Positions 1-64,000 of a DNA stretch of 64,000 nucleotides are shown here, in pieces (position 1 is the stretch's first letter; every line of letters starts with the position of its first letter). Where the stretch lies: contig JANSYQ010000004.1 in the NCBI GenBank assembly GCA_024742305.1, positions 124,001-188,000 of the forward strand, written 5' to 3'. A program made the position numbers and the translations under genes. Origin of the DNA: a bacterium. Lineage in GTDB: Bacteria; Bacteroidota; Bacteroidia; Flavobacteriales_D; Crocinitomicaceae. The notes below the pieces were generated by a model that saw only the letters and a program-made list of their open reading frames with translations, searched no databases and had not been told where the DNA came from.

Positions 1-1035
1 TCCGTAGGAATATATCGGCAAGGGAAGAAGTTCTCCATTGAGATAAAAAAGCGCACCTGCTTTTACGAGTCGATCAAGTTCTTCTGGATCTACTTTTAGC
101 GAAGTTTTTTCAACGCGACTATCTTTTTCGTTTACGTATTTAAGTCCTTCTGCATCACGAAAAATTCGGTAAACACTACCCGAATACTCCAAAGTCTTTT
201 TCGTTGGTCGTCCAAGAACCTTTCCAGCGGGAACAGTATGCAATTCACGAAAATGATTATCTCGAATCATTGTTTCTTTCGTAGTAATAATACTGGCAGT
301 TGCTTCCCCTTGATTCGATGTGATGAAATATTCGTTCCATCCATTCATTGGAACACCTAAAGATTGTTTATACCATACCCACGCGACAATTTCATCGAAC
401 GAAATTCCCTTATTGTATTCCTCGACAATGGTTTTAAAAGTGAGTTTGTCTGAGTCCTTCGCTTGCTGTTGCCTTTTGGACTTTTCGAGAACTGTTCTCA
501 CAATTTCAGAGTTATTGTCTATTTCGGATCGCACTAACTCTCCTAGGGTTGGCAGTCCGTTGATACCATTTTTTGGTTTAGAACCCGTCTTTAACTTTGA
601 GTTCAGTAGTTCTAATTCCAACTCTAGTGCTAATGCTTCTAATTCCATATCGTTCGATTTATTGAGTTGTGCTTCGATGGTTTCTTTAACAGTTGTTTCT
701 GATCCTTTAACCGTTACTGGAAATGCCTGAGATGTGGTTATTTTTTCTGTGCCGGCAACATGGTCGGGATGCATTGCGAAATAGGTACTGTATCGCGTTA
801 ATTCAACAAATGAAAGTGGCTCATTCGAGATATTCGCTTCGGTTAAGATTTTGGCTATTTCTTGATCTTGATCAAACCGCTCTGGAATGAATCCTCGTTG
901 CAATGCACGAATTTCTATTTCAAGAGGCTTACTCTCTGATTCATCAACGAGAGTTTTGATACGTTTCAATTCTTGAATTAACCGTTCAATTAGCAATAAC
1001 CTTGCTCTATAATATATTGGCTCTTTACCATTCAT
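1..1035 (-). CDS. Hypothetical protein, C-terminus beyond the window edge
   Basis: Open reading frame of 345 codons that runs off the left edge, so the C-terminus is missing. It starts with ATG at 1035, overlapping the stop of the upstream gene (1032-1436) by an ATGA junction, as most genes in this block do. The visible part is charged and mostly helical, with a Glu/Leu-rich stretch near residues 120-155 and a conserved-looking region near residues 225-345 ending in LLPLPIYSYG. I do not recognise the family. Position after a DNA methyltransferase suggests a DNA-metabolism or accessory gene of the same mobile element, but that is inference only. Confidence 0.7.
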   Translation of the reverse strand, partial: MNGKEPIYYRARLLLIERLIQELKRIKTLVDESESKPLEIEIRALQRGFIPERFDQDQEIAKILTEANISNEPLSFVELTRYSTYFAMHPDHVAGTEKITTSQAFPVTVKGSETTVKETIEAQLNKSNDMELEALALELELELLNSKLKTGSKPKNGINGLPTLGELVRSEIDNNSEIVRTVLEKSKRQQQAKDSDKLTFKTIVEEYNKGISFDEIVAWVWYKQSLGVPMNGWNEYFITSNQGEATASIITTKETMIRDNHFRELHTVPAGKVLGRPTKKTLEYSGSVYRIFRDAEGLKYVNEKDSRVEKTSLKVDPEELDRLVKAGALFYLNGELLPLPIYSYG

Positions 1036-1436
1036 TCTACTTCGATTTGCGCTATTGCCGCACTTGGTGTAATTTGTTCGTGAATAACCATGGAAATGAT
1101 TCTTTGTTCAACTTTTTGATAACCTTCTTCGGTTTGAATGAGTCGGCATACTTTTGGCAGTCTCACAGAATCACACTTGTCGAGGTGTCGTTTAATTTCT
1201 AAGCGGAGTTCTTGCTCTAAGTTTTCTGAGGTTGTACCGCTCAGTTTCCCTTCTTTTTTTAGCCTGTAATCGGCGAAAGGTGTCCAAAGCTGTGTGCCTT
1301 CTAGGAGCATCGAAGCCATTGTACCTTGTTTCCAATATCCACCTGATTCAAGATCATGGATTGCCTCGTCCAAGGTGATGTCTTTCCACTTTTCTCCTTT
1401 GTCGATGAACTTTCTTTGTATGATGACTTTTTTCAT
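1032..1436 (-). CDS. Hypothetical protein, 134 aa
   Basis: A longer frame opens at 1520, but the ATG at 1436 (MKKVIIQRKF) overlaps the stop of the methyltransferase gene by ATGA and is the likely start. The protein is rich in charged residues and has no signal peptide or membrane segment. No domain is recognised. It is translationally coupled on both sides (ATGA overlaps with 1433-3124 and with the gene at 1-1035), so it belongs to the same transcription unit as the muramidase and methyltransferase genes. Confidence 0.65.
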   Translation of the reverse strand: MKKVIIQRKFIDKGEKWKDITLDEAIHDLESGGYWKQGTMASMLLEGTQLWTPFADYRLKKEGKLSGTTSENLEQELRLEIKRHLDKCDSVRLPKVCRLIQTEEGYQKVEQRIISMVIHEQITPSAAIAQIEVE

Positions 1437-3124
1437 TTTCTTTTGAAGATTAAGATGTCCGTTGGAACTTGTGAGAACTTGAATACTGGTGGTAGTCTGA
1501 ATGCTTCTTCGAGCGTACATATTTTATCGAGTTCTTCTCGAAGTTTATCGTACTTGCTGCCCGTGTTTAATAGGCTACTGGAAGTGATATATACAAGCAA
1601 GCCTCCTTTCTTTAGAAGTTGTAGCCCATAGTAGATAAAGAAATGCTCCTTTTGAGGCATTTGTGGTTTCTTGAAGTAACTACTGTAATAGGACTTGAAC
1701 CCTCCGTAGGGTGGGTTTCCAATCACTAAACTGAATGGATAATCTTCTAACCATGTCTGAAACTTTGGTAGGCGGGTAGTGAAACGTGGCGACTGCATGA
1801 ACGCGGTTTCAAAGTACTCACTATAAAGGGTTGGTACTTCGCCATCCTTTGTGTTTACAATCTCGGCAATACGAAGTGCCGTAGAATTGATCTCAAATCC
1901 AACAACGTCACTTGGACTATTGGCATACTTGATAAAACGACCTGTCCCGCAACTTGGCTCTAGCACCTTACCACCAGCATAGCCATGTTTTCTTGCCAGT
2001 TGCCACATTAAATCACATACGTATTCGGGTGTGTAGAATTCATGTAGCAAGCCTTGACCTTGCGCACCCTTTGATGCCTGCCCTCCGCTTCCTTCATATC
2101 TCTGAATGAATTGTAAATCCTGTTCAGAGTATGTTTCATTATTCAGGTCGCGTTCAATGATCAGTGCTTCGATCTGTGCATTTATCTCCTGTTGATCCTC
2201 TACTTTTCCTGATAGAGAAAAATCACCATTAGAAAAGAGCGAAGATTTTTCAAGTTGATTGGCGATGAGTTCGAACGTCTTCGGGCTAACAGCATTTCCA
2301 AGTAATTTATAGCGTTGTGTGTCCGATAATTCCAAAGGGCCAGTTTCATTCACACCGTACTTTGTCCAATTGTCAGGAAAGCCTTGTAAACGCTCTGCTT
2401 CAATTGGGGTAAGTTTACGAACTTGTTTACCATTATCAATAAAGAAGGCAGACGGGTCAGTCATAAGAGCTGGCGATTTTCCTGAAGTATGATAAACGCT
2501 TCCTGCTTGCTGACTTTTATATACTTTTCCTGTTACTTTGAGACTCTCTTTTTCGCGAATTTCTCCAGTCTTTTTTGGATCAATTTGGATGGGAAATACT
2601 TTAGGTGCGGATTTCTCACTAAGATGTGCGACAAGGAAGAGACGTTCTCTATTTTGGGGAAGTACGAGGGAAGAATTAAGCAATTGCCATTGGCAGTCAT
2701 ATAACCCAATTTCGGAGATTGATCTAAGCACTGTCTCAAAGTCTTTGCCTTGGTTTGATGAGAGGATGTTTCTAACGTTTTCAAAGACAAAACAATCGGG
2801 TTTAAACCGCTTGATGATTTCAATTGCGTCAAAAAAGAGTCTGCTTTTACTCTCTGAAAGTCCTTTACCTCCTGAAGCCACTGAAATATCTTGGCATGGT
2901 GAGCCAAAAGAGATGATATTTGGTCTTTCAACCCCTTTACTATTGATTTTCTCAATCTTGCCGACATAATGTGCTTGTTTAAAATTGTGTTGGTAATTAG
3001 AAATAGCGTATGAATCGACTTCACAGAAGTAATGTTGGCGAAATGTAAAACCCGCATTCAGCAGACCGAGGGCGAATCCCCCCGTTCCGCTGAATAAATC
3101 CATATACACAATTTCTTTTTTCAC
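1433..3124 (-). CDS. Fused DNA (cytosine-5) and DNA (adenine-N6) methyltransferase
   Basis: 563 aa with two complete methyltransferase modules. Residues 1-295 are a C5-cytosine enzyme: motif I DLFSGTGGF (9-17), catalytic PCQ (76-78), ENV (115-117), QNRER (157-161) and the C-terminal LGNAVSP (275-281). Residues 355-563 are an N6-adenine enzyme: SAM motif LEPSCGTGRF (388-397) and catalytic NPPY (470-473), as in type I/IIG-like enzymes. The C5 module has only a short target-recognition stretch (about 170-235). No nuclease domain or cognate restriction gene lies beside it, so it is probably a self-protection methylase of the element rather than a restriction system. It overlaps its neighbours by ATGA on both sides. 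Carrying both base specificities in one chain is unusual. Confidence 0.9.
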   Translation of the reverse strand: MKKEIVYMDLFSGTGGFALGLLNAGFTFRQHYFCEVDSYAISNYQHNFKQAHYVGKIEKINSKGVERPNIISFGSPCQDISVASGGKGLSESKSRLFFDAIEIIKRFKPDCFVFENVRNILSSNQGKDFETVLRSISEIGLYDCQWQLLNSSLVLPQNRERLFLVAHLSEKSAPKVFPIQIDPKKTGEIREKESLKVTGKVYKSQQAGSVYHTSGKSPALMTDPSAFFIDNGKQVRKLTPIEAERLQGFPDNWTKYGVNETGPLELSDTQRYKLLGNAVSPKTFELIANQLEKSSLFSNGDFSLSGKVEDQQEINAQIEALIIERDLNNETYSEQDLQFIQRYEGSGGQASKGAQGQGLLHEFYTPEYVCDLMWQLARKHGYAGGKVLEPSCGTGRFIKYANSPSDVVGFEINSTALRIAEIVNTKDGEVPTLYSEYFETAFMQSPRFTTRLPKFQTWLEDYPFSLVIGNPPYGGFKSYYSSYFKKPQMPQKEHFFIYYGLQLLKKGGLLVYITSSSLLNTGSKYDKLREELDKICTLEEAFRLPPVFKFSQVPTDILIFKRK

Positions 3125-3369
3125 TTTTTCTCTAACTCTTTGTTCAGTTCTTGAACCTTCTGTTGAAGGTTTTCATTCTCTTGTTGCAGAAGTTCAATTT
3201 GGTGTGCCTGATCGGTGTTCTGATCACTACTGTAAACCTGTCTTAGGACTCCGATATAGAAACCAATGCTACCGATGAATCCAATCACCGATAGAAGAAA
3301 GGTGAGTTTGTGATAATTGATTTTCTGTTTTTCGAATAGGCTTCCCATTTTCTTGATGTTTATTATCAT
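3121..3369 (-). CDS. Small membrane protein with C-terminal coiled coil
   Basis: 82 aa from the first ATG; an internal ATG at 3348 (MGSLFEKQ) is an equally good start. One membrane segment (about residues 23-45, LTFLLSVIGFIGSIGFYIGV) is followed by a Gln/Glu/Leu-rich coiled coil to the C-terminus. It lies directly after the muramidase gene and overlaps the methyltransferase start by ATGA. A lysis accessory role (holin- or spanin-like) is conceivable from position and topology, but there is no diagnostic motif. Confidence 0.6.
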   Translation of the reverse strand: MIINIKKMGSLFEKQKINYHKLTFLLSVIGFIGSIGFYIGVLRQVYSSDQNTDQAHQIELLQQENENLQQKVQELNKELEKK

Positions 3370-3381
3370 GCCCTAAATGTT

Positions 3382-4050
3382 TTAACCGAATGTCTTTCGG
3401 AATGAATCTAATCGTCGAAGCCACCCTCTGCCATTCGCAGCGAATGTTGACATCTTTCTAAAGTCCGCTTCTCTGCGGTCACATAGTTTGTGAAACCACT
3501 TTAGTTCGGTTAGCTTGCTTATTCTGCTTTGGAAGTTGTCAACGATCTCGCTTTTGGTGATGTTTGAATCCACAATCCCCATCTCATCGCGTTGGAAGTT
3601 TGCCAATCGGCGTTCTGATCCTGCTAGTCCGGATCCCCATGCCCAGGTGATGATCACAGCTTGAATGCGTGGTAGGTGGTCAATTTTGTCAAGTGGGTAT
3701 GGTTTCATGTAGCCTTCCTTCATTATTTTAAGCCAAATTTGATCTGACATTTCAAAGAAGTTTTTGGGTGTAATTGCGTACCCAATTTTTTTCGCGAGAC
3801 TAACAAATGTGGTGTAAGTAATTCCACGGTTAGTATGCCATCCATACACGCCGTTGTATTTCCAAGGTGCAGGATTGCGTGATGCGGTGTCTGTTGTTGC
3901 ACGTGATAGACCTCCTTCCCAGAACTCTATGAACGGCACTAACTTTTTAATCATCGGTGAACTCATATTCAATGTTTTGTAAATGATCACTCCCGATGAA
4001 ATGAGAAGTCCTGATGCAAGAATCCATTTAAGTGCTTCGTTACTTTTCAT
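3382..4050 (-). CDS. Membrane-anchored GH108-like muramidase
   Basis: 222 aa. A membrane segment (residues 8-27) is followed by a lysozyme-type domain: FIEFWEGG with likely catalytic Glu45, then a Gly-Trp...Thr-Asn-Arg-Gly-Ile-Thr segment, matching the E-G-G...TNxGIT signature of GH108 N-acetylmuramidases, and a C-terminal R-R-E-A-D-F and RGWLRRLDSFR region like the peptidoglycan-binding end of that family. It should cleave the glycan strand of peptidoglycan, for lysis or for entry if carried in a virion. It is the first gene after a strong minus-strand terminator (4093-4123), so it heads its own unit with the genes to the left. Confidence 0.7.
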   Translation of the reverse strand: MKSNEALKWILASGLLISSGVIIYKTLNMSSPMIKKLVPFIEFWEGGLSRATTDTASRNPAPWKYNGVYGWHTNRGITYTTFVSLAKKIGYAITPKNFFEMSDQIWLKIMKEGYMKPYPLDKIDHLPRIQAVIITWAWGSGLAGSERRLANFQRDEMGIVDSNITKSEIVDNFQSRISKLTELKWFHKLCDRREADFRKMSTFAANGRGWLRRLDSFRKTFG

Positions 4051-4092
4051 TTGATTGGAGTGTTGATTATTGGATAGAGTTCTTTTGAGTGG

Positions 4093-4123
4093 AAAAAACG
4101 ATCCGCATCGAGGTGCGGATCGT
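4093..4123 (-). terminator. Rho-independent terminator of the structural-gene block
   Basis: A perfect 10-bp stem (ACGATCCGCA, 4098-4107, with TGCGGATCGT, 4114-4123) and a 6-nt loop. On the minus strand it is followed by six T residues. It sits just after the 134-aa gene ending at 4144, so it ends the long minus-strand unit and separates it from the muramidase-methyltransferase unit. Confidence 0.85.
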
Positions 4124-4143
4124 CTTCTAAACCTGATTAAAGC

Positions 4144-4548
4144 CTAGGCTTGACAACGAAGGTTTTGAAGCCCTTTGTCAAGAATTGGGATGTACGAGCC
4201 AACGCTACAAACCAAGTTGACCAAATACTTGGAGAACCATTCTTCGGTTTCATACTCGCGGATTTGCGACTGAACCGTTTGAAGGGTGGTGTACACTTGC
4301 TCGATGTCTTCGGTTAAAACCGAAGTACAATTAGCACGGTACAACCCTTTTGACAAACTTTCAGTAACGTCACGAAGTGCATCGCGAAGTTTTTCGAAAA
4401 TGCCATCCAAAGGATTCGGCTGATCGGCGTCCAGGTTCGGGATTGAAACTGCCCTCTCGTAGGTTGCTACGAGAGCCGATCCTTGGTTCAAAATAGCCGT
4501 AGCTATTTCCGTTAACAAGATGTACTTGTCACTTGCTTTAATTTTCAT
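4144..4548 (-). CDS. Hypothetical helical protein, 134 aa
   Basis: Starts at ATG 4548 (MKIKASDKYI). It is predicted to be largely helical, lacks a signal peptide, and has a weakly hydrophobic C-terminal stretch (about residues 105-125) and three Cys. The family is not recognised. It is the last gene before the terminator at 4093-4123, so it is the promoter-distal member of the putative virion block. Confidence 0.6.
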   Translation of the reverse strand: MKIKASDKYILLTEIATAILNQGSALVATYERAVSIPNLDADQPNPLDGIFEKLRDALRDVTESLSKGLYRANCTSVLTEDIEQVYTTLQTVQSQIREYETEEWFSKYLVNLVCSVGSYIPILDKGLQNLRCQA

Positions 4549-4580
4549 ATTACTATGATTTATTTGGTTACTTATTCTGT

Positions 4581-5549
4581 TTACACGTAGCGAACATTGC
4601 TTGTCGCGGTGAAGAGTTCTTTACCGTCGATTGTTCTAAACTTTGTCACTCCGTGTTTGGCTGAGATAAACTCGCCTAGGATGGTGTTTTTTGGAACTTG
4701 CATGGCAAGTTTCTGAGCATTCCAAACCTTTGCATCTTTGATTACTTGAATTTGATCGTAGAGAATCTGGCCCAAGCCTCCAAGTGACCATTTGCCATTT
4801 CGTTTCTTTAGCCCCATTCGGTAGAAGTGCTTTGTAATCAAATCCCGCATGAAACTGTCTTTGAAGAATCTCAAAACGCCTGTCACGAGTGTTCTTTTTG
4901 TGCCATCATGCATATCAGAGGCTTTAAAGAATTCATTGACTGTCTGATAATCTGCTTTGTTCTTGATAAGGGATAGGAAATAATTGACTCCTTTAAAGTT
5001 TCTTTTGCGAATGTGCCAACGAAGATTTTTGGCAACACTTATTGCTTTTGGGTTGTCCATTGTAGCACCACTTGAACTTGTGCTACCTTGATCTTTTTTA
5101 GGTTGATTCGATGAAGTAGACTTGCTTGGTAATGCGATCTTTTCTAGGATCGTTTGAAGCATAGAGTAGGTGTAAATGACCGTTGGCAGTCCTTTTGAAC
5201 TCAGAGCATTTGTTGTTTCGCTTCCCCAATCTCCATCGACTCCATAGCGTGGTAAAATGCTACTGCCGTAGCGAGCAACTAGGGCTTGTTGTAATTGTCG
5301 CACATATTGTCCTCTACTTCCTCTTCTTAAAGGGAACTTACTGGAAGAGTAGCTACTATTTGTGCGTGGTGTAACTGTCGGTTGAGTTGGAGCTGGTGGA
5401 GTAGAGGGTGTTTGAGGCTCAAAATCTTTGGTAGGTTCTTCTGCATTTTTGGATCGCGAGACAAAGTAATAAATGCCTGCGCTAACTGCGATTACCGCTG
5501 CTCCTACGAGTATGTAAACTCCTGCTCCTTTCTTTTTCTTCGCTTCCAT
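4581..5549 (-). CDS. Membrane-anchored peptidoglycan-binding protein with annexin-like C-terminus
   Basis: 322 aa. A Lys-rich N-terminus precedes a membrane segment (about 9-26), a Pro/Thr/Ser-rich linker (about 37-66) and a PG_binding_1-type domain (about 70-138: LRRGSRGQYVRQLQQAL, then GVDGDWGSET). After a second Ser-rich linker, residues about 170-300 include a helical segment (F-K-G-V-N-Y-F-L-S-L-I-K...D-Y-Q-T-V) that resembles a degenerate annexin-type repeat, as in the neighbouring gene. A role in contacting host peptidoglycan from a membrane-containing particle would fit; this is inference from architecture and context. Confidence 0.65.
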   Translation of the reverse strand: MEAKKKKGAGVYILVGAAVIAVSAGIYYFVSRSKNAEEPTKDFEPQTPSTPPAPTQPTVTPRTNSSYSSSKFPLRRGSRGQYVRQLQQALVARYGSSILPRYGVDGDWGSETTNALSSKGLPTVIYTYSMLQTILEKIALPSKSTSSNQPKKDQGSTSSSGATMDNPKAISVAKNLRWHIRKRNFKGVNYFLSLIKNKADYQTVNEFFKASDMHDGTKRTLVTGVLRFFKDSFMRDLITKHFYRMGLKKRNGKWSLGGLGQILYDQIQVIKDAKVWNAQKLAMQVPKNTILGEFISAKHGVTKFRTIDGKELFTATSNVRYV

Positions 5550-5575
5550 TGCCTTATTGTTAATTCGTTCTTATT

Positions 5576-6373
5576 CTAGCTTTTAGGTTTTCTCCAAATG
5601 ATCTTCAAATACGTGTGTAGATCATCCATATCGGCTTTCATATCGTTGTACATATTCACACCGTACATTGCTCGGTATTTTGCCTTGGTTGCCCAATAGG
5701 CTTTTTGTGTAGGCATTTCGATGAATACTGCTTTAATTGCATCTTCATCTGTACCCCAGAATACTCCGAGCCAATTGTAGCTGAGTGCTGCGTAGATTCG
5801 TTTTGCCCAACCTACTGGATCGTATATCTTTGCCCCTGGAACTACATCCTTCTTCTTTGAAGGTTTTGATTTGATGATGGCGAGCATTTCGTCGTACTCA
5901 GTCTGTTTCAACTCTGAGGTCATATCGGCAACTAAACTTGCCCCTTTGTATATTTTGGAGTATGATTTAGTAACCTCCTTAAAGTCTTCCTGAGAGGGAA
6001 TTTCTCTTAGCGTATTTCTAAGAAGCACTTCATCCGTTCCCCACCATCCGTTATTGTCAAATGAGTTTCGGATTTGTTTAGCCCATGTGGCGTGTTTGTC
6101 TGATCCGAGACTTTTATCTTCTTCTTTCTTTGATACTTGCTTCCTTACTGCCCCTCTTGCGGCTAAAAAAGCCGCCGCTGCCACCAAAGACAACCCTAAG
6201 CCTATCGCTGTCCAAGAAATGATCTTCTTTTGCTTTGGGCTAAGAGACGCATACCACGAGTCCTTTTTCTGCTGTTGCAGAGGTCTCGTGTCGTAGTCTG
6301 AACGCACGAGGTTTTTGTTCACTCGTGGATCGTCCAACACTTCTCTATTTGTTCTCTTTTTCTTTGATGACAT
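5576..6373 (-). CDS. Membrane protein with two annexin-like repeats
   Basis: 265 aa. A basic N-terminus (about 1-48) is followed by one membrane segment (about 50-72) and a linker. Two related repeats follow, at about 104-165 and 190-250. Each has a W-G-T-D-E core (GWWGTDEVLL and FWGTDEDAI), then an aromatic-rich Y-x-x-x-Y-G/K-x-x-x-x-x-D-M segment. This is the order of an annexin repeat (GxGT-D-E, then about 38 residues to an acidic residue). The classical K-G-x-G-T is not exact. Annexin folds bind phospholipid with calcium. It lies 26 bp after the peptidoglycan-binding gene in reading order and shares its topology. Confidence 0.6.
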   Translation of the reverse strand: MSSKKKRTNREVLDDPRVNKNLVRSDYDTRPLQQQKKDSWYASLSPKQKKIISWTAIGLGLSLVAAAAFLAARGAVRKQVSKKEEDKSLGSDKHATWAKQIRNSFDNNGWWGTDEVLLRNTLREIPSQEDFKEVTKSYSKIYKGASLVADMTSELKQTEYDEMLAIIKSKPSKKKDVVPGAKIYDPVGWAKRIYAALSYNWLGVFWGTDEDAIKAVFIEMPTQKAYWATKAKYRAMYGVNMYNDMKADMDDLHTYLKIIWRKPKS

Positions 6374-6403
6374 GGCGAACTTTTAAGTTGCACTTGCTTT
6401 CAC

Positions 6404-6583
6404 TCACACACCCAAGAATTGCTTGGCAAGTGCTACTTTTTCTTTATCGAACTCTGCCACATAGGCAAGTTTGTCCAATGTTTTTGCGTCAAGGAAGGCT
6501 AACAGTTTTGCTGCGGCTTGAGCCTTTTGTTGCGCTTCTTTCTGAGTTCCGCTGATCGTAATTTTAAATGTGTGCTTATCCAT
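6404..6583 (-). CDS. Small hypothetical protein, 59 aa
   Basis: A short gene starting at ATG 6583 (MDKHTFKITISGTQKEAQQK) and ending at TGA 6404-6406. It overlaps the 3' end of the coiled-coil gene (ending at 6576) by 8 bp and fills an otherwise empty 200-bp gap. It is Ala/Lys/Gln-rich with a beta-strand-like N-terminus and a helical remainder. No family is recognised. The overlap and the regular spacing of this block support it as a real gene. Confidence 0.6.
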   Translation of the reverse strand: MDKHTFKITISGTQKEAQQKAQAAAKLLAFLDAKTLDKLAYVAEFDKEKVALAKQFLGV

Positions 6584-7409
6584 TTTTCTGTCGTTTTTTA
6601 AATTCGTTGTAAAAGAGTTGTTTCAGTTCTGGGTCCGAGTTGATCACAAGGATCATAGCAATAGCGTCTTCGGTTGATTTCGATCCATATTTGTTATAGA
6701 TGTCTTCAAACAACTGGAGAAGTTTTTTCTTATTCTGATCTTCTCCTTCCATCTGAATTTCCACGGTTGATTCAGGTTGATTCGGTGTTCCACTTAGGTT
6801 GTTATCGTTTGCCGTTTTGCCTGTAATGAGACTTCCGACTGCGCTAAAACCTTGTTGAAGAATCCCGTTAAACTGTTCTCGTTTTGCCTTGGCTTCCTCT
6901 GAATGTTCCTCTGAAATAATCTCTTCGAGTTCGGCAATATCCTCCTGTAATTGAATGATCTTCACCTTTCGCTGTTTGCACTTTTTAGTTTTGCGTTCTA
7001 GTTCCTTTTCGGTGTACTCCAGTTTGAGTTTTAATTTTTCAAGGTTCATCGCATTTTGAACTCGCGCTTCGAGATCGCCTCCATTTTGTGGTCCAGATAG
7101 ACTACCAGTTAGAACAAAGAGATACTTGTTACAATTGGGTGAAGTGCCTTGAAACATTCTCACTTCAACTCTGCGTACTCCAGGCTCCATGAACTGCAAG
7201 TAGTTATCGAATTTCCGCGCATCATAATTTCTAGGAACTACTGTCTCTCCATCAACAAGAATTGAATAGTACTTGTGTTCACCCTGCTCGAAGAATGTTT
7301 GAATTTTGTTCTTCAATCTACTGAGGGCTTCAGGAGTGTAGCTTTCGGTTTGAACGTGACTACCGTTCGCTCGATGCTCTTGCATTGGTATATCGCTGAA
7401 TTCATTCAT
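6576..7409 (-). CDS. Coiled-coil protein, putative structural protein
   Basis: 277 aa. The N-terminal half (about 25-115) looks like a compact mixed domain (EHKYYSILVDGETVVPRNYD, then GVRRVEVRMFQG). Residues about 118-170 form a strong charged coiled coil (EKLKLKLEYTEKELERKTKK). The C-terminal 60 residues are helical and acidic. It overlaps the next gene on both sides (8 bp with each). No enzyme motif is seen. It is plausibly a multimeric structural or scaffold protein; the family is unknown. Confidence 0.6.
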   Translation of the reverse strand: MNEFSDIPMQEHRANGSHVQTESYTPEALSRLKNKIQTFFEQGEHKYYSILVDGETVVPRNYDARKFDNYLQFMEPGVRRVEVRMFQGTSPNCNKYLFVLTGSLSGPQNGGDLEARVQNAMNLEKLKLKLEYTEKELERKTKKCKQRKVKIIQLQEDIAELEEIISEEHSEEAKAKREQFNGILQQGFSAVGSLITGKTANDNNLSGTPNQPESTVEIQMEGEDQNKKKLLQLFEDIYNKYGSKSTEDAIAMILVINSDPELKQLFYNEFKKRQKNG

Positions 7410-7737
7410 GGTTGTTCTTTTTTTGAATTGGTATTAGTTGGAGAAATCGAATTTCACTGCGTCTTGCAATTGTGTTTATCAGAGAGATTCTTCCGCGATG
7501 AACGTGCTGTTGTTCATCTATTCCGAGGTCGGCTTGATCATACACTCCCGCCTTACTTTTGATTTTGACTGCATAGTTGTAGTCAATAAGAATAAAGAGT
7601 TGATTTTCTGCTTCCAGGACTCGTATTTCATTAATGTCGAGTACGAGATGGCGATAACGAACAATGAAGTCTTTCTCACACAAACCGCGTTCGTTCATCA
7701 TTTTCTCTCCAATTTTATATGCTGCTCCCTCGGTCAT
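7402..7737 (-). CDS. Hypothetical beta-rich protein, 111 aa
   Basis: Starts at 7737, overlapping the upstream gene by 23 bp, and overlaps the downstream coiled-coil gene start by 8 bp. The sequence is beta-rich (FIVRYRHLVLDINEIRVL, LFILIDYNYAVKIKS), without signal peptide or membrane segment. Family not recognised. It lies in the cluster of small beta-rich proteins (148, 153 and 111 aa) behind the capsid candidate, so a minor capsid or spike role is possible. Confidence 0.55.
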   Translation of the reverse strand: MTEGAAYKIGEKMMNERGLCEKDFIVRYRHLVLDINEIRVLEAENQLFILIDYNYAVKIKSKAGVYDQADLGIDEQQHVHRGRISLINTIARRSEIRFLQLIPIQKKNNHE

Positions 7738-8176
7738 TGATCTCTAATTCTAAATACAGTTTGACATTGTAATCCACTCGTTGATTCTCGTGTTGATCCT
7801 CATAGTACCCTTCGATAAGAGTGCTTTCTACGGGGACTGTCATTTTCAAAAAGCTAAATTGAGTTCCTGTCAACCACCAGTCGTCACGACCGATGAAACC
7901 TTGCGGCAGAATAGTTGGGTCGAACTTCTTTCGGGCATAAGGAAAGCCAAGCGTGTCTGCGTAGAATACATCTCGATTTCCCGATAATCGCAGCCAAATT
8001 GAACCTACCTCCACAAAGCCGTCTGCAATTAATTGATCCATGGGTGCATGGAAGTTGGGTTGTATGTCAATATGCAATCCGACAACTTGTTTCGCTGTCC
8101 ACGGTAACTTCACTTGAAAGGACTTTTTCGCCTGTGGTTTCCGCAATTCTATGGTATGAATCAGGAACTTTCTCAT
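7715..8176 (-). CDS. Beta-rich hypothetical protein, possible capsid accessory
   Basis: 153 aa from ATG 8176 (MRKFLIHTIELRK), which overlaps the preceding stop by ATGA; a longer frame to 8260 is less likely. Alternating hydrophobic strands (SFQVKLPWTAKQVVGLHIDI, VDYNVKLYLELEI) suggest a jelly-roll-like or beta-sandwich fold. There is no signal peptide. Translational coupling to the similarly beta-rich 8173-8562 gene and proximity to the capsid candidate suggest a minor virion protein. No homologue is recognised. Confidence 0.55.
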   Translation of the reverse strand: MRKFLIHTIELRKPQAKKSFQVKLPWTAKQVVGLHIDIQPNFHAPMDQLIADGFVEVGSIWLRLSGNRDVFYADTLGFPYARKKFDPTILPQGFIGRDDWWLTGTQFSFLKMTVPVESTLIEGYYEDQHENQRVDYNVKLYLELEINDRGSSI

Positions 8177-8562
8177 TTCTTCATTTCCTTTGAGAAGAAG
8201 TAGAAGGTTACTCGGTACGGCGCGAAATTTTGCAAGGGATGATCTGTGTCCTTGTACCAAATTTCAACTCGCCCATTTCCTGTCGCGATCTTGCCAACAC
8301 GAACCATTCGGTTGTTGGGTGAGATGTTCAATCCAGACATTAAAAGTTTGCTTTCAAAATCCTCTGGGAACAACTCTTGATCATTGACCTGAATTTTTTG
8401 AGAACCACGGTAGTAAACACTTGGCTCGCTGTCACTGGTAATAGCGATTCCGTGAAGCAAGTCTGCGTGTTTATCTAGCTCAAATGTTGCCTTTGTGACT
8501 TCATTTGGATTTGTCACCTGAATATCAAATCGGTCTTTAATTATGTGGTGCTGATAACTCAT
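8173..8562 (-). CDS. Beta-rich hypothetical protein, possible capsid accessory
   Basis: 129 aa from ATG 8562 (MSYQHHIIKDRFDIQV). A frame upstream to 8619 would begin inside the loop of the hairpin at 8593-8640, so I prefer the internal start. Strand-rich sequence (RVEIWYKDTDHP, YRVTFYFFSKEMKK) with no catalytic motif, signal or membrane segment. It is coupled to the next gene by ATGA. Likely a structural protein of the same element; family unknown. Confidence 0.5.
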   Translation of the reverse strand: MSYQHHIIKDRFDIQVTNPNEVTKATFELDKHADLLHGIAITSDSEPSVYYRGSQKIQVNDQELFPEDFESKLLMSGLNISPNNRMVRVGKIATGNGRVEIWYKDTDHPLQNFAPYRVTFYFFSKEMKK

Positions 8563-8592
8563 TTCTATTCCGTTAAGGATTTTGTGAAAGAA

Positions 8593-8640
8593 GGGGGCGG
8601 ATGGAAAAACCCTTTCCACTCTAAAAAACCATCCGCTCCC
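8593..8640 (-). terminator. Long-loop hairpin after the capsid candidate
   Basis: A 12-bp stem (8593-8604 with 8629-8640, one G-U pair) encloses a 24-nt A-rich loop. It lies 10 bp past the stop of the 235-aa gene. The T-tract on the minus strand is weak, so it may be a leaky terminator or an mRNA-stabilising structure that gives excess expression of the upstream gene. Confidence 0.55.
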
Positions 8641-8649
8641 TGTTAATAA

Positions 8650-9357
8650 TTATGGTGTTGTCGCTGTTCCGTCCAAGGCTGCATAGATGAACTGACCTTG
8701 TGGAATGTTGAACTGTGTACCGAGTTCGATTACAAATTCAATCACCTCTTCGTCTTTGATAAGGCGCGGGTTATCTAGTTTGTAGTAACCCCATTGAACT
8801 GTATTGTCGTTGTCGGTGATGAATCGACGGTTCGATTGATTCTCTGGAACGATTTGCTTTTTGTTCGCTTTCAAGCTAAACTCGCCGTTGGCAATTGCTG
8901 GAACAATTGAAATTGTTCTGAAATTGATCCCTTTGTTCGCCTCTGGGTCTGTTACATCGGATGATGTTCCTGTAAGCAAGATGATTCCAGATACAAGGAA
9001 CACGGTGTTCTTCGGCAACTTTGCGTTGGAAATGTTTCGTACTCCGACTTCTTTGTCGTCTTGCGGCTCGAACATTTTGATAGTCTTCGAGGTAATTTGC
9101 TTTACCGAATACACTGTCCAATCTGCTAATCGAAGTGTTCCTTTCACCAGCTCCTGTTTTACGTGGTTTGGCATTTGTTTGAAGAACTTCTCCATTTCGC
9201 CACGTGATCGGCGCGATGCCCGAACTTGTTTAGACAAGCGGGAGATTACTTTGATTTGTTGTCCGCGAGGCAAGTGTCGCACCGCTTTTTCCAACTCACC
9301 GAAACCGAACAATTCTCCCACATTGTTGTATTCGCTGTCCATTAATTCGTCTAACAT
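8650..9357 (-). CDS. Candidate major capsid protein, 235 aa
   Basis: A helical, basic N-terminal 75 residues (AVRHLPRGQQIKVISRLSKQ, RASRRSRGEMEKFFKQMP) leads into a strand-rich region from about residue 80 to the end (FLVSGIILLTG, FRTISIVPAIANGEFSL, VQWGYYKLDNPRLIKDEEVI). No enzyme motif or membrane segment is present. It is followed immediately by a hairpin (8593-8640) and preceded by a 100-bp gap, the pattern expected for a highly expressed gene. I propose a single jelly-roll-type capsid protein from position, size and strand content. This is inference; structure prediction would decide. Confidence 0.45.
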   Translation of the reverse strand: MLDELMDSEYNNVGELFGFGELEKAVRHLPRGQQIKVISRLSKQVRASRRSRGEMEKFFKQMPNHVKQELVKGTLRLADWTVYSVKQITSKTIKMFEPQDDKEVGVRNISNAKLPKNTVFLVSGIILLTGTSSDVTDPEANKGINFRTISIVPAIANGEFSLKANKKQIVPENQSNRRFITDNDNTVQWGYYKLDNPRLIKDEEVIEFVIELGTQFNIPQGQFIYAALDGTATTP

Positions 9358-9458
9358 AACTTGTTGTTTTGTGCCGCCTGTTTTGCTTCAAATCAGGCAA
9401 GCGATTAGTAATGAGGTCGTAATGACCAATTATGATTTTGGGTATGTTGTGTGCTTTT

Positions 9459-10148
9459 TTACATGGTGTTGAAGTCCACGTCTTCGTAGTTCGTACCGTC
9501 GAGAGCGTCGATCTCTTGTACGTTCAGTTGGTCGAACTCATGCTCTTGAATAGGGAGTTCCTCCATTTCGAATTCACTCTCCCCTTCATTTAAGAGTAAC
9601 TCTTCCTCTTGTGCGCTTTCCTCCTCGAACCGAAGTGCCTCTTGTTCATTGATTTCATCGAAAACATCAAACTCACTCATATCTACTGCGCCGACTGTAC
9701 CATCGTCCATTCGCGAAGTATCAGAGTCGCTTTGCCCTCCTACCAGTTTGTCAAGGAAGAAGGCTTTCATCCAACTATCCTTGAAGTGTGTAAGTCGCTG
9801 TTTCGCTCCTTCTTTCACTGCTCCAAATCCTTGTAGTCCAGAACCGTTAATTGTCTTCGCAGTTTCACTTGAATGCATGGAACTTCCGATTGCATAACCG
9901 ATCATAGAAGCCGATGCAACTTTGCTAAAGTTTGTTTGGTCGCCAAAGTATTCGCCTAACCCAAGACCAAGTACACCAACTACTGCTGCCCCTCGTCCGA
10001 TTAATGCTCCGACACCAGCTCCTGCGCCTGCCGCTACAATTCCTTCTACTCCCATCTTCAATGCTGAGTTTTTAATATTGCCTTTACCCTTTGCATCAGC
10101 ATATTTGTTGAAGATGTTACCTTTTGTTTTTCCTTTTGACTTTGCCAT
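9459..10148 (-). CDS. Glycine-zipper membrane protein with acidic tail
   Basis: 229 aa. A Lys/Gly-rich N-terminus precedes an Ala/Gly-rich hydrophobic region (about 30-95: GIVAAGAGAGVGALIGRGAA, then GVLGLGLGEYFGD) with glycine-zipper character, as in pore- or membrane-spanning virion proteins. The last 85 residues are strongly acidic (Glu/Asp-rich). No signal peptide. It is upstream of the capsid candidate and downstream of the 593-aa protein in the same unit. Family not recognised. Confidence 0.6.
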   Translation of the reverse strand: MAKSKGKTKGNIFNKYADAKGKGNIKNSALKMGVEGIVAAGAGAGVGALIGRGAAVVGVLGLGLGEYFGDQTNFSKVASASMIGYAIGSSMHSSETAKTINGSGLQGFGAVKEGAKQRLTHFKDSWMKAFFLDKLVGGQSDSDTSRMDDGTVGAVDMSEFDVFDEINEQEALRFEEESAQEEELLLNEGESEFEMEELPIQEHEFDQLNVQEIDALDGTNYEDVDFNTM

Positions 10149-10165
10149 AATATTGTTGTTAAAGT

Positions 10166-11947
10166 TTACGCTAACGCCATTCTCTTAATGGATGGTTGCG
10201 CTGTTTTTCTCTTCTTTTTCTTTGCTTTGGTGCGCGGGGTTTTGGACTTTGATTTTTTGTAGGTTTTGCGCTTAGTTCCTGATAATTCAGAAGTTCCCGC
10301 TAATGCAGCCTTTTTCTTGTTACGGGCGCGTATTGCAAGGAAAATTGCTCCTGCTGCTCCAATTCCGATTGCCGCTGTGAGAAGTTTGTTATTCTTGACC
10401 CACGTTACAAACCCGTTTTCCGAGGAATCTTCTTTCGAGTTGCTTGAATCATCATCCATCATTCGTCCGCTGGTTTCAAAATCATCAAAACTCTCCATGC
10501 CTTCGTCGAATTCAGGAATTGGTGTTTCGGCTGACTGATTGGGAAGTCTGCTTCCAGGTTTTCGCCTTTCTAGTTGTTTTTGGATGAAAGAGCGAATGTT
10601 CCCTTTTGAAAATAGGCGCGTTTTTTCATCGTTATCATCGGTTTGATTCTGGATCTGCATTTGTTGATCCTCTTTCGACCCTTTATTGAACAAGCCGCCT
10701 AGCTTTTTGATCACTTTTGAGATCGCCGCAATAATTCCTGATGCTGCGGCGATAGCCGCTCCCGCTGCCGCTCCATCCAAACCATTCAACCCGTCTGCTT
10801 CAAGTTCTACTGCCTCATCAAAATAGAGATCGTCTCCAATAATTTTTCTAAGGCTCGCACTATCATCTGTGATGGTAATATCACCCCAACCGGGTCCGTT
10901 CAATTGAACCATGTTGTTACGGTTTCCTTTTCCCGTAAGGATTGCCTTTTTCAAGGCTTCAGGTTTCCCGCCAGCTCCGTAGTACACTTTTTCAATACGT
11001 TTTCGCAGTTGTTGAAGCGCGTTGTACTTAGCCATGTTAAAGTTTCGTCTTCTTGCTTGGGCAGGAGTCCAGTAAGCAAAACGCAAGTGGCTTGCAACTT
11101 TGAACAGATTCAGCCGCATACTGGCAAGCACACCCGCTCTCAATAGTGCTGCCGCAGGGTTGATTTTGTTCAATTGATTCAGTCGCGCTCTTCTTCTCTC
11201 TCTTTTGGGCAACTGTTTAATTTCTGCTCGCCTTTGTTTGCGTGCTGTTTTACGCTCTGTGCGTTTTGCCTTGTTCTTTTTCAACCAATCGCGCAATCCA
11301 TCTAGTTCATAGTCCTCTCCGAATAAATCCTCCGCATCAATCGGCAGATCATTCTCAAAGATGACGCGATCCCCAAACTCGTTGTATCGCTCTTGCGTTG
11401 TTCCGTTTAAAACTTGTAAAACCATTTTCACATCTTGTTTTTCCGTGTAGGGTACTTCATAGTTAAACTTGTGTACCACACAGTCGATTATCACTTCATT
11501 TCCTTCTGGAGTCAGTGCGACAGGGTAGATATGCTCCATATTTGGCTGCTTATACCTTGTCATGCGCCAGAAGTGGGGGATTTTTAGGTTCGTAAGAACA
11601 CTGGAGATAAACACCGTCAGACAGTCACAATCAATCCCACGCTTTCGATCATACCATGATCTGTTTGGTGTCCGTATCTGTTCCTTCCGCTCCTCATCCT
11701 TTTCGTATTGAAAGTGATGGAAGCAGAAGTTCCAGATTTTGCTACAAGTTTGTTTCACACTCTCACCTTGTAGTTTTTTTGCAATTTTTTTCGTTTGATC
11801 GGTTGTGGAGGTCACCACCTTCTTCATCCAATCAATTGTATTGTCAAGCGTTGCTGCTTTCTTTACCGTGACATTCTTTCCTTTCGGTTTTGAAAAAAGG
11901 TGATCGAAAGTTCTTCCACTTCTAATATGTCTTTTCCCTGTCTCCAT
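10166..11947 (-). CDS. Transglutaminase/papain-like fold membrane protein
   Basis: 593 aa. Residues about 60-185 carry a transglutaminase-like cysteine domain: RGIDCDCLTVF with candidate nucleophile Cys107 or Cys109, His139 in EHIYPVA, and Asp155 in VIIDC, in the C-H-D order of that superfamily. A very basic stretch follows (about 225-270). A Gly/Ala-rich hydrophobic segment (about 385-415) and a C-terminal membrane segment (about 524-545) precede a Lys/Arg-rich tail. It may be a protease, amidase or cross-linking enzyme carried with a membrane, with basic tails contacting nucleic acid. The triad is read by eye; the function is inferred. Confidence 0.6.
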   Translation of the reverse strand: METGKRHIRSGRTFDHLFSKPKGKNVTVKKAATLDNTIDWMKKVVTSTTDQTKKIAKKLQGESVKQTCSKIWNFCFHHFQYEKDEERKEQIRTPNRSWYDRKRGIDCDCLTVFISSVLTNLKIPHFWRMTRYKQPNMEHIYPVALTPEGNEVIIDCVVHKFNYEVPYTEKQDVKMVLQVLNGTTQERYNEFGDRVIFENDLPIDAEDLFGEDYELDGLRDWLKKNKAKRTERKTARKQRRAEIKQLPKRERRRARLNQLNKINPAAALLRAGVLASMRLNLFKVASHLRFAYWTPAQARRRNFNMAKYNALQQLRKRIEKVYYGAGGKPEALKKAILTGKGNRNNMVQLNGPGWGDITITDDSASLRKIIGDDLYFDEAVELEADGLNGLDGAAAGAAIAAASGIIAAISKVIKKLGGLFNKGSKEDQQMQIQNQTDDNDEKTRLFSKGNIRSFIQKQLERRKPGSRLPNQSAETPIPEFDEGMESFDDFETSGRMMDDDSSNSKEDSSENGFVTWVKNNKLLTAAIGIGAAGAIFLAIRARNKKKAALAGTSELSGTKRKTYKKSKSKTPRTKAKKKKRKTAQPSIKRMALA

Positions 11948-11973
11948 CAGTTATTCTGCACATAAATTCATTT

Positions 11974-12489
11974 TCAAACCGCGATCACCTGTTTATCGTC
12001 ATAGGGAATCTCACCGCCTAATGGTGTGAATATGGTCGTGTTCGTCTCAACAGTGAACTTCACTTTCTGACTACCGCCTTTTAACCGATCTTTTAAGGTC
12101 GCGACCAGATTCGCCCCAAGACCAGTAAGACTTAAATAGGGGAGCAGAATAATTGTAGAGATCACACCCGTTTCTGAATTTGCGGGAATTCTGATTCTAC
12201 CGTTCGAGCCTTTGGTGGCATCCGGTATATCCACCTGGGTCATCGAACTTGCTCCTAAAAGTGTTCCTGAATGAAATAGCTTGATTAAAGGTATTGCCAT
12301 TTCCATGCTACTGTTTCCAGGATTCTTTATGTTGAAACTTACCAACAACTCTATTCCTTGCATGGTCATTTTGTGTACTCTACCTCCCAACTGCACCGCA
12401 GCTTTGTTCTGTGTGCGAGTGAGGTTGTAAACATATCGACCGCCTGCAACCAACCCTATTCCGATTAATATCATTGGTAATGTTTTCAT
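11974..12489 (-). CDS. LEA14/WHy-like membrane-anchored protein
   Basis: 171 aa. An N-terminal hydrophobic segment (about 3-22, not a clear cleavable signal) precedes a beta-sandwich with the LEA type 2/WHy pattern: VSFNIKNPGNSSMEMAIPL, then a strand and GTLLGAS. Such domains are small immunoglobulin-like beta-sandwiches of uncertain ligand. It is coupled by an ATGA overlap to the 72-aa gene upstream. Possibly a surface or membrane protein of the particle. Confidence 0.55.
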   Translation of the reverse strand: MKTLPMILIGIGLVAGGRYVYNLTRTQNKAAVQLGGRVHKMTMQGIELLVSFNIKNPGNSSMEMAIPLIKLFHSGTLLGASSMTQVDIPDATKGSNGRIRIPANSETGVISTIILLPYLSLTGLGANLVATLKDRLKGGSQKVKFTVETNTTIFTPLGGEIPYDDKQVIAV

Positions 12490-12704
12490 TTCTCTTCTTC
12501 TATTTGTTCTACTCGTTTCTCCAAACCGCTCATGTGATCCTTCACACTTTTGAAACCGCTGCTCATCTTGCCTGTCATTTCGCCAAACTTCTCTTTCAGT
12601 TTTCTGACCGTCTTTGCAGTTGCTTTGAAGTCTGAATGAAAGTCCTTTATGAAGTACAAGCAGATCGCTACTAAAAGGCTATTGATGATCAGTAATGCTT
12701 CCAT
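12486..12704 (-). CDS. Small membrane coiled-coil protein, 72 aa
   Basis: One N-terminal membrane segment (about 3-18, LLIINSLLVAICLYF) followed by a charged coiled coil to the C-terminus (residues 30-72). It overlaps the LEA-like gene by ATGA. It is the first gene after the small gap containing the 10-bp repeats at 12771-12800, so a promoter for the structural block may lie in 12705-12801, though I see no convincing -7 element there. Confidence 0.6.
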   Translation of the reverse strand: MEALLIINSLLVAICLYFIKDFHSDFKATAKTVRKLKEKFGEMTGKMSSGFKSVKDHMSGLEKRVEQIEEEK

Positions 12705-12770
12705 GTTGTTTGAATTGTTTGTTAGAACCCGTTGTTCAATACAAAGGTCAGGAGGTTATTTCGATCTCAT

Positions 12771-12800
12771 TTCGCAATGGTTCGCAATGGTTCGTAATTG
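12771..12800. repeat. Short 10-bp tandem repeats (TTCGCAATGG)
   Basis: Two exact copies of TTCGCAATGG (12771-12790) and a degenerate third copy (TTCGTAATTG, 12791-12800), followed by TTCAC. They lie between the stop of the PAPS-reductase gene and the start of the 72-aa gene. They could be a binding site for an element regulator upstream of the structural block. Confidence 0.6.
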
Positions 12801-12801
12801 T

Positions 12802-13776
12802 TCACTTTTCACCGTTTTTATACGCATCAAAATTGAAGTTTAGCCCTAAAAACGAGAGTGCTTTTTGATAATCTAGCTTGAGCATGAACGATTTAAAACG
12901 GTTCGGCTCTCTAATTTGAAGTCGGTGAAATCGGGTGTTATCTTTATCCTCGTATTGCACTCCAAAAGCGCAGTAAGCACACCCTGTTCTTTTTTCGCCT
13001 GGCACGAACACACCGTTTATAGTTTGGTCGTCATAAATGGAACAATACTCGATTGAATATTTTCTAATCAACTCCCAAACATCCTCGTCGTTGAATATGG
13101 ATAACGGACGGCTTATATTCCGTTTATCGCTGAACTCATTGCAGCCTGTACGAAGGTATCTTTGAGTTCTGAGGCTACTTTCTGAGGCTTGCTCTCCAGT
13201 GAAGGGAGATAGACCGCTTGCCTTCTCAAACTGTTTAACGGGTCGTTTCTTTAATATGTCGCAGCATTTGGATGTAATTTTGATTCCGGAGTTGATCAAG
13301 AACTTCCACTTTTCAGAGATTTTACCCGCTATATAGGATTTACCTGTTTTTTTACTCTTGTATTCTCTTCCATAAAGACGAAGCTGCCGTAGTTTTTCGC
13401 TTTTGGTATTCTGAACCTGAAAGATATAATGTGCCTGTTCTTTCCCCACCAGTGGGTAACCATTGACTTTGAGTGATTCAGCAAATGTCATTTTCGGTCT
13501 AAGCCAAATTACCCTATCACCATAGGTTCGCACAAACTCTAAAATCTCTTTGTATTCGTTCGTTGTGTTGTTGAAGACCATTGGAACTTTTTCAGCACCT
13601 ATCAAGTCGGTATAGAAATCAACTAAAAAAGCTAGTACCACACTATCCTTTCCACCCGAGAATGCAATGTAAACCTTGCCTTGCATTCGTTGATAGAAGA
13701 CATCTATCACTTCCAGCGCATGATGAACCTTTTGATCAAGTGTCCACCCTTGCATTTCTTTTAATGGAAATCTCAT
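12802..13776 (-). CDS. PAPS reductase-family PP-loop ATPase
   Basis: 324 aa. The PP-loop SGGKDSVVLAFLVDFY is at about residues 39-54. Downstream are a Cys pair (SKCCDILKK), the SPFTGEQASESSLR segment common to phage-borne members of this family, and a C-terminal GCAYCAFG Cys cluster that could hold an Fe-S cluster. Members activate substrates by adenylation, in sulfate reduction or in sulfur-containing modification (DndC-type). Single copies without other cysteine-biosynthesis genes are common in phages and mobile elements, where the substrate is unknown. No dnd genes are nearby in the window. Confidence 0.85.
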   Translation of the reverse strand: MRFPLKEMQGWTLDQKVHHALEVIDVFYQRMQGKVYIAFSGGKDSVVLAFLVDFYTDLIGAEKVPMVFNNTTNEYKEILEFVRTYGDRVIWLRPKMTFAESLKVNGYPLVGKEQAHYIFQVQNTKSEKLRQLRLYGREYKSKKTGKSYIAGKISEKWKFLINSGIKITSKCCDILKKRPVKQFEKASGLSPFTGEQASESSLRTQRYLRTGCNEFSDKRNISRPLSIFNDEDVWELIRKYSIEYCSIYDDQTINGVFVPGEKRTGCAYCAFGVQYEDKDNTRFHRLQIREPNRFKSFMLKLDYQKALSFLGLNFNFDAYKNGEK

Positions 13777-13781
13777 AACTA

Positions 13782-14111
13782 TTAGTTTAACCAGTGATGA
13801 TAGTAGTCCAAACCTACTGGCAGCCCTTCAATGTCTGCCTTACTTTCTAGGCAATCATCATACTCTCGGAGTAACTCCACGATGGGCGTGTTATGTGATT
13901 TTCTTAGTTTGCGCATGATCGCTTCGAATGCCATACGCATTTTAATCACTGATGATTTGTTGATCTGTGCGATTTCCTTGAAGGTAAGTTCATAGACAAA
14001 TCGCTGTTTTAAGATTTCAATTTCCGTAAACTCCAGCTCTACCCATAAATCACAATCCCAATCAATCCAATGCTTAATTAGCATTCGAAATCCATTTCTT
14101 TTCTCCTCCAT
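13782..14111 (-). CDS. Putative HTH protein with sigma-region-4-like motif
   Basis: 109 aa, no membrane segment. Residues about 30-70 (LKQRFVYELTFKEIAQINKS, then KMRMAFEAIMRKLRK) fit a helix-turn-helix of the sigma-70 region 4/LuxR type: a helix, a turn with F-K-E-I-A, and a basic recognition helix. It lies between the PAPS-reductase gene and the small gene next to the iterons, so it may regulate the element or act in replication. The family assignment is by eye and weak. Confidence 0.5.
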   Translation of the reverse strand: MEEKRNGFRMLIKHWIDWDCDLWVELEFTEIEILKQRFVYELTFKEIAQINKSSVIKMRMAFEAIMRKLRKSHNTPIVELLREYDDCLESKADIEGLPVGLDYYHHWLN

Positions 14112-14117
14112 GACTAA

Positions 14118-14324
14118 TTACCTGTTATCATTTAAAAACTCGCAGATTTCGTCATAGTCCAATCCCCAATGAGTGCAATACTCTTTGATGGTTAATCTCT
14201 TTTCATCTCTGCCTAGTGCCTCTCTAATGCTTAAATGTTCCTTTTGAGCAACTCGAATACTCATATTCCCTGTTATGAGTTGAATATCTCGTGGTGTCAA
14301 AAGGCATCCTCCCTTTATTTTCAT
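14118..14324 (-). CDS. Small putative DNA-binding protein, 68 aa
   Basis: Likely start ATG 14324 (MKIKGGCLLTPRDIQLITG); an upstream ATG at 14348 adds eight residues. The sequence L-T-P-R-D-I-Q-L-I-T-G...V-A-Q-K-E-H-L-S-I resembles excisionase- or MerR-like small HTH proteins common at the head of Bacteroidota mobile elements. The second half (KRLTIKEYCTHWGLDYDEI) looks like another short helix-turn-helix. It is the gene nearest to the iteron array at 14381-14500, which makes it the best candidate for an iteron-binding protein. Confidence 0.5.
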   Translation of the reverse strand: MKIKGGCLLTPRDIQLITGNMSIRVAQKEHLSIREALGRDEKRLTIKEYCTHWGLDYDEICEFLNDNR

Positions 14325-14380
14325 AACATTTGATTTTGCCGTTCCCAATCAATCTCAGGATTAATTAAGTGTCTCACAAC

Positions 14381-14500
14381 GAAGGTGGTATGCAAAAAGC
14401 GAGGGTATACATCAAAAAGCGAGGGTGTACACCAAAAAGTAGGGGTGGTAGTCAAAAAGTAGGGGTGGTTTACATTTGGAGGGGGTGGTTTACAAATACA
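14381..14500. repeat. Six-unit 20-bp iteron-like array
   Basis: Six head-to-tail units with exact 20-bp periodicity (14381, 14401, 14421, 14441, 14461, 14481). The best units read GAGGGTRTACAYCAAAAAGY; the last two keep the GGGGTGGTTTACA half but diverge after it. There are no spacers. The array sits between the divergent starts of the 68-aa and 167-aa genes in a 390-bp non-coding stretch that is otherwise AT-rich and featureless (14501-14736). Arrays like this serve as replication-initiator iterons or multi-copy operators. Confidence 0.8.
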
Positions 14501-14736
14501 CACTTATGTGAAGCAATCTTTTAACCAAAGCGAACTTTTTACGTTGTAAGTTGTATATACAAAAGGGATTTAAGAAGATTTTGCGAATCTCCTGAGAACT
14601 GTTAGAATGGTATAATTCTTGTTAAATTATTGTTAACAGATCGCCGTAGAAGAGCAATATTTTCACATATTAAACGTGAATAAATAATACGGTAGGTCGC
14701 AATAGAGAGAGAAATACTACTGAATGAACTACAATA

Positions 14737-15240
14737 ATGGCTACCACTAATTTTCATTTTTTAACAACTACGGAGCTGTTCGAGAAGTACCCACAAGTGA
14801 AAAATCTAGGTTGGAACGACTCGAATGTCGGTCTGTTTTTGTCATCTTATTTGCTTTTGGGCTTACCTCGTTATCGGCGAAGAAAAGGAGTGGTTGACGA
14901 ACGCAGTTTTCGTGCGTTGATCAAGTTTACCAACGAATTATCGAAAGCCCATGTTATACGCTCCGACGTTAATGGAGACTATTGCGCGTTTGATTTTCTT
15001 ACCCCAAGTGAAATAGTAGAAGAGTATGCACAAGTAGTACATTTATTAGGATGGGATGAGTCGAAAATTGGTCGTTTTTTGCGATGTCGATTGTTGATCG
15101 GAATAAGAAATACAAAAGGAAAGAGCAATTTAGTTACCCGTCGGAGTTTCACACTTCTAGTTGATCACGCAGTTCAAACGATTAACAGGCGTTCACTACT
15201 AATTGAGTCTTTTAACGACGAAATTGGCAGAAACCCCTAA
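14737..15240 (+). CDS. Duplicated small-domain protein, putative DNA-binding
   Basis: 167 aa built from two copies of one domain of about 60 residues. Copy one spans about 8-70 (FLTTTELFEKYPQVKNLGWN, then ...FLSSYLLLGLPRYRR...RSFRALI) and copy two about 86-148 (FLTPSEIVEEYAQVVHLLGW, then ...FLRCRLLIGIRN...RSFTLLV). The pattern (L-T-x-x-E helix, G-W-x-x-S, then R-R-S-F) resembles an excisionase/MerR-like helix-turn-helix. It is divergent from the minus-strand block across the iteron array, so it may act on the array. The duplication is clear; the function is inferred. Confidence 0.65.
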   Translation: MATTNFHFLTTTELFEKYPQVKNLGWNDSNVGLFLSSYLLLGLPRYRRRKGVVDERSFRALIKFTNELSKAHVIRSDVNGDYCAFDFLTPSEIVEEYAQVVHLLGWDESKIGRFLRCRLLIGIRNTKGKSNLVTRRSFTLLVDHAVQTINRRSLLIESFNDEIGRNP

Positions 15241-15245
15241 AAACC

Positions 15246-15275
15246 CATGCTACGCCATGATACTTCATGCTACCT
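15246..15275. repeat. Three 10-bp tandem repeats (CATGCTACnn)
   Basis: CATGCTACGC, CATGATACTT and CATGCTACCT follow each other immediately after the 167-aa gene and just before the convergent 105-aa gene. They are short and degenerate; they may be a regulatory site or simple slippage. Confidence 0.5.
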
Positions 15276-15278
15276 CAT

Positions 15279-15596
15279 TCAAGAATTACTACTTTTTATT
15301 TGCTCAACTTCCTTTAAAAAAGCGTCCCTAACTCCTTTTGAATGTCTTGAAGTTTGTTCAGGGGTTGAAGGCATGGCTACTGGCAAAATGTGAAAGTAAA
15401 AACTTGCTTTCAATACGCATAAAATTTCGAACCACTCAGATAATGTTTTGCTTGATTCAAAAACAATGGTTCCAGGAATGCGGGAATCTAAATTTACCCC
15501 TCCATAATTAATTAACAGATTAACAACCTCACCTGATCCCGTTTCTTCTGGATCAATTGTAGCTTTCTGCATGAAGGACAGCATATAGTGTGCCAT
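15279..15596 (-). CDS. Hypothetical protein, 105 aa
   Basis: Convergent with the 167-aa gene. The N-terminal half is mixed (MAHYMLSFMQKATIDPEETG), and a helical middle (TLSEWFEILCVLKASFYFHI) leads to a basic C-terminus. No signal peptide and no recognised family. The upstream region (15597-15853) holds only the terminator at 15740-15765. Confidence 0.5.
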   Translation of the reverse strand: MAHYMLSFMQKATIDPEETGSGEVVNLLINYGGVNLDSRIPGTIVFESSKTLSEWFEILCVLKASFYFHILPVAMPSTPEQTSRHSKGVRDAFLKEVEQIKSSNS

Positions 15597-15734
15597 GGGT
15601 TGTTTCGTTTCAGGTCAAATATACTAGGTATATAATTGAAAATCAATACGTATATGTGCGCAAAGTGTAAGTATAAATACGTATGGTTTTATTAACTATG
15701 AAAATTACCACAAGTTATCCTACGCAAAACCGAA

Positions 15735-15765
15735 CTAAAAAACCGATGTCATTCGACATCGGTTT
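15735..15765 (-). terminator. Rho-independent terminator of the T9SS-cargo unit
   Basis: A perfect 11-bp stem (AAACCGATGTC, 15740-15750, with GACATCGGTTT, 15755-15765) and a 4-nt loop. On the minus strand it is followed by a T-run. It lies about 90 bp downstream of the stop at 15854 and would end the unit 19818-15854. Confidence 0.85.
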
Positions 15766-15853
15766 AAACTGACAATTTTAAATCCCTCGTCTTTTATGCC
15801 GAAATCCTTCTTATGTTCTAATCGGCTCCAAGTCAGACACGAGTTTAAAAGTT

Positions 15854-18181
15854 CTAATTCTGAATTTGAACTTTAAATGATTGAATCATGTAATCATTTG
15901 TCGCTTGTAAATAGTACATTCCATCAGCTAAAGCAGCTGGAGTTTGAAGTGTTACTTTGTTACCATTGACTTCCTTCACTACTAGCGTGAATCTTTTTCC
16001 GACTCCGTTTAGTAATGTATAACTTTCAATCGTTGTTGCGTCATTTAAAAGAGAGAGAGTGATTACCTCTCCTGCTTTTACCGGGTTAGGGAAAAGAGCA
16101 CTGCTTGACTCTCCAATTACTTCCTCAATCGCGTTAAATTCAGAACTCATAGAATTTTCAGGATCATCCATAGAAGTTGTAGAATTTCCCGTCCTCAAAA
16201 CCGCACAATTGTATGTTCCAGCCTCAAGTAAAACATTTGATCCGGGAGGAATAAATAATCCTGGCTCCCCGAATATTTGGTTTCCAGCGTAAAAGCTGTT
16301 CGTTGAATTAACTCCAAATGTAACATTGTCGCCGAAAATGATATTGTTCTGAATTTGCACTCCAAAGTCATTATAAATCTCAACATTATCTATATACAAA
16401 TTACCTTCACAACAATCTCGCGGCGGAAGGTAATTGTCTAAATATTGATAATTGTAGGGACAAGTAAAATCGGGCTTAGGAGTCTGTACCCAGTTAAATA
16501 AATTTGGATCAACGTTATAATTCCCATATGCGCCAATAGCGACTTGTCCATTGAGCGTATAGTCTGAACTTATTAAGCTAGATTGGCAATTATTGGACAT
16601 TTCTAAATAGACCGTATGTGTTCCAGGACTACTTGAAGGAGGGGAACTAATGTCTCCAAAAGAAGTAGATAATAACATTTCTGACGGTGGATTATAGTAG
16701 GCTTGATTAAGAACCTCTTGACCAAAACTATTAGCAACAGTAACCCTTATCCAATGTACTTCTTCAAGCCCCTTAATTGCTGGTACTGTTATACTTCCTT
16801 GAGGCGTTGATATTACTTTTGTAGAAATTTGAACATCTTCAAAAACTGTATATTTTCTTTTTAAATTAAAGAACTTTACATCGGCGTTTGTCGTATGAAA
16901 ACAGTCATTTGAAACAGTAATAGTTGCATAATAATAACCTTCAGGAACAGGGTTGCCATTGTTATCGTTTCCGTCCCATATAAACTCAGAGGGCGGATAC
17001 AATTGGTCAACATATCGTACGATTTCTGCTGTGTTAGCATCAATCACCCTCAACTCCAATCGTTTTACGTTTTGCAAGTTTTCAACTCTAATTGTTTGCA
17101 AAAAGTTATTGTTATTTTGATTAGGGTCAGGATATGCTAGACCACTGAATGCGTCAAAATTGCTGATTTGAACATCAAGCATATCCCTTTTCCAATTTGT
17201 ATTGTTGCATTGATTCAAAGCTGTCTCACAGGCTTCATATAACTTCAAATTATCAATGAATACACCGCTGATTTTGTCACCTGTATTACCTACGGGGTTG
17301 ACCCTAACGCGAAGATATTTCCACTCGTCAGTTGCAGTAAAAGTCCATTGATCGGTTTCCCAGTTGGTATAAGTAAAGTCCTCATCCATAATTTGGTAAT
17401 CTGACCCCGTAATTTCCCCCGCTGAGTTCAGGTCTTTCGCTAGATGTACTTCTATTCGAGCGTCCGGAACTCCACCGCTCCAGCCCTCGTTAGTCGCAAT
17501 CGTTTGAATGTTATTCATCATTGCGCGAGTCATGACAAAAGTGTAATCAACATCTTTTACTAAGGGTGATTCCAGCTCGCAAGTGATACTTGGCTTTGCT
17601 CTTATTGCCCCTTGAGTGCCAACACTCGCGCCGAGTACCGACTCCCTAGTAAGATCGACAATGGCAAAATAATTTTCACCTTCAGGTGCGAAGACGGCAC
17701 TGCCAAATTTTGTGTCCGGAGGAGAACAATCGAATCCATCGAGACCATTATAAACATTGGTTTGAAGGTTTAAGCCAGGTGTTCCATTTGTATTTGTCAA
17801 TGCAGAGAATGCTCTAACATCATTATTTAGTGGATAAAGAAGGCTTCTTGAAGCATCATCATAAGTGTTTCCTCCAGTAACCGTGTACAAATCGGGAGCG
17901 ATTAAATATGTTATTCCATCTGTTGGCGCTCCAGTACCAGTACCATTTTCTGCACTTAACCACCAATGTTTTACAAGACCAAATTCTTTTTCAGAGTACT
18001 CCTCAAGGTGTGAAACAGGAATAGCCTCCTCACACGGTGTGTTACAAAAGGTATAATCATCAATATTTGATTGTATGTCTTCCCGAATGTTTTCGAAACT
18101 TCCGTTGGGAATTAAATTTTGCTGAGACCATAGTGTAATTGGAATTACACTAAACAGCATTAACATTAATAAGTATTTCAT
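15854..18181 (-). CDS. Secreted protein with C-terminal T9SS sorting domain
   Basis: 775 aa. The signal peptide (residues 1-20, LLMLMLFSVIPITLWSQ) is followed by a galactose-binding-like region (about 20-320; I-P-N-G-S-F-E at the start and G-V-F-I-D-N-L-K-L-Y at the end). Next comes a FlgD-like segment (F-I-W-D-G-N-D-N-N-G-N-P-V-P-E-G-Y-Y, about 398-415). The last 75 residues form a type A T9SS sorting domain (LFPNPVKAGEVITLSLL, then G-M-Y-Y-L-Q-A). It should cross the outer membrane via the host T9SS. It starts 4 bp after the barrel gene and shares its operon. The substrate is unknown. Confidence 0.85.
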   Translation of the reverse strand: MKYLLMLMLFSVIPITLWSQQNLIPNGSFENIREDIQSNIDDYTFCNTPCEEAIPVSHLEEYSEKEFGLVKHWWLSAENGTGTGAPTDGITYLIAPDLYTVTGGNTYDDASRSLLYPLNNDVRAFSALTNTNGTPGLNLQTNVYNGLDGFDCSPPDTKFGSAVFAPEGENYFAIVDLTRESVLGASVGTQGAIRAKPSITCELESPLVKDVDYTFVMTRAMMNNIQTIATNEGWSGGVPDARIEVHLAKDLNSAGEITGSDYQIMDEDFTYTNWETDQWTFTATDEWKYLRVRVNPVGNTGDKISGVFIDNLKLYEACETALNQCNNTNWKRDMLDVQISNFDAFSGLAYPDPNQNNNNFLQTIRVENLQNVKRLELRVIDANTAEIVRYVDQLYPPSEFIWDGNDNNGNPVPEGYYYATITVSNDCFHTTNADVKFFNLKRKYTVFEDVQISTKVISTPQGSITVPAIKGLEEVHWIRVTVANSFGQEVLNQAYYNPPSEMLLSTSFGDISSPPSSSPGTHTVYLEMSNNCQSSLISSDYTLNGQVAIGAYGNYNVDPNLFNWVQTPKPDFTCPYNYQYLDNYLPPRDCCEGNLYIDNVEIYNDFGVQIQNNIIFGDNVTFGVNSTNSFYAGNQIFGEPGLFIPPGSNVLLEAGTYNCAVLRTGNSTTSMDDPENSMSSEFNAIEEVIGESSSALFPNPVKAGEVITLSLLNDATTIESYTLLNGVGKRFTLVVKEVNGNKVTLQTPAALADGMYYLQATNDYMIQSFKVQIQN

Positions 18182-18184
18182 TTT

Positions 18185-18718
18185 TTAAAATTTATACGAA
18201 AAGTATAAACCGTAATCAAAAAAGTCCCAAAAGAAACCAATGTCACTGGGAGGTTCAATTTCACCCACATATGTATTTCTTCCGAAGCCTGCACTTGTCT
18301 GCCACATCGCGCCAATTCCAAGTCTGTTGAATTCATAACCACCATTGAAACCCGCACGCAAACCTCCTCCTCTGAATATAATTGCTTCAGGTTGAACGCT
18401 TGCAAAATTGTAAACGGCATGCAGACTAGGGTCGAAAAAAAAGCTATTGTTAGGGAACAAATACCATTTCAACCCTGCCGATATTTCTGTTTTATTGAAA
18501 CTCAAGTTGAAAGCATGACTTTGCGCATTCCAGGTGTTAATCGAGCCGCCAACGGCAAATCTCTTTGAGAGATCGTGATTAAATCCAAGTTGATAGAATT
18601 CAAGGTCACTAAATTCAGATGGAACAATTAGAATTGAAAATTCTAAGTGATCTGAACGCTCCTGAGAATGTGAAAAATTGACGAGTAAAAGTGATATGAT
18701 TACAGTTATTAATTTCAT
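18185..18718 (-). CDS. Small outer-membrane beta-barrel protein
   Basis: 177 aa. A signal peptide (1-18, MKLITVIISLLLVNFSHSQ) precedes alternating amphipathic strands with many aromatic residues, ending in a terminal Phe (GLYFSYKF), typical of outer-membrane barrels recognised by the BAM machinery. It has the size of an 8-stranded barrel. Its start overlaps the stop of the 366-aa fibre-like gene by 1 bp, and its stop lies 4 bp before the T9SS-cargo start, so the three genes form one unit. Confidence 0.65.
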   Translation of the reverse strand: MKLITVIISLLLVNFSHSQERSDHLEFSILIVPSEFSDLEFYQLGFNHDLSKRFAVGGSINTWNAQSHAFNLSFNKTEISAGLKWYLFPNNSFFFDPSLHAVYNFASVQPEAIIFRGGGLRAGFNGGYEFNRLGIGAMWQTSAGFGRNTYVGEIEPPSDIGFFWDFFDYGLYFSYKF

Positions 18719-19818
18719 TATTTGCTAATAGTTTCTTCTAATTTCTTGATCTTTTCATCTTGTTCAATAACTAAAAGAGTTAATTCCTCCAGTTTTTGCA
18801 ATAGAATCTTGTTCATTTCACCTACGTCAATACCTTCCTCCTCTACAACTTTTGCACTCGGAACATCAGGTAAGTGACCATTTTGCTCAATAAATGCCTT
18901 TATTTCTTCTAACGAAAGAAGCTCGTAATTATCTTCAAAAACGTAATCTGGCCAAACATCCACGTCTAATTTAACACTTCTCGCTCTTAAAAGACCGTCA
19001 TTATTAAGTTGTAGTATCTTTCCGGAAGAATTGCTAATCACCAAAGGTGAAGGTTGATCGGAGTTCAGTACCATGTTACCACTCAAATTTAGTGTTCCCT
19101 GATTAGTAAGATTCAAAATGTCGTTTGATGTATTCGAAATACTAACAAGGTTTGTATTATCTTGAAGGTCATACCCTTCAATCTTTAGTCGTGTTCCTCC
19201 CATTGTTAGAGGGTTTGTTGATAAAGCTAAATCGCGTGAGTAAGTGGTGCCAAGGTTGTCAAGTTTTACTCTCGGAGTCTCAGTGCCAATTCCTACAAAG
19301 ACATCAGGACAAGCAGTATATAATCTATTCGGTTGACTTACCCAGTAAGGATTAGTGCTGTACGGATTGCCCTGAAGATCACAAAAACCAACTGGTTGGT
19401 TAGGTACAGGAAATAACTCCCCTGGAGTAGCCCGCATCACCGTTCCATCGTCTTTTGATACAAGAACGCCAAAATCGTTTTCGTTAATACTTTGTAAACC
19501 TTTCATCCATGTAGTTCCGTAAATGATTACATCCTGCATTTCAGTTGCGCCTTCTACACGGAAACTTTCTGATACTTGGGCGGTACTTTCAACAAAAAGA
19601 GTGTCGCTCACTGTCATTGTGGAATCCACCTTCATTTTTCCGTTAACATGGAGTTTTGCATTTGGACTTGAAGTTCCAACACCAACATTTCCGTTGTTAG
19701 GGAATGTGTTTGAATTTCCATTCCCATTCCCATTGTTCTGCGCAAAGGAAGTGGATGCGCCAAATACAAATACTGAAGCGAGAAGCAACCCGCTTAATTG
19801 AAAAAAAGTTGTTTTCAT
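18718..19818 (-). CDS. Fibre-like secreted protein with GVGTSSP repeat and VWPDYVF C-terminus
   Basis: 366 aa. A signal peptide (1-26) is followed by an Asn/Gly-rich segment and the tail-fibre-like motif NVGVGTSSPNAKLHVNGKM (about 44-62), echoed by VGIGTETPRVKL near 175. A long region of short beta repeats (about 60-290) suggests a trimeric beta-helix. The C-terminus has VWPDYVFEDNYELLSLEEI, then GHLPDVPSA, then a coiled coil, a layout common in Bacteroidota secreted proteins related to S74-type fibres. It heads the unit with the barrel and the T9SS-cargo protein. It is probably a surface fibre or adhesin. Confidence 0.75.
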   Translation of the reverse strand: MKTTFFQLSGLLLASVFVFGASTSFAQNNGNGNGNSNTFPNNGNVGVGTSSPNAKLHVNGKMKVDSTMTVSDTLFVESTAQVSESFRVEGATEMQDVIIYGTTWMKGLQSINENDFGVLVSKDDGTVMRATPGELFPVPNQPVGFCDLQGNPYSTNPYWVSQPNRLYTACPDVFVGIGTETPRVKLDNLGTTYSRDLALSTNPLTMGGTRLKIEGYDLQDNTNLVSISNTSNDILNLTNQGTLNLSGNMVLNSDQPSPLVISNSSGKILQLNNDGLLRARSVKLDVDVWPDYVFEDNYELLSLEEIKAFIEQNGHLPDVPSAKVVEEEGIDVGEMNKILLQKLEELTLLVIEQDEKIKKLEETISK

Positions 19819-20477
19819 GTTAAAACAGTTTAAATATAAAATACCTACTCTTCATCTGGTTTTCGGCATACCCAGACACCAAGAAAAAAATATCTATGCA
19901 CAGCGCCTTGGTGTATCACACTGTGCTATAATGCACAAGCCATAAGGCTGACATCATAACGGTTTATGACTTAAAGGAGTGATGGGAAAATATTCCTTAC
20001 CCTTCTCTTTTTAGTAGTTCTTTATCGTGATGGATTAACGATTTTGATAGTGGTTTAATTTATTTAATCGCTCACGTAAATTTATAGATTATTATCGAAA
20101 GCCAAATAATAGGTCATCTAATGTTATACACCTTTTACACGTCTAAGCGTGAAAATCAACGTGTTTTCTTTTTACGGAAGAACATGACGCACTAGTCTTA
20201 AAATCGCAATCCGTTCCGAAAAATCTCAAGTCGTTTAAGGCCGGTCTTACAGTCTGACGAATATATTGATTGTTCCTAGTCGATTCATAGGCTCAGTATT
20301 TTCATCAAGAAGATTAAGTATTACTACTTAGAACCAGACCGTATTTTCCACAATAGCCTGTAATTGCAACATTTACCTATTCTGCTTGGTAATAATACTG
20401 GAATTGAAAAACCATCCAGAAAATCCATTGATTATTCGTTATTTTCGAGGTTAATCAAAAGTTAACCTATTAACTTC
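19819..20477. other. Non-coding divergent intergenic region
   Basis: 659 bp, AT-rich, between the divergent 366-aa gene and the 282-aa LuxR-type gene. It must hold both promoters. I see no convincing ORF, RNA gene or long repeat; short stretches such as GCACAG/CTGTGC near 19897-19925 could pair, but weakly. Confidence 0.5.
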
Positions 20478-21326
20478 ATGTTAGAAGTGTCTATTTCTCA
20501 GGTGGTTTTTGTTACACTGGAATCGACTTTATTTTTAACGCAGTTGCTATTCCTGTTTACAAAGCTAAGGTCAAAATTCATCAAGACTTTCCTTGTAGTG
20601 AATGGGGCGTTTGTTTTGTTTAATGTTGCTTGTATTGTAAGATCAAACTCGATTTTCATTAATGAAACGGTAACAAATTCCATTCAATCCATTTCACTGA
20701 TTTTAGTGGTTCTTGCGGCATGGATTTATGTTCATCGAGTGAGAAAGGAGAACACTAGAAAGTTAACTTACTTGATTGCAGGAACGATAGTGGTAGTTAC
20801 AATGAGCGCAACTTATCTTGTTTCTAAGACAGGGGTGGTCACGAATAAAACTTTACTTGCGGGTGTTATGGCACTCCTTATCTTATTCGGGGCATATTTG
20901 AGTGTCGCAGTAAAAGGAAGTAAGAAGGCTTTTTTTGCATTCGCCATTCTTTTCTTGGTTTCCTATCTCCTGACATCTATTTTATACTTCGCTAATTCCG
21001 TTGAGGTACTTTTAATCATCCTAAACGTTCTATTCCTACTACTCGGTGTTTTCCATAACCTTCGAGTCTTTAAAGTGATAAACTCCATATTCTCCTCAGA
21101 TTCAGCATCGGACAAGAAGTTAAAGCATGAACTTTCTAAGTACAACCTGACACCACGGCAAGAAGAAATTGCAATACTGGTAATCAAGGGTTATCGGTCT
21201 AAAGAAATCGCTGATATGTGTGATATTAGTCCAGGTGCAGAACGAAAACACGTCTCAAATATCAATGCAGCGATTGGCGTTTCAAGTAGAATTGAACTTA
21301 CAAAGAAGTTTTCTTACTTGTTGTAA
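20478..21326 (+). CDS. Membrane-bound LuxR-type transcriptional regulator
   Basis: 282 aa. The first 200 residues contain about seven membrane segments (for example VVFVTLESTLFLTQLLFLF, ISLILVVLAAWIYV, VLLIILNVLFLLLGVF). A C-terminal LuxR/GerE helix-turn-helix spans about 222-282 (LTPRQEEIAILVIKGYRSKE, then IADMCDISPGAERKHVSNI). It likely senses a membrane or extracellular signal and binds DNA directly, without a phosphorelay. The same architecture occurs in 33214-34071 outside the island. It may regulate the island genes that follow. Confidence 0.8.
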   Translation: MLEVSISQVVFVTLESTLFLTQLLFLFTKLRSKFIKTFLVVNGAFVLFNVACIVRSNSIFINETVTNSIQSISLILVVLAAWIYVHRVRKENTRKLTYLIAGTIVVVTMSATYLVSKTGVVTNKTLLAGVMALLILFGAYLSVAVKGSKKAFFAFAILFLVSYLLTSILYFANSVEVLLIILNVLFLLLGVFHNLRVFKVINSIFSSDSASDKKLKHELSKYNLTPRQEEIAILVIKGYRSKEIADMCDISPGAERKHVSNINAAIGVSSRIELTKKFSYLL

Positions 21327-21341
21327 ATCAAGTTCTTAAAT

Positions 21342-21363
21342 GATTGCGTACACGTACGCAATC
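21342..21363. repeat. 9-bp inverted repeat between regulator genes
   Basis: GATTGCGTA (21342-21350) and TACGCAATC (21355-21363) around a 4-nt loop. It lies 16 bp after the LuxR-type gene and 76 bp before the 75-aa gene, without a T-run. It could be a weak terminator or an operator for the next unit. Confidence 0.6.
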
Positions 21364-21438
21364 CAATCTACGCACCTATACGCGTCAATTGCTTGAATTC
21401 AATATAATCTTTTCAGATTTTTCCCGAAAAAGGGAAAA

Positions 21439-21666
21439 ATGAGCCTTACGGACAAGCAACATATTGGTCTTCTTGTTTTTGATGACGACCGTAATAAAAC
21501 ACCATTAGCAAATGAGCGCACAGAAGCGTTGGAGTGGTTTAATGCTTTGGATAAACATGGTCAAAAGTTAATGTTAGCAGATAATAACTTAACTAAAGAG
21601 GAATTAGATTGGAATTCCCTACTAAAAGCGCACCGCAGAATTCAAAAAAAATCTAATGGCAGCTAA
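21439..21666 (+). CDS. Small hypothetical protein, 75 aa
   Basis: Starts at ATG 21439 and overlaps the double-HTH gene by 11 bp, so the two are translated together. The sequence is acidic and helical with no signal peptide. No family is recognised. Coupling suggests a partner or modulator of the following regulator. Confidence 0.55.
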   Translation: MSLTDKQHIGLLVFDDDRNKTPLANERTEALEWFNALDKHGQKLMLADNNLTKEELDWNSLLKAHRRIQKKSNGS

Positions 21667-22720
21667 GAGAAAGGTGAGGCAGATATTGAGTTCTAGGGCG
21701 CGAGTTTCATTATCGGATCGGCAAACACAAGTTTTGGTGGATATTCTTTCAGGTATGGATATAGCTGAAATTGCTATTCATCGGAAAATGACCAAATCAA
21801 ATGTCAGTCATGTGAAAAGTCGGCTGAAGCAAATTTTCAAAGCCAAATCGACCATTCATCTGATGGTTCTAGCAATATTGGAATGGCGATTCTATGAATT
21901 GGTAGTAAATAACGCAAAAAATCATGTTTCTTCTGAGATTTCGGAGAAAGAGGTTGAAATCATAAAACACGTGCTTAATGGTAGTATAAACAAAGAGATC
22001 GCAGAACCAACAAATATAACCCTAAGAACCATAGAATTTCATAGATACGAGTTCAATAAGAAATGTAAAGTTTCGAGCAATAAGGATTTAATCAATGCTT
22101 GCCTTCAAAATGGAATTTTAAAAGTTCTTCCATTTGAATTCTATCTTTCAAGGAGTTATGAAAACAGTATATTGAGTTTTTCAAGAGCATATAAATATTA
22201 CCATTTTGACGAGTATTCGGGAGTTACCAATGAATTCGGTTTTATCTACTTTGATTACCAAAATCGTTTCATCACTTTGGATTCGAACGAAAGTGGACTT
22301 TACACGTACTTCCAAGTTAACCCTTTAATATTTTCTTATACCTTATCGGGTATTCCTACCGCCATCATTGCTCATATAAGTGAATTGTCTGAACGATTCC
22401 TTGAATCTCGACAAAATAATATAGGAGCAGCGGTAAAACGCCGTGGCGGATATTTAAATTTTTATTCTTTACTTAAAGAACTGAATTTTTATCAACCAGT
22501 AATAACACGACTTGATCTGCCACAGTTTTCGCGTTTAAGTATTCTGATTTTCCTAGAAGGGATTGAGAAATGTCTGACAGACGAGACGAAAGTATCAGTT
22601 ACATCTTTCGATTTGGAGACCATAAAGGATCAGGAAGAAATCCTTTACAAAGAATTCAATTGTGATAGCCCCTTAACATTGATTGCACAAGCAATTCATC
22701 TCAATTTATTCAAATTGTGA
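21656..22720 (+). CDS. Regulator with two tandem LuxR-type HTH domains
   Basis: 354 aa, soluble. Two LuxR-like helix-turn-helix domains lie at about 19-75 (LSDRQTQVLVDILSGMDIAE, then ...MTKSNVSHVKSRL) and 97-155 (ISEKEVEIIKHVLNGSINKE, then ...ITLRTIEFHRYEF). The remaining 200 residues form a mixed domain I do not recognise. LuxR-type proteins usually have a single C-terminal HTH, so two N-terminal copies followed by a large C-terminal domain is odd. It might bind two half-sites as a monomer. It belongs with the overlapping 75-aa gene. Confidence 0.7.
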   Translation: MAAKRKVRQILSSRARVSLSDRQTQVLVDILSGMDIAEIAIHRKMTKSNVSHVKSRLKQIFKAKSTIHLMVLAILEWRFYELVVNNAKNHVSSEISEKEVEIIKHVLNGSINKEIAEPTNITLRTIEFHRYEFNKKCKVSSNKDLINACLQNGILKVLPFEFYLSRSYENSILSFSRAYKYYHFDEYSGVTNEFGFIYFDYQNRFITLDSNESGLYTYFQVNPLIFSYTLSGIPTAIIAHISELSERFLESRQNNIGAAVKRRGGYLNFYSLLKELNFYQPVITRLDLPQFSRLSILIFLEGIEKCLTDETKVSVTSFDLETIKDQEEILYKEFNCDSPLTLIAQAIHLNLFKL

Positions 22721-22889
22721 GTATAAATGCTCATGGTGTATTGCAACATTTGCCTATAATCATCCGCTTTCTAATACTAAGAGACGCTTAATCACTTGCT
22801 TGTCAGGAGGTTGTTTCATAGCTGATTTAATATGTCTTTTACCGTATGGTAGAAACTTTTATATTAGTTTCAAACTTAAAACATACACT

Positions 22890-23198
22890 ATGGCATTTGA
22901 TGGAACTGAAGGAGGACAAATTACACTTGAACAAGGTGCAGACTTGACTGCAAATTACCGGGCAGCAAATCCTAATGAGCGACTTGGAAACTTTTACGGT
23001 AAAGAAATCTTAGAGGAACTTCTTGCACAGGAAGGTTGTAAGGGTATTCGTATGTATTACGGACAAGATGCCGATGGGAATAAAGAGCTGGTTTTGGTTG
23101 GAGCAGATTCGGATGAAAATGATATTCTCGACCTTGTTGTTGACCTATCTCAACCTTGTCCAAATAGATGCGGTAAGGCGAATGACCTGAATAGCTAA
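22890..23198 (+). CDS. Hypothetical protein, 102 aa
   Basis: A longer frame exists to 22683, but it overlaps the preceding gene and is low-complexity; ATG 22890 (MAFDGTEGGQITLEQGADLT) gives a typical small acidic Bacteroidota protein. It has a Y-R-A-A-N-P-N-E-R-L-G-N-F-Y-G-K motif and a C-terminal Cys pair (CPNRC). There is no signal peptide. The next gene starts 2 bp after its stop, and the two are probably co-transcribed. Function unknown. Confidence 0.6.
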   Translation: MAFDGTEGGQITLEQGADLTANYRAANPNERLGNFYGKEILEELLAQEGCKGIRMYYGQDADGNKELVLVGADSDENDILDLVVDLSQPCPNRCGKANDLNS

Positions 23199-23199
23199 A

Positions 23200-23835
23200 A
23201 TGGATATTGGTATTGACTATATCTCATATTTATCAATTTATATCCCCGCGACAGTGGGGATATTTTCTTTTGCAAAAGCTGATTCACGTGTTCGTTTACT
23301 GATCATATACGTATGGACAACTGCATTGTTGGAAATTTTTGTTGACTTACTCAAAGATCAAGGATTGAATAATCTGTTCTTATTCCACGTTCATACTTTT
23401 ATCGAGTTCAGTTTTCTTTTGGTATTTTATGGAAACTTGATAGTTTCCAACCACAAAACCAAGGTTCTGAATACCGTTGGTTTCACATTCTTCATAATAA
23501 GTCTTCTTTTGCTTGTTTTTCATCAAGGTTTCTCGGTATTCAATTCGGTACAAAGGCATTTGGAAGGCTTTCTTGTATGTTTGATTATTCTGTTCTATCT
23601 GTGGGAACGAAGCGCAAACGTAAAGCGACTTTTTACAACACCAACGGTACTATTATCTTGGATCTTCCTCGTGTATTTTGGAGGTAACCTATTTGTTTTC
23701 GCACTTGGCAATATCATATTGACAACTGGAGACGGCGAATTGTGGGTTATTCATGGGGTTTTAAATATTCTGCTCAATCTTGTTTTTACATATTTCATTC
23801 TAGCGGAGAGAAGAAAAGCGAAGCGATTACATTAA
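23200..23835 (+). CDS. Multi-pass membrane protein, 211 aa
   Basis: About seven hydrophobic segments with short loops and a basic C-terminus (AERRKAKRLH). No catalytic or transport motif is visible. The topology resembles the sensor half of the membrane LuxR regulators in this window, but there is no DNA-binding domain. It lies 1 bp after the 102-aa gene, so the two may form a protein pair. Function unknown. Confidence 0.65.
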   Translation: MDIGIDYISYLSIYIPATVGIFSFAKADSRVRLLIIYVWTTALLEIFVDLLKDQGLNNLFLFHVHTFIEFSFLLVFYGNLIVSNHKTKVLNTVGFTFFIISLLLLVFHQGFSVFNSVQRHLEGFLVCLIILFYLWERSANVKRLFTTPTVLLSWIFLVYFGGNLFVFALGNIILTTGDGELWVIHGVLNILLNLVFTYFILAERRKAKRLH

Positions 23836-23962
23836 GTAGAAACACGTAATTTTCTTGATGAAACTACTGAAACGAAACTGTGTCACTTGATAATTTATAC
23901 TTTTCCATTCCAAGGAATTTTTAATAACCGAATAGAAAATTTTCGGTAAAAAACATTACCAA

Positions 23963-25519
23963 ATGAACAAATTTAAAGTACTTACGCTGTGCATTTCAAT
24001 GTTATTGGCAGGGTTCTCTTTTGCACAAATTCAAAAAAATGGAACTGCCCATGCTGTTATTGACGTTGGGAGTGATCAATATGCAATCCTCTCAATTGAC
24101 GGAGAAAATGTGTTTTACAAGACCTCCATGTTTTCGAATGGGTTAATAGTTGTTGACCAATCACTAATTCTTGAATTTGAAGATGCAGATGATACAACAC
24201 CAGAAGTGCTTCTTCCATCCAGGAATGCCGTTTTCGCATTTCCGCTAGAATCGAGTAATTCGGGAAACTTTGTGATTCCACTTGACAACGCGCCAGATAT
24301 ATACATGGGTATGCTCGTATTTGAAGATGTTGAACATTGTGAGACGTACTATAATGATATGCGTGAATTCGTTGATGATACACTTGGAGATGCTGATGAT
24401 AAATTGAATGCATTCGAGGAATATTTTGAAGGGTATCAGTCATACAGAACTTACTTCAATAATAAGTACGACTTCGAGAACATGACTTACGACAACGATC
24501 ACATTCAATTAATTGAGGAGGAAGATTTTCTAAATGATGAAGTAGTAAAGACTTTGGTCAACTTAGATAGAATGGTCATAATTGGTGATTCGGTTCTTTA
24601 TTATCATGATTTTCACACTGAGGTTTATTGTCACATTGATGACAACGAATCAATCACAGCTATGATTGAATTCCCTGATGAAGGAGATGTATTTACCGAA
24701 CCATTCGACGCACTTGCTCACCGAAAAGGGATTCGCGTTCACACCCCGTTGGTAATTACCTCTCAAACGAAAGACTCAAATGAACAGCCAGAAGCATGGA
24801 AAGTTACGAGCAGTCTGCGTGTTCAGAACGAGGAATGTGAACCATTGCGCAGGAAAGTTTCAATTCATTTAGAACACTTTAATTGGGTCCCGCAAGCGAA
24901 CGACTGGAATGGAGGGGTTAATTATTGGTTAGAAAACCCCAATACTGTGGTGGACTTAACAATTGATTGGGGAGATGGAAACATCGAACACATTAATCAA
25001 TATGAGGGCGAATGGATAACACATGATTATGCAGCTACGGGAAATTATACCGTATCAACCACAACAGATGTGAGTTATTCTGGCCATGGAATTTTGAATG
25101 ACTCGAAAAGTTTTGATGTTACTTCTGTAAGTTGCACTCAACAAGATGCCCAAAAATGGGGGCAAACTCAATCAGGTGCTTGGAAAATTACTACCAAACT
25201 ATGGCTAAACGATAACAGTTGGGGTAATCATTATGGTGCGTACACTCATGCGTGGAAGCATCAAGGGGGAAGTGAATGGAAACGCCAAAAAACTCATTTG
25301 AGAACCATTATTGATGGCACTCTAAGAAATGATAGTTGTCAACCCACCAATGCAGTATATGGTGAGAAGGATCGCCTGAATAACAAAAAGGTCGAAAAGG
25401 TAAAAACGAAATTGTTTAACCATTACGACATTGCAAACTATGATATAAAATCAGTGCATCTACTTTGGGATGGTAATACCCACATCAATTATAGTTACCA
25501 TTTGACTCCTTGCAACTAA
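23963..25519 (+). CDS. Secreted protein with PKD-like domain
   Basis: 518 aa. The signal peptide (1-21, LCISMLLAGFSFAQ) is followed by an acidic region of about 270 residues. A PKD-like segment lies near 310-390 (VDLTIDWGDGNIEHINQYEG, with H-D-Y-A-A-T-G-N-Y-T-V). The C-terminal part is rich in Trp and His with several Cys. No protease or glycosidase signature and no T9SS sorting domain is seen. It is followed by a strong terminator. It is probably a periplasmic or surface protein. Confidence 0.65.
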   Translation: MNKFKVLTLCISMLLAGFSFAQIQKNGTAHAVIDVGSDQYAILSIDGENVFYKTSMFSNGLIVVDQSLILEFEDADDTTPEVLLPSRNAVFAFPLESSNSGNFVIPLDNAPDIYMGMLVFEDVEHCETYYNDMREFVDDTLGDADDKLNAFEEYFEGYQSYRTYFNNKYDFENMTYDNDHIQLIEEEDFLNDEVVKTLVNLDRMVIIGDSVLYYHDFHTEVYCHIDDNESITAMIEFPDEGDVFTEPFDALAHRKGIRVHTPLVITSQTKDSNEQPEAWKVTSSLRVQNEECEPLRRKVSIHLEHFNWVPQANDWNGGVNYWLENPNTVVDLTIDWGDGNIEHINQYEGEWITHDYAATGNYTVSTTTDVSYSGHGILNDSKSFDVTSVSCTQQDAQKWGQTQSGAWKITTKLWLNDNSWGNHYGAYTHAWKHQGGSEWKRQKTHLRTIIDGTLRNDSCQPTNAVYGEKDRLNNKKVEKVKTKLFNHYDIANYDIKSVHLLWDGNTHINYSYHLTPCN

Positions 25520-25542
25520 TCGTTCAAATGCCTTATTTTAGG

Positions 25543-25570
25543 GGAGAGTTTATTTTAAACTCTCCTTTTT
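25543..25570 (+). terminator. Rho-independent terminator just upstream of the next start codon
   Basis: GGAGAGTTTA (25543-25552) pairs perfectly with TAAACTCTCC (25556-25565) around 3 nt and is followed by T-T-T-T-T-T. It ends the 518-aa gene. The barrel gene begins at 25585, only 15-20 bp later, so that gene either depends on read-through or is controlled by this hairpin. Confidence 0.8.
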
Positions 25571-25584
25571 TACATTATTCGAAC

Positions 25585-26406
25585 ATGAAAATTTGTTTAA
25601 CCATTTTAGCTTTCACCTTTGTAATGATGGACAGTGCATTCTGTCAGGAAGAGAGGAAGTCGGAACGAAGTCAGCTAATTGTTTCCACAGGTATTGATCT
25701 TTCAACACGTTCTTTTTCGAGTACGACCCCAGAAGAGTTTAATGTTTTCGACTACAATAAGACTGATACAAAACATAGCCAAGTCTATGGAGTGAAGTAC
25801 GGATATAGGATTTTGAAGAATTATAACCTTTTCGCAGTCTTAGGATATGACTTTACAACCACAGCATTTACTCATCAAGTAATAGACCCCGAGTATAATA
25901 GACATCTTGATAATATTGATATTCGTTCGAACCAATCACGTTTACGAGTAGGCTTAAATCAACAAATCAAATTATACGATTCCAGAGTTATTCTCGCCAT
26001 TGGTGCAGACTTCCTTTTTGGAATACCTCATGTAGGAACGGTGAATATATCCTCACCAATGAGAGAAAGCGAAAATTCAGATTGGATACATTATTCGTAT
26101 GAATATGACTTGTTCCAAAATGAATACTATGAAAATGGAAACTTTATCTCTGAACGTGAATTCAACCGAATAAATACAGAACTTAATTTGGGTGCATTGT
26201 TTCGTCTAAAATATGGATACCTTCAAACCAGCTTTACTTATGGACGTAATAATCACAAATTCTATGACTATGCGGCTAGTTTCGAATATTATATAAATGG
26301 TTCTCCAACTCCGACCCTACAATCTAATATTCATCCTAGTTCTCCGAAAAGGGCTATCACCGATCATTTCGTTGGATTTAGAGTTGGGTACGTCTTTGCT
26401 TTTTAA
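25585..26406 (+). CDS. Outer-membrane beta-barrel protein
   Basis: 273 aa from ATG 25585 (MKICLTILAFTFVMMDSAFC); the frame opens earlier, but this start gives a clear signal peptide of about 19 residues. The rest is alternating strands rich in Tyr, Phe and Asn (for example YGYLQTSFTYGRNNHKFYDY) and ends VGFRVGYVFAF with a terminal Phe, the outer-membrane barrel signature. It lies immediately after the terminator of the 518-aa gene. Ligand unknown. Confidence 0.7.
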   Translation: MKICLTILAFTFVMMDSAFCQEERKSERSQLIVSTGIDLSTRSFSSTTPEEFNVFDYNKTDTKHSQVYGVKYGYRILKNYNLFAVLGYDFTTTAFTHQVIDPEYNRHLDNIDIRSNQSRLRVGLNQQIKLYDSRVILAIGADFLFGIPHVGTVNISSPMRESENSDWIHYSYEYDLFQNEYYENGNFISEREFNRINTELNLGALFRLKYGYLQTSFTYGRNNHKFYDYAASFEYYINGSPTPTLQSNIHPSSPKRAITDHFVGFRVGYVFAF

Positions 26407-26546
26407 GTAGTTAATATTCCGCCTAATTAATTGTGAGAATTATTCATTAATTAATCGGGAATACCTCCCAACAAATCTTCATTATCTTAGTGGCTTTTGA
26501 GAGATTGTTTATCTGCTTGGATTATTCATATATCACTTAACAACTT

Positions 26547-28424
26547 ATGGACGGGAAAAGTCTTAAACCAGAACAAGAGAAACTGATTCAATTAAAAGCG
26601 ATTTTGCCTGAAGTATTTACTGAAGGCAAAGTTGACTGGGAAAAACTAAAAGCTACGCTTGGAGAGGATATTAACTTCTCTAATGAACGCTATGTGCTGA
26701 ATTGGGCAGGAAAAAGCGAAGCCTTTAAAGTATTGCAAGCACCAACAACCAAAACGCTTGTGCCTGCCAAAGACGAAAGCGTAAACTTTGACGATACCGA
26801 ACATATTTTTATTGAAGGCGAAAACTTGGAAGTATTAAAAGTGCTTCAAAAAAGCTACTTCGGTAAGGTAAAAATGATTTACATAGACCCACCTTACAAT
26901 ACAGGAAACGACTCGTTCATTTACCCTGACAAATTCTCTGAAACCAAAGAAGAATACGAAAAGCGAGTTGGCGATAAAGACGAAGAGGGCTATATGACCA
27001 AAGATGGTATGTTCAAAAAGAACAGTAAAGAAAACGGACAATACCACAGTAATTGGCTCAATATGATGATGCCTCGCCTCTATTTAGCTAAAAATCTACT
27101 CAAGCAAGATGGAGTCATTTTTATATCCATTGACGACAATGAAGTTCACAACCTTAGACTTTTAATGAATGAAATTTTTGGGGAAGAGAATTTCATCAAT
27201 GAATTTATTTGGAAAAATGGAAGAACTTCTGCCGCTATCTACACTAAAGAACAGGAATATATTTTGGCATATGCTAAAAATATTGATTCATTGGAACTAA
27301 TAAAATATAATGGGACAGATGATATAATTTCTGATAGAGCCATAAAAAAGATAGGTACTAAAAACCCGGCAAGTGAAATTATATTCCCAAAAGGGATAAG
27401 ATTTGAATCAGTTGATAAAGTCTTTCCAAATGAGTTTGGCAGTTCTGAAAAAGTTTCTGTTGTAAATGGAATATTTGAGGCGAAAGATGGGAAATTAGCT
27501 AATGATGTAACGTTAAAAGCAGGTTGGGTAATGAAAGATATGATTGAAGATTGGATTGAAGGTAAAGAAGTCTATGATTCAAAAGGTCAAAAAGTAACTG
27601 AATTCTTTTTCAAAGACAACGGTGTTCTGCAATACGTCAAAGAAAAAGGCACCATCCATCCAAAAACAATAATTGAAGGTTTTTCTACAAAAAGTGGGAC
27701 AAATGAGGTATCAAAACTTATGGAATTTAAAGCTTTTGACTACCCCAAACCAATTGGGTTATTGAACTTTTTACAATTAATTTCTGAGAAAGATTCTTTG
27801 ATACTTGACTTTTTCTCAGGCTCAGGTTCAACAACTCATTCTGTTATGGCTTTAAATGTTAAAGATGGAGGTTGTAGAAAAAGTATTAGTGTTCAACTTC
27901 CAGAGAAATGTGATAAATCAAGTGAGTCGTACAAAAAAGGGTATGAAAATATTGCAGACATTGCCAAAGAACGAATAAGACGTGCAAGCAAAAAGATACA
28001 AGAAGAAAATCCAGACTTTAATGGAGATTTAGGATTTAAAGTGCTAAAACTTTCAGACAGCAACTTCAAACAATGGCAACAAATTACAGGCAAAGACAAA
28101 CACGCTTTAGAGGAGCAAATGAAACTGTTTGTTGACCCAGTTGCAAAAAATGCCACCACTGAAAATATGGTTTATGAACTATTGCTAAAAAGCGGTAAAG
28201 ACTTAAACAGCACCATTGAAGCAAAAGACGGTTTTTATACAATCAATGAAACTGAACTCGTATTGATTTTGGAAAAAGCCAAGCAAGAAATCATTGATTC
28301 AGTTATTGCGAGCAAACCACAAAAGGTTATTGCTTTAGACAAGCTATTTAAAGGTAATGACCAATTGAAGACCAATGCTTCTTTACAAATGAAAGATGCA
28401 GGTATAGAATTTAAAACGATATAA
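26547..28424 (+). CDS. mod: Type III restriction-modification system, methylation subunit (Mod)
   Basis: 625 aa. Beta-class N6-adenine methyltransferase order: catalytic DPPY (114-117, in IDPPYNTGND) precedes the SAM-binding FFSGSG (422-427). The segment between (about 200-400) is the target-recognition region. The N-terminus and length fit type III Mod. It methylates adenine on one strand of an asymmetric site and forms a complex with Res. The next gene (res) starts 2 bp after its stop. The open frame is intact, with no simple repeat tract that would suggest phase variation. Base composition is more AT-rich than the T2SS genes to the right, consistent with transfer. Confidence 0.95.
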   Translation: MDGKSLKPEQEKLIQLKAILPEVFTEGKVDWEKLKATLGEDINFSNERYVLNWAGKSEAFKVLQAPTTKTLVPAKDESVNFDDTEHIFIEGENLEVLKVLQKSYFGKVKMIYIDPPYNTGNDSFIYPDKFSETKEEYEKRVGDKDEEGYMTKDGMFKKNSKENGQYHSNWLNMMMPRLYLAKNLLKQDGVIFISIDDNEVHNLRLLMNEIFGEENFINEFIWKNGRTSAAIYTKEQEYILAYAKNIDSLELIKYNGTDDIISDRAIKKIGTKNPASEIIFPKGIRFESVDKVFPNEFGSSEKVSVVNGIFEAKDGKLANDVTLKAGWVMKDMIEDWIEGKEVYDSKGQKVTEFFFKDNGVLQYVKEKGTIHPKTIIEGFSTKSGTNEVSKLMEFKAFDYPKPIGLLNFLQLISEKDSLILDFFSGSGSTTHSVMALNVKDGGCRKSISVQLPEKCDKSSESYKKGYENIADIAKERIRRASKKIQEENPDFNGDLGFKVLKLSDSNFKQWQQITGKDKHALEEQMKLFVDPVAKNATTENMVYELLLKSGKDLNSTIEAKDGFYTINETELVLILEKAKQEIIDSVIASKPQKVIALDKLFKGNDQLKTNASLQMKDAGIEFKTI

Positions 28425-28426
28425 GT

Positions 28427-31093
28427 ATGAAATTAACGTTTGATTCTAACCTACAATATCAACAAGACGCCATAAAGTCCATAACTGACTTGTTTGAAGG
28501 TCAGCCTTTAGAAGATTCCATTATGGAATTTAACCTTAAAGAAGAAGGTACATTGGATTTAATCAATGGTGTAAGTAACAACCTAATCTTGTCAGAAGAG
28601 CAAATCTTGAAAAACTTGCAGTCTGTTCAAGAACAAAACGAGATAGAGCAAAGCAAAGATTTGGACGGAATGCACTTTTCTGTAGAAATGGAAACAGGAA
28701 CAGGAAAAACCTATGTGTACTTGAGAAGCATTTACGAACTCAATAAATCCTATGGGTTTAAAAAGTTTGTGATTGTTGTTCCGTCTGTGGCTATTCGAGA
28801 AGGTGTTTTAAAGAACTTGGAAATTACGCACGAGCATTTCCAAAACTTGTACGATAATATTCCGCTTAACTTTCAGGTTTACGACAGTTCAAAAGTTTCA
28901 ACTTTGAGAGGTTTTGCCACCAATAACAACATTGAAGTTTTGGTTATCAATATTGATTCGTTTGCTAAAGACCAGAACATTATCAATCAACCACATTACA
29001 GAGCCAATGGGCGAAAACCCATTGAATTTATTCAGTCCGTAAATCCAATAGTAATTGTGGACGAGCCACAAAATATGGAAACCGAAAAACGTATTTCGGC
29101 AATTGAAAACTTAAACGGACTTTGTACGCTTCGTTACTCGGCAACGCATAGAAATCAATACAACCTTACTTACAGTTTAAATCCTGTAAAAGCCTACGAT
29201 TTAGGTTTGGTTAAACAGATTGAAGTAGATTCAATAGTTGAAGAAAACGCATACAATGATGCTTTTGTACAGGTAGATTCTATCAAGGCGACCAAAACGA
29301 AAGTTACTGCTAAAGTTTCAATAAATGTAAATGATAAAGGTGGCGTGAAAAAGAAATCGGTTTCCGTTAAAGTTGGAGACGATTTATACAAGCTATCTAA
29401 CGAGCGAGAAATTTATTCAGATGGTTATATCATTGAAGAAATAGACGCTACGAACAATTGCATTTCCATTTCAAACGGAAATCTTTTATACAAAGGTGAC
29501 AGTCAAGGCGGATTGAATGATGAAGTGATGAAATTTCAAATTCGAAAGACGGTTGAAGAACATTTAAAGAAAGAAAAACGCCTAAACAAAGAGGGAATAA
29601 AAGTGCTTTCGCTTTTCTTCATTGACAAGGTTGCCAATTATAGGCATTACGATTCAGCCGGAAATCCGCAAAAAGGAAAATTTGCAGAATGGTTTGAAGA
29701 AATCTATCAGGAATATATTTCAAAACCTGCATTTAAGGAATTAGACAGGTTTCCTGTTAATGAAGTTCATAATGGCTATTTCTCACAAGACAAAAAAGGG
29801 AAATTCAAAGACACTTCAGGCGAAACAAAAGCAGATGACGACACTTACAGTCTGATAATGAAAGACAAAGAAAAGTTGTTGGATATTGACAACTCGCTTC
29901 GCTTTATATTCTCACATTCAGCACTTCGTGAAGGATGGGATAATCCTAATGTTTTTCAGATTTGTACGCTGAACGAGACGAAATCAGACATAAAAAAACG
30001 TCAAGAAATTGGAAGGGGTTTACGATTAGCGGTAAAGAAAACAGATGACGGAAAATTGGAAAGAACTTATGACCAAAACATAAACCGCTTGACAGTTATC
30101 GCAAATGAATCCTATGATGATTTTGCCAAAACCTTACAAAAAGAAATCGAAGACGATTGCGGAGTTGAATTTAAAGGTAGAATTAAAAACAAACGAGAAC
30201 GAACAGCAATCAAATACAGAAAAGGATTTGAAGCTGACCCAAAATTCTTGGAGATTTGGGAAAACCTGAAAAAGAAAACGACTTATCGAGTTGACTATAA
30301 AACAGACGAGTTAATCACCTTTGCTTCAAAAGCAGTTAAAGATTTACCAGAGATTAAAGCACCTTCCATTCGTTCAACGAAAGTCAATATCAATATGACA
30401 GACGAAGGAGTTGAAACAATGTATGCAGGAGATAAAGTAGAATCTTACGACAGCTATTCTTGGAAAATTCCAGACGTTTTAGGTTACATACAAAGTAAAA
30501 CAGAATTGACTCGTTCAACCATTCAAGATATATTGAGTAAGTCAGATAGAATTGGTGATATTTTAATCAATCCACAACTGTTTTTGGACTTAACAACCCA
30601 AGCCATAAAACGGACTTTGTACGACTTAATGATTGACGGAATTAAATATCACAAAATTGGTGGTGCTGAATATGAAATGACTTTGTTTGAAGCTCAAGAA
30701 TTAGAGGTCTATTTAAATGACTTTTCATTTAAAGTGACAGACAGTTCCAAAACCATTTATGAAGAGTTTGTGCCTTTAGATTCGGGAGTTGAAAGCAAAT
30801 TTGCACAAGACTGTGAATCAAGCGACCAAATAAAGTTCTATTTCAAACTTCCGAATTGGTTTAAAATTCCAACGCCAATTGGAAATTACAATCCAGATTG
30901 GGCTTTGGTATTTGAGGATGATAAGAAAATCTATTTTGTAGCTGAGACTAAGGACACAGGAACGCCAGAAGTTGATTTATCAAAACTGAGTGGAGACGAA
31001 CAATTGAAAATTAAATGTGGAAAAGCACACTTTAAGGAGTTTGATAAACTGGAATACTTGGTTGTTAATAAGGTAGGGCAGCTAATCAATTAA
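28427..31093 (+). CDS. res: Type III restriction-modification system, restriction subunit (Res)
   Basis: 888 aa. Superfamily 2 helicase motor: Walker A METGTGKT (88-95), Walker B-like DEPQ (212-215), and the late helicase motif with R-Q-E-I-G-R-G-L-R (about 524-533). The C-terminus carries a PD-(D/E)xK-type nuclease (P-D-W...A-E-T-K, about 822-845). It cleaves DNA when two unmethylated sites meet head to head, with ATP-driven translocation or sliding, and needs Mod for site recognition. It is intact, follows mod by 2 bp, and converges on the integrase gene with a shared hairpin. Confidence 0.95.
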   Translation: MKLTFDSNLQYQQDAIKSITDLFEGQPLEDSIMEFNLKEEGTLDLINGVSNNLILSEEQILKNLQSVQEQNEIEQSKDLDGMHFSVEMETGTGKTYVYLRSIYELNKSYGFKKFVIVVPSVAIREGVLKNLEITHEHFQNLYDNIPLNFQVYDSSKVSTLRGFATNNNIEVLVINIDSFAKDQNIINQPHYRANGRKPIEFIQSVNPIVIVDEPQNMETEKRISAIENLNGLCTLRYSATHRNQYNLTYSLNPVKAYDLGLVKQIEVDSIVEENAYNDAFVQVDSIKATKTKVTAKVSINVNDKGGVKKKSVSVKVGDDLYKLSNEREIYSDGYIIEEIDATNNCISISNGNLLYKGDSQGGLNDEVMKFQIRKTVEEHLKKEKRLNKEGIKVLSLFFIDKVANYRHYDSAGNPQKGKFAEWFEEIYQEYISKPAFKELDRFPVNEVHNGYFSQDKKGKFKDTSGETKADDDTYSLIMKDKEKLLDIDNSLRFIFSHSALREGWDNPNVFQICTLNETKSDIKKRQEIGRGLRLAVKKTDDGKLERTYDQNINRLTVIANESYDDFAKTLQKEIEDDCGVEFKGRIKNKRERTAIKYRKGFEADPKFLEIWENLKKKTTYRVDYKTDELITFASKAVKDLPEIKAPSIRSTKVNINMTDEGVETMYAGDKVESYDSYSWKIPDVLGYIQSKTELTRSTIQDILSKSDRIGDILINPQLFLDLTTQAIKRTLYDLMIDGIKYHKIGGAEYEMTLFEAQELEVYLNDFSFKVTDSSKTIYEEFVPLDSGVESKFAQDCESSDQIKFYFKLPNWFKIPTPIGNYNPDWALVFEDDKKIYFVAETKDTGTPEVDLSKLSGDEQLKIKCGKAHFKEFDKLEYLVVNKVGQLIN

Positions 31094-31101
31094 CTGCCCT
31101 A
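31074..31101. terminator. Possible bidirectional terminator between res and integrase
   Basis: TAGGGCAG (31074-31081) pairs with CTGCCCTA (31094-31101), with inner TAAT/ATTA pairs. It spans the res stop codon and lies 8 bp before the end of the convergent integrase gene. T-runs are poor, so the efficiency is uncertain. Confidence 0.5.
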
Positions 31102-31108
31102 GTTCAAT

Positions 31109-32407
31109 TTACGCCACAATTTTATCATTTGCATCGTCTAAATCTTCGTTTCTAAATGAATCAATGTAGATTTGAGTAGTGTTGATGTTTGTATGACCTA
31201 GCCCTTGTTTGATCATGTTTATTGGCATATTGCCTTGACTTGCAAGGGTAGCCCATGAATGACGAGCGTAATATGTGGTCACTTCTGTATTCACTATTCC
31301 CGCGTCTTTGGCGATTTCACGTAATCTTTTGTTCAGCCTCTTTCTTTGTTGCTTGTAACGCTTTCTACCAGCTTCGGACTCTTCATATCCATTTGGGAAT
31401 ACGAATGGGCCATTTGAGTTAAGGTTAAGGAAGTGATCTAAAATTCCAGCAGCCTCTTTTGTTAGCTTCACGCTAAGCATTGTCTTTTCTCCAAGTTTGG
31501 TTCTCCAGTAAGTAAAGTACCCACCAACTAAATTACCGCTATCATCATATTCGAGGTCGGTCAATTGATCTTTACGAAGTTTCACGAGATCAATGAAATT
31601 CATACCACGGCAATTAAACATGAAAAGGAAATATGCTTGAGCATTCCAATCTGCTGATCCTTTTTTCAGTTTCACGTTGCGAAAGGCGTGTATGTCTTCA
31701 CGTGATAATGCGCGGTTCTTTGTTTTCGACTTTGGGATTTTGAATTTACCATCAAACGGATTCATTCCTTTCTTTAAATGTCCCTCTTCAATAGCTTCAT
31801 TGAAAAGTGCTTTTATGGGGCGTAAATACACGCCTATGGTGTTTGGCTTATTTCCACGACCGTAGCAATAGGCAGTAAAGTTTTTCAAGAATGCTAGATC
31901 CACATCGGCGAATAGCAAATTTGTTCGCCCTGAGAATTTGTGAAGTCGCTCAATAGATTGCTCAATATTGTCAGCATATCCATTTTTCTTACTCATGCGT
32001 AATCTTTCGGATTTGAGCAGTGCAAATTCAGTTAAACTTGTGCCGTTAATCTTCCTTTCTACTCGAATGTCCTTCTTTATTTGAGAAACATCAGAAGACG
32101 AGAAAATTTCAACTTGGATTGTTTTTTTCAATTCAATTGGTGTCATTGCGTCTACTTCAAAAACATTTTGAGAGAGATAGGAGTTAGCCTTTTTGAGATA
32201 CGAATGAATTCTTGCATTTACAAGTGTGTAATCTACTCCGCTTTTTAATCTCGTTTTTGATTCATTCCACTCTCGTTTTTGACAAGATAGTTTGAGGTTT
32301 ATTCTTTGTGTAGATTGCTGGTGATGAACTTTCATCACGATTGGGTAACTACCATCTTTTTTTTGGCTACTTTTTCTTGTATCCAGTCCGATCTTAATAC
32401 TTGCCAT
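31109..32407 (-). CDS. Tyrosine recombinase (site-specific integrase)
   Basis: 432 aa, Bacteroidota-type integrase. The N-terminal arm-binding region (about 1-110) and SAM-like core-binding domain (about 120-215) are followed by the catalytic domain with first Arg in F-N-C-R-G-M-N-F, then Y-Y-A-R-H-S-W, G-L-G-H and the Tyr nucleophile in T-T-Q-I-Y-I. It recombines the element with its chromosomal att site. Its start codon faces the tRNA fragment at 32563-32609, about 155 bp away, as expected for an integrase at the end of its own element. Confidence 0.95.
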   Translation of the reverse strand: MASIKIGLDTRKSSQKKDGSYPIVMKVHHQQSTQRINLKLSCQKREWNESKTRLKSGVDYTLVNARIHSYLKKANSYLSQNVFEVDAMTPIELKKTIQVEIFSSSDVSQIKKDIRVERKINGTSLTEFALLKSERLRMSKKNGYADNIEQSIERLHKFSGRTNLLFADVDLAFLKNFTAYCYGRGNKPNTIGVYLRPIKALFNEAIEEGHLKKGMNPFDGKFKIPKSKTKNRALSREDIHAFRNVKLKKGSADWNAQAYFLFMFNCRGMNFIDLVKLRKDQLTDLEYDDSGNLVGGYFTYWRTKLGEKTMLSVKLTKEAAGILDHFLNLNSNGPFVFPNGYEESEAGRKRYKQQRKRLNKRLREIAKDAGIVNTEVTTYYARHSWATLASQGNMPINMIKQGLGHTNINTTQIYIDSFRNEDLDDANDKIVA

Positions 32408-32562
32408 AACTTGTTTTGTGTAATTAATAATTTGCCTTTTTTTTGCCTTTTATGCAAGTTCAAATTAAACCCAATAGACCCAAAATGGAAAGAAGAGTTT
32501 TCCACAAGGGGTTGATTTTAGTAGCTTTCGGACACCATGTGTTTTTTTGGTACAAGAGGTAG

Positions 32563-32609
32563 CCTGACTCATAATCAGGTGGTCCCTGGTTCGAGCCCAG
32601 GTGGGACCA
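32563..32609 (+). other. tRNA(CAU) 3' fragment, probable attR
   Basis: The sequence folds as the 3' part of a tRNA: anticodon stem CCTGA/TCAGG around CTCATAA (anticodon CAT), variable loop, T stem-loop CCTGG-TTCGAGC-CCAGG, and the 3' acceptor strand TGGGACC plus discriminator A. The matching 5' acceptor (GGTCCCA) and D arm are absent upstream. This is what remains when an element integrates into the 3' half of a tRNA gene and brings its own copy of that half. Because the fragment lies in plus orientation, the element lies to the left, where the integrase is. The other att copy is not in this window. Confidence 0.8.
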
Positions 32610-32614
32610 CAGAT

Positions 32615-32638
32615 AGCCTCGCTTAGCGGGGCTTTTTT
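32615..32638 (+). terminator. Terminator of the original tRNA gene
   Basis: AGCCTCGC (32615-32622) pairs with GCGGGGCT (32626-32633, one G-U) around TTA and is followed by T residues. It directly follows the tRNA fragment and supports the view that this side is the original host flank. Confidence 0.85.
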
Positions 32639-32639
32639 A

Positions 32640-33213
32640 ATTCCCACTGGGCGAGAAGTTTATACTAAACGCAGTAAACCGGGACTGCAGTCAGCTCGGG
32701 TAGAAAAACAATCTAAGACTTCATCTTTCGAAATCGATCTTTTGTAAGTGCACTATTTGATTATTAGCAAGCTGACTTATCACGATCATTGCTTCGTTTC
32801 CCTGTACCATTTGAAAAGTCACTCTTTGATTAATTTTCTTGAATAATTATTAATTTGAAGGAAATACACTCCTGATTTTAATTTTCTCGTGTCAATATCG
32901 AGATATGTCTATTTCATCGTACACGTTCTAACTAGCCTTCCCTTAGCGTCGATTAACTTGATATCCTTACCCACAAGAGATTCGTCAATAGATACTGTTC
33001 AGCTAAATATAGAGTCTCAGCGTGCTATAACGCTAGAGGATTTCAATAGTAAGATTCATCAGAGAGTGAGATATTAATTGAGAAGGAGGTTGATATTACT
33101 TTTGTTGTATTCCTAATCTCATAAAAACACATATAAACTAATATTAATTTACGCACAAATACTTAATCCTTTGCGTAAATGTTGCAATTCTAATACGTAC
33201 AAATACTCAAGGG
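32640..33213. other. Non-coding region after the island end
   Basis: 574 bp between the tRNA terminator and the end of the membrane LuxR gene. No convincing gene is seen. The one structure is a 9-bp inverted repeat, ATTTACGCA (33147-33155) with TGCGTAAAT (33172-33180), 34 bp past the stop of the 285-aa gene. It could be its weak terminator. Confidence 0.5.
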
Positions 33214-34071
33214 TTATTCCGCTACTAGCTCCTCTACTTTTTCCGCTTCCGCGAACTTAGCCCTAAAGGAGTTTTTGTCCGTGCAACCCGTTTTTGCAAA
33301 AATGTCCGAACCATGCTTAGATGCTGTGCTTTCAGCGATATGTAGTTTCTTTGCAATCTGTCCGTAACTCAAGCCTGAAAGCATCAATTCGGCCACTTGT
33401 TTTTGTCGTTTGGTGAGGTTGAAATCTTCTAATGATGCTTTTGGCTCCTCTTTTGCCGCCAATCTACTTCCAAAAATAACCGCAAGAAACATGGTAATGA
33501 AAATAGTATTTACGGACAGCATTGTGGAGGTCTCAGAGTGATAAAAAGCACTGCTTACGAAGGCTATAGCTGCAATAAAGAATAAGAAGAATATCCTTGA
33601 AGGAATCCTTGATCTCCATGAAAAGTGCGAGACTATGAAAGTCAATAGAATTGCAAAAATTATCAGACCGCCCAAAGCAATGGCATGCAAATGCGGACTG
33701 GAAATTTGAATGTAAATAAATAAGAGGTAGGACAGGATAAGAATAGCGAAGGATACTGCATAAACTCCTATGCTAAACATGCGTTTTCGAAATCGTAGTT
33801 CAATGATATCCAAAGAGTTCCTAAAGGATCGGACAAAAGTGAAGAGCACAAATGCTTGAATTGCTAAGATGACAATTGGGATGCCTTGATTCTTATTCTC
33901 TAATGGAAAAAACCAAGAAAGAACGATATCAATTCCGGTACAAGCCAACAAGAAAAATAGGATATCAAGAGATACCCAATTCTTTCGCCCTCTAAAATAG
34001 AGCATCAAACAAATAATCATCAATACACATTGTACTAACGTCAATGTGATAGCGACGGAGAAAATATTCAT
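33214..34071 (-). CDS. Membrane-bound LuxR-type transcriptional regulator
   Basis: 285 aa. About seven membrane segments fill the first 205 residues, and a LuxR/GerE helix-turn-helix follows (about 220-275: LTKRQKQVAELMLSGLSYGQ, then IAKKLHIAESTASKHGSDIF). Same design as 20478-21326, though the two are diverged. It probably couples a membrane signal directly to transcription. Its neighbour upstream is a NarL-type response regulator transcribed in the same direction 180 bp away. Confidence 0.8.
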   Translation of the reverse strand: MNIFSVAITLTLVQCVLMIICLMLYFRGRKNWVSLDILFFLLACTGIDIVLSWFFPLENKNQGIPIVILAIQAFVLFTFVRSFRNSLDIIELRFRKRMFSIGVYAVSFAILILSYLLFIYIQISSPHLHAIALGGLIIFAILLTFIVSHFSWRSRIPSRIFFLFFIAAIAFVSSAFYHSETSTMLSVNTIFITMFLAVIFGSRLAAKEEPKASLEDFNLTKRQKQVAELMLSGLSYGQIAKKLHIAESTASKHGSDIFAKTGCTDKNSFRAKFAEAEKVEELVAE

Positions 34072-34250
34072 TTAGAGCAGTATCAGTATAGTTACAACTA
34101 TATAACAATTCAATCCCAAAAAGGGTTACAATGAGAAAGTTATAGAACAATCAAATGGGATTTGATGTGCCCAAACTGCCTAGATGTGCATGTGAGAGCG
34201 GCAAGGTTGGATTCTTATGAAAGAATTACCGCTCTTGTGTGAAGATAGAA

Positions 34251-34895
34251 TTACTCCAAAAGACCTTGCTTAATGGCATTCATTACCATGCCAGCAGAGG
34301 ACTTTGCGTTCAATTTAGAGCGGAGATTTCGGGCGTGACCTTCTACGGTTCTACGACTAATACTGAGTTCGTCTGCCATTTCTTCTTGAGAATAATCTTT
34401 ACTAATCAAACGCAGAATTTGCAATTCACGATCAGTTAACAGGACGTTCAGGCCAGTTTCAACTTGATTTTTTCTGTTGTTTAGTAATAATTGAGAAACA
34501 TCAGAACCGAAATAGTTCTCCCCTCTAAGCAAGGATTCTGCAGCCAAAACAATTTCGGTGGTTCCCGCCATCTTGGTCAGATATCCATTTACGCCAAATT
34601 CAACGGCACGAGTAATAGAAGCAATACTGGATAGCACCGTCATCATTAAGATAGGTGTTACTTTATCTCTTCGTCGGATTTCCCTGGTCAATTGAATGCC
34701 GTCCATGTCAGGCATGCGAATGTCTGTGATGATCAGTGATGGTTTACAGTTTTTGTAATGCGTCATAGCTTCAATACCATTGTTAGCAAATGTAAATCGA
34801 AACGAATGACGATGTGAAGTGTTCAAAATCGCCTGCAGCCCCTCTTGTAATACGGGGTGATCATCGACAATAAGGATGTTAATTTGATTCATCAA
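34251..34895 (-). CDS. NarL/FixJ-family response regulator
   Basis: 214 aa. Receiver domain 5-125 with the acidic pair DD (11-12), phosphoacceptor Asp58 (LIITDIRMPD), Thr86 and Lys108 (GYLTKMAG). LuxR-type HTH at about 150-210 (LTDRELQILRLISKDYSQEE, then MADELSISRRTVEGHARNL). It should bind DNA as a dimer when phosphorylated. No cognate histidine kinase is adjacent, so the partner is elsewhere. Confidence 0.9.
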   Translation of the reverse strand: MMNQINILIVDDHPVLQEGLQAILNTSHRHSFRFTFANNGIEAMTHYKNCKPSLIITDIRMPDMDGIQLTREIRRRDKVTPILMMTVLSSIASITRAVEFGVNGYLTKMAGTTEIVLAAESLLRGENYFGSDVSQLLLNNRKNQVETGLNVLLTDRELQILRLISKDYSQEEMADELSISRRTVEGHARNLRSKLNAKSSAGMVMNAIKQGLLE

Positions 34896-35401
34896 TTCAG
34901 TGTTTTTAAGTGGTTATTTATTAGGTTGCGTGGTTGTGTCAATTGGATTTTTCGCAGCGGGTCGAATGTGTGTTAAACTTCGTATTGTTGTAGTAACACG
35001 GTTTAGTGGGTTCAAACAAAGTGTTCTCATATTCTTCATATTCATCGCTCTATCAGCATGAGCATAGCGTTGCAATTAAAGACGCAACATTGTCTTTCGC
35101 TTTGTGAGTAGTATGAGTTGTCTGTTCGTTTCGGTGCAATTCTTCCTGGAAAACCTGAAAGGGTGACTGGTATCCTTGTCAACCCTTTGAATATTCATCA
35201 GCAATAATATTCATCAGGTCTTTCGCATAGAGCGAATTGCATTAGTGGCATAGGTGTCTCTCTATTTTCAGTACTCAGTTCTGAAGTTTAGATTCTCTCA
35301 GCTATGGCAAAACCTTAACGTCAAATATAACGGAGTTGATTGTTCAGAAGTGCCTAAATACGGGGATTTGTGACGAAGTACCTATAAATTTGTGACGAAA
35401 T
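34896..35401. other. Non-coding region with two TTTGTGACGAA direct repeats
   Basis: 506 bp upstream of the response regulator and downstream of the 836-aa sensor. No ORF or RNA gene is convincing. It contains ATATTCATCAG twice near 35192-35219, and TTTGTGACGAA twice at 35367-35377 and 35389-35399, offset by exactly 22 bp. The latter pair is just past the stop of the sensor gene. Confidence 0.5.
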
Positions 35402-37912
35402 TTATAACTGAATTTCATCAACAGCCTCCTTGTAAGTGGAACCAAAACGGATTTCTTTTTCTCCAACTATCACAACCTCAGAATTTTTGCTCGTGATTTT
35501 ATCCTTGCGGACAATTACCGACCTTCGAACCCGAATAAATTCCAATTTATCGGGTACTAAATCCTGAAATTTTGAAATTTTCTCACGAATTGTCACTTTG
35601 GAATTCAGTGTGTGAATGTCCAAATAGTTCCCCTTCGATTCCACGTAAAGAATATCATTAGAATCTATTTTCACATCCTTTCCATTGGAACGCACAACAA
35701 AGGTGTTCGATTTTGGTTTTAAGCGATGCATTAAATAACGAAGGATTTCCCGAATCAAACTGCGATTGTATTCTAATATACGGTAGCGGAAGAAAAGCCA
35801 CGTCGCCACAACAATTCCGACTATCACGGATAGAATAAACCACCAAGAAGAGTAGTATGCTGCGCTTATACTGATTTTTTCGCGAATAGATTCTTTTCGA
35901 GGCACACCATTAAACATAGGTTGAATTACAATTTCATACTCTCCGGGCGGAAGAGATTTATAAACGACTGATCGATCGCTTGTTTCTCGCCAATCTTCAT
36001 CGAAACCAATCAGCTTGTAACGAAAGGTCAGTCCATCTTTTTGAATGTAAGAGATGATATCGTACTTCACTTCGATATCGTTTTCATTGTAGGAAAGGTT
36101 GAATAAAGAAGGTCTTGATGTTCCATTCATCAAAAGGTCCGTGAGCTGAAACTTCAACGGTGCACGGGTACGTAGAATCTTATCCCAATCTGATAATCGA
36201 AAGAAAAATACACCTTGATGAGTTCCAAGGAAGACCGTATCCCCGATGAACTCTATATCGAAAACTTCCTCTTCTGTTAGTCCATTTTTTGCATTGATTG
36301 ATTGCTTGATGGTGTTTCTGCCTTCAAATTTTGTGAATCGGGTCAATCCACCTCCAGTACAGGCCCACATCTCATTATTCTTGAAATACAATTCAAAAAC
36401 GAAGTTGCTCAGTAGTCCATTTCGTTTGTCAATGGTTTGCACTAAATTCAATTCTGAATCAAACACTAAAACCCCTTTCCCCTTGGTAGCGCAGTAAATA
36501 CGACCGTTGTACACATCAAATTCATTCGCCATAATGTCGAGTTTTTGTGTGCGAACTACTTTATGTTTCTTGTTGATTATTTTGAGCGTTTCGCCATCAA
36601 TAAGAACAATTTGGTTGCCAAGGTATTCGGCGTCTCTAATTCTTGTTTTAGCCGAGTCATATTCAACTCTAGAGTATAGTAAATCCCCTTCTCCATTAAA
36701 TAGTTGTAAGTCTGAAACGGTGATAGGTGGGGCATCAAGGTCATCTGAGTAACGGTAAATGGAAACTGTTCTTGTAGGAGATGTGGTAAGAAACCTGAAG
36801 TTTACGTACTTACCGGAATTATAAAGTTGTCCTACAGAATTTACAAACTTGCTACTTCTATGGATAAGTTCACAGTTGGAACCGGAATAGATATAGGTGA
36901 AACCATCATTGGTTTCAAACACCAATTCTTTTTTAGAATTAATAGATAGGCGAGAAATTCTTTTAGATCTAGAGTCTGAAAGAGAATGAATCAAGCCATT
37001 GGGATACATCATAACCCCTGTCGCTTGTGTACCTATCCAAACATTTCCATCCATGTCTTCAAAGTAGCAAGTGCTTGCCACTCCTTTTGCATAGTGGTTT
37101 ACCACTTCACCGTTTTCATTTAAGCAGAATACTCCGTTTGTTGAATTTCCAATCCAAAACACATCCTTATCCAGTCCCGCTTTCAGCGGAACAGCATCAT
37201 GATAATATTCCTCTTTGATGAGTTTTCCATCTTTGAAGAATTGCATGTAATCAATACCGGCAACCAAAATGGAATTTTTGTTTCTAGCGATATTATAGGG
37301 CGATTGAATTTGAATTTTTGACGTTAGGATTGGATCATTGGAATGTGCTTGACTCGCCTTAATATTAGTACAATAAAAATACCCTTCTTTATCAGTTAGT
37401 AAACCATATCCGAACGCTCCACTTTCCGAATCTATCATGGATAGTTCTCCTCTTTTAGAAACATGACAATAGCCATAACGTTTACCGAATCGAAACTTAA
37501 TGGACGAGTCAGGCATAATAACAAGATCACGTTGATCACTTTTTGGAAGTTCCTTGAGAAGGTGATTGTATTTGTAGGCTGTAAACGTTAGCTGGTTAGG
37601 GTGAAAGTAGAAGAGTTGGTTGGAATAAGTGGTACACCAAATTGTACCATCTTTCTGCTCAAAAAACTCAAAAACGACATGGTCAGGCAAACCATCAGCT
37701 ACGTCGTATGTTTTGAAGTAACTTCCATTGAAAGAAGTGATACCACGGTCCGAAGCAATCCAAATGAGCCCGTTAATATCCTGATGTATATCGTATATTT
37801 CATTACTGGGAAGGCCGTCAGATTTGGTGAATTGCTGAAAGTGTTCTTGTGCCTGAGAATCACAGAGCCAAAGCACCGAAAGGATGAGGAATATGTATCG
37901 TAAGCAATTCAT
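35402..37912 (-). CDS. Propeller-TM-LytTR membrane transcription regulator (copy 2)
   Basis: 836 aa. Signal peptide (1-21), then two-component-regulator-type propeller repeats (about 25-600; starting FTKSDGLPSNEIYDIHQDIN, with G-L-I-W-I-A-S-D-R-G), a Y_Y_Y-type domain (about 610-705: FRYKLIGFDEDW, then L-P-P-G-E-Y-E-I), one membrane segment (about 712-733) and a cytoplasmic LytTR DNA-binding domain (about 745-836: DILYVESKGNYLDIHT, then R-V-R-R-S-V-I-V). No kinase or receiver domain is present, so a periplasmic signal should act directly on DNA. It overlaps its paralogue by ATGA. Confidence 0.85.
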   Translation of the reverse strand: MNCLRYIFLILSVLWLCDSQAQEHFQQFTKSDGLPSNEIYDIHQDINGLIWIASDRGITSFNGSYFKTYDVADGLPDHVVFEFFEQKDGTIWCTTYSNQLFYFHPNQLTFTAYKYNHLLKELPKSDQRDLVIMPDSSIKFRFGKRYGYCHVSKRGELSMIDSESGAFGYGLLTDKEGYFYCTNIKASQAHSNDPILTSKIQIQSPYNIARNKNSILVAGIDYMQFFKDGKLIKEEYYHDAVPLKAGLDKDVFWIGNSTNGVFCLNENGEVVNHYAKGVASTCYFEDMDGNVWIGTQATGVMMYPNGLIHSLSDSRSKRISRLSINSKKELVFETNDGFTYIYSGSNCELIHRSSKFVNSVGQLYNSGKYVNFRFLTTSPTRTVSIYRYSDDLDAPPITVSDLQLFNGEGDLLYSRVEYDSAKTRIRDAEYLGNQIVLIDGETLKIINKKHKVVRTQKLDIMANEFDVYNGRIYCATKGKGVLVFDSELNLVQTIDKRNGLLSNFVFELYFKNNEMWACTGGGLTRFTKFEGRNTIKQSINAKNGLTEEEVFDIEFIGDTVFLGTHQGVFFFRLSDWDKILRTRAPLKFQLTDLLMNGTSRPSLFNLSYNENDIEVKYDIISYIQKDGLTFRYKLIGFDEDWRETSDRSVVYKSLPPGEYEIVIQPMFNGVPRKESIREKISISAAYYSSWWFILSVIVGIVVATWLFFRYRILEYNRSLIREILRYLMHRLKPKSNTFVVRSNGKDVKIDSNDILYVESKGNYLDIHTLNSKVTIREKISKFQDLVPDKLEFIRVRRSVIVRKDKITSKNSEVVIVGEKEIRFGSTYKEAVDEIQL

Positions 37913-40446
37913 AGAACCAAATCTCCTATGTTATCTCTATATGTATTACCGATTTTTATTTCAGTTTTATCTACATAGACGAATTCTGAGTTTTTGCCCG
38001 TTATTTTGTCTTTTCTTACGACCACGGAACGTCGTACACGGATGTATTCCAACTTGTCAGGAACCAATTCTTTGAAATTGGAGATTTTCTCTCTGATAAT
38101 GATCTTCCCCTTTGTGGTGTGGATATGCAAGTAATTTCCGTTGGATTCAGCAAAGAGAACGTCTACTGAATTAATTCTAATGGATTTTCCTTCCGATCGC
38201 ACTACAAATGATTTGGTTTTGGGTTTAAGCCGTTTCATTAAGAAGCGAAGGATTTCCCTGATCAGTTCACGGTTGCGTGCAATAACTCTGTAACGAACGA
38301 ATGCCCACGTGGCTGTAATAATGCCAAGTACAACCAAAGTAATAAACCACCACGTTGCGTAAAATGGTTGAAGCACACTAATTGGATAATGCAGGGTCTC
38401 GTCACGTGGAATGCCATCAAACATAGGTTGAACCAAAAGTTCGTAGTTACCAGGAGGCAGCGAAGTAAAAACGATTTTTCTATCAGAGGTCTCGTTCCAA
38501 GAGTTATCGAGTCCAACTAATTTATACCTGAAAGAAACACCCTCACGCTGCTGAAATGAAATCAATTCATACTGAACTTCAAGACTGTTCTTGCCAAATG
38601 GTAGATTCAAAAGTGATTTGACGCTTTTACCATTAGCGAGTAGCTCACCTTTTCTGAAAATAATTTTTGGTTTGCTATTGATAATTTCGTCCCAAAGGCG
38701 CGTATCTAAGTAGTACAAACCGTCCACGGTGCCCAAATAGAGCTGATGACCAATTATTTCAAGATCCAAAACCTCGTTGGATTTCAAACCACTTGATCTT
38801 CCTATTACTTCAACCTTCGGTTTTGAATATAAATTCATGATTCTTGCCACACCCTGACGCGTACCCAACCACACTATATTACCATCTAAGTATATTTCAT
38901 TAATATAATTGCTTTTGAGACCATCTTCCTTTTTGATTTGAGCAATTTTCCTGAGTTGATCATCATACACCAAAAGCCCTGAACCTTTTGTTGCACAAAG
39001 AATTTTGTTGCCGTCAATATCAACATCAGTAATGCGTTCTCCGCTATTTATTGACTTGGTGAGAGTACCTTCCTCATCAAATAAATAAAGGGAATCAAGT
39101 TTAGCGACTACTATTTTTTTACCTAAAAACTCTGCATCGGAGATTCTGAAATAATTATAAGGGTTGTGTTCTAGAAGATAGTGTCCATTCTTATCGACGA
39201 TATTGGTTAACAGTTGAAGAATTGGTGGCGCATTTCGGTTATCGGAATACCCTAAAATTAAATGGTGCTTTGTACCGTATTTGTCGCTGTGTACTTCAAA
39301 TCGGTTTTGGTTCGTGAAAAAGGAGTTATTAAAATGATAGAATTGAGATTTTGGCAAATTAATATCGAAAGTGGTTTTTGAAAGTTGGTAGTTTTTATCC
39401 AATTCAAAAAATCCATTGACATTGTTCCCGAACACTAAGTTCTTCTGTTCGTTGAGAGATACGTCTTGAATAATGGACGCTTTGGTTCCTGAGAGTAGGT
39501 GCACTTGAAAATTGGCAATGTACAATAATCCTGAAGCCTGCGTCGTGAGCCAAACTCCGCCATGATTATCTTTTAAATAATTGGTAATGTTCTTATTGAA
39601 ATTGTAGGTTTTTAGAAGGGTTCCAGTTTTAGAAAATATTCTAAGTCCCTCACCCTTAGAGCTTACCCAAAATTCATCTCCTTCGGCTCCGGAGTTTATA
39701 ATGTACTCATCCCCCTTCACTTCGCTTTGATAAATTATACGTTGATTTGGGTTGATTAAATTGACACGTTTTTTGGATGCCGTCAAGATATAGGAATCTA
39801 TTTGGGATATTCGAACGGAGGAAAGCGATTCAAAATTCAATGTTCGCCCGTCAAAATTTGCGTTTTTACGAGCACTTCGTAAAAATGGATATCCTTGGTC
39901 ATCGTGTGTTAAGAATATGTGGTAATTGTCTGATGTTGTGAAGAATTCCTCGTGACAATGTTGATGACCATTTTTATCAATTGTGCATAAGGGGGATCCA
40001 GCATTGGGTCGATATTTGATTTCCTGATTTGCATTTACAATAAGGTTTTGAGGAAATCCAATGTGATTAGATTTTAATAGTTGATTGTACTTATACGTGT
40101 AAAATTTATTCTCACCCGGTATGAAATAAAAAAGTTCATTTGAAATGGTAGAACACCATATAGTTCCATCTTCTTGAGGGTAAATCTCTAAAACAACATC
40201 ATTGGGTAGGCCCTCGTCACGACCGAATACGGAAAAGTTGCTTCCATCAAAGGAGACTAACCCTCTATCTGTTGCAATCCACAGTATTCCAGTTCGATCT
40301 TGATACACATCATAACATTCATTGCTAGGAAGTCCATCTATTTTTGTGAATTGTTGATAGTCCTCTTGACTGATGCCCATAGAACACAACAAGATCATTA
40401 GAAGAAGCGCCTTAACGCGGTAAATCGTTCTGAGATTTACATTCAT
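37909..40446 (-). CDS. Propeller-TM-LytTR membrane transcription regulator (copy 1)
   Basis: 845 aa and clearly paralogous to the next gene. N-terminal signal region (1-27), propeller repeats starting FTKIDGLPSNECYDVYQDRT, Y_Y_Y-type domain (FRYKLVGLDNSWNETSD, then L-P-P-G-N-Y-E-L), membrane segment (about 720-742), and LytTR domain (about 755-845; V-L-F-A-E-S-N-G-N-Y-L-H-I-H, then RVRRSVVVRKDKITGKNSE). The two LytTR ends are very alike, so they may bind the same or overlapping sites as a hetero- or homodimer. Its start faces the secretion operon across the 250-bp region containing the paired palindromes, so it may control that operon. Confidence 0.85.
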   Translation of the reverse strand: MNVNLRTIYRVKALLLMILLCSMGISQEDYQQFTKIDGLPSNECYDVYQDRTGILWIATDRGLVSFDGSNFSVFGRDEGLPNDVVLEIYPQEDGTIWCSTISNELFYFIPGENKFYTYKYNQLLKSNHIGFPQNLIVNANQEIKYRPNAGSPLCTIDKNGHQHCHEEFFTTSDNYHIFLTHDDQGYPFLRSARKNANFDGRTLNFESLSSVRISQIDSYILTASKKRVNLINPNQRIIYQSEVKGDEYIINSGAEGDEFWVSSKGEGLRIFSKTGTLLKTYNFNKNITNYLKDNHGGVWLTTQASGLLYIANFQVHLLSGTKASIIQDVSLNEQKNLVFGNNVNGFFELDKNYQLSKTTFDINLPKSQFYHFNNSFFTNQNRFEVHSDKYGTKHHLILGYSDNRNAPPILQLLTNIVDKNGHYLLEHNPYNYFRISDAEFLGKKIVVAKLDSLYLFDEEGTLTKSINSGERITDVDIDGNKILCATKGSGLLVYDDQLRKIAQIKKEDGLKSNYINEIYLDGNIVWLGTRQGVARIMNLYSKPKVEVIGRSSGLKSNEVLDLEIIGHQLYLGTVDGLYYLDTRLWDEIINSKPKIIFRKGELLANGKSVKSLLNLPFGKNSLEVQYELISFQQREGVSFRYKLVGLDNSWNETSDRKIVFTSLPPGNYELLVQPMFDGIPRDETLHYPISVLQPFYATWWFITLVVLGIITATWAFVRYRVIARNRELIREILRFLMKRLKPKTKSFVVRSEGKSIRINSVDVLFAESNGNYLHIHTTKGKIIIREKISNFKELVPDKLEYIRVRRSVVVRKDKITGKNSEFVYVDKTEIKIGNTYRDNIGDLVL

Positions 40447-40574
40447 TTTTTCAGCAGTCTAGGAGTTTTCATTTAAGTACTTCTACCGAATATCGTAAGT
40501 AGTTTTCTATATATGTAAAGAAACGATGAATAGTAACATTCATTGCCATAAATTTTAACGAAAAAAATGAAAAA

Positions 40575-40612
40575 CCAAGGGATATCCCTTGGTGATTCAC
40601 GGGATATCCCGT
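40575..40612. promoter_or_regulatory. Paired GGGATATCCC palindromes upstream of the secretion operon
   Basis: CCAAGGGATATCCCTTGG (40575-40592) and ACGGGATATCCCGT (40599-40612) are perfect palindromes sharing the core GGGATATCCC. Their centres are 22 bp apart, about two helical turns, so they face the same side of DNA. They end 2 bp before a -33 TTG. The same pair with the same spacing occurs at 53143-53178. This is a strong candidate operator. Confidence 0.8.
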
Positions 40613-40613
40613 A

Positions 40614-40644
40614 TTGACACGCGTGTTTTTCCTTCTGAATTTTG
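40614..40644 (+). promoter_or_regulatory. Candidate promoter of the secretion operon
   Basis: -33 TTG at 40614-40616, 20 bp, then -7 GAATTTTG (40637-40644), one mismatch to the Bacteroidota TAnnTTTG consensus. It lies 50 bp upstream of the start at 40696. The palindromes abut the -33 element. Confidence 0.65.
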
Positions 40645-40695
40645 TAAAGATGGAATGTGCATACTGCCATTTCTATCAAAAAAACGGACCAAATT

Positions 40696-41541
40696 ATGAA
40701 ATACGCAGTATTCGTACTGGGGCTTCTTGCGGCCTCGTATGTCAATGCGCAGGACCACTTGAAGGACTTCTCACTGAAGCGCTCTCTAAAACAAGACGGA
40801 CTGCATTTGCAATTCATGGTATTGGACGCCGATAAAAAAGGTGTCCGTCATCATCAACCCAGTAAATTTTATTATTGGACAAAGGCACAGCACGTACGCG
40901 CTACGCAAGGTGCGTCTTCAGGATTGCTGTTGCATGGTCTTTTCGAAGCGTTTTATCCGGACAAACAGCTGGCGCAAAAAGGAAGCTATAAAAAGGGATT
41001 AAAACACGGCACGTGGAAATATTGGCACGAAGATGGAACTTTTCAACGGGTTGAGAAGTGGAGCCATGGCGAGTTATCAGGCAAGCAACTGTTTTACGAT
41101 GAGCAAGGACATCTTTCTCGCACAGAATGGATCCGAGGAACGATAAAGAAACGCGTACAAACCGATAGCATCATTCACTGGAAGGCGTTCGACAGAAAAA
41201 CAATCATTTTACTAGACTCGAACGGAAGAAAAACGGAAGTACAGCATTTTAAAAATGGTGTGTTGCATGGGGTGCAAAAAACCTTTGCTGATGGTAAAGT
41301 AGAATCGAAACAACGCTACAAAAACGGCGAGTTAATCGAGAAGGAATCCAAAAAAGATGAAGAAGTGACATCCACTTCCGAAGCCACGAACGAAGAAAAA
41401 GAACCCGGTAAGCTGAAGCAACTTTGGCAGAATATTTTCAAAAAGGATAAGAAGGAGAAAACGAAGCAAGAAAAGGAGACAAAGGAAGAGAAAAAGGGAC
41501 TTTTTAATCGAAAAAAGAAAGAGGAGGGTGAAGAAGGCTAA
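40696..41541 (+). CDS. Secreted MORN-repeat protein heading the secretion operon
   Basis: 281 aa from ATG 40696, chosen over an upstream frame start (40657) because it gives a signal peptide (MKYAVFVLGLLAASYVNAQ). The middle (about 95-225) has MORN_2-type repeats (GSYKKGLKHGTWKYWHEDGT, then E-L-S-G-K-Q-L-F-Y-D-E, and F-K-N-G-V-L-H-G). The last 60 residues are a Lys/Glu-rich charged tail. Such proteins are common in Bacteroidota envelopes; their roles are unclear. It overlaps the next gene by 14 bp. Its place as first gene of the operon suggests a link with the machine. Confidence 0.7.
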   Translation: MKYAVFVLGLLAASYVNAQDHLKDFSLKRSLKQDGLHLQFMVLDADKKGVRHHQPSKFYYWTKAQHVRATQGASSGLLLHGLFEAFYPDKQLAQKGSYKKGLKHGTWKYWHEDGTFQRVEKWSHGELSGKQLFYDEQGHLSRTEWIRGTIKKRVQTDSIIHWKAFDRKTIILLDSNGRKTEVQHFKNGVLHGVQKTFADGKVESKQRYKNGELIEKESKKDEEVTSTSEATNEEKEPGKLKQLWQNIFKKDKKEKTKQEKETKEEKKGLFNRKKKEEGEEG

Positions 41542-42766
41542 TCAGCGACATATCATCCCCGCATCAGCTTTAGGCTACGCTATATCATTCCTACTACTGG
41601 TTGGACTGTTTACTTCTGGTGTGCTCTTTATTACAAGTACCCACAAGCGCATTGAAGCACATTTCGTAGGGCAGGAATATTTGCTTTTCGACAACTATAC
41701 AGGAATTATGTTTGGTGCCTCCACAGAAAGTGCCGGCGTCTATCAACTTCATCACCCTAGCGGCGACTCTAGCGACATAGTCGTCAAGAATTGGGGAATG
41801 TTAAAAAGCACTGTGGTTTCTACGCGCAACAAACATCGTGTAGTGAAACGAGAGGCGCTGACAATGCAGGAAACGGATGCTATTTATCCTTGCTTGTACA
41901 TGCCCGATCAAAAAAGAAAAATTGCTCTTGCTGGCGAAACACGCTTAGAGGGAAAAGTATATGCATCGGAACGCGCACTGACACGTGCCAACATTTATCG
42001 TAAACCACTGAAAGCTGATAAACTAATTTACGGAAAACTGTATAAGAGTGAGCGCTATCTTCCTCCCTTACGAGCTGATATTGCTAAAAGTACTCTCTCA
42101 ACGTTATTGGAGGATGTCACAGTCATGGAAGAGCTGCCGAAGGATTCCACCTTTTCGTTTAGTGAAAAATCCACTTTGTATAGAAGCAATGAGGGAATCG
42201 AAGTAACGCATAGGTACCAAGGCAATCTAATTCTGCATAGCTTGCAGGAAATTTTGGTTCGTTCCAGCGCCAGCCTTGAGCACGTTATTCTTCACGCCCC
42301 AAGGGTCATTTTTGAAAAAGGATTTAAAGGAAAAGTTCAAGTGCTTGCTACGGAGCAAATTTTGTGTGAGGAAGAAGTTCAACTCGATTATCCTTCAGCT
42401 TTGATGTTGTACGAAAAGCGACCCGGACAGGATCAAAGTCGTGTAACCCTCATGAAAAACGCTAGAGTTTTGGGCGGAATTTTACTCACTTCTGAAAATC
42501 CTAACTTCCGAAAACCAGTCTTCCTAGAGGTCCTTGATGCCACGGTTGGGGGATTGATCTACAATCAAGGTGAATCAGAAATTAGAGGAGAAGTCATTGG
42601 GAGTCTCTACACAAACAAATTAGTTGCCCATGCCGGTGGCGGTGTATACGGAGGACACTTGGTAGATGCCATCATCAGTACAAAACAACTACCGGAAAAC
42701 TTCATCATGCCAAATTGGCTTAAGGAAAGCAAAATCACAAAACCCGTGTTAATCACATGCATTTGA
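41528..42766 (+). CDS. Pseudopilin-like protein without Glu5, GspK position
   Basis: 412 aa, GTG start overlapping the previous gene. The N-terminus K-K-A-N-Q-R-H-I-I-P-A followed by SALGYAISFLLLVGLF resembles a prepilin leader with cleavage after Pro-Ala. The +5 residue is Tyr rather than Glu, as in the tip pseudopilin GspK. The soluble part is strand-rich with possible beta-helix repeats (about 230-330), unlike classical GspK, so identity with GspK is not certain. Gene order (before two small pseudopilins, F, G, E, D) supports a tip or adaptor pseudopilin role. Confidence 0.55.
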   Translation: MKKANQRHIIPASALGYAISFLLLVGLFTSGVLFITSTHKRIEAHFVGQEYLLFDNYTGIMFGASTESAGVYQLHHPSGDSSDIVVKNWGMLKSTVVSTRNKHRVVKREALTMQETDAIYPCLYMPDQKRKIALAGETRLEGKVYASERALTRANIYRKPLKADKLIYGKLYKSERYLPPLRADIAKSTLSTLLEDVTVMEELPKDSTFSFSEKSTLYRSNEGIEVTHRYQGNLILHSLQEILVRSSASLEHVILHAPRVIFEKGFKGKVQVLATEQILCEEEVQLDYPSALMLYEKRPGQDQSRVTLMKNARVLGGILLTSENPNFRKPVFLEVLDATVGGLIYNQGESEIRGEVIGSLYTNKLVAHAGGGVYGGHLVDAIISTKQLPENFIMPNWLKESKITKPVLITCI

Positions 42767-43080
42767 AAAAGCACATACCAGCTTCCAGTATTACTGAAGT
42801 GGTGATTGCCATCACGGTAATTGCAATTTGTATTGGCATTTCTTCCATGATTTTCACGCGTTCCATGCACGTGACAACTGATTTTGAGAGTGTGAAAATG
42901 CAAACCGAACTTCAATCTGACTTGTGGAAGCAAATGGTATTAAACCAGCAAGCAGAAGCAGAAGAGCCCATCACGGTTGAAGAAGACAATGACCTATTGA
43001 ATGACTCATTGAAAGTGTTGATCTTTCGCGGATTAAATGATCGAGTGCTTTGGCAACAACATTGGTTGAAGAATGAATAA
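42757..43080 (+). CDS. Minor pseudopilin (GspI/PilV-like)
   Basis: 107 aa. Leader MHLKKHIPA, then SSITEVVIAITVIAICIGIS with Glu at +5 of the mature protein, the class III prepilin signature, with Ala rather than Gly at -1. The short, acidic C-terminal part fits a minor pseudopilin. It overlaps the previous gene by 10 bp and the next by 8 bp. Assignment to GspI rather than GspH rests on position. Confidence 0.65.
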   Translation: MHLKKHIPASSITEVVIAITVIAICIGISSMIFTRSMHVTTDFESVKMQTELQSDLWKQMVLNQQAEAEEPITVEEDNDLLNDSLKVLIFRGLNDRVLWQQHWLKNE

Positions 43081-43555
43081 AGGGAAACAACATACCGTAC
43101 CAGCCTTCACCATTTTTGAAGTAACCGTTGTTTTAGCGATTATGAGTGTGGTGGTTTCCATGGTAGCATTTTCTACGCAAAGTCTCTTTAAGCAAATGAA
43201 AGTTACCGAGGATATTCATGCCGAGCTAAACAACTTCTACAAGGTGCGAAGCATGCTATGGTACGATTGCGTTATGGCCGATTCCATAACGTTTCAAGAG
43301 AACGAGTTTTTAGCTTTTACCAATGGAGTCCCAGTGCAGTATCGCGTGGAAGAGGATCGCTTGTATCGGAACCAAGACGGACAAGATCGAGATTTGAACT
43401 TGGATATTCTTAGTCTTGAAAAAATGGATGTGGACGCGGGTTCTGATATCATTTTAACCTTCGATTGGAAAGGTGAACCGTTGGAGTGGCGTTTTTTCAA
43501 CCTGCCCAATTTAGCAGATGGTGTTAACCAATATTTTGACACAAGAGATGGCTGA
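43073..43555 (+). CDS. Minor pseudopilin (GspJ/GspH-like)
   Basis: 160 aa. Leader MNKGKQHTVPA, then FTIFEVTVVLAIMSVVVSMV with Glu at +5. The C-terminal domain is strand-rich and acidic (ILTFDWKGEPLEWRFFNL). It overlaps both neighbours. It should be processed by the prepilin peptidase encoded downstream and join the pseudopilus. Confidence 0.7.
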   Translation: MNKGKQHTVPAFTIFEVTVVLAIMSVVVSMVAFSTQSLFKQMKVTEDIHAELNNFYKVRSMLWYDCVMADSITFQENEFLAFTNGVPVQYRVEEDRLYRNQDGQDRDLNLDILSLEKMDVDAGSDIILTFDWKGEPLEWRFFNLPNLADGVNQYFDTRDG

Positions 43556-44630
43556 AGATAAAAAGAACATATTTCAGCGAGAGATCTCTTTGGGCAAAGC
43601 CTTCAAGGATAAATCAAAAGAGGAATTCTACAAAGAATTCGCCTCCTTGATGGATAGTGGTATTGACATTCAGCGTACCATGCAGATTCTTATAGAAGAA
43701 CAGAAATCCAAACGAATCAAGCCTATTTTGGAAGGTATTGCAGAACGTTTGGTACTTGGAAGCTCACTTGCAGAAGCCTTGGAATCTTCGGGTCATTTCA
43801 CATCGTATGAATACCAAAGTATTCGTATTGGTGAAGAAACGGGTCGCCTTCCGAAAATTTTGAAACATCTAGCGGATTATTACACGGATAAAGTAAAACT
43901 CCGACGACAGCTCGTGAGTGTATTTACCTACCCAGCTTTTGTCATTCTCATTACCATTGGTGTGCTGTACTTCATGCTGAATAGCGTGGTTCCCATGTTT
44001 GAAGATGTATTCGCACAATTTGGTCAGGAACTGCCATATCTCACTAAAAAAATCATCGCGCTATCCCAAAACTTCGGTACGTTCATGACCTATTTCCTCG
44101 GTGGACTGACCCTCATTATAGTCTATTGTTACACGCAGCGCAAGGAAGTTTGGTTCCGAGACTTGTCCTCGAAAATAGTCTTGAGAATTCCAGTGTTTGG
44201 CATCTTAATGCGAAAAATTTACCTCGCTAGGACTTGCCAAAGTTTATCGCTTTTACTCTCCTCTCGAACACCACTAGTAACTTCTTTGGAACTCGTTCGA
44301 GAAATGATAGGCTTTTACCCTGTGGAAAAGGCGCTCAGCGAAATTCGATTGGATATTATGAAAGGGGAGTCTTTACATACCGGACTAGCGCGTTTCAAAA
44401 TTTTTGACCAGCGATTGATTTCACTCACAAAGATTGCAGAAGAAACCAATCAACTGGATGCCACCTTCGAGCGCTTGTCGGGGCAGTATCAAGAAGACAT
44501 AGAATTCAGAACAAAACTAATAGGGACAATTATAGAGCCCTTGATTATCATATTAATTGGAGGAATCGTTGGTGTCATCATGGTTTCGATGTACCTCCCG
44601 ATGTTTAACCTAAGTAATGTTATTCAGTAA
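43548..44630 (+). CDS. gspF: Inner-membrane platform protein GspF
   Basis: 360 aa from ATG 43548 (MAEDKKNIFQRE), which overlaps the previous stop by 8 bp like the rest of the operon; a frame from 43518 would overlap more. It has two T2SSF domains: residues about 25-145 (FYKEFASLMDSGIDIQRTMQ, L-A-E-A-L-E-S-S-G-H-F) and about 220-345 (LARTCQSLSLLLSSRTPLVT, then G-E-S-L-H-T-G-L), with three membrane segments. It forms the platform that works with GspE to extend the pseudopilus. The stop overlaps the ATG at 44630 (TAATG). Confidence 0.9.
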   Translation: MAEDKKNIFQREISLGKAFKDKSKEEFYKEFASLMDSGIDIQRTMQILIEEQKSKRIKPILEGIAERLVLGSSLAEALESSGHFTSYEYQSIRIGEETGRLPKILKHLADYYTDKVKLRRQLVSVFTYPAFVILITIGVLYFMLNSVVPMFEDVFAQFGQELPYLTKKIIALSQNFGTFMTYFLGGLTLIIVYCYTQRKEVWFRDLSSKIVLRIPVFGILMRKIYLARTCQSLSLLLSSRTPLVTSLELVREMIGFYPVEKALSEIRLDIMKGESLHTGLARFKIFDQRLISLTKIAEETNQLDATFERLSGQYQEDIEFRTKLIGTIIEPLIIILIGGIVGVIMVSMYLPMFNLSNVIQ

Positions 44631-44707
44631 TGAGAAAATGGAAGACAAAATGGATTAAAACGGACATCGAGCCTGTCGAGATGGAAGTAACATCACGTTC
44701 ACAATGC

Positions 44708-45109
44708 ATGAAAAAAGGTCGTATCCCTGCCTTCTCCCTCGCTGAAATACTCATCGTATTGGCCATCATGGGAATTCTGATCATGTTGGTTGTCCCGAAC
44801 AATGCGGGAGTTGCCACACGATCTAAAGCGCTCGAGGCGCAGCAGGAATTAAAAATGATTCACACGCTTCAAGAGGCCTACAGAATGCAGTACTCCAAAT
44901 ATTCAATGGATTTAACACAGTTGAATTACATCCCGCACAAATTAGTCACCGCGGGAGGAACTGCTAATTACGAAATCACGGTTTTGGAAGCAAGTACCAC
45001 TGGGTACAAGGCGAAAGCCGAAGCCGTAGTTGATTTCAATGGAGATGGAAAAAAGAATATATGGGAAATTGACCAAGGTGGCGTGGTCAAAGAAGTTCAA
45101 CCGGATTAG
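44708..45109 (+). CDS. gspG: Major pseudopilin GspG-like
   Basis: 133 aa from ATG 44708. Leader MKKGRIPA, then FSLAEILIVLAIMGILIMLV with Glu at +5. The C-terminus has a D-F-N-G-D-G-K-K-N calcium-loop-like motif, common in major pseudopilins. An ATG at 44630 overlaps the gspF stop and would add 26 residues, but that would bury the leader, and the added stretch contains a REP-like hairpin (44665-44683), so I prefer 44708. It is likely the main subunit of the pseudopilus. Confidence 0.8.
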   Translation: MKKGRIPAFSLAEILIVLAIMGILIMLVVPNNAGVATRSKALEAQQELKMIHTLQEAYRMQYSKYSMDLTQLNYIPHKLVTAGGTANYEITVLEASTTGYKAKAEAVVDFNGDGKKNIWEIDQGGVVKEVQPD

Positions 45110-45139
45110 ATAAATATTTAGTAAAAAGATGTGGAAGGC

Positions 45140-45220
45140 CTTCGAGTATGTCGAGAAGCCGCTATCAAACAAAAAAATATTCAAAAAGGCTAGTGCACTT
45201 CGACAGTCTCAGCGTACTAG
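45140..45220. repeat. REP-like palindromic repeats after gspG
   Basis: CTTCGAGTATGTCGAGAAG (45140-45158) matches CATCGAGCCTGTCGAGATG (44665-44683) with compensatory changes in the stem (CTTC/GAAG versus CATC/GATG). A related inverted copy, CTTCGACAGTCTCAGC (45198-45213), is flanked by CTAGT/ACTAG. This is the pattern of REP elements widespread in Bacteroidota genomes. The 122-bp gap is the largest inside the operon. Confidence 0.6.
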
Positions 45221-45231
45221 AGATTTTATAA

Positions 45232-45702
45232 ATGATTTACATACTCTACATATTATTTGGTATAACCCTGTTTCAGGACGTGAAGTATCGGGGAGTTCAC
45301 TGGTCCGTTTTCCTCTTATTGCTTGCAAGTGCGGCGATTTATGGGAGTGGACTGGCTTGGCGGGACATTGGATTTAATCTACTGTTTCTTGTCGGACTAA
45401 TGTCTGCTCTTACGTTGTATCTGTCCTTGAAACAGGGTCGCATTGTGAATATCACCCAAGGCTATTTTAGCTGGGGTGATATTCTTTTCCTTCTAGTGCT
45501 TACGCCCCTGTTCGAATGGCGTATGTACATGATGGTGTTCATTTTCGGAACCTTGGGGGTGCTAGTTCTTCACATTTTGGCACACCTTTTCAAACCGCAA
45601 AAAACAGTCCCTTACGCTGGTTATATGGCGGCAATCACGGGAGTTATTTTATTCTTTCAACCTCAGGTAGAAGCCTATCTAAAAACACTCGCATGGCAAT
45701 AG
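45232..45702 (+). CDS. Prepilin peptidase, catalytic domain only
   Basis: 156 aa, five or six membrane segments. It has the two Asp of the A24 aspartic protease family: Asp16 in F-Q-D-V-K-Y-R-G and Asp83 in F-S-W-G-D-I-L-F. The N-terminal methyltransferase domain of full-length PilD is absent, as in short TadV/FlaK-type enzymes. The second motif has W-G-D rather than G-x-G-D, a small deviation. It should cut the four pseudopilins of this operon after Pro-Ala. It overlaps gspE by 10 bp. Confidence 0.8.
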   Translation: MIYILYILFGITLFQDVKYRGVHWSVFLLLLASAAIYGSGLAWRDIGFNLLFLVGLMSALTLYLSLKQGRIVNITQGYFSWGDILFLLVLTPLFEWRMYMMVFIFGTLGVLVLHILAHLFKPQKTVPYAGYMAAITGVILFFQPQVEAYLKTLAWQ

Positions 45703-47102
45703 TCGAAGAAATCCATATCGCCCCGGAGATTCAGCAGATTATCCCGTCGGACATTGCGTGGCACTATCGTGTGGTACCGCATTCTCGGAGCGAAAACGCC
45801 GTGACGTTTTTTATTGATGAGGAAGGAAACAAACTGTTGGTTGAAGAGGAGTTGAATGCCTTGTTGGGTATACAGATTGAAACCAAGCCGTTGCCAACAC
45901 ACGATTTGCAGCGATTGCTAGGAAGGTATTATCGGAACACCAACTCAGAAAATGACAAGATCACTTTTGATGCCAATACGGATTTCGTTGATCGTATTAT
46001 CCAAGAAGCGAATCGCTTGGGGAGTAGTGATATCCACATCGAAATTTTTGAAGAGAAAGCGCGTGTGCGTATTCGTATTGATGGGAATCTAATTGAACGC
46101 TACGCAATTGATCGCGCCGACTACCCCGAGCTTGTTAACAAAATCAAGATTCGCGCAAATTTGGATATTTCCGAAAAGCGCCTTCCACAAGACGGTCGAA
46201 TTCAATACCAAGACTTTGATATTCGTGTTTCTATTTTACCAACACTTCACGGAGAGAAGATTGTAATGCGTATCCTCGGACACGATGCTTCTTCCATCTC
46301 GATTGATAATCTTGGATTTACGGATCAAGACAAATCGTACTATCTCGAAGGCATAAAAAAACCGAACGGAATCATTCTAATTTCGGGCCCAACGGGTTCG
46401 GGTAAAACGACCACGCTGTACGCCACCCTCAAGCTACTGAATGATGAAAAACGCAACATCATGACCGTGGAGGATCCCGTGGAGTACACCTTGAAAGGTA
46501 TCAATCAAGTGCAGTTAAAAGAGTCTATTGGGTTGACATTTCAGAGTGCCTTGCGTTCCTTCCTTAGACAAGATCCGGATGTGATTATGCTCGGTGAGAT
46601 TCGCGATGGTGAAACGGCTCAGATGGCGATTCGTGCTGCCTTGACGGGACACTTAGTTTTGTCCACCATTCACACGAATTCAGCGTGGGGAACCATCTCA
46701 AGGTTAATCGATATGGGCGTGCCTTCCTTCTTGTTGGCGAATACCATTTCTACCTCGGTAGCACAACGATTGGTTCGGAAATTATGCACGAATTGTGCGG
46801 TAGAATCGCCCTTAACCGAAAAGGATTGGTCGTATACAATTCCATTCGATCAACCGGAAAAACATGTTACACCCGTCGGATGCGATAAATGCCATTATAC
46901 CGGTTACAAAGGTCGTGTGGCGCTCTATGAAATCATCCCAATTGACCAGGAATTGGCGGCGTGTATCAAAACCAACGATCACGATATCACAAATAAATTG
47001 AAACAACGAAACATACAATCGCTGTCGCAGCGAGCGTATCAAATATTCATGGATGGCAAAACCTCGCTGGAGGAAGTTTATCCACTTTTAACAGGATTCT
47101 GA
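45693..47102 (+). CDS. gspE: Secretion ATPase GspE
   Basis: 469 aa from ATG 45693; a frame open to 45516 would overlap most of the peptidase gene. N-terminal N1E-like part (1-80), then the ATPase: Walker A GPTGSGKT (232-239), Asp box and Walker B D-P-D-V-I-M-L-G-E-I-R-D, His box (L-S-T-I-H-T-N-S-A). A tetra-Cys zinc element (C-T-N-C about 365-368, C-D-K-C about 396-399) is characteristic of GspE/PilB. It drives pseudopilus assembly. No retraction ATPase PilT is present in the operon. Confidence 0.95.
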   Translation: MAIVEEIHIAPEIQQIIPSDIAWHYRVVPHSRSENAVTFFIDEEGNKLLVEEELNALLGIQIETKPLPTHDLQRLLGRYYRNTNSENDKITFDANTDFVDRIIQEANRLGSSDIHIEIFEEKARVRIRIDGNLIERYAIDRADYPELVNKIKIRANLDISEKRLPQDGRIQYQDFDIRVSILPTLHGEKIVMRILGHDASSISIDNLGFTDQDKSYYLEGIKKPNGIILISGPTGSGKTTTLYATLKLLNDEKRNIMTVEDPVEYTLKGINQVQLKESIGLTFQSALRSFLRQDPDVIMLGEIRDGETAQMAIRAALTGHLVLSTIHTNSAWGTISRLIDMGVPSFLLANTISTSVAQRLVRKLCTNCAVESPLTEKDWSYTIPFDQPEKHVTPVGCDKCHYTGYKGRVALYEIIPIDQELAACIKTNDHDITNKLKQRNIQSLSQRAYQIFMDGKTSLEEVYPLLTGF

Positions 47103-49006
47103 TGAAAAGAGTACATTATCTATTATCGGTGCTTTTTGTGGCAATAACATTCGGGTTATCTGCGCAAAGTTTTTCCGAGGAGAGCCTACGGGCTCAACTT
47201 GATACCATGGCGAAGACGCACCCCGGCCTCAACAATGAGGTGCAATTGAACGTTAGTAGTTTGCCACTCGCCGAACTTGTCAATTCCATCGCCTTTGAAA
47301 ACAACTTGAACATCAGCGTTGATCCGAATATCAATCAACTGATCTCGTACAATTTTTACGATGCTCAAGTGAAAGATGTTTTGGTGTTTTTGTACCTCAA
47401 CTTTGAAGTCGAGTATGAATTCGTAGGCAGTATTATCTCCATCGAAATTAGAAAGGAGAAAGTAAAGCCAGTAGTCGTGGAGCCACCTAAGCCTGTAGAT
47501 GTGAAGTATAATCAGGCCAACAAATTCTTGTCCCTCAACCTCAAAAACGATACGCTTTGGAAAGTTACAGAGGCAATTACTCAACAATCGGGAATCAATT
47601 TTGTTGTGGATCCGGAAGTACGTGAACAAGCCGTAAATGCGTATTTGCTGAATCGACCGAGTGATCAAGTATTAGACATGTTCGCAAAATCAAACAATCT
47701 TCTACTTATTCCTGAAGGCGACTACTTCCGTTTGGCCAAAAGCGATCAACCCAATCCAAAACAACCCACGAATAATCAACCTCGAGCTGGAAGCTATCAA
47801 TCCAACTCCAAAAACGGCGATTTTGTTCTTACTACCACAGATGTAGGAACCATTGATGTTTTTGCAAGAAATGTGGACCTCGGTACCTTGGTGCAAGCGG
47901 CGGCAGAAGAAACAGGCGTTCATTATGTTTTGTACTCTAATCTGCAGGGCAAAGTCAATATGGATATGGAAGATATGCGATTCGATGAATTGATTCGCAC
48001 CGCTTTTGAAGGAACACCGTATAGCTTGAAAGTGCAAGACGACATTTACGTGATGGGAGAATCCAATACGGGTACTTTGAGAACTACGCGCTTGATTCGT
48101 TTGGAGAACAGAACCATTGAGTCGGTCCAAACAGCCATTCCTGCAGATTTGATTGCTGGGGTAGAAGTGAAAGAGTTTGAAGAACTCAATGGACTGATTG
48201 TTACTGGAACAAGAGATCAAATTAGCATTCTAACCGAGTTTATCTCTCAAATTGACGTAGTGGTTCCCATGGTGCAAATTGACGTTATGCTGTTGACCAC
48301 CGAGAAGTCTTCAACTGTTTCAACAGGAATTACCGCAGGAATTTCAGACACGCCAACAGAGACTTTGGGAACTGTTTTTCCTGCGCCAAATTTGACGCTA
48401 GGCTCCGAGTCCATCAACAATATTTTGAATGCTATTTCAGGTTTTGGATTGGTGAACCTCGGACAGGTCACCGAGAATTTTTACGTAACGCTAGACGCTA
48501 TGGAGTCCAACAACATGCTCGATATTCAAAGCACACCAAAAATATCCACGTTGAACGGTCACGAAGCGACGATTTCTATCGGTCGAACAACCTATTACGA
48601 GCAGGTTCAAGTCAATGTACAAACTTCTGTCACGCAACAAGGGGTGTTACAATCAAGACAGTGGCAATCTATTGATGCCAACCTTTCTGTGTCTATCAAA
48701 CCTTTCGTCAGTGCGGATGAACACGTGACGCTAACAATTACTGTTGAGCAAGACGATTTTGACGGTTTCATTGCTGAGGGAGCCCCGCCGAATATCGCTA
48801 CTCAGACCTTCGAGTCTATGGTTCGTGTAAAGAATGGAGAAATGATTTTGTTAGGAGGATTGGAAGACAAGCGCCGGAACGATTCAGGCACCGGTGTTCC
48901 TATTCTCTCTAGAATTCCGGCGTTAAAGTGGTTGTTTAGCGGTAGAACAAAGTCTAGAGAAAAATCGAAGTTACACGTTTTAATTCGCCCGGTAGTCACC
49001 TATTAA
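47102..49006 (+). CDS. gspD: Outer-membrane secretin GspD
   Basis: 634 aa. Signal peptide (about 1-22, VLFVAITFGLSAQ), N-terminal N-domains (about 45-130, 140-215 and 245-380, the first two linked by a short Pro/Lys-rich stretch), then the secretin domain (about 385-634) ending V-R-V-K-N-G-E-M-I-L-L-G-G-L, then VPILSRIPALKWLFSGR. It should form the outer-membrane pore of the machine. The start overlaps the gspE stop (TGATG), so the two are coupled. Confidence 0.95.
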   Translation: MKRVHYLLSVLFVAITFGLSAQSFSEESLRAQLDTMAKTHPGLNNEVQLNVSSLPLAELVNSIAFENNLNISVDPNINQLISYNFYDAQVKDVLVFLYLNFEVEYEFVGSIISIEIRKEKVKPVVVEPPKPVDVKYNQANKFLSLNLKNDTLWKVTEAITQQSGINFVVDPEVREQAVNAYLLNRPSDQVLDMFAKSNNLLLIPEGDYFRLAKSDQPNPKQPTNNQPRAGSYQSNSKNGDFVLTTTDVGTIDVFARNVDLGTLVQAAAEETGVHYVLYSNLQGKVNMDMEDMRFDELIRTAFEGTPYSLKVQDDIYVMGESNTGTLRTTRLIRLENRTIESVQTAIPADLIAGVEVKEFEELNGLIVTGTRDQISILTEFISQIDVVVPMVQIDVMLLTTEKSSTVSTGITAGISDTPTETLGTVFPAPNLTLGSESINNILNAISGFGLVNLGQVTENFYVTLDAMESNNMLDIQSTPKISTLNGHEATISIGRTTYYEQVQVNVQTSVTQQGVLQSRQWQSIDANLSVSIKPFVSADEHVTLTITVEQDDFDGFIAEGAPPNIATQTFESMVRVKNGEMILLGGLEDKRRNDSGTGVPILSRIPALKWLFSGRTKSREKSKLHVLIRPVVTY

Positions 49007-50127
49007 TGAAGTGGTTCAAAAAAATATGGTCCCCTAAGTCTTTGGTGGTAGTTTTTGTCCGCCTGCAAGACGGTGAAATGGAATTTACTGCTCAATTGGC
49101 AGGCAGACGCACCAAAGATTTCGGCTTGTACGAAGATTTAGAATCCTTGGTAAATTCTGTTGGCAAGTCACGTGGCTATCATGTGCACGTTCAAGGACAG
49201 GGAGTTTTAACGCGCACTGTGGAATCCTTGCCGAATTACAGAGAACAGCTAGTGATTGGTGGCAACTCGAATGATTTTTATTTTACATCCTACAACGATG
49301 AAGTACAGGTTGCTGCTTCCTTTGTTCGCAGGTCGGTTCTAAAAGATGCCTTGACACTTTTCGAGGAGAGTAAGTGGCACCTGTTAGGCATTAGTTGTGG
49401 TGAAATTCCATTGTGCGCAGCTGATGAAAACGGGCATTACCATGGGGAGCATCGCATCGAAATCAACGAGGGAAAAATCGTCAAGGTCGAGCGAAACCCT
49501 GGCGAGCCAAGATCTAAATATCGAAATGAAATTGCCTCGGTAATTGTTCAGAATTACGCTCAAGAAGAAGCTGCGCTGGAATTGGAACAGCAAACAACTG
49601 CAATTGAAAACTTCAAAGAGTTTACGCAATTCAAAGTGCTCGGGCTTGGATTGTTGATGGGGTTATTGCTCTCATTGTTGGGAAATTATTTCTATCAAAA
49701 TTATTTGAATCAAAGCATTGCAGATTTGGAAATGGACCTGACGTTGAGTAATGAAAATCTTTCTCTTTTGGACCGTTTGGATCAAGAAAAAATGCGAAAA
49801 GAGCAGTTGGTTGCTAATGCTGGGGTGACTTCCCCTAAGTTTTTATCCTACTATTTGGATGAAATTGGAACCACGGTTCCTAAAACTATCGACCTTCAGG
49901 AAATGTATTTGTTTCCGCTCGATGGAAAATTGAAAAACAAACAAAAAGTCAGCATTCAATCGGATAAGATTGTGATTCATGGTACAAGTCCGGATAATGT
50001 CACCCTAGACGACTGGATTGAATACATGGATCGATTTGCATGGGTGAAAGCAATAGAGTTGTTGAATTATAGCAAGGTCTCTGATAAACAAGCGGAGTTT
50101 AAGCTGGAAATAACCATAATGGCATGA
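49006..50127 (+). CDS. GspL/PilM-PilN-like assembly platform protein
   Basis: 373 aa. A cytoplasmic N-terminal region (about 1-205) lies before one membrane segment (about 208-232) and a periplasmic coiled coil and ferredoxin-like region (about 235-373, with KIVIHGTSPDNVTLDDWIEY), the layout of GspL or a fused PilM-PilN. The N-terminal actin-like fold is diverged: no nucleotide motif is obvious. It should link GspE to the periplasmic parts. It shares one base with the gspD stop. Confidence 0.65.
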   Translation: MKWFKKIWSPKSLVVVFVRLQDGEMEFTAQLAGRRTKDFGLYEDLESLVNSVGKSRGYHVHVQGQGVLTRTVESLPNYREQLVIGGNSNDFYFTSYNDEVQVAASFVRRSVLKDALTLFEESKWHLLGISCGEIPLCAADENGHYHGEHRIEINEGKIVKVERNPGEPRSKYRNEIASVIVQNYAQEEAALELEQQTTAIENFKEFTQFKVLGLGLLMGLLLSLLGNYFYQNYLNQSIADLEMDLTLSNENLSLLDRLDQEKMRKEQLVANAGVTSPKFLSYYLDEIGTTVPKTIDLQEMYLFPLDGKLKNKQKVSIQSDKIVIHGTSPDNVTLDDWIEYMDRFAWVKAIELLNYSKVSDKQAEFKLEITIMA

Positions 50128-50651
50128 CATTTTTTGATGGATATAGCTACAAAGTGAAGAACCGCGCTATGATTGTGATGGCAGTTTTATTGATTGCCGT
50201 TGCATACAAGCGAGCCTTCAGTGTAACTATTGAAACGAGAGGATACCGAAGTGAGCTGGAGCAAAAATTAGTTCGAGCAGAAAGCGCCGAACAGGAAATT
50301 AGACAGAAACAGTTTGAAATTGCAAGGCTGAATCGCTACCTCGGTGAAGAGAATAATACCGTAGAAAAAGTACAGCAAGGGTTTCTCAACTTCTTTGCGC
50401 AAAATGCAGAAGATATTTTGGTGCATCAAATTGATGAGGTGCTGAACTTCAAACATCCCGATTTTGCCATCAATACGCACTGTATCGTCATTAAGGGCGG
50501 ATTTTTAGAGACCCTCAAATTTTTGTACGCTTTGGAGAAAGATTTCGCACTGGCAAAGATTCTCAATATCTCTTTCGAGTTCCGAAAAGGAAACAATCAG
50601 GAGGATCCAGCGCTGTTTACCACATTATTAATTCAAAATTATTTACGATGA
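50124..50651 (+). CDS. GspM/PilO-like protein
   Basis: 175 aa. A short cytoplasmic N-terminus, one membrane segment (about 15-30), a coiled coil (about 40-80), then a small alpha/beta domain (about 110-175), the layout of GspM/PilO. It overlaps the previous gene by ATGA. It should pair with the GspL-like protein in the inner-membrane platform. Sequence similarity by eye is weak; topology and position carry the call. Confidence 0.6.
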   Translation: MTFFDGYSYKVKNRAMIVMAVLLIAVAYKRAFSVTIETRGYRSELEQKLVRAESAEQEIRQKQFEIARLNRYLGEENNTVEKVQQGFLNFFAQNAEDILVHQIDEVLNFKHPDFAINTHCIVIKGGFLETLKFLYALEKDFALAKILNISFEFRKGNNQEDPALFTTLLIQNYLR

Positions 50652-51601
50652 GATATCTGATTTTATTGATAGCATGTTCATCCCTTTTGACAGGTTGCGA
50701 GAAAATTATCGCAGAGGACATTACGGGGCAAGTCCCAGTTTTGATACTTCCTGCAAGTGGTAGTATTCTAACAGAAAACCAAGTTCAGTTCAAGTGGGAG
50801 GAAATGGAAGGTGCTTCAAAGTATCATCTTATGGTGGTGACACCTAGTTTTGCCAACCCGCAGGAGTACACCTTGGATACGATTGTCAGCGGGACTGAAT
50901 TTTCAGCGACTCTCGACTCGAATTCTTATGAATTGAAGTTAGTCGCTTTGAACGGTGGTTATCGTTCAGACACTCTCGGACCTATTCCTTTTGAAGTGAA
51001 CCTTGCTGGGGGAGCCAACTTCGTTACCTTACTATCACCCGTTGATGGAGCGGCAGACAATGCCAATTTCCCCGGAGTTTTTACGTGGCAATCACTCTCG
51101 GGGGCAACGAGCTATGAATTTGCGTTAAAACAAGGTACCGACTTCACCATTGGCACTCTCGTCGATTTCGCGAATAATATCGTTACCAATAGTACAACGA
51201 CGCCAGCTACATTAACGGAGGGAGAATACATTTGGGGAGTTAAGGCCTATTTTGGTTCTGGGGAAACTGCCTACACCACCCATACTTTTGTCATTGACAC
51301 TACCACGCCAAATCAACCAGTGTTGGGTCAGCCATTAGATGCGAGTACGCAAACTGCTGGAACCATCACTTTTGAATGGAATAATGGAACAGATGGAGGC
51401 TCGGTACAAACTCCGGTTACATCAAGATTGGAAATTGCGAATAACACGGGATTCACCAATGCAGTTCAGGTAGAATTGGTTGGAGATACTCATGATGAAA
51501 CCATAAATACATCAGACACTTATTATTGGCGTGTAATTAATATAGATGAAGCCGGAAACGAATCTATTGCTTCCGACACCTTTAGTTTCACCATAAATTA
51601 A
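50648..51601 (+). CDS. Lipoprotein with fibronectin-like domains
   Basis: 317 aa. Lipoprotein signal with lipobox L-L-T-G-C (Cys17). About three Fn3- or Big-like beta domains follow (for example F-K-W-E-E-M-E-G-A-S-K-Y-H-L, F-T-W-Q-S-L-S-G-A-T-S-Y-E-F and FEWNNGTDGGS), a repeat type seen in Bacteroidota surface lipoproteins. It overlaps the preceding gene by 4 bp and lies 2 bp before the GspC-like gene. It may be an outer-membrane partner of the secretin (pilotin-like role) or a surface lipoprotein; neither is shown. Confidence 0.65.
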   Translation: MRYLILLIACSSLLTGCEKIIAEDITGQVPVLILPASGSILTENQVQFKWEEMEGASKYHLMVVTPSFANPQEYTLDTIVSGTEFSATLDSNSYELKLVALNGGYRSDTLGPIPFEVNLAGGANFVTLLSPVDGAADNANFPGVFTWQSLSGATSYEFALKQGTDFTIGTLVDFANNIVTNSTTTPATLTEGEYIWGVKAYFGSGETAYTTHTFVIDTTTPNQPVLGQPLDASTQTAGTITFEWNNGTDGGSVQTPVTSRLEIANNTGFTNAVQVELVGDTHDETINTSDTYYWRVINIDEAGNESIASDTFSFTIN

Positions 51602-51603
51602 AC

Positions 51604-52098
51604 ATGAAAAGTAAGGCACTCACATACGTAATGTTGGTGGTGGTTGGTATTATTTGGTACCAAGTTTTTTTCCGTGTGAAAAATAATTTGCTAGGGGAGG
51701 ATGACACCATTCCGAATCCGAATCAATCCTTTGAGCAAGTCAATGCTATGGCACGTGATACGGTTGATCTCCAGGTGAACTACAGAGATCCATTTCGCTA
51801 TGAGAAAATGACAACAAATTTGCCCTTACTTTCTGAATCGCCCAAGCCTCCAGCGAATCCAAGAGCGGCAATGAACAGAAACCCAAAACCTCAATTTGCG
51901 TGGCCGAATATTTCCTATCATGGACTGATTCGAAACAGAAAATCCTCCAAACCTTTGGCTCTGATCCGTGTGGACGGATTGGTTTACAACTTACGCCTTG
52001 GCGATGAAATCTTTAATAGTATTTATATCAAATCCATTGAACCGGAAATGTTGACAATTAAGTACAAGAAGCTGGAGAAAACGGTAGAGCGGAAGTGA
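51604..52098 (+). CDS. GspC/PilP-like protein
   Basis: 164 aa. One N-terminal membrane segment (about 5-23), a Pro/Asn-rich linker, and a C-terminal homology-region domain (about 100-155: NISYHGLIRNRKSSKPLALI, then G-D-E-I-F-N-S-I-Y-I-K-S-I), the small beta domain that in GspC and PilP contacts the secretin N0 domain. It is the last gene of the operon and ends before a bidirectional terminator. Confidence 0.7.
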   Translation: MKSKALTYVMLVVVGIIWYQVFFRVKNNLLGEDDTIPNPNQSFEQVNAMARDTVDLQVNYRDPFRYEKMTTNLPLLSESPKPPANPRAAMNRNPKPQFAWPNISYHGLIRNRKSSKPLALIRVDGLVYNLRLGDEIFNSIYIKSIEPEMLTIKYKKLEKTVERK

Positions 52099-52114
52099 GG
52101 GGCGTCTGAATGAA

Positions 52115-52140
52115 AAAGAGTGATGATTCCACCACTCTTT
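52115..52140. terminator. Bidirectional terminator after the secretion operon
   Basis: AAAGAGTG (52115-52122) pairs with CACTCTTT (52133-52140), with a loop of 10 nt. On the minus strand it is followed by a run of T residues. It sits between convergent genes ending at 52098 and 52155 and can serve both. Confidence 0.75.
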
Positions 52141-52154
52141 CGCTCTAGATTTTT

Positions 52155-52910
52155 CTATCGTAACTTCTTCGCATCTTCAAGCCACTGAATGGCTTTTTTT
52201 GCTTCTTCAATGGGAGTTCGGTGCTTGTATGTTCCATCGTCGATTGTATCTTCAATATCGTCGATGTACTCCTTGAGTTTCTTCACATCCTCATCATATT
52301 CTTCCATTGCTTCTGTATCAGAACTTGATGGTTTGTCGATGTGCCTATCCGGATATGACTTTGATTGCGCCAATTTCTTTTTGACCTCCTGAAAATGCTC
52401 ATTTATCTCAAGTCGTTTTTCCAATAGTGCTTTCCACGCTTCTAGACCATCGTCGATTTTTTCATCCATCTCCTCAATCTCTTCGGTGATGTCTTTCAAT
52501 TCTTCCTCAAGCTCTTTCACTTTCGACTTCAAGCTATTGGTTGTAGAAGAGGAGCTGCCATCATCATCTTCAAGTTTTTCTCTTGCATCCTCTAAGTCTT
52601 CTTTCATTTCCTTTTGAATACGCAATGAGTTCTTCTTACTGTCGTGCAATTGTCTTCCCTTGAATCCGGCGCAAGCGCTAAAGGCACGATCTTTCTCTCC
52701 TTGAAGGGTTCCGGCTTTACTGCGCATTGAGGAGTACGGAATGGATTTTATACCGTCTTGTGATGCGGCATATTTGAAGTCGTCAAGGTCCTGACCGAGG
52801 CCGGCAAACGAGACAGTTAGGAAAAGAAAGGCTGTTAAAAACAGTGCGTTCATAGACCTTACCCGACGGGTAGGTGCACCGCATAGGTGCGCGTTGGTGT
52901 TTGTTTTCAT
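52155..52910 (-). CDS. Secreted coiled-coil protein
   Basis: 251 aa from ATG 52910 (MKTNTNAHLCGAPTRRVRSM); the frame extends to 53066, but those residues look non-coding. An internal start (MNALFLTAFLFLTVSF) may be used, since the signal peptide sits there. The mature protein is long charged coiled coil (about 90-250, Glu/Lys/Asp-rich). No enzyme motif. It is convergent with the secretion operon and divergent from the RHS-like operon across the second palindrome pair (53143-53178), so it could share that regulator. Confidence 0.6.
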   Translation of the reverse strand: MKTNTNAHLCGAPTRRVRSMNALFLTAFLFLTVSFAGLGQDLDDFKYAASQDGIKSIPYSSMRSKAGTLQGEKDRAFSACAGFKGRQLHDSKKNSLRIQKEMKEDLEDAREKLEDDDGSSSSTTNSLKSKVKELEEELKDITEEIEEMDEKIDDGLEAWKALLEKRLEINEHFQEVKKKLAQSKSYPDRHIDKPSSSDTEAMEEYDEDVKKLKEYIDDIEDTIDDGTYKHRTPIEEAKKAIQWLEDAKKLR

Positions 52911-53142
52911 GAATAATTGATTTAGGTTATGAGTTTGCGGTAGTAGTCGCTTGCTCATGCAGAAGGTACGAATAAAATTCAAAGTGATGGCTCTAAATGG
53001 CTGAAAATAAATTAATTCGATGGTGTTCTTAAATGCAATACGAAATATACGCCCCTTTTTCTTCACTTTCTCCTACACTGATATTCAATCGAAGCCGAAC
53101 AATAGCTTTATTAAGAGGTCCCCTCTATTCTTAAGTTAAAAC

Positions 53143-53178
53143 ACGGGATATCCCCTATAAAAACACGGGATATCCCGT
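53143..53178. promoter_or_regulatory. Paired GGGATATCCC palindromes upstream of the RHS-like operon
   Basis: ACGGGATATCCCCT (53143-53156, one mismatch from a perfect 14-bp palindrome) and ACGGGATATCCCGT (53165-53178). Centres are 22 bp apart, as in the pair at 40575-40612, and the 14-bp right-hand site is identical in both. A -33 TTG follows 2 bp later in both. The shared geometry supports one regulator acting on both promoters. Confidence 0.85.
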
Positions 53179-53179
53179 A

Positions 53180-53210
53180 TTGCATCCATCTAGGTCAGGG
53201 TCTACCTTTG
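53180..53210 (+). promoter_or_regulatory. Candidate promoter of the RHS-like operon
   Basis: -33 TTG at 53180-53182, 20 bp, then a -7 element TACCTTTG (53203-53210) matching TAnnTTTG fully. It is 39 bp upstream of the start at 53249. The spacing is identical to that of the promoter at 40614-40644. Confidence 0.75.
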
Positions 53211-53248
53211 TTTTGATATTAATATACGGACCATAAAACGATAAAAGG

Positions 53249-53689
53249 ATGACCACTATGATCGGAAGATTAGGCAAGAAAATGTCGAATCAAGCTATTG
53301 TGATAATTGGGTTGATGTTTTTAAGCAGCGGAGTAAATGCTCAATTGGATACAGCATCTGTAAGTTCAGTTAGTTTCGCTCAAGAAACGGTAACTGACTC
53401 TTTAACATTAGTAACGGACACATTAGATATTATGAATGTTGAGGTATTCATGGATGATATTGACTTCTTGGGAGAGGTGCTAGTTACAGTATATGACCAA
53501 GCCACCGGTTATCCACTTCAAATGGTAAAGCAAACCAAATCAGAATTGGAACTCAACGATCTAATCATAGGCTCATTTGCCAAAATTGAAATATTTGGAT
53601 TAGAACCGAATGTTGGATTGTACAACATAGATGTTCAAGTTCGAAACTTTCAAGGAGGAAATTTACCATTACTCTCAGCTCAATATTAA
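53249..53689 (+). CDS. Small secreted protein heading the RHS-like operon
   Basis: 146 aa. Signal peptide (about 1-32, ending SSGVNAQ). The mature part has a Ser/Thr-rich stretch, then a strand-rich domain of about 85 residues (DFLGEVLVTVYDQATGYPLQ, then IGSFAKIEIFGLEPNVGLYN). No family recognised. First gene after the palindrome-type promoter, 9 bp before the DNRLRE gene. Confidence 0.6.
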   Translation: MTTMIGRLGKKMSNQAIVIIGLMFLSSGVNAQLDTASVSSVSFAQETVTDSLTLVTDTLDIMNVEVFMDDIDFLGEVLVTVYDQATGYPLQMVKQTKSELELNDLIIGSFAKIEIFGLEPNVGLYNIDVQVRNFQGGNLPLLSAQY

Positions 53690-53698
53690 AACTTAGTT

Positions 53699-55507
53699 AT
53701 GAATAGATTTTTTAATCTGGTATGCTGCGGCGTATTGATTGCCCTGTCGCATTCATTGCACGCGCAGTTGTCCACGGCAAGTCTACAAGCAACTGCGGAT
53801 TCGTATACAAATACTCGCTTACCAACCACACCGAACGGCAGTGATCCTACGATGAAATCAGGGACAGAGTATACAATTGGACCACGAGGAGGTTCACTTC
53901 AATATCATCAACGAGTATACGTCAAATTTAATATCGCTGGTAGCATCCCAACAAACGCGATTATTTATAGCGCTGAGTTGCGACTAACGATGTCAGGTAG
54001 TTCCACTGGATCTTTCGATTGGAAAACAAAAATGATCAAGTCTACTTGGACAGAAGGAGGGGTTACAGCAAACAATCAGCCGACCATATCCAATTTAACA
54101 TCAGACGTAGTAACTACAACTCCTGTAGCTAGCGGAACGCAAACAATCGATGTCACGGATATGGTACAACGCATGTCGTATTATCCTTCTTCCAATCATG
54201 GTTGGTGCGTTCAAGTTAGTAATGAGGCTGCTGCGTCGAATACCGGTGCTTTATTTCATACAAGGGAGGCAATGAACTTTTTATTACGCCCCGTATTATA
54301 TATTGAATATTATTTACCTGTTACTCTTTCAAATGTCGTTGTAACCCATGAGTCGGGAGTCGGAGCATCAGATGGTGGTGTAGATTATAATCATACATCA
54401 GTAGGGTCAACAACTCATACTTATCAGTGGTACAATGGAGCGGGTCAATTGATGCTTGGCGAAACAAACAAGCAACTTACAAATGTACCTTATGGATGGT
54501 ACGGTGTAGAAATTACAGGGGTCAACACTGGAGAGAAAGCCTACTTCGGGTTTTTAGTTGGAACCGAGTGCGAAGAAGTCACCATTACCTATACAACCAG
54601 TCCAAATTTTACAAGCAACAGTTTTATATACGATCGGGTTATTTCGGGGGGTATTGACTATCGAGATGTCAACTATGGAAACACAGCGAACTTCAGAACA
54701 GATAACTGGAATAATTCACCTTGGACCGATATCAAAAGTTACCTCGATTTCAATACATGGATGGATGATGCATTTACTGTCAATCAAGCAGATTTACAGA
54801 TCAATGGCTGGGCGCACTGGAATAGTGGGACAACCAATGAGTCCCAGTTTAAAATGGTCAATGATTATTGGAATGAGAATGTAATTACTTGGAATGCCAG
54901 TCCTAATGTCTCCTCAAGCGCGATTACTACCATCCCGAATACAACATCCTCCAATCAAAACATGACTGTAGACATGATTGACGCATGGAATGATTGGAAA
55001 ACCAACAATTTGGCAAATTATGGAATTGAGTTCGGGTTACAGTATTTCGATGACAACTTTAATACGCGTCAGATGTACTACTCGCCAAATGCAAGCTCAA
55101 ATAGACCGAGTTGGACATTTAAATTATCGTTGATTGACAACTTCAGTTTCTCTTATTGCCACCCTGATTGGCCGCCTCACATCGCTGTTCAAAAAACACT
55201 AGATGGTAGTTACACCCAAACAGTAGGAGGAGTATTACATTTTCAATACGACGAGGAGTATAAAGTTGACTTAAGTGAGTTTCTAAAGTTTAACATTTAC
55301 AATGAGTCTAGAAATATTGTCGCATCAGCAGATGGGGCAGGTGGAACCACAGGGAGTATATCTCCATTAACCTACTCATTCGACGATAACAGATATGAAT
55401 TAGACCTATCTGTAGTCCCAGGATTACAAAGTGATACATTTTTGGTTCTTGAAGTATTTACTGCCAAAGGACAGAAGAGATACCTCAAAATTTTATACAA
55501 AGCATAG
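53699..55507 (+). CDS. Secreted DNRLRE-type protein
   Basis: 602 aa with a signal peptide (1-21). Two DNRLRE/CBM96-like beta domains: about 28-195 (ATADSYTNTRLPTTPNGSDP, then YVKFNIAGSIP, then AELRLTMSG) and about 300-450 (Y-L-D-F-N-T-W-M, W-N-E-N-V-I-T-W-N-A-S). In other proteins such domains are often attached to RHS or wall-associated proteins. The C-terminus (LVLEVFTAKGQKRYLKILYK) is strand-like, but I cannot call a T9SS sorting domain. It lies 10 bp before the giant RHS-like gene and probably forms a secreted complex with it. Confidence 0.7.
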   Translation: MNRFFNLVCCGVLIALSHSLHAQLSTASLQATADSYTNTRLPTTPNGSDPTMKSGTEYTIGPRGGSLQYHQRVYVKFNIAGSIPTNAIIYSAELRLTMSGSSTGSFDWKTKMIKSTWTEGGVTANNQPTISNLTSDVVTTTPVASGTQTIDVTDMVQRMSYYPSSNHGWCVQVSNEAAASNTGALFHTREAMNFLLRPVLYIEYYLPVTLSNVVVTHESGVGASDGGVDYNHTSVGSTTHTYQWYNGAGQLMLGETNKQLTNVPYGWYGVEITGVNTGEKAYFGFLVGTECEEVTITYTTSPNFTSNSFIYDRVISGGIDYRDVNYGNTANFRTDNWNNSPWTDIKSYLDFNTWMDDAFTVNQADLQINGWAHWNSGTTNESQFKMVNDYWNENVITWNASPNVSSSAITTIPNTTSSNQNMTVDMIDAWNDWKTNNLANYGIEFGLQYFDDNFNTRQMYYSPNASSNRPSWTFKLSLIDNFSFSYCHPDWPPHIAVQKTLDGSYTQTVGGVLHFQYDEEYKVDLSEFLKFNIYNESRNIVASADGAGGTTGSISPLTYSFDDNRYELDLSVVPGLQSDTFLVLEVFTAKGQKRYLKILYKA

Positions 55508-55518
55508 AATTGAATAAG

Positions 55519-58500
55519 ATGACAAGAAAAAAGTTAAAAGATATCGGGAACAAGTCATTCAGTGTTGTTCTTATTTATGCGATTCTGATTCAGCAAATCA
55601 TTCCGTTTGGTTACGCTAGCGGTAGTGAAAATAGTGTCTACGTAAGTCACAATAGTAAGAAAGTAGTGCGAGGAGTAGACTCAAAGCTGAAAACAGATAC
55701 CATCTCAGAGCAGTTTGAGCAGGTTAATAATTCAGTAAAAAACTCTAGCTCTGAGAAGTATATTCCAGTAGAAGAGCTAAATCAAACGGGAATGGCTGTC
55801 CAAATGACTTCAGAAGGAGGGCAAACGGAAACTTCAGGATATTCGCTGAATTCGACTGACGGGATGGTTGACAAGTTTACGGGAGATTTTAGCTATCAAA
55901 TTCCTTTGATGGATGTAGAGGGATATCCGATCGTAATTAGTTACAATTCTAACGTTGGTATGAATCAAGAAGCTTCTTGGGTTGGTCTAGGCTGGAACTT
56001 AAGTGTGGGTAGTGTATCAAGAGACATGCGAGGTCTGCCTGATGAGTTCAATGGAGATCAGAATATCACAAAGACAATCAACCAAAAAAATATCCAAACC
56101 ACCAATGGTAAAAAAATAGGAGCTAGCATTGCTTTTGGAAACAGTGGTCTCGGTCTAACAGCTTTGGGTGGAGGATATGATAACTCATACTTAGGAAACG
56201 GCAAGACTTTTGACTTCAATGCACGAATTCCAATGACCAAGTCTATCGGGGAAAACTACTATCTGAATGGAAGTTTCAACTTTGGATTTAGTGTAGATAC
56301 CAAAAATGGCATTGGGCGAAACTGGGGACTGGGTATTACTCCTGGAAATTCAGAAACTGGTAAGTCCTTGAATTTACCAACGTATGGTAGATCCTTCAAC
56401 TCAAGAATAGGTTTGACAGCGCAATCCATTAGTTTTAGTAAAGCCATTAGGAATACCGATCTTTCCATATCGTCGAGCTTTAAGTACGGATCAAATACCA
56501 CTTCTCCAGCTTCATCATTCAATAACTACAGTACTAGCAACTCTAATAGTTTTAACGCTTTTGTGTCATTTTCTGTTGGAAACGTAGGACTGACAACTTC
56601 AGCTTTAACACAGTTCTACAATGATGACGCAGGGATCTTACATGATAATTCCGCTCAAGTAATCCAACACCCTGCTTATGGTTATTTGCATTCAGGAAAG
56701 AGATTAAATGACTCCAATCAAGACAACCTTTTTCCAGTAATGGATTTCAACAGAGTTAACGATTATGGGTACTCAGAAGAAATGAAAAATCTTCCTTTTT
56801 CCTTTCAAACTTATGACGTTTTCAACGTAAATGCAGTAGGGATTAATGGAAATTTCCGTGCTAGAAGAACAGATTTTGGAACCTACAAAGACCCAGAAAC
56901 CAAAGCAGATCAAGATGGCGATGAGAATGATTTTACAGCTGGTTTTCAGCCTGTAGGTATGAGAGTGATTTTAGGTTATGGTAAAGGCTCTCAAGATGGA
57001 GACAGTAAAACTGGAACATGGAATAATATTTTGGAGTTTACAAGTGAAGCGCCAGGAGTGGAGTTCGATAATACTGTTTACTTCAAGGGAATGGGCGAAA
57101 TGACTCCCGAAGACCTTACGGTTTATAATCAAATGGGAGGTAACAAAGCTGGGTACTTTGATATTAATAAGGTTGGTGAAGATATTGTTCAGTCTAACTA
57201 TCTGAAGCTAGGAAACTCGGGCGTAAATATAAACGGGTCGACAGTGAACGGGCTTTCAGAAAAACCTGTCCGTGCAACAGTATATAACCCACTTATCGCA
57301 CAAAACCATCCTAATCCAAATTTTGAAGAGTATGCTGAAGGAGTATTTACACCTCCTACAATTAATACTATAGGAAGGACATCCAACTCTCGAGAAGCGA
57401 ATCATATTTCAAGTTTTTCAGTAGTAAATACAAATGGTGCTGAATATACTTATGGCATTCCTGCGTATACTCTTGAAACCAATGAAGTGATGTTTTCTGT
57501 TGATGGAAGTTCTTTTGACCCAACAACAGGTTTGGTAAACTATTCATCAGGTGATAATACTATAAATAATAATGAAGGACGTGCAGGAGTTTACAACAAA
57601 ACAACAACGCCAGCATACGCTCATTCATTCTTACTTACGGAATTGAAGTCATCTGATTACGTGGATGTTGATAATAATGGGGTAAGCCCGGACGATATTG
57701 GTAGTTATCACAAGTTTAACTACTCACAAGTATATGGTGAAAACTCAACAAATGGTACCTATGAATGGCGTTTCCCAATTAGTGATAATTCGGGCAATCA
57801 AGCTATGTATAATAGAGGCTTTGAAGGAACGGAGCTTGATAATACGGCAAACTACACGCATGGAGAAAAAGAAGTTTGGTACACCCATAGTGTTGAAGGA
57901 AGAAACCTGATAGCGGAATTCTACTTAGAAGATAGAGAGGATGCTTATGGTGTTCTAGATGAGAATGGTCAAATAGACGTGACCAAGCCTTTGAAAAAAT
58001 TAAAATGGATTAAGTTGTACGTTAAATCGGAAAGAGAGGACCCTGTTAATGGGGCAAATGCGGAGCCAATACAGATGGTTGAGTTTGACTACGATTATTC
58101 TCTTTGTAAAGGAAATCCAGCAAATAAAAACACAAATGTTACTCCGGACCCAGCGAACTCGGGAAAGTTGACACTAAAAGGTATTCGAGTATACTCAGGA
58201 AGCTCAGTTGAAACAGCCTTGAATAACTATTCTTTCGAATACAGTTCATTCAACCCAGACTTCAGTTATGCAAATATTGATGGATGGGGAGCTTACAAAC
58301 AATATGACCCAAACAAACCTACACACATCTATCCTTATGCTGAGCAGAACGAAGCCAATGCTGATCTAGCGGCTGAGGCATGGAGACTTGTTGCAATTAA
58401 TCAGCCAAATGGTGGAAGAGTTGAAGTAGATTACGAGGCAGATAGATACGTGAATGTTCAGAACAAAAGAACAATGAAACACATGGATGTTCACCGTATG

Positions 58501-61500
58501 ACCAATTTGATCGAGTTTCTGCACATTCAAAACCAATCCAGTTGGAACGGTACTGATAATGCGTACATGTCGTTTAGAAAAGACTTTGGTGGAATCAGTG
58601 GCCTACAATCATTCTTTCAATCGAATGGATACGGTGCTCCGTTCAGTTTCACCGACTTCTACAATGCAACTGTACTAGCGGTATCTTATGCTCAGTATAA
58701 TCAGAAGTTTGGGAAGTTCAAGACTGACTTTGTACCGAACAATGTCATCGTTTTCAAATTGGAAGATAACATAGATGGTGCATTGAATAAAACGGATGCA
58801 TCCGCCATTGTAAAGGAAGATTATTTCGCAACGAAAGAAGGAGTGAATCAATACCTAAAACAGTTGTATTTTAAAATGCATGTTAGGGTGAAAGATGAGA
58901 ACGGTACAGACATAAAAGAATACGTTCCTGCTTTCGCTGATATTTCAGATGATTTTATCAATCCGTTTGGAAGTTTACTTCCTTATGAAGATGACTTTAA
59001 TGCAATTGGAGTTATGCCTCCGGCGTCTCCTGGTGCTGCATACGAGTATGGTTATGTCGTTGTGAATCCGACAAACTCCGGTAGTCGAGAGAAAAAGAAT
59101 AAAGAAGGTAACGACAAAGACGGAATCCTTCTCCACCCCATACAAAGACAAGCACTTGATTTCGTTCGTCAAAACTTACCTGATAAAGTGTACGGTAGTT
59201 GTGTAGGTTGTGATCCTAACTTGAGTGTTGATGTAAAAACCTTCTTTGGAGGAGATATGTACAAGTACCTCATTAAGGACGGATCGTATGCAGATATTTT
59301 TTACAACGACCATTCAACGGTTCGCCTTCACTTCCCTGGAGATATTAAATTTGGTGGAGGATCGCGAGTAAAGTCAATTACCTATAAAGATGGTTGGGAC
59401 GTAATTTCAGAAGAGTCAGGACTCAATGAAGTGGAATCATCCTATAAATGGGCTTATGAGTATCCGTCTCGTTTTGAAGAGTCCGGTGTTGCCTCCTATG
59501 AGCCAACAATGATAAAAGACGAAAGTGCCTTCTACTACTGGGATACTTACTTTGATTTAAGAAAGAAGTTCCCTGATGAAAGAAACTTCACTCCAACTCC
59601 AGTGGTTGACGCTTTGTTCCCAACCCCTAGTGTCGGTTACCAAAAGGTGAAAGTATATTTAGATCAATCGACTGTTGGGGGCTATTCTCTGACGAAATAC
59701 TACACCGCGAAGGATTTCCCGACCAAATATGACAAAACTCCGATAGAAAGAAGTGAAGACAAGGACTGGACCCCGTTTTCAAGTGGTGAGAACTATGGTT
59801 TCGCACAAGGGTTTAGTGTTGAAACAAATAATTTCCATGGTCTGCCTCACACATCTGGAGTTTATCGAATTGAGGGTAACGCTGAAATAATGCAATCCGA
59901 AACCGAATATGTATATCGTGGATTATCTGAATCAGTTCAAATGATTGATCGAAAAGGAGTTGTAACAGATGAAAATGTGGCCTTAGAGTTTGATATACAC
60001 GAAGATTCAAGGTTTTCAACGAGCAACTCAATAGGAATAAATATTGGGGCAACTGTTAGCTTTTCCGTAATGGTCCCATTCTTACCAATTATTGTGAAAC
60101 CATCGATTTCTTTTACAAAAAGAGAGGATGCTTTTTACTCAAATGCACTTGTAAAACACATTAACCGTGCCGCAACAATAGAGAGTATTGAGACGCGATA
60201 TTTAAGTTCTAGTAACTCGGCAAGAAATATTTTATTCGATAAGTATACGGGAGAAGTCCTTTTAAGTAGTCTCACAGATGAATACGAGGATGACCTTTAC
60301 AGCTTTCTCTACCCATCTCATTGGTATGAAGCAGAGTTAAGAGATCTTAACTCTACCGAAAACGTAACCTACAATGTCTCGATAACAGGTAGTATAATGG
60401 ATGTATCAGGTTTATCAAACCATGTTTTTACACCTGGAGACAGATTATTAGTAAGTGATGGAGTGAGTACTGCGAATGCTGTTATACTGAGTATTGATGG
60501 ATCGAACGTTAAGTTAATCACAGATTCCGGTATGAATTACTTCGGTGTAACTGGCGCCGTAACTGTTGAAATTCTGCAAAGCGGTCGAAAAAACCGTTTG
60601 GAAGAAGTTATGCAACAGGTAACAACCAAAAATACTATTACACCTGTATCGGGAAGTGTATTAACCTTCCCTGAAACAAATATTTTATCCGCATCGGCTA
60701 TTAACTACCGAAACAAGACCAATATAAAATGTCGAATAGGCGATGGTGAGCAAGGAGACAATAATGAAGTCATTCAAGGAAGTATTATAAACCCGTTCGA
60801 TTATGGAATTATGGGGGATATCGTTCTAGACGGTCAGTTTATGTGGCAAACAGAACGAGTGCACGACTTGGCCAACCACGGAACTCGCTTTGACGGAGAA
60901 TATACCTCTTATATGCCATTCTATGAAATGGATGGCAGCGGTGTTTGGCATGCAATTACGGACCCTTTGCATACAAATTATGACGGATCTCTTCAGGACT
61001 GGCGAAAAATGGGAGAGGTGACAAGGTATGACGAGTTCGGACGTCCTGTTGAGCAAGCAGATCAGATTGATGTGTTCTCATCTATGTTGTTTGGGTTCAA
61101 CAAAGAATTGTCATTTCTACCAGTTGCTCAAGCCGTGAATGCAATGCAAAGAGATATTGCTTTCGATAGTTTTGAAGACTACAACTTTTATAGTCAAGAG
61201 GCACTTGATTATCAAGAAACGCATTTCGATTTTGCAGATGCATTAGGAGCCTCAGTTCAAATTACCCAAAGCGAAAAACATAGTGGCTGGTCATCTTTAC
61301 AGATAAGTGCAGGAGCAAGTGCATCCGTTATTAAAGGCGTCTCAACTGGTTGTGAGAACCCTGGAGATGGAGTCATTGGTAACGACAATAACACCTCTCC
61401 TATTACTGCAGACGAATGTTACTGTGTGCAACCGTTCAAACCTAGAGAGGGAGATTACATTATTGGTGCTTGGGTGAAAGTAGGAAATGACCCTACAAAC

Positions 61501-61905
61501 CTAGATTATTCAGATGCATCAATAACCGTGAGCGTCGCTGGTGGTACAACGTACCTTGGAATTACCGCTTCCGGCCCGATCATAGATGGTTGGCAGCGTT
61601 TAGAAGGTGAGTTTAGTATTCCAACAAGTGCTACAGGTGTGACAATCACTATCAACAATGGTTCCGCAGAGGAGAATGTCTACATAGATGACATGCGTAT
61701 TCATCCATTCACAGCTGGTATGACAACTACTGTGTATGATCCAGTAACACTTCTACCTGTTGCTAGTCATGATGGTTATAACTACACGACATTCTACAAT
61801 TACGATGAAAACTTGAATCTCGTTCGAGTAAGAGTTGAAACGGAGAAAGGAATTCAGACCGTTAAAGAATCGGAATTCGGAACACAAAAAAATTACAACA
61901 ATTAA
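55519..61905 (+). CDS. Giant secreted RHS-like protein
   Basis: 2128 aa from ATG 55519; an in-frame TTG at 55510 is a weaker start. Signal peptide (about 1-35, VVLIYAILIQQIIPFGYAS). The segment about 115-175 (VDKFTGDFSYQIPLMDVEGY, then Q-E-A-S-W-V-G-L-G-W-N-L) is the SpvB/RHS-like start typical of Bacteroidota giants. Near the end are GEVTRYDEFGRPVEQ and a carbohydrate-binding-like module (about 1985-2070: W-V-K-V-G-N-D...I-D-D-M-R-I-H). No hyperconserved RHS core or C-terminal toxin is present; the chain ends shortly after. The rest of the RHS-like cage may be in the next gene, 10 bp downstream, as the two chains look like halves of one assembly. Confidence 0.8.
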   Translation: MTRKKLKDIGNKSFSVVLIYAILIQQIIPFGYASGSENSVYVSHNSKKVVRGVDSKLKTDTISEQFEQVNNSVKNSSSEKYIPVEELNQTGMAVQMTSEGGQTETSGYSLNSTDGMVDKFTGDFSYQIPLMDVEGYPIVISYNSNVGMNQEASWVGLGWNLSVGSVSRDMRGLPDEFNGDQNITKTINQKNIQTTNGKKIGASIAFGNSGLGLTALGGGYDNSYLGNGKTFDFNARIPMTKSIGENYYLNGSFNFGFSVDTKNGIGRNWGLGITPGNSETGKSLNLPTYGRSFNSRIGLTAQSISFSKAIRNTDLSISSSFKYGSNTTSPASSFNNYSTSNSNSFNAFVSFSVGNVGLTTSALTQFYNDDAGILHDNSAQVIQHPAYGYLHSGKRLNDSNQDNLFPVMDFNRVNDYGYSEEMKNLPFSFQTYDVFNVNAVGINGNFRARRTDFGTYKDPETKADQDGDENDFTAGFQPVGMRVILGYGKGSQDGDSKTGTWNNILEFTSEAPGVEFDNTVYFKGMGEMTPEDLTVYNQMGGNKAGYFDINKVGEDIVQSNYLKLGNSGVNINGSTVNGLSEKPVRATVYNPLIAQNHPNPNFEEYAEGVFTPPTINTIGRTSNSREANHISSFSVVNTNGAEYTYGIPAYTLETNEVMFSVDGSSFDPTTGLVNYSSGDNTINNNEGRAGVYNKTTTPAYAHSFLLTELKSSDYVDVDNNGVSPDDIGSYHKFNYSQVYGENSTNGTYEWRFPISDNSGNQAMYNRGFEGTELDNTANYTHGEKEVWYTHSVEGRNLIAEFYLEDREDAYGVLDENGQIDVTKPLKKLKWIKLYVKSEREDPVNGANAEPIQMVEFDYDYSLCKGNPANKNTNVTPDPANSGKLTLKGIRVYSGSSVETALNNYSFEYSSFNPDFSYANIDGWGAYKQYDPNKPTHIYPYAEQNEANADLAAEAWRLVAINQPNGGRVEVDYEADRYVNVQNKRTMKHMDVHRMTNLIEFLHIQNQSSWNGTDNAYMSFRKDFGGISGLQSFFQSNGYGAPFSFTDFYNATVLAVSYAQYNQKFGKFKTDFVPNNVIVFKLEDNIDGALNKTDASAIVKEDYFATKEGVNQYLKQLYFKMHVRVKDENGTDIKEYVPAFADISDDFINPFGSLLPYEDDFNAIGVMPPASPGAAYEYGYVVVNPTNSGSREKKNKEGNDKDGILLHPIQRQALDFVRQNLPDKVYGSCVGCDPNLSVDVKTFFGGDMYKYLIKDGSYADIFYNDHSTVRLHFPGDIKFGGGSRVKSITYKDGWDVISEESGLNEVESSYKWAYEYPSRFEESGVASYEPTMIKDESAFYYWDTYFDLRKKFPDERNFTPTPVVDALFPTPSVGYQKVKVYLDQSTVGGYSLTKYYTAKDFPTKYDKTPIERSEDKDWTPFSSGENYGFAQGFSVETNNFHGLPHTSGVYRIEGNAEIMQSETEYVYRGLSESVQMIDRKGVVTDENVALEFDIHEDSRFSTSNSIGINIGATVSFSVMVPFLPIIVKPSISFTKREDAFYSNALVKHINRAATIESIETRYLSSSNSARNILFDKYTGEVLLSSLTDEYEDDLYSFLYPSHWYEAELRDLNSTENVTYNVSITGSIMDVSGLSNHVFTPGDRLLVSDGVSTANAVILSIDGSNVKLITDSGMNYFGVTGAVTVEILQSGRKNRLEEVMQQVTTKNTITPVSGSVLTFPETNILSASAINYRNKTNIKCRIGDGEQGDNNEVIQGSIINPFDYGIMGDIVLDGQFMWQTERVHDLANHGTRFDGEYTSYMPFYEMDGSGVWHAITDPLHTNYDGSLQDWRKMGEVTRYDEFGRPVEQADQIDVFSSMLFGFNKELSFLPVAQAVNAMQRDIAFDSFEDYNFYSQEALDYQETHFDFADALGASVQITQSEKHSGWSSLQISAGASASVIKGVSTGCENPGDGVIGNDNNTSPITADECYCVQPFKPREGDYIIGAWVKVGNDPTNLDYSDASITVSVAGGTTYLGITASGPIIDGWQRLEGEFSIPTSATGVTITINNGSAEENVYIDDMRIHPFTAGMTTTVYDPVTLLPVASHDGYNYTTFYNYDENLNLVRVRVETEKGIQTVKESEFGTQKNYNN

Positions 61906-61915
61906 TAAGAGCAAA

Positions 61916-64000
61916 ATGGGTATTCAAAAGTTCTTTTTTACAATAGCCTTAGTTATATTTTCATTTTCGACTTTCGCCGGGGTGGAGCAGTACAGTACGA
62001 GACGAGAAGGCTCAGATATTTTCGTCGGTAATTCGTTCGAAGTCTTTGATGGTCAATATGTAACAATGCTAAATATTCCATCATGGAACACTGATTTCAC
62101 AAACCATAGGGTTTCAAACACCGTTCAACTTGGAATAAACCCTGAAGTAATTCAGACCAGTGATTATCAGGGTGACATAGAAGTCAGAGTAACTTATGAA
62201 ACCTGGAATGGTAGCGGATTTACATCCACTACTGTAGATCGAACTCTGACTGTGAGTTACGATCACTCAAATCCAACAAATCTTGTTGAGGACCTGTCTA
62301 CGTTTGTTTTTCAAGATGCTCATTTTATCAAGGTTGAAATTTTAACTATTGGCAGTAATTTGAATACCGCCGATCTTTTTATTGAAAGCACTGTAGAGGT
62401 GGAACGATACTATTCATTCGATGGCTCCACCGTTGCCTTTGCCTCATACCAGTTTGCAAGTAACAATGAGTTTGTCGAGGTATTTTGGGACGTGATCGAG
62501 GGAGCTGAGTTTTATGAACTAGAGTGGGTACATATAAATGACTATACCCTAACAAGTGGAGTGTACGAGCCTCAAACCAATTTGTCGTACAACTTTTATA
62601 AGAATTCAACTCGAATAAACACGCGAAATAATTGGTATCGTATTCCAAATATTTTTGATCATGGTTATGTTATTTTCAGAGTTCGAGGCGTAGGATATCA
62701 AGGAACTAATTTTGAAGATAGATACGACGGAACTTGGTCTTCCCCGGAATCAGGTTTGGTTTCAAATATCCCATTTTTCCATAAAATTCCAGTTACTGAA
62801 TTTGATGCGGATATGAACTGGAGTCACAGCTCGGGATATGTTGAAAACGGTAAAAGGTTCGAGTCAATCGGGTATTCAGACGGGTTAGGAAGAGGAAGAC
62901 AATCTCTGTCGAGAAATACTGTGACTGACCAAGTTATTGTAAACAATGTTTATTACGATGAAATAGGAAGGCCTGTTATAAATGATTTATCGACTCCTGT
63001 TGATGGAAATGATATGTCGCATCGCATTAAATTCAATACCCCAGCCGATGCACCTACAAGTGAATTCACTCCAGATAAATTCAATTCGTCTGTTGTTATT
63101 GGAGCTTGTGGAATAGAGTCAAATGCTTTTTGGCAGGGAAGCGGTTCAGGACAGTACTATTCAACATCTAACCCTATCTTAACTGAAGAAAATGGTTTTA
63201 TTCCAGATGCAAATGGTTACTCCTATAACCGTGTTACTTACATGAATGACTACACAGGGCGAGTACTTCGAATTTCAGGATTTGGAGATGACTTGAAACT
63301 GGGCTCTGGACATGAAACACGATTTGTTTATCCTTCCACTAATCAAACCGAACTTAATGAGTTGTTCGGAAGTGAGGTCGGTTACAGTAAGCATTACGAA
63401 AAACAAATTACAATAGATCCTAATGGTCAAGTATATGTACGCTATACTGATATGGCAAGACGTGTGGTAGCAAGTTATATGATGGGACCTAACCCGGATC
63501 AGCTCGATCCACTTCCAAACGGTCAAGGCGGAACACTTGAAACCGTAGACATGATTAACTCCGGAGAGAACAATATTACCTCTGCACCGCCATCATCCAC
63601 AATAATTTACACGGACTATATAGCTGCTGATGGAACAATTACTGTGGATTACGCATTTACTCCACAACAATATCAATCGATTTGTTTACCTGCAAATATT
63701 TGTTTCGACTGTGTGTATGATCTTACACTTACAGTTCGTGATGAGTGTGGGGCAGTGATAGATAATGAAACTGTTCAAATAAACGGTCAAACCTTTAATG
63801 AGATTTGTGATGGGAGCACAAACTACAGTTATCAAAAAGAATTAACTATCACTGCTGGAGAGTACATATTTGAGAAAACGCTAACAGTCAATCAGGAGGC
63901 ATTGGAACAATATTGGTGTGCTTACATTGAAAACTCAACGTGCCTTGATCCGGTTAATATGTTTTTTAATGATAGATACCTAAGTACAGCTTTTGAAGAT
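61916..64000 (+). CDS. Second secreted RHS-like protein, 3' end beyond the window
   Basis: At least 695 aa, open to the right edge, so no stop is seen. ATG 61916 (MGIQKFFFTIALVIFSFSTF) gives a signal peptide ending near FAG. A beta-rich N-terminal 290 residues is followed by clear RHS-family text: Y-S-D-G-L-G-R-G-R-Q, YYDEIGRPVIND, then S-G-H-E-T-R-F-V-Y, LFGSEVGYSKHYEKQ and DPNGQVYVRYTDMARRVVAS, as in Bacteroidota RHS-repeat proteins. Any polymorphic toxin domain would be downstream of the window. It continues the operon 10 bp after the giant gene. Confidence 0.85.
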   Translation, partial: MGIQKFFFTIALVIFSFSTFAGVEQYSTRREGSDIFVGNSFEVFDGQYVTMLNIPSWNTDFTNHRVSNTVQLGINPEVIQTSDYQGDIEVRVTYETWNGSGFTSTTVDRTLTVSYDHSNPTNLVEDLSTFVFQDAHFIKVEILTIGSNLNTADLFIESTVEVERYYSFDGSTVAFASYQFASNNEFVEVFWDVIEGAEFYELEWVHINDYTLTSGVYEPQTNLSYNFYKNSTRINTRNNWYRIPNIFDHGYVIFRVRGVGYQGTNFEDRYDGTWSSPESGLVSNIPFFHKIPVTEFDADMNWSHSSGYVENGKRFESIGYSDGLGRGRQSLSRNTVTDQVIVNNVYYDEIGRPVINDLSTPVDGNDMSHRIKFNTPADAPTSEFTPDKFNSSVVIGACGIESNAFWQGSGSGQYYSTSNPILTEENGFIPDANGYSYNRVTYMNDYTGRVLRISGFGDDLKLGSGHETRFVYPSTNQTELNELFGSEVGYSKHYEKQITIDPNGQVYVRYTDMARRVVASYMMGPNPDQLDPLPNGQGGTLETVDMINSGENNITSAPPSSTIIYTDYIAADGTITVDYAFTPQQYQSICLPANICFDCVYDLTLTVRDECGAVIDNETVQINGQTFNEICDGSTNYSYQKELTITAGEYIFEKTLTVNQEALEQYWCAYIENSTCLDPVNMFFNDRYLSTAFED

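What the first reader, a model, noticed from the sequence alone, without database searches (positions are those of the whole stretch)
40575..53210. Identical paired-palindrome promoters in front of a T2SS-like operon and an RHS-like operon
Seen directly: at 40575-40644 and 53143-53210 there are two GGGATATCCC-core palindromes with centres 22 bp apart, then TTG starting 2 bp after the second site, then 20 bp, then a -7 element. The right-hand 14-bp site is identical in both places. Two such matches 12.6 kb apart with the same geometry are unlikely by chance. Inference: one regulator binds both as a pair of dimers on one DNA face and switches the secretion machine and the giant RHS-like proteins together. 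I noticed no further copies in the window.
Basis: partly seen in the sequence, partly recalled or inferred. Interest (0 to 1): 0.8.

Follow-up and report, generated by a model that had tools for sequence, protein, structure and literature searches.

The report
Paired operators of a secretion–RHS regulon
Matching pairs of DNA sites sit in front of a bacterial secretion machine and of giant RHS-type proteins, and several related species keep the same layout with different letters, which suggests that one switch controls both and that the machine may export those proteins.

Summary
In detail: two GGGATATCCC-core palindromes, centres 22 bp apart, precede both the T2SS-like operon and the RHS operon, with TTG and the −7 element at the same offsets. 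In the 4.09-Mb genome I found four such promoters, all of this system: the two in the window, a second r1–r2 operon (C24, spacing 24), and a 3272-aa RHS gene whose pair an IS1595-type element has split. In four congeners (G064, G162, G175, G181) the letters differ (about CGTANNNNTACG), but paired palindromes 22–34 bp apart again precede RHS-side promoters, and in three of them the T2SS promoter too. Six other T2SS-bearing congeners showed no such pair at the promoters I could read. The giant RHS family occurs in 7 of 34 congeners, all T2SS-positive. So co-regulation is supported; the layout is kept, the letters are not. The LytTR proteins as binders are not supported. Two-fold symmetric sites, gene linkage and one unusual recognition-helix residue favour a NarL/FixJ-type response regulator (window 34251–34895, −) acting on paired sites as DevR does. 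That step, and RHS proteins as T2SS cargo, are inferred.

The parts
40577..40590 (+). distal palindrome of the T2SS promoter (AAGGGATATCCCTT), centre about -65.5
40599..40612 (+). proximal palindrome of the T2SS promoter (ACGGGATATCCCGT), centre about -43.5
40614..40644 (+). core promoter: TTG 40614-40616, 20 nt, GAATTTTG 40637-40644
   Evidence: consensus from PMC9723704
40696..52098 (+). T2SS-like operon g1-g13: MORN_2 protein, unknown 412 aa, small ORF, pseudopilin, GspF, pseudopilin, ORF 45232-45702, GspE, secretin GspD, PilN-like, two unknown, GspC-like
   Evidence: Pfam (T2SSF, T2SSE, Secretin above cut-off; T2SSC, PilN, N_methyl below cut-off); NCBIfam; gene order kept in relatives
53143..53156 (+). 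distal palindrome of the RHS-operon promoter (ACGGGATATCCCCT)
53165..53178 (+). proximal palindrome of the RHS-operon promoter (ACGGGATATCCCGT)
53180..53210 (+). core promoter: TTG 53180-53182, 20 nt, TACCTTTG 53203-53210
53249..61905 (+). RHS operon in the window: r1 (53249-53689), r2 with CBM96/DNRLRE domain (53699-55507), r3 2131 aa (55510-61905)
61835..64000 (+). r4, ORF open to the contig end (at least 2332 aa beyond and inside the window; true start uncertain, overlaps the end of r3), RHS-associated core
34251..34895 (-). NarL/FixJ-type response regulator, proposed binder of the pairs
33214..34071 (-). membrane protein with C-terminal LuxR-type HTH, rival binder
37909..40446 (-).
35402..37912 (-). 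second Reg_prop/Y_Y_Y/LytTR protein

Best explanation
The pairs are operators of one regulator, most likely an activator, that controls a T2SS-like machine together with giant RHS-type secreted proteins. Shown by sequence: four promoters of this genome carry the pair (one with 24-bp spacing, one split by an IS), all belonging to this system, and the layout recurs with other letters at promoters of the same system in four congeners. Inferred: the binder is a NarL/FixJ-type response regulator, most likely that at 34251-34895; one dimer sits on each palindrome, two dimers on one face of the DNA (-43.5 and -65.5), and the proximal one, next to the TTG element, helps RNA polymerase, as described for DevR. 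Also inferred: the RHS-type proteins are cargo of the machine.
For: Four promoters, all of this system; distance from the proximal core to the -7 box is 26 nt in all four, read (one -7 box, C13, is weak). Co-occurring paired palindromes with other letters in G064, G162, G175, G181; matrices trained without the test genome put these promoters at the top of the sequence held and pointed to the G064 giant-RHS promoter, not used in training. Giant RHS in 7 of 34 genomes, all 7 T2SS-positive. NarL-type regulator linked to the T2SS or RHS locus in 5 of 5 operator-bearing genomes, in none of the 6 T2SS loci of genomes without operators. Residue after H in the recognition helix: A in the window regulator, R in 9 and K in 1 of 10 others aligned. 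DevR: closely packed sites, proximal one overlapping -35, cooperative occupancy (PMC3029386, abstract and passages).
Against: No pair at the readable promoters of six other T2SS-bearing congeners, nor at the T2SS promoter of G162. CGTAT-type pairs also occur away from this system (G038, G144, G147, window 15648), and a GGGA-type pair with the same core promoter precedes an unrelated short ORF in G099. The window regulator is only 33% identical to the linked regulators of G064, G162 and G175 and is not their best match in this genome (C9 copy, 40%); the genome has 25 matches of this class. For G181 the linked regulator is at the RHS locus, a locus that I could not inspect in every operator-negative genome. 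The helix argument rests on one genome.
Confidence: 0.6

Rival explanations
1. The two Reg_prop/Y_Y_Y/LytTR proteins divergent from the T2SS operon bind the pairs, each 22-bp repeat being read as one half of a LytTR direct repeat.
For: They lie next to the T2SS promoter; 22-bp repetition fits LytTR spacing (9-bp repeats 10-13 bp apart, PMC11347149); LytTR-type regulators, named by eye, lie beside the T2SS locus also in G099 and G175.
Against: Each site is a two-fold palindrome, which a direct-repeat reader does not need. G099, whose T2SS-RHS locus carries a LytTR regulator, has no pair there. tblastn with the window LytTR proteins found none in the T2SS loci of G064, G162 and G181, but it also missed the LytTR-type regulator of G175.
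Confidence: 0.13
2. A membrane-anchored LuxR-type HTH protein binds the pairs: that at 33214-34071, or its relative beside the split RHS promoter (L013:451-1308).
For: Same HTH superfamily; such proteins lie beside the T2SS locus and beside the giant RHS gene here, and beside the giant RHS gene in G162.
Against: No match in G064, G175 or G181 at E up to 0.001, three genomes with operators; that search also missed the G162 C20 copy found, so absence is not certain.
Confidence: 0.17
3. The pairs bind a repressor rather than an activator.
For: Sites next to the TTG element could also hinder polymerase; CoxC, a LytTR-type repressor, has its operator at -35 (PMC11347149).
Against: The sites end upstream of the core promoter and leave the -7 box free; the C24 promoter lacks TTG but keeps the site and -7 box, as an activator-dependent promoter would.
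Confidence: 0.12
4. Coincidence or a mobile repeat without regulatory role.
For: An IS1595-type element does sit in one of the sites.
Against: Expected number of exact pairs in the genome is 1e-6; the element interrupts the pair and does not carry it; fixed distance to the -7 box; layout recurs in relatives.
Confidence: 0.03

Closest known systems
DevR/DosR paired Dev boxes (NarL-family response regulator)
   Same: Two closely packed symmetric sites, the proximal one at the -35 region, proposed cooperative dimers (PMC3029386, passages)
   Different: Other letters, other core promoter (TTG/TAnnTTTG), other targets; regulator not shown to bind
Canonical LytTR operators (AgrA, RcoM, CoxC)
   Same: Repeats about two helical turns apart near -35
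   Different: 9-bp direct repeats (PMC11347149, passage), not two-fold palindromes
Putative T2SS of Cytophaga hutchinsonii and other Bacteroidetes
   Same: Bacteroidota T2SS-like cluster with D, E, F, pseudopilins and divergent inner-membrane parts (PMC5553014, passages)
   Different: There linked to cellulose use; the term Rhs does not occur in its main text; here linked to RHS-type genes and to a paired operator

Membership tests
NarL/FixJ-type paired operator (DevR-like) | two-fold symmetric sites, repeated in phase, proximal one at the -35 region | tested here: met
NarL/FixJ-type paired operator (DevR-like) | a NarL-type regulator encoded with the targets | tested here: met
   orthology between genomes is uncertain
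NarL/FixJ-type paired operator (DevR-like) | binding and cooperative activation by that regulator | not testable with these tools
   needs EMSA, footprint, expression data
LytTR operator | pair of 9-bp direct repeats, no need for two-fold symmetry | tested here: inconclusive
   repetition at 22 bp is present, but each unit is a near-perfect palindrome; consensus from PMC11347149
Type II secretion system | ATPase E, platform F, secretin D, pseudopilins | tested here: met
   T2SSE, T2SSF, Secretin above Pfam cut-off; NCBIfam GspD/GspE matches are below their cut-offs and PilB scores above GspE
Type II secretion system | GspC-type clamp protein | tested here: inconclusive
   T2SSC E 2e-4, 21.6 bits, below cut-off 27
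RHS protein | RHS repeats or RHS-associated core | tested here: met
   3272-aa protein: PF05593 and TIGR03696 above cut-off; r4: TIGR03696 above cut-off
RHS protein (the 2131-aa r3 alone) | RHS repeats or RHS-associated core | tested here: not met
   no RHS family at the limits used
IS1595-family insertion | IS1595 transposase, inverted ends, short target duplication | tested here: met
   (198.5 bits, cut-off 75); similar inverted ends, 8-bp GGATATCC on both sides; contig join inferred from a 141-nt identical overlap

The most novel reading that the evidence does not exclude
In a Bacteroidota genus a T2SS-like machine is dedicated to exporting giant RHS-type proteins, and machine and cargo form one regulon whose paired operator has changed its letters between species together with the recognition helix of its own response regulator.
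Probability: 0.35. Interest if true: 0.72.

Novelty: new variant of a known kind. Interest (0 to 1): 0.58.

Why it matters
It ties a poorly understood Bacteroidota T2SS to a candidate cargo class, giant RHS-type proteins, through shared control, neighbourhood and co-occurrence, and names an operator and a candidate regulator that can be tested directly. It is also a natural case of an operator that changes its letters while its layout and its targets stay.

Tried and rejected
Chance: rejected on the expected numbers. Scan of named genomes for GGGATNTCCC pairs at 22 bp: 64 stretches in many phyla; I read the listing only and left these 64 loci out of later scans.

Family scan: 7 of 200 genomes match with up to 3 mismatches, this one included; I read the flanks of the six others. 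Only the G099 match has ATTG and a perfect -7 box; it precedes a short ORF without a Pfam match. The idea that this ORF carries the operator as a mobile promoter was dropped because the ORF was not found in G000.

Strict palindrome-plus-promoter scan: the two window promoters and one weak site in L019; none in five shuffles of the window; the less perfect operators of relatives escape it. The four other GGGATATCCC singles of the genome (C9:51442 and C54:275043 intergenic; C52:72915 and C54:286986 inside ORFs) showed me no partner with the layout (by eye).

In one search the g1 query was translated out of frame; repeated in frame (g1 found in 10 of the 12 relative loci; L044 and L047 are cut before it). 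No structure prediction or fold search was run. Papers: PMC5553014, PMC9723704, PMC3029386 and PMC11347149 were seen as passages of find calls; every other paper only as a search listing; one search found none. The string GGGATATCCC is in 12 papers of the library; none of the 10 titles listed concerns such an operator. Searches for a T2SS-RHS link (6 papers) and a LuxR-type/T2SS link in Bacteroidetes (10 of 11 listed) showed nothing on it in titles or abstract starts; this is no proof that it is not in print.
Full report
What is there. Both pairs exist as described. In each promoter two palindromes with a GGGATATCCC core have centres 22 bp apart, the proximal one ends 1 bp before TTG, and the -7 element follows 20 nt after TTG. 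With the -7 box at -12 to -5 (PMC9723704, passage) the centres are at -65.5 and -43.5 in both. Downstream lie a T2SS-like operon of 13 ORFs and an operon r1-r2-r3-r4, in which r2 has a CBM96/DNRLRE domain and r4, which runs past the window, has an RHS-associated core. r3 itself has no RHS match.

The rest of the genome. GGGATATCCC occurs 11 times in 4.09 Mb against about 2 expected. Pairs at exactly 22 bp with up to 3 mismatches occur at three places: the two in the window and C40:141-172. C40 begins with the 5' part of an IS1595-type transposase gene and C13 begins with the whole of it; the reverse complement of the C40 start and the C13 start overlap by 141 nt at 100%. The element has similar inverted ends and an 8-bp duplication, GGATATCC, inside the palindrome. 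I infer that the pair once stood intact in front of the next gene on C13, a 3272-aa RHS protein, where GTATTGAC still follows the proximal site. On the other side a membrane LuxR-type regulator gene is divergent. A fourth promoter, C24:803 on the minus strand, has GGGATAGCCC and GGGATATCCC 24 bp apart and TATCTTTG at the same 26 nt from the proximal core, and precedes r1'-r2' (48% and 43% identical to the window proteins). Seven of the 11 single sites belong to these four promoters (two of the seven are the two copies made by the insertion); two of the other four lie inside ORFs.

Relatives. The secretin is matched at E below 1e-160 in 13 of 34 genomes of the genus, this one included; one more has a weak match. 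I fetched the loci of the 12 others; ten reach g1. In four relatives the operator letters differ, about CGTANNNNTACG, while the layout is alike. T2SS promoters: G064 AGGTATAAATACGC-22-ACGTAAAAACCCGT then ATTG; G175 AAGTATAAATACGT-22-ACGTATAAACACGT; G181 ACGTAATTCTACGT-22-ACGTGATTTTACGC; none was found in G162. RHS-side promoters: r1 in G064 (34 bp), three r1 copies in G162 (33 bp; one has an extra site 23 bp off; two of the three have near-identical upstream DNA and are not independent), r1 in G175 (33 bp); giant RHS in G162 and G175 (33 bp), G181 (22 bp) and G064 (34 bp). A second r2-type gene in G064 has a single site.

Controls and contrary results. A genus-wide exact search for CGTANNNNTAC pairs gave 18 rows, which I merge to 15 places; 7 of the 15 are at r1 or giant-RHS promoters; the reversed-pattern control gave 9 hits, so the other 8 are at chance level. 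Matrices trained on the sites of the other three genomes put the T2SS and RHS promoters at the top of the sequence held for each of the four; that sequence, 18 to 48 kb per genome, was fetched around these loci, and in G064 an unassigned pair (L042:2341) also scored high. No pair was found at the T2SS promoters of G099, G131, G144, G159, G173 or G177, at r1 of G099 or G131, or at the giant RHS of G144; G183 and G185 could not be read, their contigs being cut. CGTAT-type pairs also occur elsewhere: before an operon with a HisKA_3 kinase and a NarL-type regulator in G144, before a short promoter-and-terminator-like stretch in G038 and G147 (by eye), and in the window at 15648.

Machine and cargo. 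The giant RHS family (first 600 residues or so as query) occurs in 7 of 34 genomes, all 7 T2SS-positive (hypergeometric p 3e-4). r2 is matched at E up to 0.001 in 11 of 34 genomes, 9 of them T2SS-positive; the 6 with E below 1e-15 are all T2SS-positive. RHS-module genes lie within about 4.3 kb downstream of the last T2SS gene in G000, G099, G162, G173 and G175, with other genes between in G099 and G173, and a giant RHS gene is the second ORF beyond it, convergent, in G144. r1, r2 and the RHS-type proteins begin with signal-peptide-like stretches (by eye). That they are cargo of the machine is inference. The p-values treat genomes as independent, which they are not.

The regulator. Two LytTR proteins abut the T2SS promoter, but the canonical LytTR site is a pair of 9-bp direct repeats (PMC11347149, passage). 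NarL-type response regulators lie right after the last T2SS gene in G064, G162 and G175, directly upstream of the giant RHS gene in G181, and at window 34251-34895 here: 5 of 5 operator-bearing genomes, against 0 of 6 T2SS loci of genomes without operators (the locus of G177 ends inside the last T2SS gene, and G181 has none at its T2SS locus). The window regulator matches VraR best among solved structures, NarL and DevR also. After the H of its recognition helix stands A; it is R in 9 and K in 1 of the 10 other regulators aligned. This fits a change from CGTA to CGGG half-sites, but it is one case. The window regulator is 33% identical to the linked ones of G064, G162 and G175, the C9 copy of this genome is nearer to them (40% to G064 and G162), and the genome has 25 matches of this class. 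DevR is the closest working model: closely packed sites, the proximal one overlapping -35, cooperative occupancy (PMC3029386, abstract and passages).

Verdict. The sequence observation is confirmed and extended to a regulon of four promoters. Co-regulation of the machine and the RHS-type genes is supported by comparison; the binder is inferred to be of the NarL type rather than LytTR. I rate it a new variant of a known kind.

Noticed in passing
L013:1-150 and L016:1-950 (starts of G000 C40 and C13): IS1595-type element inserted in the palindrome of the giant-RHS promoter with an 8-bp duplication GGATATCC; it leaves a copy of the palindrome on each side.
   Followed up: yes
window 15648-15682 (-): Weaker pair of the relatives' type (ACGTATTTATACTT, 21 bp, GCGCACATATACGT) followed by ATTG and TATATTTG, before a 105-aa ORF.
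   Followed up: partly
window 20478-21326 (+) and 33214-34071 (-); G000 C40:451-1305 and C54:329012-329851: Four membrane proteins with a C-terminal LuxR-type HTH in this genome; two lie beside T2SS or RHS promoters.
   Followed up: partly
L181 about 5412-5570 (G147 C37) and L182 about 5508-5660 (G038 C5): CGTAT-type pair, 22 bp, followed by a promoter-like and then a terminator-like stretch without a long ORF in both genomes: looks like a short RNA gene, by eye.
   Followed up: no
L003, L005, L009, L010 (G129 and G080, another genus of the family): Short tandem repeats of GATATCCC-like units about 11 bp apart.
   Followed up: no
window 31109-32610: Phage-type integrase gene (31109-32407, -) next to a tRNA gene (32514-32610): possible edge of an integrated element beside the regulator genes.
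   Followed up: no
L014:1024-1059 (G099 C34, -): GGGA-type pair (ACGGGATAATCCTT, 22 bp, ACGGGATTTCCCGT) with ATTG and TAATTTTG before a short ORF of unknown family, IS1595-like transposase-type ORFs nearby by eye.
   Followed up: partly
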